Shown here piece by piece: positions 1 through 64,000 of a DNA stretch of 64,000 bases; position 1 is the stretch's first letter; each line of letters begins with the position of its first letter. A program made the translations under genes and the position numbers. This stretch comes from Cephalotus follicularis (Eukaryota; Streptophyta; Magnoliopsida; Oxalidales; Cephalotaceae). Location of the stretch: NCBI GenBank assembly GCA_001972305.1, contig BDDD01000170.1, forward strand, positions 140,044 to 204,043, read 5' to 3'. A model generated the notes under the pieces. The model saw only the letters and a program-made list of their open reading frames with translations. It was not told where the DNA came from and ran no database searches.

Positions 1-911
1 TGCAGATAACATCACTAACACAATTACAACATGTTTGGGCAAGAATCAAAGACTCCAAGATACCAAGAGCACAAAAACTCAAAGTAAGCCATTGAAACAA
101 AAATATAATCAAAGAGGATGAATTAACTAACCTTTAGTGATGTTAGAGAACCCAGAAAACAGTAGGAAGAACACAAGTACAACACACAATTCGGCTGTGA
201 AGAGAAACAAGAAAGAAGGATACAAAACCATGGTATTTTTAGACATACATAGCAAAATAAGAGAATTTAACCCAAAAGAATCAATTAAGGTTTGAGATTA
301 CCTTCTGGAATTTGAAGAAACAATTACACAGCAGTTTGTTACACACTAACAATGCAGATTTGACAATGGCTTGCAAGGAAGAAGTGGACAACATATAAAA
401 TGGCAAGATACTCTAATAATGGAGAATGGAGGAGACAAAAGGAGGAAGAAAGGAACTTTTCTGGATTTTGTAATGGAAAAGAGAGATTCTAACATGGCAT
501 TTGATAGTGGGAATTGCTGGAAAGAAGGAGAATGTGGAAGGTAGTAGGAGAAAAGAAGAAGAAAATGCGAAAATAAGAAATAAAGAAATTAAAGGAATAA
601 TAGAAAAATGAATTATGGATTTTAAAGACAAAAGAATAATAATAAAAGAATTAAGGAATATTAAAATAAAAGAATAATAATTTGTTTTTAATAAAATAAG
701 TTTTGGATTAAAATAAGAATTTATAAAACTCAACATAGCATAACATACCCAAATATCGGACCGGTGTCATACCGCTCAATTCACATAAACCCGATCATAG
801 GGCAACCGGACGTTAAAATTAAGCACACTTAAAAGTCCGGAAACACATATAAATCCGTAAAAACATTTACGAATCCGTAAAAATACATTTACGAACGAAC
901 AGGGTATTACA
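1..911 (-). repeat. 3' LTR of gypsy element A (partial at window edge)
   Basis: On the minus strand this LTR begins TGTAATACCCTG at 911. It is directly preceded by a purine-rich polypurine tract (plus-strand complement tccaccccccct at 912-923), the normal arrangement at the start of a 3' LTR. Bases 674-911 are repeated almost unchanged at 1593-1830, which confirms a family-specific repeat. The other end is not visible and probably lies beyond position 1; the exact extent to the left is inferred. AT-rich with no credible gene. Confidence 0.75.
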
Positions 912-1592
912 TCCACCCCCCCTAAAAAGTAGATTTCGTCCCGAAATCACAAACATAAACATACATCAAACAAACAAGTGCGGATAACGCTCCCAAATAT
1001 GCTCCTCAAGCTCCCAAGTAGCCTCACATTCGGGATGATTCCTCCGCAGCACTTTCACAAAAGAAACGGTCTTGCTACGGGTCACCCGTTCCTGTCGATC
1101 CAAAATAGCCTCGGCCTCCTCGTCACAAGATAGATCCTCTCGAATGCTGTCCAACGGATAGTGAACCACATGCAGAGGATGATACTGATAACCTCTCAGC
1201 AAAGACACGTGGAACACATTATGGACATGTGCTAACTACGGAGGCAAAGCTAACCGATAAGCGACCGCGCCGATCTTCTCCAAAACTTCGAAAGGCCCGA
1301 TAAACCACGGACTCAACTTTCCTTTCAGCCCGAACCGTCAGACGCCTTTCCAACGTGAAATTTTTAAGAACACATGTTCACCTACCTTGAACTCCAAACC
1401 CCTCCGATGTCTGTCCACATAACTCTTTTGTCGAGATTGAGCTGCTTTCAATCTCTCCCTTGCTATTGCCACTTTCTCCGTAGTGATCTGCACTAGCTCG
1501 GGTCCTTCGATAACTTGCTCTCCAACTTCATCCCAACATGTCGGAGCACGACATTTCCTCCCATACAGAGCTTCAAACAATTTGTTTTTAAT
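912..1592 (-). mobile_element. Gypsy element A: integrase C-terminal and chromodomain-like remnant
   Basis: A Ty3/gypsy pol 3' end on the minus strand. The part nearest 1590 resembles the end of the integrase core and the following linker (EALYGRKCRAP, WDEVGE, RQKSYVD, VGEHVFLKIS). The part at 966-1217 reads FHVSLLRGY and then a chromodomain-like tail (EAILDRQERVTRS, ATWELEEHIWERYPHLF). Such a tail is typical of the Tekay/Del chromovirus branch of plant gypsy elements. The polypurine tract and 3' LTR follow at once. The upstream pol and gag of this element are absent. Fossil; broken. Confidence 0.85.
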
Positions 1593-1830
1593 ATAATAAT
1601 TTGTTTTTAATAAAATAAGTTTTGGATTAAAATAAGAATTTATAAAACCCAACATAGCATAACATACCCAAATATCGGACCGGTGTCATACCGCTCAATT
1701 CACATAAACCCGATCATAGGGCAACCGGACTTTAAAATTAAACAAACTTAAAAGTCCGAAAACACATATAAATCCGTAAAAACATTTACGAATCTGTAAA
1801 AATACATTTACGAATGAACAGGGTATTACA
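1593..1830 (-). repeat. LTR fragment, same family as element A
   Basis: 238 bp matching 674-911 closely, with only scattered differences by eye. On the minus strand it starts with the same TGTAATACCCTG end. It sits between the element A integrase piece and the element B integrase piece, so it marks a rearranged junction rather than a normal element end. No 5-bp target duplication is evident. It may be the remnant of a truncated LTR insertion. Confidence 0.85.
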
Positions 1831-2845
1831 AGATAGGCGTTTGACATCTTCGTCCATAAAGTGCTTCAAAAGGTGCCATCTGTATGCTTGCTTGGAAACC
1901 ATTATTGTAAGCAAACTCAATAAGAGTAACATGCTGTTCCCAATTCCCTTGGAAATCTATAACACAAGCACGTAACATGTCTTCCAAAGTCTGTATAGTC
2001 TGTTCTGATTGCCTGTCTATTTGTGGATGATATGCCGTACTGAAATTCAACCTTGTACCCAAAGCATTCTATAAACTCTACAAAAAGCGTGACATGAAAC
2101 GGGGATCTTGATCCAAAATGATCGATACTGGTACACCATGTAGTCTGATGATCTCTTGTTCATAAATCCTTGCTAGTTGACTCAATGAATGACTGTCCTT
2201 GATTGGTAGAAAATGAGCAGAATTAATTAAACGATCCAAAAAAACCCATATTACATTATTCACTTTAGCAGTCCTTGGAAGTCATGTCACGAAGTCCATA
2301 CTAATATGCTCCCACTTCCATTATGGTATGGGAAGCGACTGTAAGGTTCCTTTCGGCAACTGATGCTCAGCTTTCACTTGTTGACAAACAAGACATCTTG
2401 ACACAAAGTCCGCGATTTCTCTTTTCATATTATTCAACCAATAGAGATCTCGCAAATCTCTATACATATTTGTACTTCCAGGGTGTACTGAGAAATTTGA
2501 ACTATGTGCTTCCATCATTAGTTCCTCTTTGAATTCTGCCTTATCTGGAACGCATAATCTTGTATCAAATCTCAATATGTTCTCGGCTCCCAAGTTGAAG
2601 CGCGATACTTTTAAATTCCTTACTCCCTCTGCTATCTCCTTAAATTCCAAGTCCTCAAACTGACTTTGCTTTATTCTCTCAACTAGAGAAGCTTGTGCTA
2701 TGACTTGAAATAGGGAAGCCCCTTCTTCTTGTCTTATCACTTCCAAGTTCATCCATTGGAAATCTCTTATCAAATCTTCCTGTGTAGTGATCATCATCGC
2801 CAAGTTCCCCGTACTTTTTTGACTTAGGGCATCTGTCAACTCCAA
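1831..2845 (-). pseudogene. Gypsy B integrase remnant (zinc region and core)
   Basis: The stretch nearer 2845 holds the integrase N-terminal zinc-binding region, recognisable as HPGSTNMYRDLRDLYWLNNMKREI followed by the paired cysteines of CLVCQQVKAEH. Toward 1831 come core segments recognisable as [46 protein letters not shown] and FAYNNGFQAS. These are standard features of plant gypsy integrases. Fossil coding remnant; broken. Confidence 0.88.
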
Positions 2846-2890
2846 GAAACTCTTCTCGCATTGATCGGACCACTCTAACTTTACATTCTT

Positions 2891-3541
2891 CTATGTCAAC
2901 CTTGTGAGTGGGTTTGCAATACGAGAGAAATTCTCAACAAACCTTCGATAATAGCCTTCTAGTCCCAGAAAACATCGTATCTCGGCTACTGAGGTAGGTC
3001 TCTGCCATTCTCTTATCGCTTCTGTCTTAGCGGGATCCACATAGATGCCCTCCCGTGTGATCACATGTCCCAAGAAGGATACCTCTTCTATCCAGAACTG
3101 GCATTTGCTAAACTTAGCGTAGAGCTGCTCCTTCCACAGTATCTGTAATACACGGGTTAAATGTTCCTCGCGCTCCTTTCTACTCTTTGAGTATACTAGG
3201 ATGTCATCAATAAAGACTATCACGAACTGATCCAAATATTCACTGAATATGTTGTTCATCAAACTCATAAATACTGCTGGAGCATTTGTCAATCCAAATG
3301 ACATCACCAAAAACTCGTAATGTCCATATCTTGTCCAAAAAGAAGTTTTTGATATATCCTCTTTCTTGACTTTCACTTGATGATAGCCCGATCGAAGGTC
3401 AATCTTCGAGAAGAATAGAGCGTTCTTGAGTTGATCGAACAAGTCATCAATCCTTGGTAGTGGGTACTTGTTCTTAATGGTGACTTGATTTAGCTCTCGG
3501 TAGTCTATGCAGAGTCGCATTGTCCCGTCCTTCTTTTTCAC
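2891..3541 (-). pseudogene. Gypsy B reverse transcriptase remnant
   Basis: A 216-residue open stretch with clear reverse transcriptase blocks: [42 protein letters not shown], the [13 protein letters not shown] block, FIDDILVYS carrying the Asp-Asp pair, and [16 protein letters not shown] at the connection to RNase H. It belongs to the pol of element B and is preceded on the same strand by protease. Fossil remnant; the polyprotein is broken elsewhere. Confidence 0.92.
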
Positions 3542-3649
3542 AAACAGTACCGGTGCACCCTATGGTGACACACACAGTCGGATAAATCCTTTATCCAAAA
3601 GCTCTTGTAATTGATCCTTCAACTCTTTCAGCTCAGCTGGTGCCATGCG

Positions 3650-4387
3650 TTAAGGGCTCTTTGAAGTAGGAGCTGTTCCTGGTACCACATCAATAGTAAA
3701 CTCCACTTCTCGATCCGGTGTCATACCCGGTAAATCTTCAGGAAAGACATCGGTGAACTCCTTCACAACATGTAACTCTTCTATCTTGATCTTCTCTTTA
3801 TCGGTATCCATCACATAGGCAAGATAGCCTTCGCATCCTTTTTCCAACAATCGCTTATTTTGCATCGAAGATATGATCTTTAAGGGTTCACTGACTCCCA
3901 TGCTTTGGAAAACAAACTCAAGTTGTTCCGGTAAAGAAAACCTAACTTCCTTCTTAAAACAGTCAACACTAGCATGATTTGCCGAAAGCCAATCCATGCC
4001 TAGTATGACGTCAAACTTTAGGATTGCTAGAGGTACTAAATCTACTAGCATCATCCTATCACATAATATTAGGTGACAAGACTTGTGTACTTTATCAGCC
4101 ACCAAAGTATTACCACTTGGGGTTTCAACGACTAAACCTATCTCCAAATCTTGTGATGGGGTACTTAAATATTGTGCAAAAGATAAAGACACAAAAGAAT
4201 GAGTCACCCCCGTATCAAAAAATACATATGCAGATCTAGAGCATACGGAAAAAGTACCTGTCACCACGTCATTGGGACTTTCCACCTCTTCAGCCGTCAT
4301 GGCATAGGTTCTTGCTGGTGCTCTTTGTTGCTGGGCTTCGTTTCCTCCTTGCCCTCCCATCTTCGGTCGGGTGTATTGATTGGACAC
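3650..4387 (-). pseudogene. Gypsy B protease and protease/RT linker remnant
   Basis: An open stretch with a retropepsin-like aspartic protease: AYVFFDTGVTHSFVS is the active-site region (DTG), followed by VVETPSGN and later VILGMDWLSANHASVDC. The C-terminal part (VVKEFTDVFPEDLPGM, DREVEFTIDVVPGTAP) is the usual linker into gypsy reverse transcriptase. Part of the same polyprotein as its neighbours. Confidence 0.88.
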
Positions 4388-5341
4388 ATGTCTTTCTTGC
4401 CCACAGTTGTAGCATCTGATCGCCCTTTGATTTGGAGTTTGGTCCTGTCCTTGTTGACACTCTTTAGCTTGGTGTCCCTACTTTCCACATTTGTAACAAA
4501 CACCGGTCCCATATAAGCATTTCCCACGGTGTCTTCTCCCACATTCTTGACAAATTTTTGAGTCCTGTCCTCCATCAGACCTTACTTTCTTATGCTTACT
4601 GTTAGAGGATTCACCTGATTTCCTCTTCCCTTGTCCTTGCTCAGGCCGTCTTAGCTGATATCTTTGGTTATCAATTTCTATCCTCAGTGCACACCTCAAA
4701 ACTGCGACATACGTTTGCAGGTCTTGTGCTATCACCAGCCTTCGGATATAAGACTTCAAACCATGAGAAAATCTAGTAGCCCTTCTCTCTTCTGTGGACA
4801 CTAGATGAGTTGCATATCGGGACATCCTTGCGAAATTTGCCTCGTATTGATCCACTGTTTCAGACTCACCTTGTTCTAGTTGGAGAAAATCTTCCTCCAT
4901 TTTATCCTTCAAGGCTTGCGGAAAATATTTGTTCATAAATATTTCTTTGAACCCTTCCCATGTCATCGCTTCTCTTTCTCGACGCATCTTGATTCTCTCA
5001 ATCATACACCACCATTGATCCGCCTCTCCATCTAACTTATATATTGAAAACTCTACTTTCTGTCAGTCTGTGCAATCCAACGCTCTAAAGATCTTCTCAT
5101 TCCCTTGGATCCAGGCTTCCGCTTCCAAAGGATCGGTTTTTCTCGAAAAGATTTTTGGATTGTGCCTCACAAACTGCTCTAGCGTCGGTCTTGAAGGTGG
5201 GTGCTCTTGATGATTATTGCTGTTGTTGTCAGCAATAACTTGAGCCAATCTGTTTAAAATCGCGCTCAGCAAATTATCATCCTCATTGTTTCGTGCATTT
5301 CCGTTTCTTCTTTGTCCTCTTCCTCTTCTTGCGTCGGCCAT
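4388..5341 (-). pseudogene. Gypsy B gag remnant
   Basis: The gag starts at the minus-strand ATG near 5341 (MADARRGRGQRRNGN). It continues through a retrotransposon gag core (EAWIQGNEKIFRALDCTD; MTWEGFKEIFMNKYFP; FLQLEQGESETVDQYEANFARMS) to a basic region and cysteine-rich CCHC-type zinc-knuckle sequence around 4480-4560 (CQECGRRHRGKC, VCYKCGK). The N-terminal basic stretch and knuckles are typical of plant gypsy gag. Fossil; broken. Confidence 0.88.
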
Positions 5342-6017
5342 CTAGTTAGCATCTGTAGGTTAGTTCCTAATCTTAAGCAATTCTACTAATATGCTAGGTA
5401 AAGCAGTTAAATTATAATGCTCAAGTTCATACAAGGAACTAACAGCTTTATTTATCTCATAGACCTTTATACATTTCCTACACTTCATTTCACACCTATG
5501 TCACATTTTCACATGTCCACATTTAAACATTTTTACAAAATCTTTCTTATCGTTACCCTAGTCTTCATTACTAGGGACATCATCGTATGGCACTTCTTGT
5601 TGAATCCGTCTTATCATCATTTTGAGGTTCTCTCTCACACCAGTCATCACAATGTCATTAAGTCCCCAAATATATCTCATAAGTACCCTAAGGCCAGATT
5701 TAATTTCTCTAAGGATTTCGTCTTTCCTTTCCAATTCTTGGTGGTACTCTGCCTCCATATGGTAAATGTGTGTATAGAATTACTCTCTATTATTTGCTAC
5801 CATTTGTCTTAACTCTTCCTTTTCTTCACGTAATTGTTGGTTTTCAGAAATCAGGGTTGGTACTCTCCAGTGTATCGTTTTGGATGACCCACAACGGGAG
5901 AATCCTGTACTAGAATTGGAGTTGGATTCGCTCGTTGTTGACATCTAAAAAACAGGTTAGCAAATACACAAATCATATCCTCAACATGTATCACAATTAT
6001 CTCTCTGATACCATTCT
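5342..6017 (-). other. Gypsy B leader with tRNA-Met primer binding site
   Basis: The non-coding leader lies between the 5' LTR and gag. On the minus strand TGGTATCAGAGA (complement of 6002-6013) matches the 3' end of initiator tRNA-Met, four bases from the LTR end at 6018. A 66-residue glutamate/arginine-rich frame at 5558-5758 looks like chance or leader sequence; I see no known domain in it. Confidence 0.75.
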
Positions 6018-8209
6018 TGTAACACCCCCGACTCGAGCTCGCTAATAGCACAAAGCGAACTCCGAGGATCGGTTACGTTACGTTGGGTGTGGAACGTTAC
6101 ATCCTTTGGTACTCTTCTCTAAAAGTACATTACATCATAAACTCATGTCTTGCAACATCATACATAATCTTAAATTCAAACTTTACACATAATCATCTTA
6201 TGTAAAGATGTAGTAACCATATCGTTGGTCTACATATACACAGGATCATCCTTCTACATAAACATATAATACAGCGGAAAAACTTTGTTCTTATTACATA
6301 TAAAACATTTATGCAAACATCATTGCATAGACTTTCTTTCACAAAAACTCCTTCTTAAGAACTTCCTCTAAGCTCGTAATCTCCATTCATTCATTTCCTG
6401 AAAACATTTTACGTGAAAACAACATTGAAAGAAATGAGCTCAAACTAGCCCAGTAAGGTGTTTTTATAGTAAACACATTTCATCATAACATTTTTCTAGT
6501 CAATACATATAACTAGAACATTTCGTAAAACATATAACTTTTATAATTACAAACTCGTAACTAGCACATTTCATAAACATAGAAGTCATGAAACCTTAAT
6601 GAACCCTTTACACCGCTTCACCGGGGCATTGTGCACTCCTCGACTACTATCCTTACATCACATGCATGTCCGTGAGCATCTCGCTCCATTAACATTGAGC
6701 ATCTCGCTCCATTCCCCTTGGATCGCAATCCAAGGGCAGTTCATTCATCATTTACTTTGAGTGATCAGCTCAAAGCAATCATAAAAATCATTTCATAATA
6801 TTTCTTTCACAATTCATAAACCTTTCTCTTCATTTAAGTTATTGACTCTAATGAGTTCATAAAATAGTTTTACATAGCTTTACTAAAACTGATAATTCAT
6901 ATAGAAATAAGCATTTTCAGAGAAAACTTAAAACAAAAACATTAAAGTAGACCTCTTTAAGAATTCAGAAAACTCAAGATCATGACAATTGGTTGAGAAT
7001 TGAATCCGTTATGAATTTTTTAAAGTGGCTGGTTCCAGATGAAAATAGGGCATGAGCAGTAAAGTGAAACATCAATTCTCATCAAGAATTCACAAAATTT
7101 CGAGATACATAAAACATAACAGTTAAAGAGGACATCTTAAGGTTTTCAGAACATCCAACCATTTAATTTTTCATTAAGAATCGAGCAAGATATGATTTAA
7201 AGAAGTTGCTGCACAATCCAGGAATAAAACAGTACCCGAACAGAAATTTAAAACATTGATTTTCATCAAGAAATCGATAGAATCTTGAAACATGCAAAGA
7301 ATAAAAGTTAAAGAGGACATCCTAACGTTTCCAAAACATTCAACCATTCAAAAATTGATCAAGAATTGAGCAAGATATATATAAAACAATCTATTGTAAA
7401 ATTTGAAGCAAAACAGGGGATACCTTGTCTAAAATGGGTATAGAATTTCCTTACTTTGCTTTAGAATTTCTTTCTCTTTTGCTCTTCCACGAATTCTCCA
7501 TTTCACTCTCAGCAGGAGCACTTTCCTTCTCAGCCAAAATGATTGAGTTCAACCCCCTTTTCCATTAAATAGCATGGTTACTTAGGAGACAAGTCTTCTC
7601 CCCCTTTCACATAACTCAACTCCCTCTCTTGGCAGCCCATGTGCTCAAATTCAGCCAATCCAAGTGATGACACTTGTTAGATCATCTGATAACATATCAA
7701 ATCATCCTCCCCTGGCCTGCCACGTGTCCAAATTTAAATATTTCTACCTACAAAATGCCAAAAAGTCAGATTTTGCAATTTGTCTGTAACTCAAAGCGAC
7801 TACACTTTCTACCTAAGCGTCGCCGGTCACAGGCTTGTCCTGAGTTCTCCACTTCTATCCCGACTAAAGCGCTGACGCTTTCTTACAAAGTGTCGTCGCT
7901 TTAAGTCTTCGTCCACGTCAACTAACACACTTCACTTCAACTTGTCGACATTTATAATTAGAGCGTCGTCCATTGCCCAAAGCATCGACTCTTTTAATAA
8001 AACCGACGACGCTTTAGACATCTTTATCAACTCTTAACCTTTTAGATTGACGCATTCAACATGACATTCATCCAAAAAAAATATGCTAGGTAATCATTGA
8101 ACCTCCCGAGCGTAGGGTCATATTACGGGTCCCTTGAACTATTTGCCAATTACACAAAAGAAATCATTTTCCATAATTAATATCTTTAATGGAAATTCGG
8201 GTCATTACA
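6018..8209 (-). repeat. 5' LTR of gypsy element B (2.19 kb)
   Basis: It reads TGTAATGACCC at its minus-strand start (8209) and ends GGGTGTTACA at 6018, giving matched TGTAA/TTACA ends next to the primer site. It contains about three copies of a ~187-bp internal repeat (for example around 6940, 7121 and 7308) and a cluster of AAAGCG/GACGCTTT motifs at 7780-8015. The same LTR family, more diverged and in the opposite orientation, occurs at 45246-49153; both share the stretch with ggggcattgtgcactcc and its reverse complement. Confidence 0.85.
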
Positions 8210-8361
8210 AGGAAAATCCCGGGCGTGATATCCACCCCTTCTTCGAGGAATTTCGTACTCGAAATTAAAACAGTACTAAAATAAAAGAGGGTAACGCTCT
8301 CTAATATCCTCCTCACGTTTCCAAGTCGCCTCATCGGGTTGATGGAACTGCCACTGAGCCT

Positions 8362-9606
8362 TCACCATAAGAATGGTTCGGTTCCATAATACCTGTGTTT
8401 TCTAGTCCAAAATCTGTGCCGGTGACTCCTCGTAAGAAAGGTCATTCGCACAGGAACTGAATCATAATTCAAGACATGTGACGGGTCTCGAATATATCTC
8501 CTCAGTATAGACACATGGAATACATCGTTCACATTTGACAGTGCAGGAGGTAAAGCAAGCTGATAAGCCACCTCCCTAACTCTCTCTAAGATCTCGAAAG
8601 GACCAATGTAGCGTGGAGATAACTTGCCCTTCTTACCAAATCTCTGCACGCCCTTCCACGGCGAAACCTTTAGAAACACATGATCACCAACGTCAAAGGT
8701 CAGAGGCCTCCTCTTGATGCTTCCCATATAGCTCTTCTGCCGGCTATGAGCTACAAGAAGTCTCTCCTTGATAAACCTGACTTTCTCAGAAGTCTCCTCC
8801 ACCAGATATGACCCAAGCAATGGTCGCTCACCAACCTCATCGCAACAAATGGGTGATCTACACCTTCTTCTGTACAGAGCCTCGAATGGTGCCATAGTAA
8901 TACTGGAATGATAGTTGTTATTATAAGAAAACTCTATCAGAGGAATGTGGTCCTCCTAAGTACCAGTAAAGTCAATAATACATGCTCGGAGCATATCCTC
9001 CAAGGTCTGGATGGTACGCTCTGACTGACCATCGGTCTGTGGGTGAAAGGCAGTGCTAAGGTTCAGCTTTGTCCCAAAAGCTGTCTGAAAGCTCTTCCAA
9101 AAATTGGAAGTGAAGATCGAATCTCTATCACAAACTATACTCACAGGAACACCATGAAACCTCACGATCTCCTTGATGTATAACCGAGCCAACTTGCTCG
9201 CAGGATCCGTGAAGTGGGTAGGCAAAACGTATGCCGATTTAGTAAGTCAATCCCCAATAACCCATACCGCGTTGTGACGGTTCCGAGTCAGAGGAATACC
9301 TAAAACAAAATTCGTCACATGCTCCCATTTCCACTCTGGAATCAGTAAAGGCTGTAACAAACCCGCTGGCCTCTAGTGCTCGGCCTTGAGAGTCTGAAAA
9401 GTATAGCACTTCGCAACATAGTCAACAATCTCCCTCTTCATGCCAGACCACCAGTAATTCCTTCTCATGTCTTGATACATTTTTGTGCTGCCAGGATGTA
9501 TGCTATATCGTGATTTATATGCCGCATATAACAACTCACTTCTTATCCAAGCCTCATTAGGGACACATACTCGGCCCTGAAATATCAGAGTGCCGTCAGA
9601 ATGCAT
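8362..9606 (-). pseudogene. Gypsy C integrase remnant
   Basis: The zinc-binding region lies at 9373-9606 (SIHPGSTKMYQDMRRNYWW, paired cysteine region). Core segments follow at 8956-9225 ([38 protein letters not shown]). The C-terminal part at 8362-8895 has [60 protein letters not shown] and [15 protein letters not shown]. This is the usual plant gypsy integrase with its GPY-type C-terminal region. Fossil; broken. Confidence 0.9.
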
Positions 9607-10245
9607 CTGGAAATCAGACTCTGGCTACAGATTCTCACGAATCTTTAGTAATTCAGGATCACACAACTGTGCATCCTTTATATGGTCCAGTAGCGCCAGT
9701 TGTGCTTGCAGGATACCCACAAAAACCCCTGGTGACTGATTAAATGGGGACCACTTTTGGAAGTCCACTAATATCTTTCACTGAGATATCATTGTATTAG
9801 CAATCATAGCCTTACGGCTCAAGGCATCCGCGACCACATTCGCTTTCCCGAGATGGTACTGAATGCTGCAGTCATAGACATTAAAGAACTGAGCCCATAG
9901 CCGTTGTCTCATGTTCAGTGTATCTTGACAGAAAAGATACCTCAAACTCTTGTGGTCAGTGAAAATCTCAAACTGTTCCCCATATAAGTAATGTCTCCAT
10001 TTCTAAAGAGCAAAAATAATTGTGAACAATTCAAGATCATGTGTCGGGTAGTTCTCCTCATACGATTGTAGCTTCCGCGAAGCATAAGCGATCACTCTGC
10101 CTCGTTGTATCAGCACGCAACCCAACCCCTTACCCAAAGCATCACTATAGACTGCAAAGCCCTTCTTACCCTCAGGTAACGCCAAAACACGAGCGGAAAC
10201 CAACCGATCCTTCAGATCACAAAAACTGGCTTCACATTCATCATC
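9607..10245 (-). pseudogene. Gypsy C RNase H remnant
   Basis: Between reverse transcriptase and integrase, 10003-10203 contains the gypsy RNase H hallmark ([41 protein letters not shown]). The rest of the interval to 9607 is the decayed remainder of RNase H and the linker to integrase. Fossil; broken. Confidence 0.82.
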
Positions 10246-11000
10246 CTAGATAAACAAAGTTTTCTTCTCAGTTAGCTTCATCAACGGTACGGCTATTCTT
10301 GAGAAGTTCTGAATGAACCTCCGATAATAACCTACCAAACCAAGAAAACTGCGTACCTCAGTCACATTTCCTGGTTGTGGCCAATCACGCACCACCTCAG
10401 TCTTCGACGGGTCCACCACCAAACCTTCTCCAGATACAATGTGACCAAGAAAAATCACATGTTCGAGCCAGAACTCACACTTGCCAAAATTGGCATACAA
10501 CTGATCCTCTCTGAGAATCTACAAAACCAATCTCAGATGATTGGCGTGCTCCTCCTCACTCCTTGAGTACACCAGTATGTCATCGATGAATACCATCGTT
10601 CATTAGCGAAATAAACGTTGCCGGTGCGTTGGTGACACCAAACGGCATTACCAACAGCTCATAATGACCATACCTCATCCGGAAGGCAGTATTCTCTATA
10701 TCTCCTTCCTTTACTCTCAGCTGGTGATAACCCGACTTTAGATGGAGTTTGGAGAACACCCTTGAACCTTTTAACTGGTCTAACAAATCCTCAATATGTG
10801 GGGGAGGATACTTATTATTGATGGTAGCCTTATTCAACATCTTGTAGTCGATACAAAGCATCATCGACCCATCCTTCTTTTTCACGAATAACACTGGGTC
10901 GTACAAAACCCTTATCAATTAGGTCTTGCAACTGTAACTTCAACTCTCGCAACTCTGCAGAAGCCATTCGGTAGGGCGCCTTAGAAACAGGAGCCGCACC
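10246..11000 (-). pseudogene. Gypsy C reverse transcriptase remnant
   Basis: RT blocks recognisable on the minus strand are [52 protein letters not shown], the [13 protein letters not shown] block and, further 3', [16 protein letters not shown] and [19 protein letters not shown]. The order and content match Ty3/gypsy RT. Fossil; broken. Confidence 0.9.
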
Positions 11001-11820
11001 CGGTTGCAGATCAATAATAAACTCCATGCTCCTCCTCGGTGGTAATGACCCCAAGTCTGCAGGAAACATATCTGGAAATTCATTAACAATAGGAACTTCC
11101 TCTAGGCTCTTACCTTTCTCCTTTCTTTTGTCAATCACGTGCGCCTGAAACCTTTCAAATCCTTTTTCTAGGTACCTTGAGGCACGAATAAACGATATAA
11201 TCAACGTTGAGAACCCTTTGTTTCCCTTGAACTATATAGTAGTCCCATCAGGTAAGTAAAAATCCATAGTCTTGTTGTTGTCCATGCATGCACGATAAGC
11301 TGACAACCAGTCCATACCCAAGATGACATCAAAATCATGTATGGGAATACAATCAAATCTACATACACTGGAACACCTGCCATAGAAATCTCATAACCCT
11401 TATGCACTGAATCTGTACACATGGAACCTCCAGTAGGTGTACTGACATCAAGAACATATGGCATAAAATCAGGAGGCACATTTAAACATGATGCAAATAG
11501 GGAAGCAATAAAAAAATGCGATGCTCCATAATTCATCAACACTCTAGTAGAAAAACCGTAAACATATATAGTACCTCCCACAACAGAAGTAGACTCTGGA
11601 ACCTCTGTCTGGCTGAGAATGAAAACTCTACATTTCACGATATCCTTGCCGGTATCTCTCCGTTGTGACGGTCCAGGTGCAGAACCGCTACCGCTCACTG
11701 GCACAGTAGGTGCTCTCATATGACCCCTTGGGCAATCCCTCGCCATGTGGCCAGACTCCCCATATCTTATACACAACCCTTTCTTCAACCAACAGTCTTT
11801 CTGAATGTGACCCATACGAC
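11001..11820 (-). pseudogene. Gypsy C zinc knuckle and protease remnant
   Basis: Near 11815 the minus strand reads a CCHC-type knuckle (GLCIRYGESGHMARDCP). Downstream are protease-like blocks (VLMNYGASHFFIAS in the active-site position, then VDLIVF) and the linker to RT (IVNEFPDMFPADLGSLPPRR, FIIDLQPGAAPVSKAPYRM). Fossil; broken. Confidence 0.82.
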
Positions 11821-12830
11821 CTCAGGCAAAACAGGCTTCGGGCCTCATGTTACTCCCCTGACTGGCAGACTGACTAGATCTATTCTTTGGTGACTTTGAT
11901 GGTGAACCGCTACCTGCCATTTCGATGATGCTGGCCTAGACTAAGTAGAAGTCTGTTTACTCTGCTCTGCTCGGGCCCTCTCGGCCCGGTCTTCACTCAA
12001 CACACTCTCTATCAACCTCACCTTTTGGGCGACCTCCACAAAAGTACCCAGCTCCATAACTCTAATCCGAGACTGAAGATCCGGTCGCAGGCCTCTCAAA
12101 AACCTTCGAATCTTCTTTTCTTCGTCTTCCACCAAATAGGCTGAATGCCTGGCAAGCTCCACAAATCTGGATTGATACTCAGCCACTGTCATCTCACCCT
12201 AACGTAGCTCCAAGAGCTCTGTCTCTCTCCTTTCCCGCTCGATCTGGGGTACATAAATAGCTAGGAACTCCTCCTCAAACCCCTCCCGAGTACTAACAAC
12301 TTTGGTGACCTCCCATTTAGCTTTGACCATTTCCCACCAGTGAGTGGCCTCACCCCATAATCAGTACACAGAAAATCTCAGTTTCTGTCTGTCAGTGCAT
12401 TCCATCACTTCGAAGATCTTCTCTAGGTCCTGTAGTCATCTCTCTGCAACAGTGGCTTCGAGCTCCCCCTTGAAACTAGGAGGACTCTGTCTCATGAACC
12501 TCTCAAGGTTCCTTCCGAATCGATCACCGTCATCATGTACACCCTGAGCAGGAGCCATCTGCTAAGGCTGAGCTTGAGCGTACAATCTTTGCATCTCCTC
12601 CATGTTCGCTACATTAGCAGCCATCTACTGCTGATTAGCAGCTATCTGCTGCTGGAAATAGTCAGCGATGCGGTCCATCGAATCTCTCGCATCAGGTGCC
12701 GCCTCCAGAACATTCATGTTGGCAGCCCCCTGTCAAACATTATTCATTGGATCTCCCCCAAGATTTACCTCCTCGAGAACATCCTCATAAACAACTCTAC
12801 GCCTTTCGCGTCTTCTTCGACCGTCCATAT
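11821..12830 (-). pseudogene. Gypsy C gag remnant
   Basis: The gag probably begins at a minus-strand ATG near 12826 in an arginine-rich segment (MDGRRRRERRRVVYED). It continues through a retrotransposon gag core, whose clearest part is 11941-12192 (MTVAEYQSRFVELARHSAYLV, KIRRFLRGLRPDLQSRI). Fossil; broken. Confidence 0.8.
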
Positions 12831-13048
12831 GTTCCTACAATAGAACAACATTAACCATCAGGAACAATCTTAAATAATTAATGAACTTTCCCTAAAGGAA
12901 CACTTATTTAATTGCCAAGGATAGTATCCTAGCTAAGCATATAATGGTTATACACTTTGATACCATTGTGTGGTATCAAATCAGTTGATTGCCGAGGATA
13001 GTGTCCCAGTGATAGCCCATAATTAAATATAGGCTCTTATACCATGTC
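12831..13048 (-). other. Gypsy C leader and primer binding site
   Basis: Short non-coding leader. On the minus strand TGGTATAAGAGCC (complement of 13032-13044) is a one-base variant of the usual tRNA-Met primer site, four bases from the LTR end at 13049. A second related sequence, a perfect gataccattgtgtggtatc hairpin-like stretch, is seen at 12959-12977. Confidence 0.75.
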
Positions 13049-15503
13049 TGTCACACCCCGTTTCATTGACAACATAAAGGTCAGGAAATTTAACATAAAT
13101 ATTCAGCTTACGCAATTACGGTAAATTTAAAACTTTAAATACCATTAACATCTTGCGGAAGCATTTAATAATAAGCTGAAAGTAAGCCGAATCATGCATC
13201 CCATACCACATGATTCCATCATTTAATATAGTTAAACCATTGTCAACTGCCCTCTAACGGAGCGTGATCAAAGTCGATTAACATCAATAATACAGTAATC
13301 CGAAATAAAACATGTTTTAATACATTGTTTAACATTTATTCAAGTAGCTAAAACTCCATCTCCCCTTCGATTCGGTCGCGCACGGTCGATATCCCAGTCA
13401 CTGCATCAATCTGTGATAGTAGTGGTTAGCCTTTGTCCTCACTCGGCTAAATCATAAGTGTAACTTAGGGTCAATGATAATAAATGTCATGAAATGAATG
13501 CATCCATGATGCAATATACAATATATCACAATACATATATACATATATGTATCTATACCAGTATGTGCAACCATGCCAAGTGGCTACAACCATCAAATCA
13601 TCAATCATTTCTCACTGGACAACCAAATCAAATCAATTCAATTCAAATCAATTCAAATCAACTGTACAAAGAGCGCCGCCATCTCCTGGCCCCGACGTCG
13701 TACTCTTACTTCGACCACCGACTCCCGGGTCATGAAGCAAGGCAACGAATCAGACTCATGATGCTCGCACTCTGCGTATAGAAACCATGGTACCCCGTGT
13801 TACTTGCACTCAATGTTTAGTACCATTGTATTTGGGTGTCCCTAGCCATCTCCTGTCCCCTAGGTGAACATCCCCACCACTAGTCATCGACGACACTCCG
13901 TCACCCCAGCCAGTACGGTATCAATCACAATCAATAAATCAATTCAAATCTAATCGTTTCGAAGTAGTTTATAAGATACTGGAAACAATACATTTATTTT
14001 AAAATGTATTTCATCTTTGAAACCATGTTTTAATCCATCAAAAACATACATTTATCAAAATATACATTTTCATATCAAATAATAGTTTGCATAAAATCTT
14101 ATACACATTTCTAAAATGAAAAAAACACTTTAGAATCATTCGTATTTCAATCATCAATTAATTTCATGTCAAAATGTGATGCAAACATATGCTCAAAATG
14201 TAAGTCAGTCCCTCAATAGTCGGCTGCCCTTTCATGACAGTCGGCTATTTCCTCATGACAGTCGGCTATTTCCTTTAAACAGTCGGCTGTCCCGTATTTG
14301 GCAGTCGATTGCCTCCCTTAACAGTCGGCTGTCTCATTTTGATAGTCGGCTGCCCCCTTAACAGTCGGCTGTCTCTACACGACAGTCGGCTGTTTTGTGA
14401 ACGGTACTCACCTTCTACCTCGCCACTCACCCCAGTATTGCCACCTCATCAAATCTGGGTGAAGTGACACGTGGACAGTCGACTGTCATCCCAAACAGTT
14501 GGCTGTGCCACTAATCAGTCGGCTGCCTTCTCTTGGCAGTCGGCTAGTCATACATCAGGAGAAAACCTCCATTAAAGCACATGAACTATCAACTGGCTCC
14601 TTAGCAGAGTCGGCTATTTCCCTCGAGCAGTCAGCTGTTCGCACTGAACAGTCGACTGGTAGCCTTGAACAGTCGGCTCTCATCTTTAGATAGTCGACTG
14701 GTCCTACGCGCTGTGCACAAAACAACAGAAAATATACGCAATCATATATCCAAATTCAAATGCAACAGAGAATTTATCATCATCAACACATTTCATGCTC
14801 ATATCACAGTCCATTGCATGCATTTCATTCATAAGCGTCCATTATAACGGAACTTAAATCACAATTATGAAAATTTCCCTACCTTTGAATTCCAAGTTAG
14901 GAATTGCAAGGCACCTCTTTAAGTTCCAATCCGAAGCGTTCAAAGCTCCTAGGTCTGGCCAACGACTCCAACAGGTCCTGTTCTTGCCGCTGGTTCGAGC
15001 CTCCAAGCCCTCAGCTCAAAACAAAGCACCTTGGATCAACAACACACTCACTTCCTCCTCTTTCTCTCCACTCATTTATTCTCTCTTTTCCTCTCTGCGA
15101 AAGTGGTAAAGATGGGATAGGAAAAGGTGTGTGTTTATGGAGAAACACATCTCTCTCTCTTCTGTCGACATATCCCATTAAAACACCCACTTTCTGTCAC
15201 GCCAGGCCTGGCAGCATGTTATGCCGTCTGACCTGTGGCAGTCGGCTGCTTTGCTTGGCAGTCAGCTGCCTCTGCCGACACTTTCAGCCGGCTGTTTCCT
15301 CAGCAGACAGCTGGTACACTCAAGGGTGTCCAGTCGGCTGTCTCTCACAGACAGTCGGCTGCCCACCCTATTCAACACACTTTACTCATCCTTACATGCA
15401 AACTTTAACATACAAGATGGGAAATTCATGATTCTCATCAATTCAAAGCGTAATTTACATTGGAAATACAATATTACACTTAATGAAAATCCCGGGCGTG
15501 ACA
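13049..15503 (-). repeat. 5' LTR of gypsy element C (2.45 kb)
   Basis: On the minus strand it runs from TGTCACGCCCGGG at 15503 to GGGGTGTGACA at 13049, so both ends have the inverted TGTCAC/GTGACA form. The primer site follows directly. It contains a dense cluster of a short repeated motif at 14210-15370 (separate entry). Several frames of 60-175 codons inside it show no domain and are treated as chance. Confidence 0.88.
14210..15370. repeat. CAGTCGGCTG motif cluster inside LTR of element C
   Basis: Some 25 copies of a near-palindromic ten-base motif, CAGTCGGCTG, with single-base variants such as CAGTCGACTG, CAGTCAGCTG and CAGCCGGCTG. In the first block (about 14215-14395) they recur every ~20-30 bp; further blocks are at 14471-14545, 14600-14700 and 15235-15365. 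The spacers between them are not conserved. Confidence 0.9.
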
Positions 15504-15504
15504 A

Positions 15505-15661
15505 TGTTCGTTGGCATTTATTGGGACCTTTTGGACTTAACTTAGGGCATCCGATTGGTTGGGAATTAACCAACTGAGAGAATTTTAAAATTAATCGGCC
15601 CTTAACCTCTAAGTCCGAATTGTAAAGTCTTTCGCTGCACCCGAGTCGTGAATTCCCAACA
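15505..15661 (+). repeat. Remaining part of copia D 5' LTR
   Basis: The LTR ends in cccaaca at 15661, two bases before the tRNA-Met primer site. Visible start is tgttcgttgg at 15505, right beside the end of element C. Either this is a very short LTR (157 bp) or, more likely, C inserted into a longer one. The copia LTR of element E also starts TGTTCG. Confidence 0.6.
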
Positions 15662-17033
15662 AGTGGTATCAGAGCGTGTTAATCGACTACAATCAAACCT
15701 CAATTTGATGTTTGATGGATGGTTGATGGCATATGTGTTTGACTGATTTGAGTATTCCTACTTTTAGTGGGAGTTGCTTGTTCGCTAGGCTGATGAAATC
15801 GACGTACAATCGAATGCCAAATTGTTACGTGTTTATTCAATTATATATCGGTGATATTTTTGAATTTCTTATGCATACTGGTAGGCTTGGGAATCGGATT
15901 AGCATTGTGTTTTCTCTGTGTCTTCGATTTAATTGCTTTTTTACTATTCATGGAATTCAATCGGTCTGCAATAAGGCTGCCTGCGTGCGCCCTTTTTCTT
16001 TTCTTGTTCTTTTATTCTTAGAGTAGAATTCTCTTCTCCCTAAATTGTATTTCTTTTCTTTTAATTGTACATATGGCTGTAAATTGAAGAAAGGAGATAA
16101 TGAAGTTTGAAGAGGAGATCAAGAAGATTCTAATAGCTGTTGAAGGCCATGTATGCGTGGTAGCAATTGTAACAGAGTTAATTAAATTAGTTCACCTAGG
16201 AAGACTTAGTGGTCACGTTGGCTCGCGTCATCACTTGTAGCTTATGTCCCAAGTCAGGCCTTTTTTTTAGGATGTATGAGATGTTTTTTGTTTCTTTTAA
16301 CAATACAAACACATCTAAGCATGTTAAGCCATCCAAACGGATTGGAAGATTAAAATTAATCTAAAACAGCTTTTGGTAATTTGTAAAATTGATGAGACCA
16401 AATCCCTCCAACTTACAAATATTAAGTCTATAAGCGGTGGGGCAAATGGCTGCCCTATCGTTGGCCTTCCATGAACATCGTTGAATGGTGTGGAAATATT
16501 AAGGATAGCACCAGCCTCCGCTAAGGTCTCCCGTATGACCGTTTCTATTCATTTTCAGTGTGAGGTACACTGGAAGGAAATAACCATGTTTTGGTACTCT
16601 GACACACTCCCAGGTGGGTATCAAAATCGGTTCATTTCTTTGAGGGTAGTGGGTCTGACTTACACTGGGTTCTTATGGTTTTGTCTTGCCTTCCGCTGAA
16701 ACCATAAGGGCCGGTAGGCCAAATCTTGTATCGGATATTACATATGGGTGAGAGGTCCTAATGTAAATTGGTATTCATAGCTACCTATCTTGGTTTTATG
16801 GTTTGTCATGCCCTAAGCTGAGGCCATGATATTCGAGATAGATTCCGATCCCCACTAAGAAGTGAGAGGCTTCCTGAATTGCACATGGGGGCGTGGGATA
16901 CGATTTGAATTGTGGGAGGAACAATAATTTCTAAAGACCAAGTATTATGGTAATAATGTAATTGGAATAATCTGCTAATAGAATCTCTTTTTGTTTCCTC
17001 TTATATAGGTTGTGTTCACCATATTCTGCTATA
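15662..17033 (+). other. Copia D leader region
   Basis: About 1.37 kb between the primer site and gag with no convincing coding frame. It includes two weakly similar segments with 'ggttttgtcttgcc' and 'ggtttgtcatgcc' wording around 16676 and 16800, which look like decayed leader repeats. Frames at 15733-16026 and 16481-16699 show no known domain. Confidence 0.6.
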
Positions 17034-17936
17034 ATGTCGGTTGGCTCAGCACTATCACGCGTACTTCAAACTAATAAGCTCACGGGTCCTAATTTCTTGG
17101 ACTTGTAACGCAACCAACGCTTGCACTCACGAGCATGAATCTTGCTCATGTCATGACGGAGAGCCCCCCTAGACTGGGAGCCAATCCGTCAGAAGAGTAA
17201 AAGGCCAAGAGGGCCAAATGGTTAGATGAGGACGAGCAAGCTCATCGCTTAGAGATTTCGGGTATGGTCCCAGAATTGTAAAGACAACACGAGACACTTG
17301 ATACCGTATACTTCTCCATCTTCAGGAGTTGTATGGATCCCGTCGAGGACCGAGAGGTTTAACTTGTCCCGTCAGCTCTTCTGCATGAACATGGCCGAGG
17401 GATCTTTAGTCCACACACATGGATTGAAGATGATAGATCTTGTTGAGCAGCTAGCTCAGTTAGATCTTACCATGGATAATGACTTCTACATTGACCTAGT
17501 TTTATCATCTATCCCTAGGTCATACTCCAAGTTCATCACAAATGTTCACATGAACAAGGTGGATACTAATCTGCCTGAACTTGTGGAAATTCTTCGTACG
17601 GCCGAAGTAGACATGGGACACAGTAAGTCCAAGTCTGATGTGATGCTTCTCCAATCTAGTTCTTCCAGGATAGCTTCGAGAGGGAGCGGATCGAGAGGAT
17701 CCAAGTCCAAGGGCAAGGCGTCCATGAAACCTAAAGGGAAGAAGAAGAACAAAGAGAGAAGACAAGCTGCGCCGACGGGGCCAGTGGTTGGGGATCAATT
17801 CTGGACACCATATGTCAACTATAGGATGATGACTGCTGCTTCTATTGTGGGAAGCATGGGCATTGGAGATCACAGTGCAGTGAGTTCCAAAAGTCCAAAT
17901 CTAGAGGTGCCTCAGGGCAGGTACTTTCATGATTGA
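17034..17936 (+). pseudogene. Copia D gag remnant
   Basis: Starts with an ATG at 17034 in a typical copia gag opening (ALSRVLQTNKLTGPNFLDL). The later part (17298-17936) has the UBN2-type gag content: LVEQLAQLDLTMDNDFYIDL, LSSIPRSYSKFITNV, LPELVEILRTAEVDM, then a lysine/serine-rich basic tail. The matching region of element E (36417-36911) has the same order and ends in a zinc knuckle. Fossil; broken. Confidence 0.82.
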
Positions 17937-18370
17937 GCTTTTTTCTAGCTACCAATGTTAGTTCAACTTGGGTTTTGGATCCGGGTTATGGTACTAACAT
18001 TTGTAACTCTTTGCAGTGTCTAAGAGGAGCTAGACAGCTGAGAGAGGCTGAAGCATTGGACTTGCGTCTAGGTGATGGATCGAGGATTCACACCACGGCA
18101 ATAGGCATTTTTGAATTGTTTTTGGGAAATGGCCATGTGATTAAACTTGATCCTTGTTATTTTGTAAAGAACTTGGTTAGAAACATTGTATCAGTTTCTT
18201 ATTTGTATAAGATGGACATGGAGCTCACTTTTTCTACATATGGCTGTAGACTTACGCAAAACGATGTTCTTTTATGTGAGGGACACATTGACAATGGGAT
18301 GTATGTTTTAAATACTAATGCACAAATGGCTTTAACAATTCAAACTGGAACAAGCACTAAAAGACAATGA
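17937..18370 (+). pseudogene. Copia D protease and pre-integrase remnant
   Basis: WVLDPGYGTNICNSLQ occupies the position of the copia protease active site. It is followed by LRLGDGSRIHTTAIGIF, LDPCYFVKNLVRNIVSVSYL and LTFSTYGC, all standard for the plant copia protease region. It leads into the pre-integrase segment of the next stretch. Fossil; broken. Confidence 0.85.
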
Positions 18371-19462
18371 GAGATAAGCGATGCAAACCCTTCATACATA
18401 TGGCATTGTAGATTAGGTCATCCTAATCGGGGTAGACTAACACGCTTGGTTAAGGATGGTCTTTTCGACATCCAGGACATGGAGTCCTTTCCAGAGTGCG
18501 AGCCATGTCTTATTGGCAAGATGACCAAATCACCATTCTTCGGGGTAGGAAAAAGGGCTTTGGACATACTGGTTCTTGTCCACACCGACGTCTGCGGACC
18601 TATGTCAATCAATGCTATTGGAGGTTTTCCCTACTTCATCACCTTTGCCGATGACTTATCACCGTACGGTTATATGTTTCTGATGAAACACAAGCCTAAT
18701 GCGTTTGAGAGGTTCAAAGAATTCAGACTAGAAGTAGAAAAGTAAATGGGCAAACCCATCAAGATCCTCCAGTCGGATTGAGGTGGAGAATAACTATCTG
18801 CTGAATTCCTAGGTTATCTTAGGGATAACGGAATTCTCTCTCAATGGACGCCTCCTGGAACACCGCAGCATAAGGGTGTGTCCGAACGTAGGAATCAAAC
18901 TTTGATGAACATGGTCCGGTCCATGATGTCTTTCGTGGATCTTCCTATATCATTATGGGGTTATGCACTGCATGCGGCAGCGCACATCCTAAACTGGATT
19001 CCTTCAAAAACTGTCCCCTCCACTCTGTAAGAGGTGTACAAAGGGAGGAAACCCAGTCTAAACCATTTGAGGGTTTGGGACTTTCCAGCTTATGTGAGAA
19101 GGGCGGAACCTTCTAAGATTGAGGCACGAGCGGATCGTTGTCGGTTTGTGGGGTATCCTAATGAGACAAGAGGATACTTATTTTACCATCCTAGCGATAA
19201 AAATATATTTGTTTCGGGATATGATACATTCCTAGAGAAGGAATACCTGCTTGTAGGGAGCAATGGGAGCACAGTGGAGCTGAGAGAGCTGTCACCTGAT
19301 GAAAGCCCACAGGATGAGGAGGAATTAGAGGTTCAACCCTCTATAGACACAGTTGGGGAAGGTTCCCAACCTGAGAGTGGATCTCAATTAGGTGCTCCTT
19401 TAACGAGGAGATCAGGCAGAGTTCTAGTCCCTCCTGAGAGATATGGCTTTCTCATTGACTGA
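18371..19462 (+). pseudogene. Copia D integrase remnant
   Basis: The pre-integrase zinc-binding segment is visible around 18400-18545 (IWHCRLGHPN, LVKDGLFDIQDM, CEPCLIGKMTKSPF). The core follows with HTDVCGPMSINAIGGFPYF and FADDLSPYGYMFLMKHK. The C-terminal linker has LNHLRVWDFPAYVRRAEP, CRFVGYPNETRGYLFYHP and RRSGRVLVPPERYGFLI. It ends at the satellite junction. Fossil; broken. Confidence 0.87.
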
Positions 19463-19624
19463 ATGAAGGCTTAAATTGACTTTCTAGACACTAAACATGA
19501 GTCATTTCACCTCTAGCTGGCCAAATCACTTATATGTGCCACGGTTTAAGTGTTTGACTAAACACAGACACATATTACCTTCCTAAGTGTAAAACATAAG
19601 GACTTTGGCTCCTGGAAGGCCAAA
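19463..19624. repeat. Satellite fragment left of the CACTA element
   Basis: About 160 bp of the same satellite that fills 40712-64000 (tgaatgaaggcttaaattg, actttctagacac, gcacatattaccttcctaag variants). It joins copia D at the left and breaks off in ggaaggccaaa at the CACTA end. The sequence resumes in phase at 27041. Confidence 0.92.
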
Positions 19625-19639
19625 CAAAACAAGAAAACA

Positions 19640-19910
19640 GGCCTCTTGAAATGGATAAAATCTGTTTCAAAAGGCCTGTTTTTCCTTTTCAAAATATCTT
19701 TTGAAACAGTTTTGAAACGGAAAAATAGAATTTCAAAAAAGTGGCATGGCAAAAGCCTTTTTAAACGGATATATCCATTTCAAAAGGCACCCTTTTGAAA
19801 CGGTTCGGGTCCATCCGTTTCAAATGGTACCCTTTTGAAACGGGTAATCTGCCCGTTTCAAAATGGGACCTTGTTAAACGGTTTTACCCTAACCGTTTCA
19901 AAAGGTTAAT
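19640..19910. repeat. CACTA left subterminal repeat array
   Basis: About a dozen copies, in both orientations, of the 13-base motif CCGTTTCAAAAGG and its complement, often back to back as hairpins (around 19762-19910). Subterminal arrays of this sort are the transposase-binding sites of CACTA elements. The spacing is irregular and the copies carry single-base changes. Confidence 0.85.
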
Positions 19911-20154
19911 ATTTTTTTAAAAAATTCAATATGCCATGGATTTCACAAGCGAACAAAGTTTGATAGGCCAACAAAGTCACTGTCTTGAAATATATTAAGC
20001 AGACTCATTAGCATATTATAATTAAGGGTTAAATACCATGGATTTGACAGGCCAACAAAGTTTGACAAGTTTATCTACCTCTCTGGTAATTGTATTGGTA
20101 AAAAATTCTTATATGCATTGAGTGTACCTAACTAGTCAAGAAACAGAAACTTAC

Positions 20155-20828
20155 AACACTATTATCCGTTGCAAATCCAGATAAAACAAACATGAGGTAG
20201 AATGTGATTATGCACTCGACCACAAAAAACTGGATATCTGACCCTGCAGGATGTGTTCCTGCAAACACATCTTGCTTCCCATCGAACAGTAATCGTAGGG
20301 TTCCAGCTACTAGCGTTGAACCAAGAATTTGAGACGATACATAAGCCAGTACCTACATGGTAGAAGGGAATAAAAAATAAATCAAATTCATATATGAACA
20401 CATCTATTTAAAGATGAGTGATTTATTAGACTTAGGTTTAGATATGTGAAAAACAAAAAATAATAATAATTGAAGTGTAAAGAATCTCTGGAGTAATACA
20501 CATTTTGTGAGAATGTGAACATATAAAATGTCTTTCAACAATAGTTGACTAATCAAAATGTGCCAAGACTGCCTTTGAATTGGTTCTCTAATTATAATGT
20601 AGCAAAAACATAAATCAATAATAATACAACTCATTACATGTCAAAACAATTTCTTTGTTTGGACACAACCACCTAAGAGTCGGTTTAAGTAGTTTTACCT
20701 GCTTCTAGGGAAACCTCTTGCAGGTGGCAAAAGCAATGGTGACTGCAGGGTTAAAAGGGGCATCGGACATGTGGCCATCAGAGTAAACCAAGACCATCAC
20801 GGCTAGTCCCCAATCTCGCTCGATGAAC
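20155..20828 (-). pseudogene. NIP-type aquaporin gene fragment (two exons with intron)
   Basis: NIPs (nodulin-26-like intrinsic proteins) are membrane channels for water and small neutral solutes. Two adjacent exons are seen on the minus strand. Exon at 20699-20828: WGLAVMVLVYSDGHM, then the first pore motif in FNPAVTIAFATCKRFP, with a TAG where the family has Trp in FPWKQ. Exon at 20155-20352, exactly 66 codons and open: VLAYVSSQILGSTLVAGTL, LLFDGKQDVFAGTHPAGSD and ECIITFYLMFVLSGFATDN. The exons are bounded by AG and GTAAAA/GTAAGT splice signals, and the join falls where NIP genes have an intron (KQ/V). The usual SGAHFNPA is changed to SDAPFNPA. The first exon, much of exon two's 5' side and the second NPA half are missing. 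It lies within the CACTA element, so it is best read as a captured, decayed fragment. Confidence 0.88.
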
Positions 20829-21226
20829 CTAATTTAAGCATGAGGGATTATAAGGTTTCTATTATATGTGCATATTTCTTAGAAGAATTATAGTAAAACC
20901 ATTCCATATGCCCCACAAAACTTTGAATACTTTAAAACAATGCGAAAATATAGTTGATACTGAGAATTTAAAATTTTGAAAAGTTAACCAAAAAAAAATC
21001 CAGTACATGCTACAAAGGAGTCATCTTTTTTGGGATGCACCAAGCTTGCTTTAATAGAAAGCTTAAACGTTAGAAGAACAATGTTTGGCATAAAAACTTG
21101 CAGACATAACAAATGCAAAATCAACAAACTATTTCAGTAACTTGTTCAGTTCAAGAATGTCAAGCAAAGAGATTTGGCTTATCGTGTATTTCTTGATAAG
21201 CAATTGTATCACATAGCGTATAATAC
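20829..21226. other. Spacer between the two captured gene fragments
   Basis: AT-rich sequence without a recognisable exon. It holds either the intron flanks of the aquaporin and kinase pieces or the junction where the two captures were joined; I cannot place the junction. Confidence 0.5.
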
Positions 21227-21970
21227 TTGTGCAATTGAAGCAGAACCAAGAGGATCCACATAAAACCTTTCAAATACATTGCTGACACTTTGACTGAATT
21301 CCCTCTCTAGCACAGCTAGAACAACATCAAATGGCGTTAGGGGAGCTCGATCACACAGTGTGACAAGCCTTTTTACCCATGCAATCGGGGCCAAATCAGG
21401 CTTTCCAATAATTTGGGCAACCTAATTAAATCCTTCCCACATATTAAATAAGAATAATAACCATCATCATCAACCGATTGCACCTTTATGCTAAATTCAA
21501 GGATAAAAAAATGACAGAACCATTGAATTACAGTGAAAAAAAGGTGGAAAGTAAACAAAAAACACGAGACGTTTCGTCAAACAACTCAAGTCCATTTTCT
21601 TAACAATGTGAAAGAGTGTAAAAATACTTGTGCATGCGTATCGGAATTTTGCTATATTTGACCAAATACAAGAACAGGCAAAATAAAAACAAGTAGTAAT
21701 AACATTATCAAGAAATAGACCAACAAAAAAACCCAGATGAATTGATAAATGAAGCTAAAGAAAAAAATAATAAAGGTTCAAATGAATTGAAGAGAGAGAG
21801 AAAGAGATAGATAGAGAGAAGGAAATGAGAGATGCATGTACCTTGAGGAAAAACCCCCCAAGGTCATAGCACATAGCGTATATCTTCTCTGCAGCAACCT
21901 CATGCTGTCTTTCCCACATTGCCTCCTACTTTTGCACGTCTTTCTCAAAACTGACTCTAACTTGAAACAC
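21227..21970 (-). pseudogene. ABC1/UbiB-like (ABC1K) kinase gene fragment (two exons with intron)
   Basis: ABC1K proteins are atypical kinases of plastids and mitochondria. Two exons are visible on the minus strand. The first (21842-21970, 43 codons) reads VFQVRVSFEKDVQK, a TAG, then MWERQHEVAAEKIYAMCYDL and GGFFLK, ending at a GTACAT donor. The second (21227-21421, 65 codons, open) reads VAQIIGKPDLAPIAWVKRLV, LCDRAPLTPFDVV and the family hallmark VDPLGSASIAQ, ending at GTATTA. FFLK/VAQ is a natural exon junction. The N-terminus upstream and the kinase core after IAQV are missing; beyond it the frame runs into intron-like sequence and a stop. It lies next to the aquaporin piece, on the same strand, inside the CACTA element. 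Confidence 0.9.
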
Positions 21971-22034
21971 CTAACCAATAATGTTTATATATAAAAAAAC
22001 AAATATAACCGATCAAAGAAAAATACACAGTATA

Positions 22035-22078
<44 letters not shown>

Positions 22079-22379
22079 CGGAGATGGTGAGAGGAGAGAT
22101 TGTGTTCGTTATATATTTGGAGAAGAGAAGATTCCAGTACTCCACCGACGTCAGTGTTGAGATGGAGAGAGAGAAGATTTGTCGTTGGTGTTGAGAGAGA
22201 AGATGTTGTTGAGAGTGAGAGAGAAGATTGGAGACTGGAGATGTTAGGGATGTTGGAAAGGCTCTATAGGCATTGATGCAATTTTGGCATATTAGGGTTA
22301 AAGGTTGTATTTTAAAATTTTTGTTTGTCAAAGTCTCCACAGATTGAGACTTCCTTAAACCCTAGGTCCAAGATTACTT
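21971..22379. repeat. (GA)n microsatellite and possible 5' region of the kinase fragment
   Basis: A pure (GA) run of about 35 bp lies at 22037-22072, with further GA/GAGA-rich sequence to about 22225 and a shorter one at 21790-21820. CT-rich tracts of this sort on the minus strand are common in plant 5' untranslated regions, so this may be the captured leader of the kinase gene. The long minus-strand frame across it (serine/leucine repeats) is a by-product of the microsatellite. Confidence 0.65.
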
Positions 22380-25300
22380 CAATCATGCCAAGGATCACTA
22401 ATGTAACTATCCATTGAACCATTATCACATTCCAAGCAAGATTAGAGTTTGGGTTATGCTAGGGATTCATTAACCCTTGCTTCGGGTTCCCCAATTTTAG
22501 GGTTAACATTTGCACATCTAAACCCTATCTCTATGGCCATAAAACCCAAACCTAAAGCACCCAAACCCTAAGGGTTTTCTAGGGTTCCAATCAAGGAACA
22601 CATGGGCTTGGATAGGGCACAAAAAACTCTAGCCAAATCCGAACCATAGATGCCCCAAAAAAGAAATATACAAAGAGAGAAAGTTAGATGCCATTACCCA
22701 AAGCTTTCACTCCTTCCTTCAAGTGCTCCCTCTGCACTTTGATCCAATCTTTGCTCCTTCACCAACGTTGATGTTCAAGACCTTAGCATGAACATATATG
22801 GAAGCTAAAGTGTTCAACCTATTCTAGAGGTCACAACATGTAATATGACTATGGAGGGTAAGAGAAGGTTATTTTGTTCTTCTTTTCTTCAAAGAGCACC
22901 AAGCTCTTGGTGTGACCAAGAATGGAGCACACACTCACGGCAAAGAAGGAGAAGAAAAAAGAAAGGGAGAGCTTGCTATTCTATTTGGTGAAACTCGTTT
23001 GAATGAATTGTGATGTGCAAGCCAAGATGTCTTAAGTGTTAAGTAAGGAAATCTTATTAAAATGATTTCCAACACATGTCTAATTAAGACATGACAAATG
23101 GCCAATTCATTTCTCCTTTTCTTGGCCTCCAAGCCATCCCCCACATGCCAAAGAATTTCCCAAATTCGGCCAAAGCAAGGGAGAAAAGGAAAAGTCAAAA
23201 TGCATTACACAAATGCATATTTTAATCACCTTAGAATAGTCAAATATTGTAGGCTACTAATATTGTGCATTTTGTGAGCATTTTGGCCGGCCATATATTG
23301 GGCAATTCCCATGCCCAATTTCAGCACAAAATGGGATATAAAATCCCATGCCTAATAAGCCTACAGGTATACAAACTCTCTCCATCAATAGATGCACAAA
23401 AGCATCTATCGGTTTGAACAAATAACCCTTTGCTCGGAACGAATCCATTTTGGTGATACATGAAATGATTTTAGCAAATGGAGTGTTCTCTAGCAAAGTA
23501 ACATCTCTTAGATGTTAGTCTCTCACTAAATGACTTGTGTTGCACACATGTCAACCTGTTCCACAAACAGGCAGGACCCGAAAGTCTGGATGAGTTCCGG
23601 TACGAAGATATGCTTCCCAGAAATCCCATGATTCTGGTACGTCTATCCCATAGCACCAAGGTTCCAGGCATACCTCACGTCAGAGGACTGCCAACTAACC
23701 TAGTGGTCTGGCTTCTATTTCCTAGGACTAGGGACATGCTCAGCAATGACCGTGATGGGCTAACTTCCAGCCGAGCAAACCTGTCGTGTACCTAGGTCAA
23801 ATCTAAGGTCAACAAAGCCCAACCAACACCTCCAACACATCATATATCCACACCTTACCTCTGGAGCTCGGTACTAAGGTCTAAACAACCTAAAAGAATA
23901 ACCATCAATAGGGATAAGGATAAACAACCACCATATCATATAAGATAAAGATTGTACACAAATATTCTCCAAGGTTCATACATAAGATTGTTTTATAGAG
24001 GATTACAACCCCAAAACAAACCGAAAAGTATGCCCAATATGCTTAAAGGGAACTAGCCGAGAAGGCGAGGAGAACAGCTGACCCCTCTGTATACCTCGCA
24101 ACAAGGTAATTATCCTGGTCAGATGTGGGGAAGACTTCACCTGCTTCCTCAATTGCAAAACAACAACCTGGGATGAGATTAGTCCAATGACTAGTGACAG
24201 GGGAAAGAAAGCATTCCTCAGCGCCAGGGAAGATCAAAGCCCTGAACAAAAACGACTATGCACCAGTTGGGCTCACAAATCCAGCGTGTCTCATCACCCA
24301 AGCGTACTAGAAAAGAATCAAAAGACTATCGGAGTATATACTAAGCAAAAGATGGTAAAATCAATAATGCTGAGAACAATAAGGAGAGAAAAATAAAGCA
24401 ACAGCCCAAACCAAATACCCGAGGACCCAAATAAAGGATCTAGACTCCAAGGATGAAATTGATCAGAGGAACACTGGTACTTGTCACCTTACCCAAACCA
24501 TCTGGGCCTTTCTCCTTGGCCATAATCCATACATCTGCTAGCGTCGGATTTCACGGCAGCAATATCTCAACAGTCCCTGACTGGAGAAGTAGATCACAGG
24601 CTTGCAGTGCACCACCTTCCATGTATCGATACAGAGAGCCACAAGTCTTGGCCTTCCACCAGAGGTGCCGACTGATCAGTGTCGAACCCAACCCTTGGGA
24701 GGCAAGCATATCACAAACATCAACTGAGGGGCTAGTGAATCACCACAAGGCACTACCCTCGTTGGCAATCGTGTATGAGAACTTCGACTGGAAGGTCAAC
24801 GAATCACCGCAAGGACCATCTCTCACCAGGAATCCCATAGAAACATACCATCAGTCACCACGGTCCTCATTATCCAGTATCCATACTCAACAACACATGG
24901 TATCAAGGAAAAGTTATGACATATATAAACAGGATAAACAGGGGGAAATATGACCCAGAACATCAAGCTCACCAGCTTGGAAATCAATATCAACTTAAAA
25001 GAATATGTCACACAAGGAAGAAACAACTCCCAGAACAAAGACACCATGGAAGGAATGGCATAAAAGCAGAGGACCCACATTCAGCTTAAAACTCTCAATT
25101 GTTTCAAGAATAAAGAAAGGAATGTCCCACTCACCACTTATCCGCTCCACCACGCCTCTTCCTATAGCTCAGGATCGATCCTCGGCTCCTCAGCTATAAG
25201 AACAAAGAACACAGACTTAGCACAGTCTAACAAAAACAGAGGAAAACATGCATGTAACCAATAATGCATGACCGCCTCCTCAGATAGTCACCCAGACCAT

Positions 25301-26640
25301 CCGCACTGCTCAACATTCCACCATAGAGCACCACGATCACCATCGCCATCTCTGCCTTCAACGTAAACGGGAGGTTGGCACGCACAATGCCAAACGAACA
25401 GAGGAAAGAAGACGAAGAAAGGAAGGGCTCACCTCTGCAAATGCAAGGATCTCGTTCTTCAAGCAACTCGTCTTCGCCAAAGGAAACTTTGGAAGGAAGA
25501 AGGAGAAAGAAGAAAGCACACAGAACTTACGCACCCTCTCAACTATTTACTTCTTGCACTAACAACTACTACAATGGTTCCTTTACCTGCTCAACTGCCT
25601 CAATGTGGGGGTTGGGCACTTGACAAGGCTGGACACTGCATTCCCTTACACACTCCTGCCATCAGCACTTGCACATGCCAACGCGCCAAAACAGAGGAAG
25701 CGACAGCAAAACCACTTAAGCCCAAACCAAGCCAAAGCCTAAACTCTTCTTAACCAAAAAGAAAAATTCTAAGGTCCAAAACATACAAAGTCCAATACCC
25801 AAGTTGGACCTGGGTCGTTACAACCCTCGGATACGTGTGTACCACGTCTATCATCAGTTAGCCAGACCATCTAGTACTTTATCATTGTCTTCGGCTTATG
25901 TGTTGCGTATCCCTCATCATGCTTAGCTCCGATCGTAGCCTAGGGTTTGGATTACTGTCAACCCTAGCTAAAGCCATGATAACTATAAATTCATGAACCT
26001 ATTAAGACTTTCGAGAGAGTCCCAATGAGACCTCGTTTCAATCTCTCTAAGTGCCTGGCCAGGACCTCAAGTCTTAATCATCATAGATATTATAGGGCTG
26101 ATCATCGTCAATACATGTGTGATGATTCTCTATTGCAAGCCTGCCCATACATCTCAATGCAGCTTCCACAAGACCCAGAGACAACCCTTTTGCCAGTACG
26201 TGGCTAGTGCTGGGGAAGGAGGAAACCAAAGACATGCAGTTACCATACAATGCATGCAGCTGCTCAAGTCTAAGGATACAACGCAAGTCTTAAAGTACCC
26301 ACTAGTCACCTTTGACTAAACACTATTTAAACAATAGGAACGCTATTGACAAATGTATTGACCATCGAAATAGGTATCCAATGTTGGGTCTATTCCATGT
26401 CATGCTCTCAGCACGTACCCACATCAGCTTTAGGGTAAACGCAAATGGCAATGAGATGATCCATCCTCCACTAAACCCGGGAGCAAGCATAATACGCCAA
26501 GTTTTTGCGGTTCATCAATTGCCAATATGAGAGTGAACCTATGACTTGGAACATTAGTCAGAAGGGAGTAAGGATCTCATTCTCGTAACCTCTCAGGCAT
26601 GAGATCCAACCCTTTTCTGATAGGGCACTATATGTGTATT
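22380..26640 (-). other. Unclassified LTR-like material inside the CACTA element
   Basis: About 4.2 kb with no convincing coding sequence. A purine/pyrimidine layout ending in gggtcgttaca at 25821 looks like the minus-strand start of an LTR (TGTAACGACCC). A 5-bp accct occurs before a TG at 22475 and after 25821, which could mark a 3.3 kb solo LTR, but a five-base match can be chance. The stretch 25830-26640 resembles the copia LTR of element E in a few places (for example cctggccagg). No domain was recognised in the scattered frames at 22935-25623. Confidence 0.4.
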
Positions 26641-26879
26641 CGGTTGACATGGTGATCAACCAATCCGATTCAACGGTTTGGGATAATACATATAATAAGA
26701 TGCCAATCTATAATAAAATATGCACGTTGAACATGAATGGAATTCAGAATGTACGATTAAAGTGTGTAACACATATCTCAAACATATGCTTACATCCACC
26801 TCATGGATTGCAAGGACACCCTAATCTAATAATGGATTGGAGACCGAACGAAATGGTTGATTTACGATTTGGGAATCTA

Positions 26880-27040
26880 AAATGTTATCCTTTCAAAACA
26901 GTTAGGAAATATCCGTTTCAAAAGGCCATGGCCTTTTGAAACGGAGAAGTCTTGCCGTTTCAAAAGGGAGGCCTTTTGAAATGAATATGTCCTAACCGTT
27001 TCAAAGAGCTGCGTTTCAACAAGTCATTTTTCTTGTAGTG
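26880..27040. repeat. CACTA right subterminal array and terminal inverted repeat
   Basis: About seven copies of CCGTTTCAAAAGG and its complement, including a back-to-back pair around ggccatggcc at 26917-26943, followed by the terminal repeat. On the minus strand the end reads CACTACAAGAAAAATGAC from 27040. This matches the general CACTA terminus (CACTACAAGAAA) well. Confidence 0.88.
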
Positions 27041-27474
27041 AAATGACCTTCATATATGCCAAGGGTGAAGTGTTTGAGCTAGGAAATGACCAAATTACCA
27101 TCCTAAGTGCCAACCATGAGACTCTTGGCTTGTGGGACGCCAAATGCCCTTTTAATGTGCCTTGGTAAAGAGTGTGACTTAAGAAATGCTTAAATTGTGT
27201 TCCTAAGTGCCAAAAATGAAGCCATGGCTTCTAGAAGGCTAAATGACCTTCTTATGTGCCAATGGTGAAGTGTTTGTTGGAATGAAGGCCTAAATTGACT
27301 TTCTAGACACCAAACATGAGTCCTTTGGCCTCTAGCAGGCCAAATCACTTTTATGTGACACGGTTTAAGTGTTTGACTTAACGCAGACACATATTACCTT
27401 TGGAAGTGCAAAACATAAGGACAATGGCTCCTGGAAGGCCAAATGACCATGATATGTGCCAAGGGTGAAGTCTT
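27041..27474. repeat. Satellite fragment right of the CACTA element
   Basis: Slightly more than one 400-bp tetramer of the satellite, starting in the phase left off at 19624 (aaatgaccttcatatatgcc). It ends at the truncated copia E. With 19463-19624 it formed one block of about 0.6 kb before the CACTA insertion. Confidence 0.92.
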
Positions 27475-28937
27475 TGTAGCTTACCGGATCATCATTCATG
27501 AAATTTACCTCTTGGGTAACTTCAATGAGAAAACTACCATAGTATCTCTCAGGTTCCCTGGGTAATCGTATTGTTCTACGCAGAGGTTGTGTATCTGCGG
27601 TAGCCGGCATTTCAAGAACATCGATTCGAACAGGATTGGATAGGCCCTCAACTTATGGGTCTTTAGATCGTTCATCAATTCTATCATACTCCCACTACTG
27701 TCTTCCAATAGGAAGTCCTTCTCAAGAAAAGTAGCATGCCTTGCTACAAACACTTTGTTGTCATGTGGATAATAAAAATAATATCCTCGTGTTTCTTTAG
27801 GATATCCCAAAAGTTTACATTTAATGGACCTAGATTCTAATTTATCTACTGCTGCTTGCTTGACATATGCAGAGTAGCCCCATATTCTTAGGTAACTAAG
27901 ATTGGGTTTCTTCCCATTCCATATCTCACATGGGGTCTTGGGAGTAGATTTCGTTGGAGTCCTGTTCAATAAGAGAACAACAGTCTCTAAAGCATATCCC
28001 CAGAAAGACAGTGGAAGTCCAGCATCACTCATCATGCTACGCACCATGTTAAACATGGTATGATTTCTCCTTTCGGACACACCATTATGCTGTGGTGTTC
28101 CAAGAGGGGTCCACTAAGAGATAATCCCATTATCTCTAAGATAAGTTAAAAACTCGGTGGAGAGATACTCACCACCTCGATCTGATCGAAGAGTTTTCAG
28201 ACTTTTACCAGTCTTTTCTCTACTTCATGTCTGAATTCTTTGAACTTTTCAAAGGCTTCATATTTGTGCCGCATTAGGTACAAATAACCAAAACGGGAAT
28301 GATCATCTGTAAAGGTTATGAAGTAGGAATATCTACCTCGGGCATCAATTGTCATTGATCCACATACATCAGTATATACTAGACGTAGCAATTATGGGGT
28401 CCTTTTCGTTTTCCCTGTGAAGGGAGATTTGGTCATTTTACCTTTAGGACAGGGTTCACATGTTGGAAGCGGTTGATACGTTGAAAAATCAAAGTATCCA
28501 TCCGAGATCAACCTGCGAACTCTTTCCTCACTTATATGACCAACACTGCAATGCCACATGTAGGATTGATTAACTTCATCTCTCTTTCTTTTATTGTCTT
28601 TTTGCATATTGAAAACAGTCTCAACTTTACTCAATATATATAATCCATCATGAAGGAAACATTTTGCATAAATTATATTATTAAATAACGTAGAACGACA
28701 GTTGTCTTTTAAAAATAATATGAAAACCTTCATCATCTAGTATTGGAGTAAAAACAATATTTCGCAAAATGTGAGGCGAATAAACACAATGTTTGAGTTC
28801 TAAACTCTGGCCCGAAGGCAAAAAAATATAAACTGATCCTATAGCTATGGCTTCAATGACGGATCCATCCGCAAGCTCTAGATCTCCTTCACGCTTCTCA
28901 AGGTTTCTTCTGTCCGTAAGGGCTGTAAATTAGAATA
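27475..28937 (-). pseudogene. Copia E protease end and integrase remnant
   Basis: Pre-integrase region at 28392-28736 (YMWHCSVGHISEERVRRL, CEPCPKGKMTKSPF). Integrase core at 28197-28391 (YTDVCGSMTIDARGRYSYF, FTDDHSRFGYLYLMRHK). Further core and linker at 27505-28080 (RRNHTMFNMVRSMMSDAGLP, LNRTPTKSTPKTPCEIWNGK, CKLLGYPKETRGYYFYYP). The last visible part is TIRLPREPERYYGSFLI. The family is close to element D. Fossil; broken. Confidence 0.88.
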
Positions 28938-28942
28938 TATGT

Positions 28943-31900
28943 CATGGGCCGAACCGCGAGGGTAAACCCCCAGGACTCGACGCGTGAGATACCAATCCGT
29001 TCAGTCCATTCATATTATATATGTCATACTCCATAAGTGCTACATATATAAAGCTTTAAATCAAAGTCATATTACATCAACGGAATACTCAATTCAAACA
29101 AAAACTAACTCTTAAAATCTCCCAAAATTTTGGCATGCAGTATTCGTTTATCGGACTTAACCCCTTGTAAAGAAAAACACATTTTTATATGTCCACACTC
29201 CCAAAGGAGGAATCAAGAGTTTATCACAATGTATGGACCTTTCCATGTCCTTTACATCAGCACCCATATAATCAAGCGCTGCCACAAGCCGGCAGGTCAA
29301 ATACAGAAATAAAACATATCTCTATTTCATCTTTAGAATTGTCTGTTATACAACAACTATAAATACATCCATATTCTAATATCTGCCGTATTACGATATT
29401 ACATTTACACAAAGTAGGTCGGAGGAGATGTAGATCCTTACCCTACGATTTAACCTGACTGGTCACTGCTGCGCGTCACTTGGACCAGAACCTGATCCAT
29501 TACATTACAATACAAGGCAATGGGTTAGCAACCCGAAGGTTTTGTAGGATATACATAATCAAGGAACATATAAAAGTGCAGCAGATATGTGTACAATATA
29601 TGAGAGAGATGTATGCATGACAATCAATATTAACCATGCTATGAAAACTAGAAGTTAGAAAATGCCATTAATACAAAGTAGTCACCATTCAATAACCATA
29701 TCCATATGATCCCAACACAATTCCATTATCATTCGGCCTCCATATAATTCCAAAGTCCTTCCAAAGCATATACCAATTATTCTCGGCATTTCTTGTCAAG
29801 GTAACAGACTAGGCACTCATGGCGTCCTAGTCAGAGGTCCTCATTCTACTGGCAGACTAGACTAGCATTCGTAAGTAGAACAAGGAAGAGAAGATGGAAC
29901 TTCTCTAACACTAGTTTCTCTAGCTACAGTCACCATCAATATCCATATACCATCGCAATCCAGACCATTATGATCCATAAAGATACGATTCGTATCCATA
30001 TCGTATCTGTTCCATAACCATTCCATATTCGTTCCATAACCATTCCGTATTCGTATGAACCATAATCGTAAAATCTATAGTCGTACGATGCCTAATCATA
30101 CAAACCAAAGCCATTCAATCCGTAACCGGTTCGTCCGTATAGCGGAGGGCTATACTATATGCCATGCGATGTAACAGTATAACAGTATGTGATGTAACAT
30201 AATAGCGTAACAATATGTCGTGTAATGCAAGGGTATAATAGTATATATGTGCATGACATGCTATATGCATGAATGTCAAGTAGGGATAGCTTTCGTATAC
30301 CAACTATCCCTATGCAGTGGTATACTCAGCTAGTCCTAGTATCACATCAAAGGACATACGTCTGTATACACTACATAACAATCCATAACAATTCATATTC
30401 AGGGGTTAACTACGTACATATACTGTCCCATACCAGTATATATACGCATTTAACCCACATCCCGTTCCCTAGATTCATGTAGGTTCTAGGCTGATAAGGA
30501 TTCATTCGTCCAACCATACAAATCCGTAACCCTAACCATATCCATCCATAGCTATAACCGCTGCCATCCATAAGCATAACCGTTTACGGTCCATATCCAT
30601 TTATAATTTGTATCCGTTAACGGTCCTGTTAATGGTCCATGACCGTTTACAATCCACATCCATTTACAGTACATAACCGTTTACAGTCCATAACCATTTA
30701 CGATCCATATCCATTTACTGTCCATAACCATTTAATCCGTAACCGTACTATCTCATTTCAATGAGATAGTTCACTACGAACTGTATAGGGGCTGTCTTCG
30801 GCCTCCTCTGTCAGTACCAGTTCTCTTTTAAAGATATGGATCTTATAGTCTCAGTTCCAATAGAGGTCCAGACGTGTGTCCACCGTTAATGGCAAATAAC
30901 AATTCATTCAATTCCGTTAGGACTCTAGTCATGTGTCCACCGCTAATGGCCAATAACAATTCATTCAATTCCTTTAGGAGTCCAGTCGTGTGTCCACCGC
31001 TAATGGAAAATATTTACATTAATGGTCCAGTCGCGTGTCCCCATTCAGGGTACAGTCATGTGTCCCTCTCAATTCATTCAATCAGTCATTTGTCTATTAT
31101 ACCCGTACATAATTCATTAAGCCATACAATCAGCAATCATGCATGACTGTAACAATTCACTTAGCGCATAATCATCAATGAATAGCATAACAATCCATAC
31201 CATCCATTCAAAATGCATGAATGCAAGTAAAACAGTAAAACTGCACTCTAGTGATCAACCATTCGTATACTACCATCCCATATCGGCATGTACGAATGGG
31301 ATCAAGTCACTAGTCATCTGGGCACATTCAATCAGAGCATATGTATACCTACCTGTTACCAATTGAGCTTGCGAGTTGGGAGGGCTTGCAGCAGAATCGA
31401 TGAACTACCTCATCCTCTAAGCTTCGCTCGCGATCACGAGCACAACTCCATCTTTTGTCAACAGAGTTCTCTTTGTCTCCTTGTATCACTGCAATAACCA
31501 TCGCACATTCTATTATGACTTACACACATGTAGCAAATACACCTTGTCGTCACCGGAGTTCCGACCAAATTCCGGCTGACACATCGAAACTCCAGCCACG
31601 CCATCAATAGGTTCTAAATTAGCCGGTCTACACACTTGTAACCGTGACTCACCGTGAATCGCACAGTCATAGCTGGTAGTTAGTCAACTCACTGAGTTAA
31701 CTCGACGGACATTCAAAAGCTCCGGCCACCCCCCAAAAACACCACACCATCTTCAGAGTAACACATCCCCGCCTTAAACTCTTCGAGACTCGCCAAGGAA
31801 CCGACGGTCACAGCGGGCAGCGAGTGAAGCTCGCTGGTTTAACTCAGTCAACCATTCCCAGCCATTTTCGGCCGAACAATGCCTCAACAGCCACCAAAAC

Positions 31901-32276
31901 AGGCGTAGTTGGTCCTCGGGATGATAACCCACTCCTCCCGTGACCCTAATGGCGGCGAGAAACGGCCGACAGTGGCAAGGCGTCGGGCGACAGAGAAAAG
32001 AAAAGACAGAGAAGAAGAGGGTTAGGGGGTTACCGACAGCTAGAGAAGGACCTGGGCACGCCATCTCCCGATTTAGCGCCTTCGTCCGGCGTCGTCTTCT
32101 CCCGGCGCCATCTCTCTCCCTCTCTCTGGTTCTCGGTCCCGTCTCTCTTTCTTTGCCGTAAGTTAAATGCGTCCGGCGCATAACACACTTGTGTTATGCA
32201 CCCGTTAGCCCCCTTTCCTTTTTTTATGTGTATATATTTAATATTATATACATGTATATATATCTGGGGCATTACA
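28943..32276 (-). repeat. 3' LTR of element F
   Basis: 3334 bp, minus-strand start TGTAATGCCCCAG at 32276 directly after the polypurine tract. It contains a cluster of ~17-20 bp repeats built on ccgttta / ccattta with ccata (30490-30740) and ~65-bp repeats around tccagtcgtgtgtccaccg (30860-31070). Minus-strand frames in 31774-32272 rich in Arg/Glu show no domain and are not called as genes. Confidence 0.88.
30490..31070. repeat. Minisatellites in the 3' LTR of element F
   Basis: Two neighbouring tandem arrays. The first (about 30490-30740) has short units such as ccataaccgtttacagt alternating with ccatatccattta. The second (about 30860-31070) has ~65-bp units containing gtccaccgctaatgg and caattcattcaattcc. 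The matching second array in the other LTR (34740-35105) has a different copy number. Confidence 0.85.
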
Positions 32277-32836
32277 TCCTCCCCTCCTTAGAGAAATCTC
32301 ATCCCGAGATTCCCTAGGTTAAAACATGTGAGGTTACAATGTCATCCATCTTCTTTACGTTCCATAGGAGGTGTCATCCTCAATAACTTAGCCTCACATT
32401 GGTTGCCATCAACTTGCAGCCACTTGTCACTGCATCATTCTATCCATTTGGTTATCATGCCATGCATCTCTCTTAAATAATCTTTAGGCTCTTCTTAAGC
32501 CGAAGCAACATGTTCTGCTTCTTGAGCCATACTTTCTTTTCTTCTTGTCCTTCAATACCTCTATTCGCTCGGGTCCGTCCGGTCGTCGGCCCGACTCTAT
32601 CTCCGCTTGCAGTTCTTCCGCGTTGAGCTTCCATGTTCTACCTTGTATAAGAGACAACCATCAGCTATCAACTATCGCAACCGTAATTCCAAAATACCCC
32701 ATGTAACACTTATTATTCCGCTACTCCAAGTAACTCCAAATATAGCACTTTCACTCAATCCATCAATCTCAATTCCACTAACCGAGGACCCTATCCTAGC
32801 GTATCCAGCACAGGACAGGCTCTGATACCAAACTAT
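32277..32836 (-). other. Interior of element F
   Basis: 560 bp between the LTRs, with the polypurine tract at 32277-32289 and the tRNA-Met primer site at 32813-32830. The minus-strand GAATCTCGGGATGAGATTTC next to the polypurine tract resembles what commonly follows the pol stop of gypsy elements, a hint of its ancestry. No coding domain is seen. Confidence 0.8.
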
Positions 32837-35800
32837 CATGCCGCGAACCGTGAGGGTAAACCCCCACGACTCGACGCATGAGATACCAATCCGTTCAGTC
32901 CATTCATATTATATATGTCATACTCCATAAGTGCTATATATATAAAGCTTTAAATCAAAGTCATATTACATCAGCGGAATACTCAATTCAAATAAAAGCT
33001 AACTCTTAAAATCTCCCGAAATTTTGGCATGAAGTATTCGTTTATCGGACTTAACCCCCTGTAAACAAAAACACATTTTTATATCTCCACCCTCCCGAGG
33101 GAGGAATCAACAGTTTATCACAATGTATGGACCTTTCCATGTCCTTTACATCAGCACCCATATAATCAAGCACTGCCACAAGCCGACAGGTCAAATACAG
33201 AAATAAAACATATCTCGATTTCATCTTTAGAATTGTCCCTTATACAATAACTATAAATACATCCATATTCCAATATCTGTCCTTTTACGATATCACATTT
33301 ACAAAGTAGGTCAGAGGAGATGTAGATCCTTACCTACGATTTAACCTGGCTGGTCACTGTTGCGCGTCACCTGGACCTGAACCTGACCCATTACATTACA
33401 ATACAATACAATGGGTTAGCAACCCGGAGGTTGTGCAGGATATACATATGCAAGGAACATATAAAAGTGCAGCAGATATGTGTACAATATATGAGAGAGA
33501 TGTATGCATGACAATCAATATTAACCATGCCATGAAAACTATCATTTAGAAACATGCCATTTATACATAGTAGTCACCATTCAATAACCATATCCATATG
33601 ATCCCAGCATAATTCCATTATCATTCGGTGTCCATATCATTCTGAAGTCCTTCAAAAGCATATACCAGTTCTTCTCAGCCTTTCTTGCCGAGGTAACAGA
33701 CTAGGCACTCATGACGTCCTAGTCAAAGGTCCTCATTCTACTGGCAGACTAGAGTAGCATTCGCAAGTAGAACAGGGAAGAGAAGATGGAACTTCTCTAA
33801 CGCTGGTCTCTCTAGTTACAGTCACCATCAATATCCATATACCATCGCAATCCGGACCATTACGATCCATAAAGATACGATTCGTATCCATATCATCTTC
33901 GTTCCATAACCATTCCGTATTCGTTCCATAACAATTTCATATTCGTATGAACCATAATCGTACAATCTATAGTCGTACGATGCCTAATCGTACAAACCAT
34001 AGCCATTCAATCCATAACCAGTTCGCCCGTGTAGCAGAGGGCTATACTATATGCCATGCGATGTAACAGTATAACAGCATGTGATGTAACATAACAGCGT
34101 AACTATATGTCGTGTAATGCAATGGTATAACAGTATATATGTGCATGACATGCTATATGTATGAATGTCAAGTAGGGACAGCTTTCGTATACCAACTATC
34201 CCTAAGCAGTGGTATACTCAGCTAGTCCTAGTATCACATCAAATGACATACGCCTGCATACACTACATAACAATCCATAACCATCCATATTCAGGGGTTA
34301 ACTACGTACATATGCTATCCCATACCAGTATATATACGCATTTAACCCACATCCCGTTCCCTAGATTCATGTAGGTTCTAGGCTAATAAGGATTTATTCG
34401 TCCAACCATACAAATCCGTAACCCTAACCATACCCATCCATAGCTATAACCGCTGCCATCCATAAGCATAACCGTTTACGGTCCATATCCGTTTATAATC
34501 TGTATCCGTTAACGGTCCATGACCGTTTACAATCCACATCCATTTACGGTACATAACCGTTTACAGTCCATAACCATTTACGATCCATATCCATTTATTG
34601 TCCATAACCATTTAATCCGTAACCGTACCATCTCATTTCAATGTGATAGTTCACTACGAACTATATAGGGGCTGTCTTCGGCCTCCTCTGTCAGTACCAG
34701 TTCTCTTTTAAAGATATGGATCTTATAGTCCCAGTTCCAATAGAGGTCCAGACGTGTGTCCACCGTTAATGGCCAACAACAATTCATTCAATTCCTTTAG
34801 GAGTCCAGTCGTGTGTCCACCACTAATGGCCAGTAACAATTCATTCAATTCCTTTAGGGGTCCAGTCGTGTGTCCTCAATTACATTAATGGTCCAGTCGC
34901 GTGTCCCCACTTAGGGTCCAGTCACGTGTCCCTCATTTACATTAATGGCCCAGTCGCGTGTCCCCACTTAGGGTCCAGTCACGTGTCCCTCATTTACATT
35001 AATGGTCCAGTCGCGTGTCCGAACTTAGGGTCCATTCACGTGTCCCTCATTTACATTAATGGTCCAGTCGCGTGTCCCCAGTTACGGTCAAGTCACGTGT
35101 CCCTCTCAATTCATTCAATCAGTCATTTGTCTATTATACCCGTACATAATTCATTCAGCCATACAATCAGCAATCATGCATAACCGTAACCATTCACTTA
35201 GCACACAATCATAATCGAATAGCATAACAATCCATACCATCCATTGAAAATGCATGAATGCAAGTAAAACAGTAAAACCGCACTGTAGTGATCAACCATT
35301 CGTATACTACCATCCCATACCGGCGTATACAAATGGGATCAAGTCACTAGTCATCTGGGCACGTTCCATCGGAGCATATGTATACCTACATGTTACCAAT
35401 TCAGCTTGCGAGTGGGGAGGGCTTGCAGCAGAATCGACGAACTGCCTGCTCCTCTAAGCTTCACTCGCGATCTTGAGCGCAGCTCCATCTTTTGTCAACA
35501 GAGTTCTGTTTGTCTCCTTGTATCACTGCAATAACCATCACACATTCCGTTATGACTTACACACATGTAGAAAATACACCTTGTCATCACCGGAGTTCCG
35601 ACCAAATTCCGGCAACACATCGAAACTCCAACCACTCCATAAACAGGCTCTAAATTAGCCGGTCTACACACTGGTAATCGTGACTCACCTTGAATCGCAC
35701 AGTCACTGTCGGCAGTGACTTAACTCACTGAGTTGACTCACCGGACATTCAACAGCTCCGACCACCACCCAAAAACAGCACACCATCTTCAGATTAACAC

Positions 35801-36314
35801 ATCCCCACCTTAAACTCGCCGAGACTGGCCAAGGAACCGACGGTCATAGCAGGCAGCGAGTAAAGCTCGCTGGTTTAACTCAGTCAACAATTCCCGGCCA
35901 TTTTTGGCCGAACAACGCCTCAACAGCCACCAAAACAGGCGTAGCTGGTCCTCAGGATGAAAACCCACTCCTCCCGCGACCCTAACGGCGGCAGGAAACG
36001 GCCAACAGTGGCAAGGCGTCGGTGACAGGGAAAAGAAAACAAAGAGAAAAAGAGGGTTAGGGGGTTACCGATAGCTGGAGAAGGACCTGCGCACGCCATC
36101 TCCCGGTCCGACGCCTTCGTCCGGCGTCGTCTTCTCCCGGCATCATCTCTCTCCTGCTCTCTAGTTCTCTCTCCCGTCTCTCTCTCTTTGGCACAAGTTA
36201 AATGCACCCGGCGCATAACAAACTATTGTTATGCGCCCGTTGGCCCCATTTCCTTTTTTTATATGTATATATTTACCATTATATACATGTATATATATCT
36301 GGGGCATTAAAACA
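32837..36314 (-). repeat. 5' LTR of element F
   Basis: 3478 bp, colinear with the 3' LTR and roughly 6 percent diverged in the first ~270 bp compared by eye. It is longer by about 144 bp, mainly because a ~60-bp repeat (cattaatggtccagtcgcgt and catttacatt variants) is expanded to about four copies at 34880-35105. Confidence 0.88.
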
Positions 36315-37310
36315 TATGTGAGTACCACATCCGCTATCTAAAATTAAGGAAGATGAATCAAAAATATTCATATTCACCTCTATATAAGACAAATAGGGCA
36401 TACGTTTGCCAATTGATCAAAGAAATGTCACACAGTTCCTTTTCCAATGTCCTGGCTTCCCACAGTGGAAGCACGATCCCTTAGCAGGAGCTTCTGAGGT
36501 AGACTCCTCAGCAGGTGCAACTCTTGCGGCAGTGTCTGGTGCAGCAACAGTTTGTTGGTTTGTCTGATTATATGGTTTGGCTCTCGCTGGTTTGAAAGAT
36601 GCCGGTATTGGTGGTATTTTCCCACTTTTAGTCTTTCCCTTCTCAAGGTTGGACTTGCCCTTCCTCTTAGGCCTACAGGACAATCCTACCATCATGACTG
36701 GCACCTTGCCCTTATTCATGTGCACTTCAGCTTCCCTCAGCATGTTTAGAAGATCAGGCAGAGTAGCTGTTATCCTATTCATGTTAAAATTGGTGATAAA
36801 ACCAGAGAAGGAAGGTGGAAGTGAATGAAGGATCAGATCTGTGCTTAATTCAACATCCTGAATGATGCCAAGAGCAGCAAGAATTTCAATTTCATTGATC
36901 ATCTTAAGCACATGGTCATTAACAGAAGATCCTTCATCCCATTTAGTGCCATACAGCTTAGCAGTGAGCTGGAACCGAGCATTCCTACTAATCTCTCCGT
37001 ATCACTCGCAGAGATGTAGGAGAATTTCCTTAGAGTCTCGCATCGATTCATACTGGACTTGTAGAGCATTGCTCATCGATGCCATTGGGTAGCTTCTGAC
37101 TTTCGTTTCATTAGCCAACCATTTCTTATAAATGGTATGATCTTCGGTTGAGGCATCTTCAACAAGCAGTGCTGGCATAGGGGCCTCTAGGACATAATCT
37201 ATGTCCTTGGAATTCAAAACTATTTTGACATTCCGTAGCAAGTCCACATAATTTGGACCTATCAGCTGATTCTTTTGAAGAATTACAGTGAGGGCGTTTG
37301 TCATTGCGAT
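36315..37310 (-). pseudogene. Copia E gag remnant with zinc knuckle
   Basis: Starts with an ATG near 37304 (MTNALTVILQKNQLIGPNYVD), the standard copia gag opening. It runs through UBN2-type sequence (YKKWLANETKVRSYPMASMS; LHSLPPSFSGFITNFNMN; ATLPDLLNMLREAEVHM) to a CCHC knuckle, CFHCGKPGHWKRNC, near 36430. The knuckle spacing (CX2CX4HX4C) is intact. Fossil; broken. Confidence 0.88.
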
Positions 37311-38958
37311 TTTTGCAGATATAAAATAAAGACAATATTCAGATAAATTCAATTTAAATGTTTATAACCATAAAGATTTGGTCTTTAATCTTTTAGGAGT
37401 TTTTCCACTCAGGCTCCCACTATTTTACGCGAATCCCATAACCCTCAAATATTATGGGAGACGGGAAATAACAATCCAGGTCTCATGGATCTCATTTTTG
37501 AGTATGGATCAGTGTCCTACAACATATTCAGTATAACCTTGACGGGTGCCAAAATGCTCTATTGAATCTGGCAGCTAGGCAAACTCTTGCCAACCATACG
37601 ATAGCATGATTCTCGATCATCGCTTTTGCCTCTAGTGTACATATGACCTTGACGGGGGCCAAAATGCCATATGCATTGTAGTCAAGTTTAACCTACCATC
37701 CAATACACAATGAATCAATGAATGTGAATCTTGACGGGGGCCAAAATATTCATTTTCATAATTCATCTGTACGTACATCTCATGTTCAACTCATATAGAT
37801 GTTCCTAGAAAAGGTAAGCCTTTATGGGGCCAAAACACTCACAATTTCCAAAAGCATCTATATCAGTTGTAATGGCAGAAGGCAATGACCGAAGACTCGT
37901 TTGTGCTTGTTTCGCTTTAACTTGAAATCATGGTATAATTGAGGAATATTAATATAAATCTCACTATTATTATTATTATTAGCCAAACCTTTATTAATCA
38001 AATTACAGGTACATGGCATAATATGGAGAGGCCGTTGGAACCTCTAAGGGGGAGGTCCTTGGAACCTCAAGAACATAATTTAGACATGCATCACATACAT
38101 ACTATTAACTAATGGTAGGTTATGGACTTTACTACTGCAACTTGTTTGACTCTCAAACAAGCTACTGGTCTCATTCCTAGGTATGTTATTACAATCATAC
38201 ATTCGCTCCCATACATGCATGGTTCTTTTACTATCTAGGTTCTCCTCAAACTTGCTTCCGTTGTGACACTCGCTCTTCAATTGCATAAACAAACTATAAA
38301 CTAAAGAAACCTTGAAATAATTCAAGGGGAGTTACAAAGGAGGTGAAGAAAATTGTAGATACAAATTAAGATAGAGAAGAGAGACATGCAAGTCTCAAAA
38401 TATTACAACCCGAAAAATATGAAAAATAAAAACCATGCAATCAACACTTGAATAAAATAAGATAAACTAGGTCAAGTCCATAGCCATGCCATCATGCATA
38501 TTCAATCTCATTGAATAACAGAATAAACTTGATAGATATATTTCTAAAAATATAGACAATTGATTTGGTAATTAACTGAAAATCTCTTTTTCGTAATTTT
38601 AATGCTAGAGCGTTGACGCTTTAGAACAAAGCGTTGACGTTCATGCGTTGTGCTTCGACACTTGCATCGACACTTTGTTAAGCGTTGACGCTATTATCGA
38701 GTGAAGGTACAGTATTAACGTCGTAGGCGTCGACGCTTTATAGAAAAGTGTCGATGCTTTAGCGCCTTTGTGCAATTATGCAGTGGTATCGTGCGTAGAC
38801 GTTGATGCTTTTCTCAAAGGTGTCGACGCTTTCACGACTACAGGGAATCGCAAATTTGCATCCCATGCTTCCGTCTCACGGATTAAACAATTCAAGCATA
38901 TCATCAACAAACATGTTTCTGACTATATATATGCATCAAATCCGACTCTCATACCATT
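37311..38958 (-). other. Copia E leader with repeats and primer site
   Basis: About 1.65 kb without a convincing gene. It has four copies of ttgacgggggccaaaatg-like sequence around 37541, 37650, 37728 and 37817, spaced roughly 80-110 bp. It also has a cluster of gcgttgacgcttt / gtcgacgcttt motifs at 38608-38840. The primer site, minus-strand TGGTATGAGAG, is at 38946-38956. The leader repeats recall the weaker ones in element D. Confidence 0.75.
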
Positions 38959-40711
38959 TGGTTGGAACCGTATGGCGATTTAGGAAATAAAATATCTATA
39001 TGCATAAAACCCTAAAACATATATTGTGTGATCAACTCATGAATATCAAGCCATATGGTTCATTTCCAGGATCTTTTGAGCATACATATTAGATATAAAT
39101 CAATGGGGAGGAGCAGGCAGAATTACTTACAATAATGGAGCGGCTTCTTCCTTCTTCCAATGAGTCTTCTTGCTTCCAAAAGCACAGCTACTTATTGAAC
39201 GTTTGAAATGGTTCTAGCTTCCAAGTATGGAAAGTCTCCAAGGTATCCACACCAAGCTTCAATCTCCAACACTGTTGCTTTGCAAGCAATCAACACTTGA
39301 TTGTATGAGAGAGAGAAAGATAGAGGCGGCTAGGGTTTTGCAAAATAAAGCAAAAGTCTTAATTGTGAATAGGGAGATGTGTTTATATTTTAGCTGCTAG
39401 ACTAATCCCACTTAAACACAATCTCCTATTCAGCCAACCCTTTATCTTAAAGGAAATTTTTTCTTTTAAAATTTTCCTTTCTTCAATATAATGAATCTCA
39501 TTAATTATATTTTATATATTTAATCTCATTAAATATAATTAGGAAATAACATCCCAATTATTTTTCTCTCATCACGTATTGGAAATATCTGCCCGTATTG
39601 TGTGTGACCCTATGGGTTCACTATTGCGCTGGCCATAGGATTAATATTGTGATGCTCACAATTATCCAATTAAATATTTATTATCACATAAAAATATTCT
39701 CTTCGACATTTCGAATTAAAACTCTTTTAATTCTTTTCTTCCAAAATTAATTTGTCAATTTAAACTCAGGCATCCTACTGGTCGACATCGACATTAGCAA
39801 TGCATAACGACCCCCAGGCAATATGAATAATTTGTGAACAAATGTTTACAGGTACATGCACGTATAGTCCCTCCATTGACAATGCTCAAATTTAATCTAG
39901 GGTACGGATTATGTCAGACCCCAATTATTTAATCTTTAGCCTCGTCACTATCTTTCATTAGCCTAAATAATATTAGAGGTGCCCCTCTAATATTCAACAA
40001 ATGATATCACACTCTTGATATCGTGGCTAGCCTGGCCAGGCGTTTAATTGCTAACAAAAATCATCCTGAGCATAATCTTCTTTTACTAGAAGCAATGGAT
40101 TCATTGTTGCCAATTCACATGCCTCTATACATAAGCATACTATCTCCAACTAATGCGTGTATACACTTCATAGAATATGTATTTAAGCATCATCAAAACA
40201 CAGCCTCTATGCACAAGACATCCAGTGACGACTCATGTCTAAGGACCACATGCGCTGCTGTAAAACTAGAATTATGTCTGACATGTAAGTAAAACTCCAT
40301 CCAAATATTCTATCAACAATAACCTTCAGTGAGCTCATTAAATGAGCACCCACGTAGTTGTCATAGCATCATCCATTCGAGTGAGTGTGATATCAGTCAC
40401 CCTCTGCTTACCGATCCGACAGTACGTGCTGGTCTATTTGGATTGATCATGCCCCGACTGTCAATCCTATGACCAGGAAGATTCGAAATAAAGTATAGCG
40501 AGATTCCAACTCTCACATAATGATCTCATCATGAACTTGGTTCTCAAACTTTATTCCAGGACATTCATTTACAATTAATAAAGCATGTATTAATGAAACG
40601 AACTCATAGCCATTGATAAAACGTAAATATCTTTATTGAATTTGTAAATAGTTTATACAAGATAATGTAAATACAAGCTCAACACTGGCCCGCAGCATTT
40701 CATCTCGAACA
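38959..40711 (-). repeat. 5' LTR of copia element E (1.75 kb)
   Basis: Minus-strand start TGTTCGAGATG at 40711, directly beside satellite, and end CCAACCA at 38959, two bases from the primer site. A possible TATA box (minus-strand AAATATAAACAC) is around 39380-39392. AT-rich around 39440-39560. Small frame at 40023-40292 has no domain and is treated as chance. Confidence 0.82.
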
Positions 40712-43700
40712 CTTCTTATGTGCCTTGATAAAGAGTTTGACTTAAGAAATTCTTAAATTACCTTCCTAAGCTCCAAAAATAAGGCCATGGCTTCCAAAAG
40801 GCTAAATGAACTTCTTGTGTGCCAAGGGTGAAGTGTTTGATCGAATGAAGGCTTAAATTTTCTTTCTAGACACCAAAGATATGTCCTATGGTCTCGAGCA
40901 GGCCAAATCACTTATATGTGTCATGGTTTAAAGGTTTGACTTAACGAAGGCACATATTTCCTAACTAAGTGAAAAACATAAGGACATTGGCTCCTAGAAG
41001 GCCAAATGACTTTTATATGTGTCAAGGGTGAAGAGTTTGCGTTAAGGAATGACCAAATTGGTATCCTAAGTGCTAAACAATAGGCTCTTCGCCTCTGGGA
41101 AGCCAAATGCCCTTCTTATGTGCCTTTGTAAGGAGTTCGACTTAAGAAATGATTAAATTTCCTTTCAAAGTGCAAAAAATGAGGTCATGGCATCCCGAAG
41201 GCTAAATGACAATATTATGTGCCAATGGTGAAGTGTTTGACTGAATGAAGGCTTAAATTGACTTTCTAGACACCAAACATGAGTCCTTTTGGCCTCTAGT
41301 AGTCAAAATCACTTATATGTTCCACTGTTGAAGTGTTTGACTTAACGCAGGCACATATTACCTTCCTAAGTGCAAAACATAAGCACATTGGCTCCTGGAA
41401 GGCCGAATGACCTTCATATGTGCCAACAGTGAAGTGTTTGAGTTAAGGAATGGTCAAATTACCAACCTAAGTACCAAACATGAGGCTCTTGGCTTCCGGG
41501 AGGTCAAATTCCCTTCTTATGTGCCTTGGTAAAGAGTTTGACTTAATCAATGCTTAAATTGCCTTGCTAAGTGCCAAAAATGAGGACATGGCTTCTAGAA
41601 GGCTAAATAACCTTCTTATGTGCCAATGGTGAACTGTTTGACCGAATGAAAGCTTAAATTGACTTTCTAGAAACCAAACATGAGTCCTTTGGCCTCTGGT
41701 TAGTGAAATCACTTATATGTGCCATGGTTTAAGTGTTTGACTTAACGAAGGCACATATTACCTTCCTAAGTGAAAAATATAAGGACCTTGGCTCCAAGAA
41801 GGCCAAATGACCTTCATATGTGCCAACGGTGAAGTGTTTCAGTTAAGGAATGGTCAAACTGCCATCCCAAGTACCAAACATGAGGCTCTTGGCCTCCGGG
41901 AGGCCAAATGTCCTTCTTATGTGCCTTGGTAAAGAGTTTCACTAAATAAATACTTAAATTACCTTCCTAAGTGCCAAAAATGAGGCCATGGTTTCCAGAA
42001 GCCTGAATGACCTTCTTATGTGCCAAGGGTGAAGTGTTCGACTGAATGAAGGGTTAAATTGACTTTCTAGACAACAAAGATGAGTCCTTTGGTCTCTAGT
42101 AGGCCAAATCACTTATATGGGCCACGGTTTAAGTGTTTGACTTCATGAAGACTCATATTTCCTACCTAAGTGCAAAACATAAGGACCTTGCTTCTTGGAA
42201 GGCCAAGTGACTTTCATATGTGCCAAGGGTGAAGTGTTTGAGCTAAGGAATAGTCCAACTGCCAACCTAAGTGCCAAACATGAACGTCTTGGATTTTGGG
42301 AGGGCAAATGCCTTTCTTATGTGCCCTGGGAAAAAGTTCGACTTAAGAAATTTTAAATTGCCTTCCTAAGTGTCAAAAATGAGTACATGACATCTAGAAA
42401 GCCAAATGAACTTCTTATGTTCCAAGGGTGAAGTGTGTGACTGAATGAAGGCTTAAATTGACTTTCTAGACCACAAAGATGAGTTCTTCGGTCTCTAGTA
42501 GGCCAAATCACTTATATGTGCCACGGTTTAAGTGTTTGACTTAACGAAGGCACATATTTCCTTCCTATGTGCAAAACATAAGGGCCTTGGTTCTTGGAAG
42601 GCCAAGTGACTTTCATATGTGCCAAGGGTCAAGTGTTTGAGCTAAGGAACTGTCAAATTCCTAACCTAAGTGCCAAACATGAAACTCTTGGCTTTCGGGA
42701 GGGCAAATGCCTTTCTTATGTTCTTTGGTAAAGAGTTTGACTTAAGAAATTCTTAAATTGCCTTCCTAAGTGTCAAAAATGAGGCCATGGCTTCTAGAAA
42801 GCTAAATGACCTTCTTGTGTGCCAAGGGTGAAGTGTTTGACTGAATGAAGGCTTAAATTGATTGAATGAAGGTTGAAGTGTTTGACGTAACGATGGGACC
42901 TATTTCATTTCTAAGAGCAAAATATTAGGCCCTTGGCTCCTGGAAGGCCAAATGACTTTCATATGTGTGAAGGGTAAAGTATTTGAGTTAAGGAATGGTC
43001 AAATTACCATCATAACTGTAAAACATAAGGACCTTGGCTCCTTGAAATCCAAATGACTTTTATATGGGTCAAGGGTGAAGTGTTTGAGTTTGGGAATGGT
43101 CAAATTTACGTCATAAGTGCTAAACATGAGGCTCTTGGCTTCTGGGAGGCCAAATGGCGTTCTTTTGTGCCTTTGTAAGGAGTTTGTCTTAAGAAATGCT
43201 TAAATTGCCTTCCTAAGTGCCATAAACAAGGTCATGGCTTCCAGAAGGCTAAATGACATTCTTATGTGCCAATGGTGAAGTGTTTGACAGAATGAAGGCT
43301 TAAATTGACTTTCTAGACACCAAACATGAGTCCTTCGACCTCTAGTCAGCGAAATCACTTATATGTGCCACGATTTAAGTGTTTGACTTAACGAAGGCAC
43401 ATATTTCCTTTCTAAGTGCAAAACATAAGGACATTGGTTATTGTAAGGCCAAGTGATTTTCATATGTGCCAAGGGTGAAGTGTTTGGGCTAAGGAATAGT
43501 CAAATTCTCAACCTAAGTGCCAAACATTAAGCTCTTGGCCTCCGGGAGGGCAAATGCCTTTTTTATGTTCCTTGGTAAGGAGTTTGACTTACGAAATGCT
43601 TAAATTACCTTCCTAAGTGCATAAAATGAGGACATGGCTTCTAGAAGGCTAAATAAGCCTCTTATGCGCCAAGGGTGAACTGTTTAATTGAATGAAGGCT

Positions 43701-45245
43701 CAAATTGAGTTTCTAGACACCAAACATGAATCCTTTAGCCTCTGGTCGTCGAAATCACTTATACGTGCCACAGTTTAAGTGTTTGACTTAACGAAGTCAC
43801 ATATTACCTTCCTAAGTGCAAAACATAAGGACCTTGGATCCTAGAATGCCAAAAGACCTTAATATGTGCCAACGGTGAAGTTTTTGAGTTAAGGAATAGT
43901 CAAATTGCCATCCTAAGTGCCAAACATGAGGCTCTGTGCTTCCGGGAGGTCAAATGCCCTTCTTATATTCCTTGGTATAGAGTTTGGCTTAAGAAATGCT
44001 TAAAATTCTTTCCTAAGTACAAAAAATTAGGCCATGGCTTCCATAAGGCTAAATGACCTTCTTGTGCTCCAAGCGTGAAGTGTTTGATAGAATGAAGGCT
44101 TAAATTGACTTTCTAGACACCAAAGATGAGTCATTTGGTCTCTAGCAGGACAAATCACTTATATGTGCCACGATTTAAGTGTTTGACTGAACGCAAGCTC
44201 ATATTTCCTTCCTGCATGAAAAACATAAGGACCTTGGCTCCTGGAAGGCAAATGACCTTCATATGTTCCAAGGGTGAAGTTTTTGAGCTAAGGAATGGTC
44301 AAATTGCCATCCTAAGTGCCAAACATGAGGCTCTTGGCTTCCGGGAGGGAAAATGCCTTTCTTATGTGCCTTGGTAAAGAGTTTGACTTAAGAAATTCTT
44401 AAATTGCCTCTCGAAGTGCAAAAAATGAGGCCATGGCTTCCAAAAAGCCAAATGACCTTCTTGTGTGCCAAAGGTGAAGTGTTTTACTGAATGAAGGCTT
44501 AAATTGACTTTCTAGACAACAAAGATGAGTCCTCTGGTCTCTAGTAGGCCAAATCTCTTATATATGTCACGGATTAAGTGTTTGACTTAACGAAGGTACA
44601 TATTTCCTTCCTAAGAGCAAAACATTAGGACCTTGGCTCCTGGAAGGCCAAATGACTTTCATATGTGCCAAGGGTGAAGCGTTTGACTTAAGGAATAGTC
44701 AAATTGTCATCCTAAGTGCAAAACATAAGGACCTTGGCTCCTTGAAGGCCAAATGACTTTCATATGTGTCAAGGGTGAAGTGTTTGAGTTTAGGAATGGT
44801 CAATTTTCCACATAAGTGCTAAATATGAGGCTGTTTCATTTTGGGAGGCCAAATGCCCTTCTTATGTGCCTTTGTAAGCAGTTTGACTTAAGAAATGCTT
44901 AAATTGCTTTCCTACGGGCCATAAATGAGACCACGGCTTAGAGAAGGCTAAATGACCTTCTTATGTCCCAATGGTGAAGTCTTTGACTGAATGAAGGCTT
45001 AAATTGACTTCCTACACACCAAACATGAGTCCTTCGACCTCTAGTCGACGAAATCACTTATATATGCCACGGTTTATGTGTTTGACTTAACGAAGACACA
45101 TCTTACCTTCCTAAGTGTAAAACATAAGGACCTTGGCTCCAGGAAGGCCAAATGACCTTCATATTTGTGAAGGGTGAAGTGTTTGAGCTAAGGAATAGTC
45201 ATATTATCATCCTAAGTGCCAAACATGAGGCTCTCGGCTTTTCCC
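40712..45245. repeat. Satellite array, left block
   Basis: Tandem repeats with a ~400-bp period. The landmark ctgaatgaaggcttaaattg recurs at about 41241, 41642, 42042, 42441 and 42841. Each unit is four related ~100-bp monomers with shared wording: taagtgccaaa, aagtgtttga, ccttcctaagtg and cttatgtgcc. A few units have deletions, such as near 42850-42900. No coding capacity: minus-strand frames of 60-80 codons recur only because the repeat does. Confidence 0.95.
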
Positions 45246-48200
45246 TGTATCAGGTGCAGAATTCTAGCTTTGTGTCACTTGAGGAGAAATTAAATGGATT
45301 TAGGGACATGTCAAGCAAGGAAGTAAATAATTATGATATTCTTATGTTAAGGGACATATGTCTTTTTTTGAATGGAAGGAATTCCATCACATGGGCAACT
45401 CAATGAATAATGTGACATGGGTGACATCACTTAGAGGCAAGGTGTCCTAATGCAAAGCTTGGCCTCCAAGTCTCTCTCTCTCTTTATATATGTGTGTATT
45501 GATAGCTGGTAAAGGGTTGTTTTCTACTAAGTTGGGAGAGGAGATATCATGGGAGAGAAGTAGAGAAGGGATTAAAGCAAGGTAAGGAAAATCAAACTCT
45601 TTCATGACAAGTTATTCCTCTGTTTTACTTCCAAATTATGCAGCAGATTGTTTTATTCATATCTTGCTCGTTTCTTAATGTATTTTCAAATAGTTGAATG
45701 TTTTGGAAACTTTAGGATGTATTCTTTAACTGTTATGTTTTGTACGTTCCAGAATTCTGTCGAATTCTTGACGATAATCCATGTTTTAAATTACTGCTTG
45801 GGTACTATTTTAATTCTAGAATTATGTAGTAACTTCTTTTATTCATAACTTATTGGTTTCTTGATGGAATGGCGAATGGTTTAATATTTTGAAAACCTTA
45901 GGGTTTCCTATTTAACTGTTATGTTTCATGTATCTTCAAATTCTATCGAATTCTTGATGAAAATCCCTGTTTCATTTTACTGCTCATGTTCTGTTTTCAT
46001 ATGGAATCAGTGACTTTAAAAATTCACTGCAGTCTCGTTTCTCAACCAAAAACTATGAACTTTACATTTATAGAATCGTTGAAATGTCTACTTTAACTTT
46101 GATGTTTAATGTTTTCTATAAAAATGGCTACGTATATATGAAAAATCAGTTGTGGAAATGTTGTGCAAGGCTATTTTACAAATGTTCTATGAAATGATTT
46201 TATGAATGCATTTGAGTTAACTACTCAAATGAGGAGAAATGTTTTATGAATGAATTTGACTTAATTACTCAAATTAAGAGAAATGTTTTATGAATGCTTT
46301 GAGCTGATCACTCAAAGCATTAAGGAATGTTTTATGAAATGATTTTATGAAAAAGTTAACGAAATGAGAATGAACCACCCTTGGATTGCGATCCAAGGGG
46401 AATGAATCCAAGATGGATTAATGTTAATGGAGCGAAGAGTGCTCACGGACATGCATGTGATGTAAGGATAGTAATCAGGGAGTGCACAATGCCCCGGTGA
46501 AGCGGTGTTGAAAGGGTTCATTAAGTTTTTATGAAATGTTTTGATTCATGTGATATGATCAGAAAAAGGAAATGAATGTGAAATGTTCTGGTTTTACAAA
46601 ATATACCAGAAAATGATTTTAATGACGTTTTCAAGTATGGCTGGGTTATATACCAAATAATGTATGACTTTGGAAACGTTCTGATTTTATGAAAACTATC
46701 AGAAACAATGGATTTTGACAGTGAATTGTTCTAGTCTTGTAAAACTAGAAGACGATTTTCAATGATGTTTGAAAATGTATGATTGCAAATGTTTTGATAA
46801 ACATTATCAAAAACAACGGATTTTGATGACGTTTTATGACAATGATCCTCACTGGGCTATTTGAGCTCTCTCCTTTCAATGTCTTGTTTTCAAATGATTT
46901 TCAAGGACACGTCGAACGTAAAAGTTTGAGCTTTAGAGGAAGTTCGTAAATGAAATATGTTCACGTAAAAAGAATATGATGTTTTAAAATTTATAGTCGC
47001 AAGTGCACGGATCATGCAGTAACGGGTCGAACACAGGGAAACGTTAAACTAGTTATAATTTATTCAACCTAGGCGAAGTATACCAAATTTTAGATAAACT
47101 ATCAAAAACTACTCCTAATTATGCAAAAATAATAAAACAATTGAAAACAGGCAGGAAATAAATTAACCGAAAATAACACGTGCAAATTAAAACTAATTAA
47201 AGCAATAAATAAAACTAACGAAAATATATAATAGAAAATTGGTTTTAGGGTATTGAAACTCACCATAGATTGTATTGAACAATTCACTTTAATTAAACGA
47301 TCATACCATGATAACCAACGGTAGCTAGGTCGATACGGAGTGCGACGGTGATGACAAGACGTATGAGTAGACATGCTAGGTCTATATGAAGTGTGGATTT
47401 TAATCAGACAAGACGTATGAGTAGTCATGCTAGGTCTATACGAAGTGTGTTCGTTGCGACAAATCGTATGAGTAGACTCCGTTGATTGAAACACCATTTA
47501 TTCACCAACTTTCAGCTTCACCGACAAGATGGTTGTAGATTTTAATCAGACAGACAAAGTGTGTGCGAAGGCAGAAATATTGAAGAACAAATCAAATATT
47601 CAAGGATTTTTATTGATGGAATTGAAACAATAACAATCTAGGCTTTGTTCTAACCCAAAACCTTGAAAAAGTTTAGCTACAAAACATTAAGAAAATAAAA
47701 CTGAAAATTGGACAAAGAAGAGGGACGGCTGCCGTGTGTTTTTGTGCCTGCCCCCTTTTATTCTACTGCTTTATGTCATTTATATATACACACAGCCGAT
47801 GTATGAAACCTAATTAACATAACAATTGTCCACTTTGTAAATTGATCAAAGCCGGCAATGTTTATTTTTTCCTTTCCTTTGTTTTGCGGCGCATGTGCTG
47901 ATATTTGAAGACGCATGAATTGCTGGGCGTTGAAGACGTGTATGGACTGATTGTATGTTGATGGAGGCATGTAGTGCATGGGCTGATTCGCAAGGACTGC
48001 TTGTGTGCTGGCTTTGGACTCCTGGAGATTTTGAATTGATGCATGGATGGGCGCTTCTTCTGATTGGTTGCTGAGGCAATGCATGGGAATGGCTTGGAGA
48101 AGTATGCATGCATGGGCCGGATGGGTGAGATGATGGAGGCGGCAAAGAATTGTGAATAAGGAGATGACGTCATGATGATGTCAATGCTTCAAATGATTCA

Positions 48201-49153
48201 ATGTTGGTTTTCTTGTAATATCTCTTCATCGGAACTTCAGAATAAATCGGTCCAAGAACTAAAAGTGCTCCAAATAATTTTATGAACAAAATGAGCCCAA
48301 TATTCAATATCTTCTGAGCCTTAAATTTTGACTTTTCTCGCTTAAGTGGGTGCACTCTTTAACCGCGTTTTGACTTTAACCCACTTTAACTCAAAAAATA
48401 GCGTTTTAGCTTCATTTTCTCTTATTCCTCAATAATAAGCATAATACCTGAAAATCAAATAAAAACAACCACAGTAGTCTATTCCAAGCATAAAAATATA
48501 ACAAATAGATCATTAAAAATAACACATTTTTATGCTGAACAAAATATCAGAAAGGAAGTATGTTATGCTATGAAGTTTTGTGTCTAATGTCATGCGTTAA
48601 TGTTTTCCGCTGTATAATGTTTTATGACAGAGGATGTATAGATGTTAATGTATTGAAATGAATGCTATAGTTTATGATGTTTTCAAGTAAGATGATGATG
48701 TCAAAAGTTTTAGAACATACTTGAGAGTATGAGAAGTTAATGGTAAAGGTGATCAATGAATATGAATGTTTTATGATGTAATAAGTTTATGTTTTACGCT
48801 GTATAATGTTATATGCTAAGCGATGTACAAATGCAAAGCTAATAGTAACGATCAAGATAATGAGAATATGATAGTTTGAAATTGGTGTTCAAAGTTATAA
48901 GTATATTTTGATCCTGTGAAACTATGGAATATGATGAGATGTTTCCCTTGTGAAATGATGATATGTTTTAAATATAAGATAAGATTAACTGTTAATTAAA
49001 TGACTTGGTGGATAGTTTAAAATTATGAGAATTAATGGTATATGTTAGCATTAGGCAAGGATGCTAAAAGATTTAATGGTTCACCCCACGTAACGCAACC
49101 GATCCTCGAAGTTCGTTTTGAGCAATTAGCGGACTCAGTTCAAGGGCGATACA
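45246..49153 (+). repeat. Degraded LTR G, related to the LTR of gypsy B, with an insertion
   Basis: Plus-strand LTR-like sequence homologous to the reverse complement of 6018-8209. Shared stretches include catatcttgctcg (45659), the tandem ~187-bp unit around 45708 and 45896, the ggggcattgtgcactcc region (reverse complement at 6620), and the cgtaacgcaaccgatcctcg end at 49089. It ends ..gatACA at 49153. No internal gypsy sequence adjoins it and no target duplication is visible, so it is a solo or truncated LTR. About 1.55 kb of unrelated DNA interrupts it. Fossil. Confidence 0.82.
46985..48555. other. Unclassified insertion within LTR G
   Basis: Sequence starting near ttatagtcgcaagtgcacgg and ending near tttttatgctgaac has no counterpart in LTR B, whereas sequence on both sides does. 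It contains two to three short direct repeats around acgtatgagtag / catgctaggtctata (47358-47470). Overlapping minus-strand frames at 47776-48173 show no domain. The ends are approximate. It may be a solo LTR of another family. Confidence 0.6.
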
Positions 49154-50711
49154 GTTTGACTGAATGAAGGCTTAAATTGACTTTCTAGACACCAAACATG
49201 AGTCCTTTGGCCTCTAGTCGGCGAAATCACTTACATGTGCCATGGTTTAAGTGTTTGACTTAACAAAGGCACATATTACCTTCCTAAGTGCAAAACATAA
49301 GGACTTTGGCTCCTGGAATGCCAAATGACCTTTATATGTGCCAAAGGTGAAGTGTTTGAGTTAAGAAATTGTCAAATTTCCATCCTAAGAGCCAAACATG
49401 AGGCACTTGGCTTCTGGGAGGTCAAACACCATTCTTATATTCCTTGGTAAAGAGTTTGGCTTAAGAAATGCTTAAATTGCTTTCCTAAGTGCAAAAAATT
49501 AGGCCATGGCTTCCAGAAGGCTAAATGACCTTCTTGTGCTCCAAGGGTGAAGTGTTTGACTGAATGAAGGTTTAAATTGACTTGCTAGACACCAAAGATG
49601 AGTCATTTGGTCTGTAGCAGGCCAAATCACTTATATGTGCCACGGTTTAAGTGTTTGACTTAACGCGGACACATATTTCCTTCCTGAATGCAAAACATAA
49701 GGACCTTGGCTCCTGGAAGGCAAATGACCTTCATATGTTCAGAGGATGAAGTTTTTGACCTAAGGAATGGTCAAATTGCCTTCCTAAGTTCCAAACATGA
49801 GGCTCTTGGCTTCCAGGAGGGAAAATGCCTTTCTATATATGCCTTGGTAAAGAGTTTGATGGATAGTTGAAAATTATGTGAATTAATGGTATATGTTAGC
49901 ATTAGGCAAGGATGCTAAAAGTTGTAATGGTTCACCCCACGTAACGCAACCGATCCTCGAAGTTTGCTTTGAGCAATTAGCGGACTCAGTTCGGGGGCGT
50001 TACAATTTGACTAAATGAAGGCTTAAATTGACTTTCGAGACACCAAATAAGAGTCCTTTCGCCTATGGTCGACAAAATCACTTACATGTGCCACGGTTTA
50101 AGTGTTTGACCTAACGAAGGCACATATTACCTTTCTAAGTGCAAAACATAAGGACTTTGGTTCCTGGAATGCCAAATGACCTTCATATGTGCCAAAGGTG
50201 AAGTGTTTGAGTTAAGGAATTATCAAATTGCCATCCTAAGAGCTAAACATGAGGCACTTGGCTTCTGGGACGTGAAATGCCCTTCTTATATTCCTTGGTA
50301 TACACTTTGGCTTAAGAAATGCTTAAACTGCGTTCCTAAGTGCAAAAAATTATGTCATGGCTTCCAGAAGGCTAAATGGCCTTCTTGTGCACCAAGGGTG
50401 AAGTGTTTCACTGAATGAAGGCTTAAATTGACTTTCTAGACACCAAAGATGAGTCATTTGGTCTCTAGCAGGCCAAATCACTCATATGTGTCACGGTTTA
50501 AGTGTTTGGCTTAACGTAGGCACATATTTCCTTACTAAGTACAAAACATAAGGACCTTGGCTCTTGGAAGGCCGATTGACATTCATATATGCCAAAAGTG
50601 AAGTTTTTGAGTTAAGGAATGGTCAAATTGGCATCCTAAGTGCCAAACATGAGTCTCTTGGCTTCCGGGAGGCCAAATGCCCTTCTTATGTGCCTTGGTA
50701 AAGAGTTTGAC
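49010..50711. repeat. 851-bp tandem duplication spanning the LTR G end and satellite
   Basis: Two copies, 49010-49860 and 49861-50711. Each begins with the last ~144 bp of LTR G (ggatagtt ... ggcgttaca or gcgatacag) and continues with about 707 bp of satellite. Unique wording matches between copies, for example gccaaacatgaggcacttgg / gctaaacatgaggcacttgg at 49390 and 50241. Both copies end in aagagtttga. Confidence 0.92.
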
Positions 50712-51672
50712 TGAAGAAATGCTTAAATTACCTTCCTAAGTGCCAAAAATGAGGCCATGGCTTCTAGAAGGCGAAATGACTTTCTTATGTGCCAAGGGGG
50801 AAGTGTTTGACTGAATGAAGGTTTAAATTGACTTTCTAGCCAACAAAGATGAGTCCTTGGGTCTCTAGTAGGCCAAATCACTTATATGTACCACGGTTAA
50901 AGTGTTTGACATAACGAAGGTACATATTTCCTTCGTAAGTGCAAAAGATAAGGACCTTGGTTCTTGGAAGGCCAAGTGACTTTCATATGTGCCGAGGGTG
51001 AAGTGTTTGAGCTAAGGAATAGTTAAATTCCCAACCTAAGCGCCAAACATGAAGCTCTTGGCTTCTGGGGGGGGCAAATGCCTTTCTTATGTGCCTTGGT
51101 AAAGAGTTTGACTTAAGAAATTCTTAAATTGCCTTCCTAAGTGCCGAAAATGAGGCCATGGCTTCCAGAAAGCTAAATGACCTTCTTGTTTGCCAAGGGT
51201 GAAGTGTTTGAATGAAAGAAGGCTAAAATTGAATTTCTAGACACCAAAGATGAGTCCTTTGGTCTCTAGCAGGAAAAATCACTTATATGTGCCACAGTTT
51301 AAGTGTTTGGCTTAACGAAGGCACCTATTTCCTTTCTAAGAGCAAAACATTAGGACCTTGGCTCCTAGAAGGCCAAATGACTTTCATATGTGCCAAGGGT
51401 GAAGTGTTTGAGTTAAGTAATGGTCAAATTTCCGTCATATGTGCAAAACGAAAGGACCTTGTCTCTTTGAAGGCCAAATGACTTTCATATGTGTCAAGGG
51501 TGAAGTGTTTCAGTTTAGGAATGGTCAAATTTCTATCAAAAGTAATAAACATGAGGCTGTTGGCTTCCGAGAGGCGAAATGCCCTTGTTATGTGTCTTTC
51601 TAAGGAGTTTGACTTATGAAATGCTTAAATTGCCTTCCTAAGTGACAAAAACTGGGTCAAGGCTTCCAGAAG
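49154..51672. repeat. Satellite array, middle block
   Basis: Same ~100/400-bp satellite, interrupted at 49861-50004 by the duplicated LTR end. It runs up to the target site agaag (51668-51672) of element H. No genes. Confidence 0.93.
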
Positions 51673-52903
51673 TGATGCATTTGCAAGTCCAAGCCTTAGT
51701 CCAACATGCTGAACAATCTCAATTTACCTCTAAATTATACATGATAGGACAAATCCTTTTTGGGCCTAAGGGTAGCTTATTATTCTCTTTGTTTACACAC
51801 TATTTAAGTACAAGTTCTCTCTCTTTCAAGGCTAGGCCGAATTCAGTAGCTTTGGACTCAAGGGATTGTTATTTTATGTCCAATGGGTGTTCCATGCTTA
51901 CTTGGGTCAAGCCCAATTGTGATCCACCACTCTAAATTTGGCCAAAACCCAAAACCCATTATATTAGGCTTGTTTTAATGATATTTTGACTAAATTAAAG
52001 GGGGAGGCCGAAATTTAGTGATACACATTCTAGAAACCTGATTTTTTGAGAGTTTAGAACATTAATGGTGCATGGGAGCTTGCAACTTTGACCCTATTAA
52101 TGTTGGATGTCTACATTCATTATGTTTGGCTATGAAGAATCTTTCTTAGTCACTTTGCATGGATGAGTGTTTCAAGACTTGGAATCTTATTCCAAGGTGT
52201 CTGGAGGATTGTTCTAATGATCCTAGAAGAGTGTTTCAAGACATTGAAGATTGATTCAAGGCATGGGAATTTGTTTCAAGACATTGAGTTCATATTTCTA
52301 TATTAGTCAAAGACCTTTGAGTTTTGTCATGAGTGTTTTGGGTTTTATTCTTGTAATTTCATTTAAACTTGCACATTTCATGATGTATTGAAGTAATAAA
52401 TCTGGTTGTAACCTTTGAATATACTAGGGGAGACGAAATTATCATAAAATGTAAGCCTTTTGGTTGTTTAGAAGGTTCCATCCATGGGGCCTATATAAAC
52501 CCCCTTGTAAACCATTGAAAAAGTTAGATTCCTTTGAATAAAAGCTGAATTGAGTGTTTACTCATTTTATTGTGTCATTTACTCCTTTATCCAAGAATTG
52601 ATAAAGCTTGGTGGTGGTGATACCTTATTCAAGTTGGTGGTGCGTCCTTTATGCTTGGATAGGTATTTTGATCTTCTAATCTTATTCTTCTTCTACATTT
52701 CTTCACTAAAACAACAACTTAAACCTTCAAAGAACCCAAACCCGAATCTTTGTTCCTTCCACTTCCTAAAGACCCTTTTTAAACCCGAATCAGTCCTAAA
52801 CATCTTCCCAATCGAACGCCTACTATCCCTGAACTTGAATCAACCTTAAACACTATCCCTAAAGTCAATAGCTCACTTAAAAGGCCCATACACACCCGTG
52901 TCA
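51673..52903 (+). repeat. 5' LTR of element H
   Basis: 1231 bp from TGATGCATTTGC to CCCGTGTCA. Inside it are a TATA box at 52492-52499 and an aataaa signal near 52538, so the promoter and R region sit close to the 3' end of the LTR. Confidence 0.9.
52492..52499 (+). promoter_or_regulatory. TATA box in the 5' LTR of element H
   Basis: TATATAAA in the context gggcctatataaaccccc. The identical motif is at 54598-54605 in the other LTR. Its position, about 400 bp from the LTR end, fits an LTR promoter. No test of activity is possible from sequence. Confidence 0.7.
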
Positions 52904-53146
52904 AAAGTGTATCAGAGAAAGGAAGCTCTTTGTTCTATCAAGTGCTTGGAGATAAGCAATCATAGCTTAGATTTGGAAGTGAGCTCATTGTTAAACCTCT
53001 CATAATCACATCCTTCAATTAAAAAAAAAATTAGAACCATGTCATATAGTTCAGGTTCATATTATCCATCATCCTACCGTACAAGCTCTTCTTGGGAAGA
53101 TACCGCTACAATCATAAAAGAATAGTGGAAAGCACTAAGCAATCAA

Positions 53147-53557
53147 TTGGATGTAGGTTTTCTATTTATGTCACAACAAATCAAAAACTTGACGGAGAAC
53201 CAAATAAGTGGATCTAGAAATTTTGTGGAGAAATGTTTCAAGTGTCAAGGTTATAGACACTCACTATATGAATGTCCTATTCAAAAGTTAATTACTTGTA
53301 AAGACATTGAAGAGATAAAGGTTGCCTCTATAGAAGACTCTCTTCAAGCCCTTCTAGACAAAGTTCTTGCGAAATATAGTTCTCGTGATGAAGATATCCT
53401 TATTGCTGATCCTATAGAAGGAGAGTTCTTAGAGTTGCCTCCAATTTTGGCTATTGATGATCAAGATGAAAGTCTTGATGATCAAGAAGAAGAGACTTGT
53501 GAGAAGTTTAATGAAAATGTTAAAAGGCCTGATGAAAGCATTATAGAAATTTCATGA
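53147..53557 (+). pseudogene. Gag-like frame of element H
   Basis: A 136-codon open frame in the interior of H. Residues around 29-43 hold one CCHC zinc knuckle, CFKCQGYRHSLYEC (CX2CX4HX4C), a nucleic-acid-binding motif typical of retrotransposon gag. The rest is acidic (for example DDQDESLDDQEEETCEKF) and has no protease or polymerase motif. A gag core domain before the knuckle is not recognisable. I treat it as a reduced remnant. Confidence 0.7.
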
Positions 53558-53785
53558 AACTCGATGAATTTCTTGTCCACACAACCACAACTGGTTGAGT
53601 TTGTTATTCCAGAAAAGTTCAATCAATCACATGAACATGACTTTTGTTAAAGGTGTTGCTGACTCAATTCAAGACTTCAAAGTTGTCTTGCATGTTAAGC
53701 ACAAAGTTGGTGTTCCCAAGCAATGCATGTTTACTACTTCAAATTTACAAAACTCGAGGTTGAGTTTTCTCCAACATAGGGAGTT

Positions 53786-55009
53786 TGATGCATTTGCAAG
53801 TCCAAGCCTTACTCCAACATGCTGAACAATCTCAATTTACCTCTAAATTACACATGACAGGCCAAATCCTTTTTGGGCCTAAGGGTAGCTATTTATTCTC
53901 TTTGTTTACACACTATTTAAGTACAAGTTCTCTTTGTTTCAAGGTTAGGCCGAATTCACTAGCTTTGGACTCAAGGGATTGTTGTTTTATATCCAATAGG
54001 TGTTCCATGCTTACTTGGGTCAAGCCCAATTGTGATCCACCACTCTAAATTCGGCCAAAACCCATTATATTAGGCTTGTTTTAATGCCATTTTAATGAAA
54101 TTAAAGGGGGAGGCCGAAATTTAGTGATACACATTCTAGAAACTTGATTTTTTGAGAGTTTAGAACATTAATGGTGCATGGGAGCTTGCAAGTTTGACCC
54201 TATTAATGTTGGATGTCTACATTCATTATATTTGACTATGAAGAGTCTTTCTTAATCACTTTCCATGGAGGAGTGTTTCAAAACTTGGAATCTTGTTCCA
54301 AGGTGCATGGAGGATTGTTCCAATGAGCTTAGAAGAGTGTTTCAAGACATTGAAGATGGATTCAAGGCATGGGAATTTGTTTCAAGACATTTAGTTCATA
54401 TTTCTATATTAGTCAAAGACCTTTGAGTTTCATCATGAGTCTTTTGGGTTTTATTCTTGTAATTACATTTAAACTTACACATTTCATGATGTATTGAAGT
54501 AATAAATCTGGTTGTAACCTTATAATATACTATGGGGGACGAATTTATCATAAAATTTAAGCCTTTTGGTTGTTTAGAAGGTTCCATCCATGGGGCCTAT
54601 ATAAACTCCCTTGTAAACCTTTGAAAAAGTTAGATTACTTTGAATAAAAGCTGAATTGAGTGTTTACTCATTTTATTGTGTCCTTTACTCCTTTATCCAA
54701 GAATTGATCAAGTTTGGTGGTGGTGATACCTTATTCAAGTTGGTGGGGAGTCCTTTCTGCTTGGATAGGTATTTTGATCTTCTAATCTTATTCTTCTTCT
54801 ACAATTCTTTACTAAAACAGCAACTTAAACCTTTAAAGGACCCAAACCTGAATCTTTGTTCCTTCCAGTTCCTAAAGACCCTTTTTGAACCCAAATAAGT
54901 CCTAAATACTTTCAAAATCAAACCCCCAGTATCCCTGAACTTGAATCTACCTTAAACACTATCCCTAAAGTTAATAGCTCACTTAAAAGGCCCATACACA
55001 CCCGCATCA
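53786..55009 (+). repeat. 3' LTR of element H
   Basis: 1224 bp, starting TGATGCATTTGC and ending CCCGCATCA next to the agaag target copy. It has the same TATA box (54598) and aataaa signal (near 54646) as the 5' LTR. Confidence 0.9.
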
Positions 55010-58000
55010 AGAAGGCTAAATGACCTTTTTATGTGCCAATGGTGAAGTGTTTCACTGAATGAAGGCTTAAATTGACTTTCTAGACAGAAAACATGAGTCC
55101 TTCGACCTCTAGTCAACGAAATCACTTATATGTACCACGATTTAAGTGTTTGACTTAACGAAGGCACATATTACATTCCTAAGTGCAAAACATGAGGACC
55201 TTGGCTCCAGGAAGGACAAATGAACTTCATATGCGCCAAGGGTGAAGTGTTTGAGTTAGGGAATGGTCAAATTGCCATCCTAAGTGCCAAACATGAGGAT
55301 CTTGGCTTTCGGGAGTTCAAATTCCCTTCTTATTTGCCTCGGTGAAGAGTTTGACTTAAGAAATGCTTAAATTGCCTTCCTAAGTGCAAAAAATCAGGAC
55401 ATTGCTTCTAGAAGCCTAAGTAACCTTCTTATGTGCCAATGATGAACTGTTTGACTGAATGAAAGCTTAAATTGACTTTCTAGACACCAGACATGAGTCC
55501 TTTGGCCTCTGGTCAATGAAATAACTTATATGTGCCACGTTTTAAGTGTTTGACTTAACGAAGGCACATATTACCTTCCTAATTGCAAAACATAAGGACC
55601 TTGGCTCCTGGAATGCCAAATGACCTTCATATGTACCAACGATGAAGTGTGTGAGTTAAGGAATGGTCAAATTGCCATCCTAAATGCCAAACATGAGGAT
55701 CTTGGCTTTCGGGAGGTCAAATACCCTTCTTATATTCCTTGGTAAAGAGTTTCGCTTAAGAAATGCTTAAATTACGTTCCTAAGTGCAAAAAATTAGGCC
55801 ATGGCTTCCAGAAGGCTAAATGACCTTCTTGTGCGCAAGGGTGAAGTGTTTGACTAAATGAAGGCTTAAATTTACTTTCTAGACACCAAAGATGAGTCAT
55901 TTGGTCACTACAAGTCAAAATCACTTATATATGCCACGATTTAAGTGTTTGATTTAACGTAAGCACATATTTCCTTCCTAAGTGAAAAACATAAGGACCT
56001 TGGCTCCTGAAAGGCAAATGACCTTCATATGTTCCAAGGGTGAAGTTTTTGAGTTAAGGAATGGTCAAATTGCCAACCTAAGTGCCAAACATTAGGCATT
56101 TGCCTTCCGGGAGGCCAAATTCCCTTCTTATGTGCCTTGGTAAAGAGTTTGACTGAAGAAATGCTTAAATTCCCTTCCTAAGTGCCAAAAATGAGGCCAT
56201 GGTTTCCAGAAGGCTAAACGACCTTCTTATGTTACAAGGGTGAAGTGTTTGACTGAATAAATGGTTAAATTGACTTTCTATACAACCAAGATGAGTCCTT
56301 TGCTCTCTAGTAGGCCAAATCACTTATATGTTCCACGATTTAAGTGTTTGACTTAACGAAGGCACATATTTCCTTCCTAAGTGCAAAACATAAGGACCTA
56401 GGTTCTTCGAAGGCCAAGTGACTTTCATATGTGCCAACGGTGAAGTGTTTGAGCTAAGGAATAGTCAATTTACCAACCTAAGTGCCAAACATGAAGCTCT
56501 AGGCTTCAAGGAGGAAAAATGCCTTTCTTATGTTCCTTGGTAAAGAGTTTGTCTGAAGAAATTCTTAAATTACCTTCCTAAGTGCGAAAAATGAGGCCAT
56601 GGCTTCCAGAAAGCTAAATGACCTTCTTGTGTGCCAAGGGTGAAGTGTTTGACTGAATGAAGCCTTAAATTGACTTTCTAAACACCAAAGACAAGTCCTT
56701 TGGTCTCTAGAAGGCTAAATCACTTATATGTGCAACGGTTTAAGTGTTTGACTTAACGAAGGCACCTATTTCCTTCCTAAGAGCAAAACATTAGGACCTT
56801 GGCTCCTGGAAGGCCAAATGACTTTCATATGTGCCAAGGGTGAAGTGTTTGAGTTAAGGAATGGTCAAATTTCCATCCTAACTGCAAAACATAAGGACCG
56901 TGGCTCCTTGAAGGCCAAATGACTATCATATGTGTCAAGGGTGAAGTGTTTCGGTTTATGAATGGTCAAATTTCCATCAAAGTGCTAAACATGAGGCTCT
57001 CGGCTTTCGGAAGCCGAATGCCATTCTTATGTGCCTTTCTATGGAGTTTGACTTAAGAAATGCTTAAATTGCCTTCCTAAGTTCCAAAAACAGGATCATG
57101 GGTTTAAGAAGGCTAAATGACCTTCTTATGTGCCCATGGTGAAGTGTTTGACTGAATGAAGGCTAAAATTGACTTTCTAGACACCAAACATGAGTCCTTT
57201 GACCTGCAGTCACCGAAATCACTTATATGTGCCACAATTTAAGCATCGAAGGCACATATTACCTTACTAAGTGCAAAACATAAGGACCTTGGCTCCAGGA
57301 AGGACAAATGACCTTCATATGTGCCAAGGGTGAAGTGTTTGAGTTAAGGAATGGTAAAATGGCCATCTTAAGTTCCAAACATGAGGCTCTTGGCTTCCGT
57401 GAGGTCAAATTTCCTTCTTATTTGCCTTCGTAAAGAGTTTTACTGAAGAAATGCTTAAATTGCCTTCCTAAGTGTAAAAAATGAGGACATGGCTTCTAGA
57501 AGGCTAAAAACCTTCTTTTGTGCCAAGGGTGAACTGGTTGACTGAATGAAAGCTTAAATTAACTTTCTAGACACCAAACATGAGTCCTTTGGTCTTTGGT
57601 CGTTGAAATCACTTATATGTGCCACGGTTTAAGTGTTTGACTTAACGAAGGCACATATTACCTTCTTCAGTGCAATACATAAGCACCTAGGCTCCTGGAA
57701 TGCCAAATGACCATCATATGTGCCAACGGTAAAGTGTGTGACTTAAGGAATGGTTAAATTGCCATCCTAAGTGCCAAACACGAGGCTCCTGGCTTTCAGG
57801 AGGTCAAATGCTCTTCTTATATACCTTGGTAAAGAGTTTGGCTTAAGAAATGCTTAAATTGCATACCCAAGTGCAAAAAACTAGGCCATGGCTTCTAGAA
57901 GGCTAAATGACCTTCTCTTGCGAAAGCGTGAAGTGTTTGACTAAATGAATGCTTAAATTGACTTTCTAGACACCAAAGAGGAGTCATTTGGTCACTGGCA

Positions 58001-61000
58001 GTCCAAAGCACTTATACGTGCCACGGTTTAAGTGTTTGATTTAACGCATGCACATATTTCCTTCCTAAGTGCAAAACATAAGGACCTTGGCTCCTAGGAG
58101 GCAAATGACCTTCATATGTTCCGAGGGTGAAGTTTTTGAGTCGAAGAATGGTTAAATTGCCATCCTAAGTGCCAAACATGAGGCTCTTGGCTTCCGAGAG
58201 ACCAAATACCCTTCTTATGTGCATTGGTAAAGAGTTTGACTGAGGAAATGTTTAAATTCCCTTCCTAAGTGCCAAAAATCAGGCCATGGCTTCCAGAAGG
58301 CCAAACGGCCTTCTTATGTTCCAAGGGTGAAGTGTTTGCCTCAATGAAGGCTTCAATTGACTTTCTACCCAACAAACATGAGTCCTTTGGTTTCTAGCAG
58401 GCCAAATCACTTGTATTTGCCAAGGTTTAAGTGTTTGACTTAACGAAGGCACATATTTCCTTCCTAAGTGCAAAACATAAGGACCTTGGTTCTTGGAAGG
58501 CCAAGTGACTTTCATGTGTGCCAAGGGTGATGTGTTTGAGCTAAGGAATAGTCAAATTGCCAACCTTAGTGCCAAATATGAAGGTCTAGGCTTCCGGGAC
58601 GGCAAATGCGTTTCTTATGTGCCTTGGTAAAGAGTTTGACTGAAGAAATTCTTAAATAACCTTCCTAAGAGCCAAAAATGAGGCAATGGCTTCCAGAAAG
58701 CTAAATGACCATCTTGTGTGCCAAGGGTGAAGTGTTTGACTGAATGAAGGCTTAAATTGAGTTTCTAGGCACCAAAGATGAGTCCTTTGGTCTCTAGCAG
58801 GCGAAATCACTTATATGTACCACGGTTTAAGTGTTTGACTTAACGAAGGCATCTATTTCCTTCCTAAGAGCAAAACATTAGGACCTTGGCTCCTTGAAGG
58901 CCAAATGACTTACATATGTACCAAGGGTGAAGTGTTTGAGTTAAGGAATGGTCAAATTGCCATCCTAAGTGAGAAACATAAGGACCTTGGCTCCTTGAAG
59001 GCCAAATTACTTTCATATTTATCAAGGGTGAAGTGTTTCAGTTTAGGAATAGTCAATTTTGCATCATAAGTGCTAAACATGAGGCTCTTTGCTTCCAGGA
59101 GGCCAAATACCCTTCTTATGTGCCTTTCTAAGGGGTTTGACTTAAGAAATACTTAAATTTCCTTCCTAAGTGCCAAAAATGAGGTCATGGCTTCCAGAAG
59201 GCTAATTGACCTTCTTATGTGCCAATTGTGAGGTGTCTAACTGAATGAAGGCTTAAATTGACTTTCTAGACACCAAACATGAGTCCTTCAACCTCTAGTC
59301 AACGAAATCACTTATATGTTCCACGGTTTAAGTGTTTGACTTAACGAAGGCACATATTACCTTCCTAAGTGCAAAATATAAGGACCTTGGCTCCGATAAG
59401 GACAAATGACCTTCATATGTGCCAAGGGTGAAGTGTTTGAGTTAAGGAATGGTCAAATTGCCATCCTAAGTGCCAAACATGAGGTTCCTGGCTTCCGGGA
59501 GGTCAAATTTCCTTCTTATTTACCTTGGTAAATAGTTTGACTTACCAAATGCTTAAATTACTTTCCTAATTGCAAAAAATGGGGACGTGGCTTCTAGAAG
59601 GCTAAATAACCTTCTTATGTGCCAAGGGTTAACTGTTTGACTGAATGAATGCTTAAATTGACTTTCTAGACACCAAACATGAGTCCTTTGGCCTATGGTC
59701 GATGAAATCACTTATATGTGCCACGGTTTAAGTGTTTGAATTTATGAAAACACATATTACCTTTCTAAGTACAAAACATAAGGACCTTGGCTCCTGGAAT
59801 GCCAAATGACCTTCATATGTGCCAACGGTGAATTATGTGAGTTAAAGAATGGTCAAATCGCCATCCTAAGTGCCAAACATGAGGCTCTTGGCTTCCGGGA
59901 GGTTAAATTTCTTCTTATTTTCCTTGGTAAGGCTTCTAGAAGGCTAAATAACCTTTTTTTGTGCCAAGGGTGAACTGTTTGTCTGAATGAAAGCTTAAAT
60001 TGCCTTTCTAGACACCAAACAGGAGTCCTTTGGCCTCTGGTCGATTAAATCACTTTAACGCAAGCACATATTTCCTTCCTAAGTGCAAAACATAAGGACT
60101 GTGGCTCCTGGTAGGCAAATGACCTTCATATGTACCAAGGGTGAAGTTTTTGAGTTAAGGAATGGTCAAATTGCCATCCTAAGTGCCAAAAATTAGGCTC
60201 ATGGATTCCGGGAGGCCAAAGGCCCTTCTTATGTGCCTTGGTAAAGAGTTTGACTGAAGAAATGCTTAAATTACCTTCCTAAGTGCCAAAAATGAGGCCA
60301 TGGTATCCAAAGGGCCAAACGACCTTCTTATGTGCTACGGGTGAAGTGTTTGACTGAATGAAGGCTTAAATTGACTTTCTAGACAACAAAGATGAGTCCT
60401 TTGGTATCTAGTAGGCCAAATCACTTATATGTGCCATGGTTTAAGTGTGTGACTTAACAAAGGCACCTATTTCCTTCCTAAGAGAAAAACATTAGGACCT
60501 TGGCTCCTGGAAGGCCAAATGACTTTCATATGTGCCAAGGGTGAAGTGTTTGAGTTAAGGAATGGTAAAATTGCATCCTAAGTGCGAAACGTAGGGAACT
60601 TGGCTCCTTGAAGGCCAAATGACTTTAATATGTGTCAAGGGGAAGTGTTTCAGTGTAGGAATGGTCAAATTTCCATCAAAAGTGCTAAACATGGGGCTCT
60701 TGACTTCCGGGAGGGCAAACGCCCTTCTTATGTGCCTTTCTAAGGCGTTTGACTTAAGAAATACTTAAATTGCCTTCCTAAGCGCCAAAAATGAGGTCCT
60801 GGCTTCCAGAAGGCTAAATGACCTTCTTATGTGCCAATAGTGAAGTGTTTGACTGAATGAAGGCTTAAATTGACTTTCTAGACACCAAACATGAGTCCTT
60901 CGACCTCTAGTCGGCGAAATCACTTAAATGTGCCACGGTTTAAGTGTTTGACTTAAAGAAGGCACAGATTATATTCCTAAGTGCAAAACATAAGGACCTT

Positions 61001-64000
61001 GGCCCTAGGAAGGACAAATGACCTTCATATGTGCTAAGGGTGAAGTGTTTGAGTTAAGTAATGGTCAAATTACCATCTTAAGTGCCAAAGATGAGGCTAT
61101 TGTCTTCCGGGAGGTCAAATTCCCTTCTTATTAGCCTTGGTAAAGAGTTCAACTGAAGAAATGCTTAAATTGCCTTCCTAAGTGCAAAAAATGAGGACAT
61201 GGCTTCTAGAAGGCTAAATAATCTTCTTTTGTGCCAAGGGTGAACTGTTTGACTGAATTAAAGCTTAAATTGACTTTCTAGACAATAAACATGAGTCCTT
61301 TGGCCTCTAGTTGATGAAATCACTGAAATGTGCCACGGTTTAAGTGTTTGACTTAACGAAGGCACATATTACCTTCCTAAGTGAAAAAGATAAGGACATT
61401 GGCTCCTAGAATGCCAAAAGACCTTCATATGTGCCAACGATGAAGTGTGTAAGTTAAGGAATGGTCAAATTGCCGTCCTATGTACCAAACACGAGGCTCT
61501 AGGCTTTTGGGAGGTCAAATGCCCTTCTTATATTCCTTGGTAAAGAGTTTGGCTTAAGAAATGGTTAAACTGCCTTCCTAAGTGCAAAAAATTAAGCCAT
61601 GGCTTCCAGAAGGCTAAGTGACCTTCTTGTGTACAAGAGCTAATTTTTTGACTAAATGAAGGCATAAATTGACTTTCTAGACACCAAAGATGAGTCATTT
61701 GGTCACCAGCAGTCCAAATCACTTATATGTTCCAAGATTTAAGTGTTTGATTTAACGCAAGCACATATTTCCTTCCTAAGTGCAAAACATAAGGACCTTG
61801 GCTCCTGGAAGGCAAATGACCTTCATATGTTCCAAGGGTGAAGTTTTTGAGTTAAGGAATTGTCAAATTGCTATCCTAAGTGCCAAACATGAGGCTCTTG
61901 TACTCCGGGAGGCCAAATATCATTCTTATGTGCCTTGGTATAGTGTTTGACTGAAGAAATGCTTAGATTCCCTTCCTAAGAGCCAAAAATGAGGCCATGG
62001 CTTCCAGAATGCAAAACGACCTTCTTATGTGCCAAGGGTGAACTGTTTGACCGAATGAAAGCTTCAATTGACTTTCTACACAACAAAGATGAGTGCTTTG
62101 GTCTCTAGTAGGCCAAATCACTTATATGTGCCACGGTTTAAGTGTTTGACATAACGAAGGCACATATTTACTTCCTATGTGCAAAACATAAGGACTTTGG
62201 TTCTTGGAAGGCCAAGTGACTTTCATATTTGCCAAGGGTGAAGTGTTTGAGCTAAGGAATAGTCAAATTGCCAACCTAAGTACCAAACTTTAAGCTCTAG
62301 GCATCCGCGAGGGCAAATTCCTTTCTTATGTTCCTTGGTAAAGAGTCTGACTTAAGAAATTCTTAAATTACCTTCCTAAGTGCCACAAATGACGCCATGG
62401 CTAGCAGAAAGCTAAATGACGTTCTTGTTTTCCAAGGGTGAATTGTTTGACTGAATGAAGGCTTCAATTGATTTTCTAGACATCAAAGATGAGTCATTTG
62501 GTCTCTACCAGGCCAAATGAGTTATATGTGGCACGGTTTAAGTGTTTGACTTAGCAAAGGCACCTATTTACTTCCTAAGAGCAAAACATTAGGACCTTGG
62601 CTCCTGCAAGGCCAAATGAGTTTCATATGTGCCAAGGGTGAAGTGTTTGAGTTAAGGAATGGTAAAAATACCATCCTAAGTGCAAAAAATAAGGACCTTG
62701 GCTCCTTGAAGGCCAAATGACTTTAATATGTGTCAAGCGGGAAGTGTTTCAGTGTAGGAATGGTCAAATTTCCATCAAAAGTGCTAAACCTGAGGCTCTT
62801 GGTTTCCGGGAGGCCAAATTGCCTTCTTATGTGCCTTTCTAAGGAGTTTGACTTAAGAAATGCTTAAATTGCCTTCCTAAGTGCCAAAAATGTGGTCGTG
62901 GCTTTCAGAAGGCTAAATGACCTTCTAATGTGCCAATAGTGAAGTGTTTGACTGAATGAAGGCTTACATTCACTTTCTAGACACCAAACATGAGTCCTTC
63001 AACCTCTAGTCGGCGAAATCACTTAAATGTGCCATGGTTTAAGTGTTTGACTTAACGAATGCACATATTACGTTCCTAAGTGCAAAACATAAGGGCCTTG
63101 GCTCCAGGAAGTACAAATGACCTTCATATGTGCCAAGGGTGAAGTGTTTGAGTTAAGTAATGGTCAAATTGCCATCCTAAGTGCCAAAGATGAGGCTCTT
63201 GGCTTCCGAGAGGTGAAATTCCCTTCTTATTTGCCTTGGTAAAGAGTTCGACTTAAGAAATGCTTAAATTCCCTTCCTAAGTGCAAAAAAGGAGGACATG
63301 GCTTCTATAAGGCTAAATAACCTTCTTTTGTTGTAAGGATGAACTGTTTGACTGAATGAAAGCTTAAATTAACTTTCTAGACAACAAACATGAGTCCTTT
63401 GGCCTCTACTCGATGAAATCACTTATATGTGCCACGATTTAAGTGTTTGACTTAACGACGACACATATTACCTTCCTAAGTGCAAAACATAAGGACATTG
63501 GCTCCTATAATGCCAAATGACCTTCATATGTGCCAATGGTGAAGTGTGTGAGTTAAGGAATGGTCAAATTGCCATCCTAAGTGCCAAACACGAGGCTCTA
63601 GGCTTCTGGGAGATCAAATGGCCTTCTTATATTCCTTGGTAAAGAGTTTCACTGAAGAAATGGTTAAATTACATTCCTAAGTGCAAAAACTTAGGCCATG
63701 GCTTCAAGAAGTCTAAGTGACCTTCTTGTGTGCAAGGGTCAATTGTTTAACTAAATGAATGCTTAAATTGACTTTCTAGACACCAAAGATGAGTCATTTG
63801 GTCACCAGTAGTCCAAATCACTTATATGTGCCAAGGTTTCAGTGTTTGATTTAACGCAAGCACATATTTCCTTCCTAAGTGGAAAACATAAGGACCTTGC
63901 TCCTAGAAGGCAAATGACCTTCATATGTTCCAAGGGTGAAGTTTTTGAGTTAAAGAATTGTGAAATTGCCATCCTAAGTCCCAAACATGAGGCTCTTGGC
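55010..64000. repeat. Satellite array, right block, with ~2.1 kb higher-order period
   Basis: About 9 kb of the ~100/400-bp satellite, continuing past the window edge. Variant landmarks show a longer period. cacctatttccttcctaaga recurs at 56763, 58850 (as a variant), 60464 and 62561 (spacings 2087, 1614, 2097). gagtcatttggtcac recurs near 55892, 57980, 61692 and 63791 (spacings about 2088 and 2099 for adjacent copies). The short interval coincides with visible deletions near 59930 and 60050. No genes; repeated minus-strand frames such as 58279-58524 and 61528-61722 are by-products. Confidence 0.93.

What the first reader, a model, noticed from the sequence alone, without database searches (positions are those of the whole stretch)
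19625..27040. A CACTA transposon that carries pieces of two unrelated host genes
Seen: a CACTA right end, a degenerate left end, subterminal arrays and a 3-bp target duplication, with an aquaporin fragment and an ABC1-like kinase fragment side by side on the same strand inside. Known: plant CACTA and Pack-type elements can capture and carry gene pieces. Inference: this element captured both pieces, introns included, at DNA level. The pair (NIP plus ABC1K) may define a distinct, possibly undescribed gene-carrying family.
Basis: partly seen in the sequence, partly recalled or inferred. Interest (0 to 1): 0.75.

Follow-up and report, generated by a model that had tools for sequence, protein, structure and literature searches.

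The report
CACTA transposon carrying fused gene fragments
A 7.4-kb plant jumping gene of the CACTA type sits in a satellite repeat array and carries broken pieces of a kinase-like gene and an aquaporin gene fused end to end, a new example of a well-documented kind of gene capture.

Summary
The element is 19625-27040 (7,416 bp) with an AAA duplication, and it interrupts a 100-bp satellite array. Joining the flanks with one AAA removed restores the array: 36 of 42 spanning alignments have no gap near the junction, against 0 to 6 of 42 at the eight other offsets tried. The subterminal motif CCGTTTCAAAAGG (at most one mismatch) occurs 11 times in 64 kb, all in the two ends.

Both gene pieces lie on the minus strand with GT-AG introns. 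They are not merely side by side: the ABC1-kinase piece runs into the first codons of a further exon and there abuts aquaporin exon 2, within about 10 bp of 20812, out of frame. Each piece also has a premature stop. No transposase domain was found in 98 ORFs of 40 aa or more, so it is a non-autonomous, Pack-CACTA-like element.

Soybean Tgm-Express1 (five gene fragments, with introns) and maize Pack-CACTAs holding coding DNA from several loci are close precedents. This is a new member of a known kind. Copy number, parent genes and the suggested 'family' could not be tested, because no genome is held for this window.

The parts
19622..19624 (.). target-site duplication AAA, left copy
19625..27040 (.). 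CACTA element, 7,416 bp
   Evidence: empty-site join restores the satellite
19625..19637 (+). left terminal repeat CAAAACAAGAAAA (2 mismatches to CACTACAAGAAAA)
19642..19905 (.). left subterminal array of CCGTTTCAAAAGG in both orientations
20155..20352 (-). aquaporin (NIP-like) exon 3, followed on the minus strand by a GTAAGT donor-like site
   Evidence: PF00230 31.6 bits; coordinates
20353..20698 (-). aquaporin intron, 346 bp, GT-AG
20699..20812 (-). aquaporin exon 2, cut at its 5' side; in-frame TAG at codon 36
   Evidence: PF00230 29.9 bits, homology starts at the W codon
20811..20828 (-). start of ABC1K exon C (VHRARL), abutting aquaporin exon 2
   Evidence: PF03109 28.6 to 44.3 bits when added; the only AG followed by V-H-x-A among 7,850 in the window
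20829..21226 (-). ABC1K intron B-C, 398 bp, GT-AG
21227..21421 (-). ABC1K exon B
   Evidence: PF03109
21422..21841 (-). ABC1K intron A-B, 420 bp, GT-AG
21842..21970 (-). ABC1K exon A, in-frame TAG at codon 15; upstream limit uncertain
   Evidence: splice sites and frame; only weak ABC1 alignment, E 0.068 at best; no Pfam hit on its own
21971..26884 (.). unassigned interior, including a (GA)n run at 22038-22073
26889..27023 (.). right subterminal array, with a perfect 34-bp palindrome at 26912-26945
27028..27040 (-). right terminal repeat CACTACAAGAAAA, exact
27041..27043 (.). target-site duplication AAA, right copy

Best explanation
This is a non-autonomous, Pack-CACTA-like transposon. Shown: it inserted as one 7,416-bp unit into a satellite array, with a 3-bp duplication, and it carries a genomic ABC1K piece (at least exons A, B and the start of C, with two introns) joined exon to exon to a genomic NIP-type aquaporin piece (part of exon 2, an intron, exon 3). 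Inferred: the two pieces were copied from separate genes into an ancestor of the element during repair of a gap or break inside it, with a template switch at a short shared stretch (TTG/TGG region) making the fusion; a transposase made elsewhere, acting on the CACTA ends and the subterminal array, then moved the whole unit here. It now looks inert: left TIR changed, no transposase, stops in both pieces, fusion out of frame.
For: Empty site and TSD; TIR and subterminal motif counts; gene pieces; intron borders and fusion point; no transposase domain in 98 ORFs of 40 aa or more or in 61 ORFs of 27-39 aa from 21970-26885. A single capture of two neighbouring whole genes is hard to fit, because each gene is broken inside an exon exactly where the other begins.
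Against: The template-switch step is not demonstrated; without parent genes the length of shared sequence at the junction cannot be measured, and an internal deletion after two captures, or an end-to-end join, would look the same. Exon B could instead be read through (VLYAM then stop), and that reading scores 35.2 bits against PF03109, so the net gain of exon C over read-through is about 9 bits, not 15.7. Adding GTS past exon C gives another 2 bits, so the junction is placed only to within about 10 bp. Helitron capture was not tested.
Confidence: 0.8

Rival explanations
1. The pieces came in by the tandem-insertion route: two neighbouring related CACTA copies flanking host DNA were re-mobilised as one element, and later deletions produced the fusion.
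For: This is the model put forward for Pack-CACTA in PMC8903248 section 9 and PMC13317346 section 4.
Against: It needs at least one internal deletion to join two gene interiors. No remnant internal CACTA end was seen: no copy of the subterminal motif with 2 or fewer mismatches lies between 19925 and 26870.
Confidence: 0.3
2. Another gene-capturing element (Pack-MULE, hAT or Helitron) had captured the pieces and was itself nested inside the CACTA element.
For: About 4.9 kb of the interior is unassigned.
Against: A scan of 19906-26884 for 18-bp terminal repeats (5 or fewer mismatches) with 8-10 bp duplications found 0 candidates. Helitron ends were not tested.
Confidence: 0.1
3. It is an ordinary chromosomal gene region that merely happens to lie between CACTA-like motifs.
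For: The left TIR is degenerate.
Against: The flanks join into an uninterrupted satellite at exactly one offset, 3 bp; the subterminal motif is confined to the ends.
Confidence: 0.02
4. A chimeric, functional host gene was formed by the capture.
For: Canonical splice sites are kept, and Tgm-Express1 shows that such exons can be spliced into transcripts (PMC1947982, abstract and passages).
Against: One in-frame stop in each piece; the ABC1K and NIP frames differ at the junction. No expression data.
Confidence: 0.03

Closest known systems
Tgm-Express1 (soybean CACTA, 5.7 kb; PMC1947982 abstract and passages, PMC2613891 passages)
   Same: CACTA ends and subterminal repeats, no room for a full transposase, several unrelated host gene fragments with exons and introns; in its CDC2 and FPK fragments introns are flanked by captured exons.
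   Different: Five fragments of other genes, inserted in a gene intron and expressed; here two identified fragments, inserted in satellite DNA, expression unknown, different subterminal motif from those I saw described.
Pack-CACTA / Pack-TYPE elements of maize, rice and Arabidopsis (PMC8903248 sections 8-10)
   Same: Non-autonomous CACTA carrying coding DNA; [quoted passage not shown]
   Different: Their pipeline reports 5-nt duplications for CACTA; here it is 3. Copy number could not be compared.
CACTA elements of Chenopodium with captured gene fragments and satellite DNA (PMC8978399 passages)
   Same: Captured host gene fragments in a CACTA element.
   Different: Those cited elements keep transposase-coding sequence; there the satellite is inside the element, here the element is inside the satellite.

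Membership tests
CACTA (En/Spm) superfamily | Terminal inverted repeats beginning CACTA/CACTG | tested here: met
   Right end exact; left end CAAAA, 2 mismatches over 13 bp, read as decay
CACTA (En/Spm) superfamily | 3-bp target-site duplication (PMC4423477 Table 1; PMC2613891) | tested here: met
   AAA/AAA; only the 3-bp join restores the satellite
CACTA (En/Spm) superfamily | Subterminal arrays of short repeats in both orientations | tested here: met
   11 of 11 one-mismatch copies in the ends
CACTA (En/Spm) superfamily | tnp2-type transposase (autonomous members only) | tested here: not met
   No such Pfam hit in 98 ORFs of 40 aa or more at E 0.05; this rules out an autonomous element, not membership of the superfamily
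Pack-CACTA / Pack-TYPE | Non-autonomous element containing host coding DNA | tested here: met
   MIP and ABC1 pieces inside the element
Pack-CACTA / Pack-TYPE | Similarity of the captured DNA to identified parent genes | not testable with these tools
   No genome held
Pack-CACTA / Pack-TYPE | Mobilised copies sharing the captured DNA | not testable with these tools
   No genome held; no second copy in the window
Pack-MULE | MULE terminal repeats with 9-bp duplication around the gene pieces | tested here: not met
   0 candidates at the thresholds
Helitron | TC...CTRR ends with a 3' hairpin, AT target | not tested
   no call made

The most novel reading that the evidence does not exclude
The ABC1K-NIP exon-to-exon fusion was made in one template-switching event inside a CACTA element and then spread as a multicopy Pack-CACTA family with this junction as its signature. 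That would make the family a dated record of how CACTA elements stitch unlinked genes together.
Probability: 0.2. Interest if true: 0.45.

Novelty: new member of a known kind. Interest (0 to 1): 0.25.

Why it matters
How CACTA elements acquire unlinked gene pieces is still argued (PMC13317346 section 4 says an undiscovered mechanism may remain). This element offers a clean case: exact borders, a perfect empty site next door in the satellite, and a junction between two gene interiors placed to about 10 bp. With the host genome, the parent genes and sister copies would show at once whether the fusion carries microhomology and whether it was mobilised.

Tried and rejected
Nested LTR element inside the interior: scanning for TG...CA with 5-bp duplications gave 14 scattered pairs and 2 pairs for an outer element. 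For 23557-25820 (flanked by CAACC) the local scan gave 16 five-base matches where about 14 would be expected by chance (121 x 121 / 1024, my arithmetic), and the termini are not TG...CA, so I do not claim it. Nested TIR element: 0 candidates; one lone inverted 18-mer pair, 20039/24283. Further Pfam hits among the 98 ORFs (putAbiC 0.0025, Dehydrin 0.0037, DUF7676 0.014, SapB_1 0.022, MDH 0.028, FAM27 0.032, WHD 0.048) fit the number expected by chance from 98 searches and are not used. PDB search with the ABC1K exon B ORF alone found nothing at E 1. Two scans of viral contigs for the satellite unit and the subterminal palindrome, in case plant DNA had strayed in: 0 hits each. Rfam: 0 matches. 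Literature on this pair: 'CACTA' + 'aquaporin' + 'captured' gave 16 papers, 10 listed, none of which reads from title and abstract start as a CACTA carrying an aquaporin; 'CACTA' + 'ABC1K' + 'transposon' gave 0. Only open-licence papers are searched, so this is not proof of absence.

Full report
Borders. The finding's coordinates are exact. The element starts at 19625 (CAAAACAAGAAAA...) and ends at 27040 (...TTTTCTTGTAGTG), flanked by AAA on both sides. The DNA on either side belongs to a satellite with a 100-bp unit and 200/400-bp higher-order periods that fills much of 40.7-64 kb. I joined 170 bp of left flank to 440 bp of right flank and compared the join with the satellite elsewhere in the window. 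With one AAA removed, the best match runs 603 bp at 87% identity with one gap, which is not at the junction. As a control I skipped 0 to 8 bases of the right flank. At 3 bases, 6 of 42 junction-spanning alignments had a gap within 12 columns of the join; at 4 bases 36 of 42 did; at the other seven offsets 42 of 42 did. The 42 alignments are overlapping satellite copies, not independent events. The result fixes the ends and the duplication without any appeal to the terminal repeats.

CACTA features. CACTACAAGAAAA occurs exactly once in the window, at the right end; with up to 2 mismatches it occurs at six places, of which the left end is one. So the left terminal repeat on its own would be weak. 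The subterminal motif CCGTTTCAAAAGG, in both orientations, has 6 exact and 11 one-mismatch copies in 64 kb, all within 19625-19925 and 26870-27040; with 2 mismatches 17 of 19, with 3 mismatches 29 of 41. I picked the motif from the ends. The right array holds a perfect 34-bp palindrome, 26912-26945. Published CACTA elements have 3-bp duplications and family-specific subterminal motifs (PMC2613891 and PMC4423477, passages); one pipeline reports 5-nt duplications instead (PMC8903248 section 8).

No transposase. Of 98 stop-free ORFs of 40 aa or more in the element, 2 match MIP and 1 ABC1; seven other families appear at E 0.0025-0.048, as expected by chance from 98 scans; none is a transposase. 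Of 61 ORFs of 27-39 aa in 21970-26885, none matches at E 0.01. The element is non-autonomous.

Aquaporin piece (minus strand). Exon 2 from the W codon at 20812 to 20699, a 346-bp GT-AG intron, exon 3 20352-20155, then a GTAAGT site. Spliced, with X at the stop, it scores 75.8 bits against PF00230, and its best solved relative is Aquaporin NIP2-1, E 1.3e-16, aligned over the first NPA box. Resemblance to NIP subgroup I is recalled, not tested. Codon 36 of exon 2 is TAG. Homology to the profile begins exactly at the W codon, profile position 50 of 222, both with and without upstream residues.

ABC1K piece (minus strand). Exon B 21421-21227 matches PF03109. Exon A, 21970-21842, is placed by splice sites, frame and a weak alignment to ABC1 proteins (best E 0.068); it has no Pfam hit on its own and its upstream limit is a guess. 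It has an in-frame TAG at codon 15. Introns A-B (420 bp) and B-C (398 bp) are GT-AG and phase 0.

The junction. The stretch between them is an ABC1K intron, and its AG is followed by GTT CAT CGA GCG AGA TTG, VHRARL, which continues the conserved ABC1 sequence ...SASIAQ. Adding these six residues lifts PF03109 from 28.6 to 44.3 bits. Against that, simply reading exon B on into VLYAM and a stop already gives 35.2 bits, so the fair gain is about 9 bits. Independent of the profile, among 7,850 AG sites on both strands of the window just one is followed by V-H-x-A, and it is this one. Solved ABC1 proteins show QVH(R/L/K)A at the same place. Directly after VHRARL comes aquaporin exon 2: the last ABC1K codon TTG overlaps the aquaporin W codon TGG. 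Extending the ABC1K reading by three codons adds 2 bits, so I place the junction within about 10 bp of 20812. The frames differ, so the fusion is not a coding chimera. Both genes are broken inside an exon at the same point, which speaks for template switching, end joining or deletion after capture, and against one capture of two whole neighbouring genes.

Mechanism. Shown: DNA-level pieces with introns, direct fusion, entry into the satellite as one unit. Inferred: copying from two loci during gap repair with a template switch, then transposition in trans. Template switching guided by short shared stretches (median 2 bp) is reported for animal Pack-TIRs (PMC8277862, passages). The rival in print for Pack-CACTA is fusion of neighbouring insertions (PMC8903248 section 9, PMC13317346 section 4). 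I cannot decide between them without the parents.

Novelty. [quoted passage not shown] This element is a new member of that kind. What is particular is the pair of genes, the precise exon-to-exon junction and the unusually clean empty site. About 4.9 kb of the interior (21971-26884) remains unassigned.

Noticed in passing
40710-45241, 49005-51672, 55004-64000; also 19461-19624 and 27041-27476: Large satellite of a 100-bp unit with 200- and 400-bp higher-order periods, the target of this and other insertions.
   Followed up: partly
51673-55009: LTR-type element: 1.2-kb direct repeats 93% alike (51673-52907 and 53786-55014), starting TGATGC and ending GCATCA, flanked by AGAAG on both sides and inserted in the satellite.
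   Followed up: partly
28950-32274 and 32844-36309: Two direct copies of about 3.3 kb, 90-93% alike in two blocks each, with tandem repeats inside and about 570 bp between them; long LTRs or a tandem duplication.
   Followed up: no
17253-17936 (+) and 27505-28113 (-): Copia-type retrotransposon ORFs (Pfam Retrotran_gag_2 and SH3_retrovirus) close to the two sides of the short satellite remnant that holds the element, in opposite orientations.
   Followed up: no
23557-25820: Stretch of differing composition inside the element (24001-26000: GC 0.456, AT skew 0.265), flanked by CAACC; possibly a nested LTR, but not above chance.
   Followed up: partly
2321-5062 (-): Ty3-type retrotransposon ORFs: gag, protease, reverse transcriptase, integrase zinc-binding domain in neighbouring frames.
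   Followed up: no
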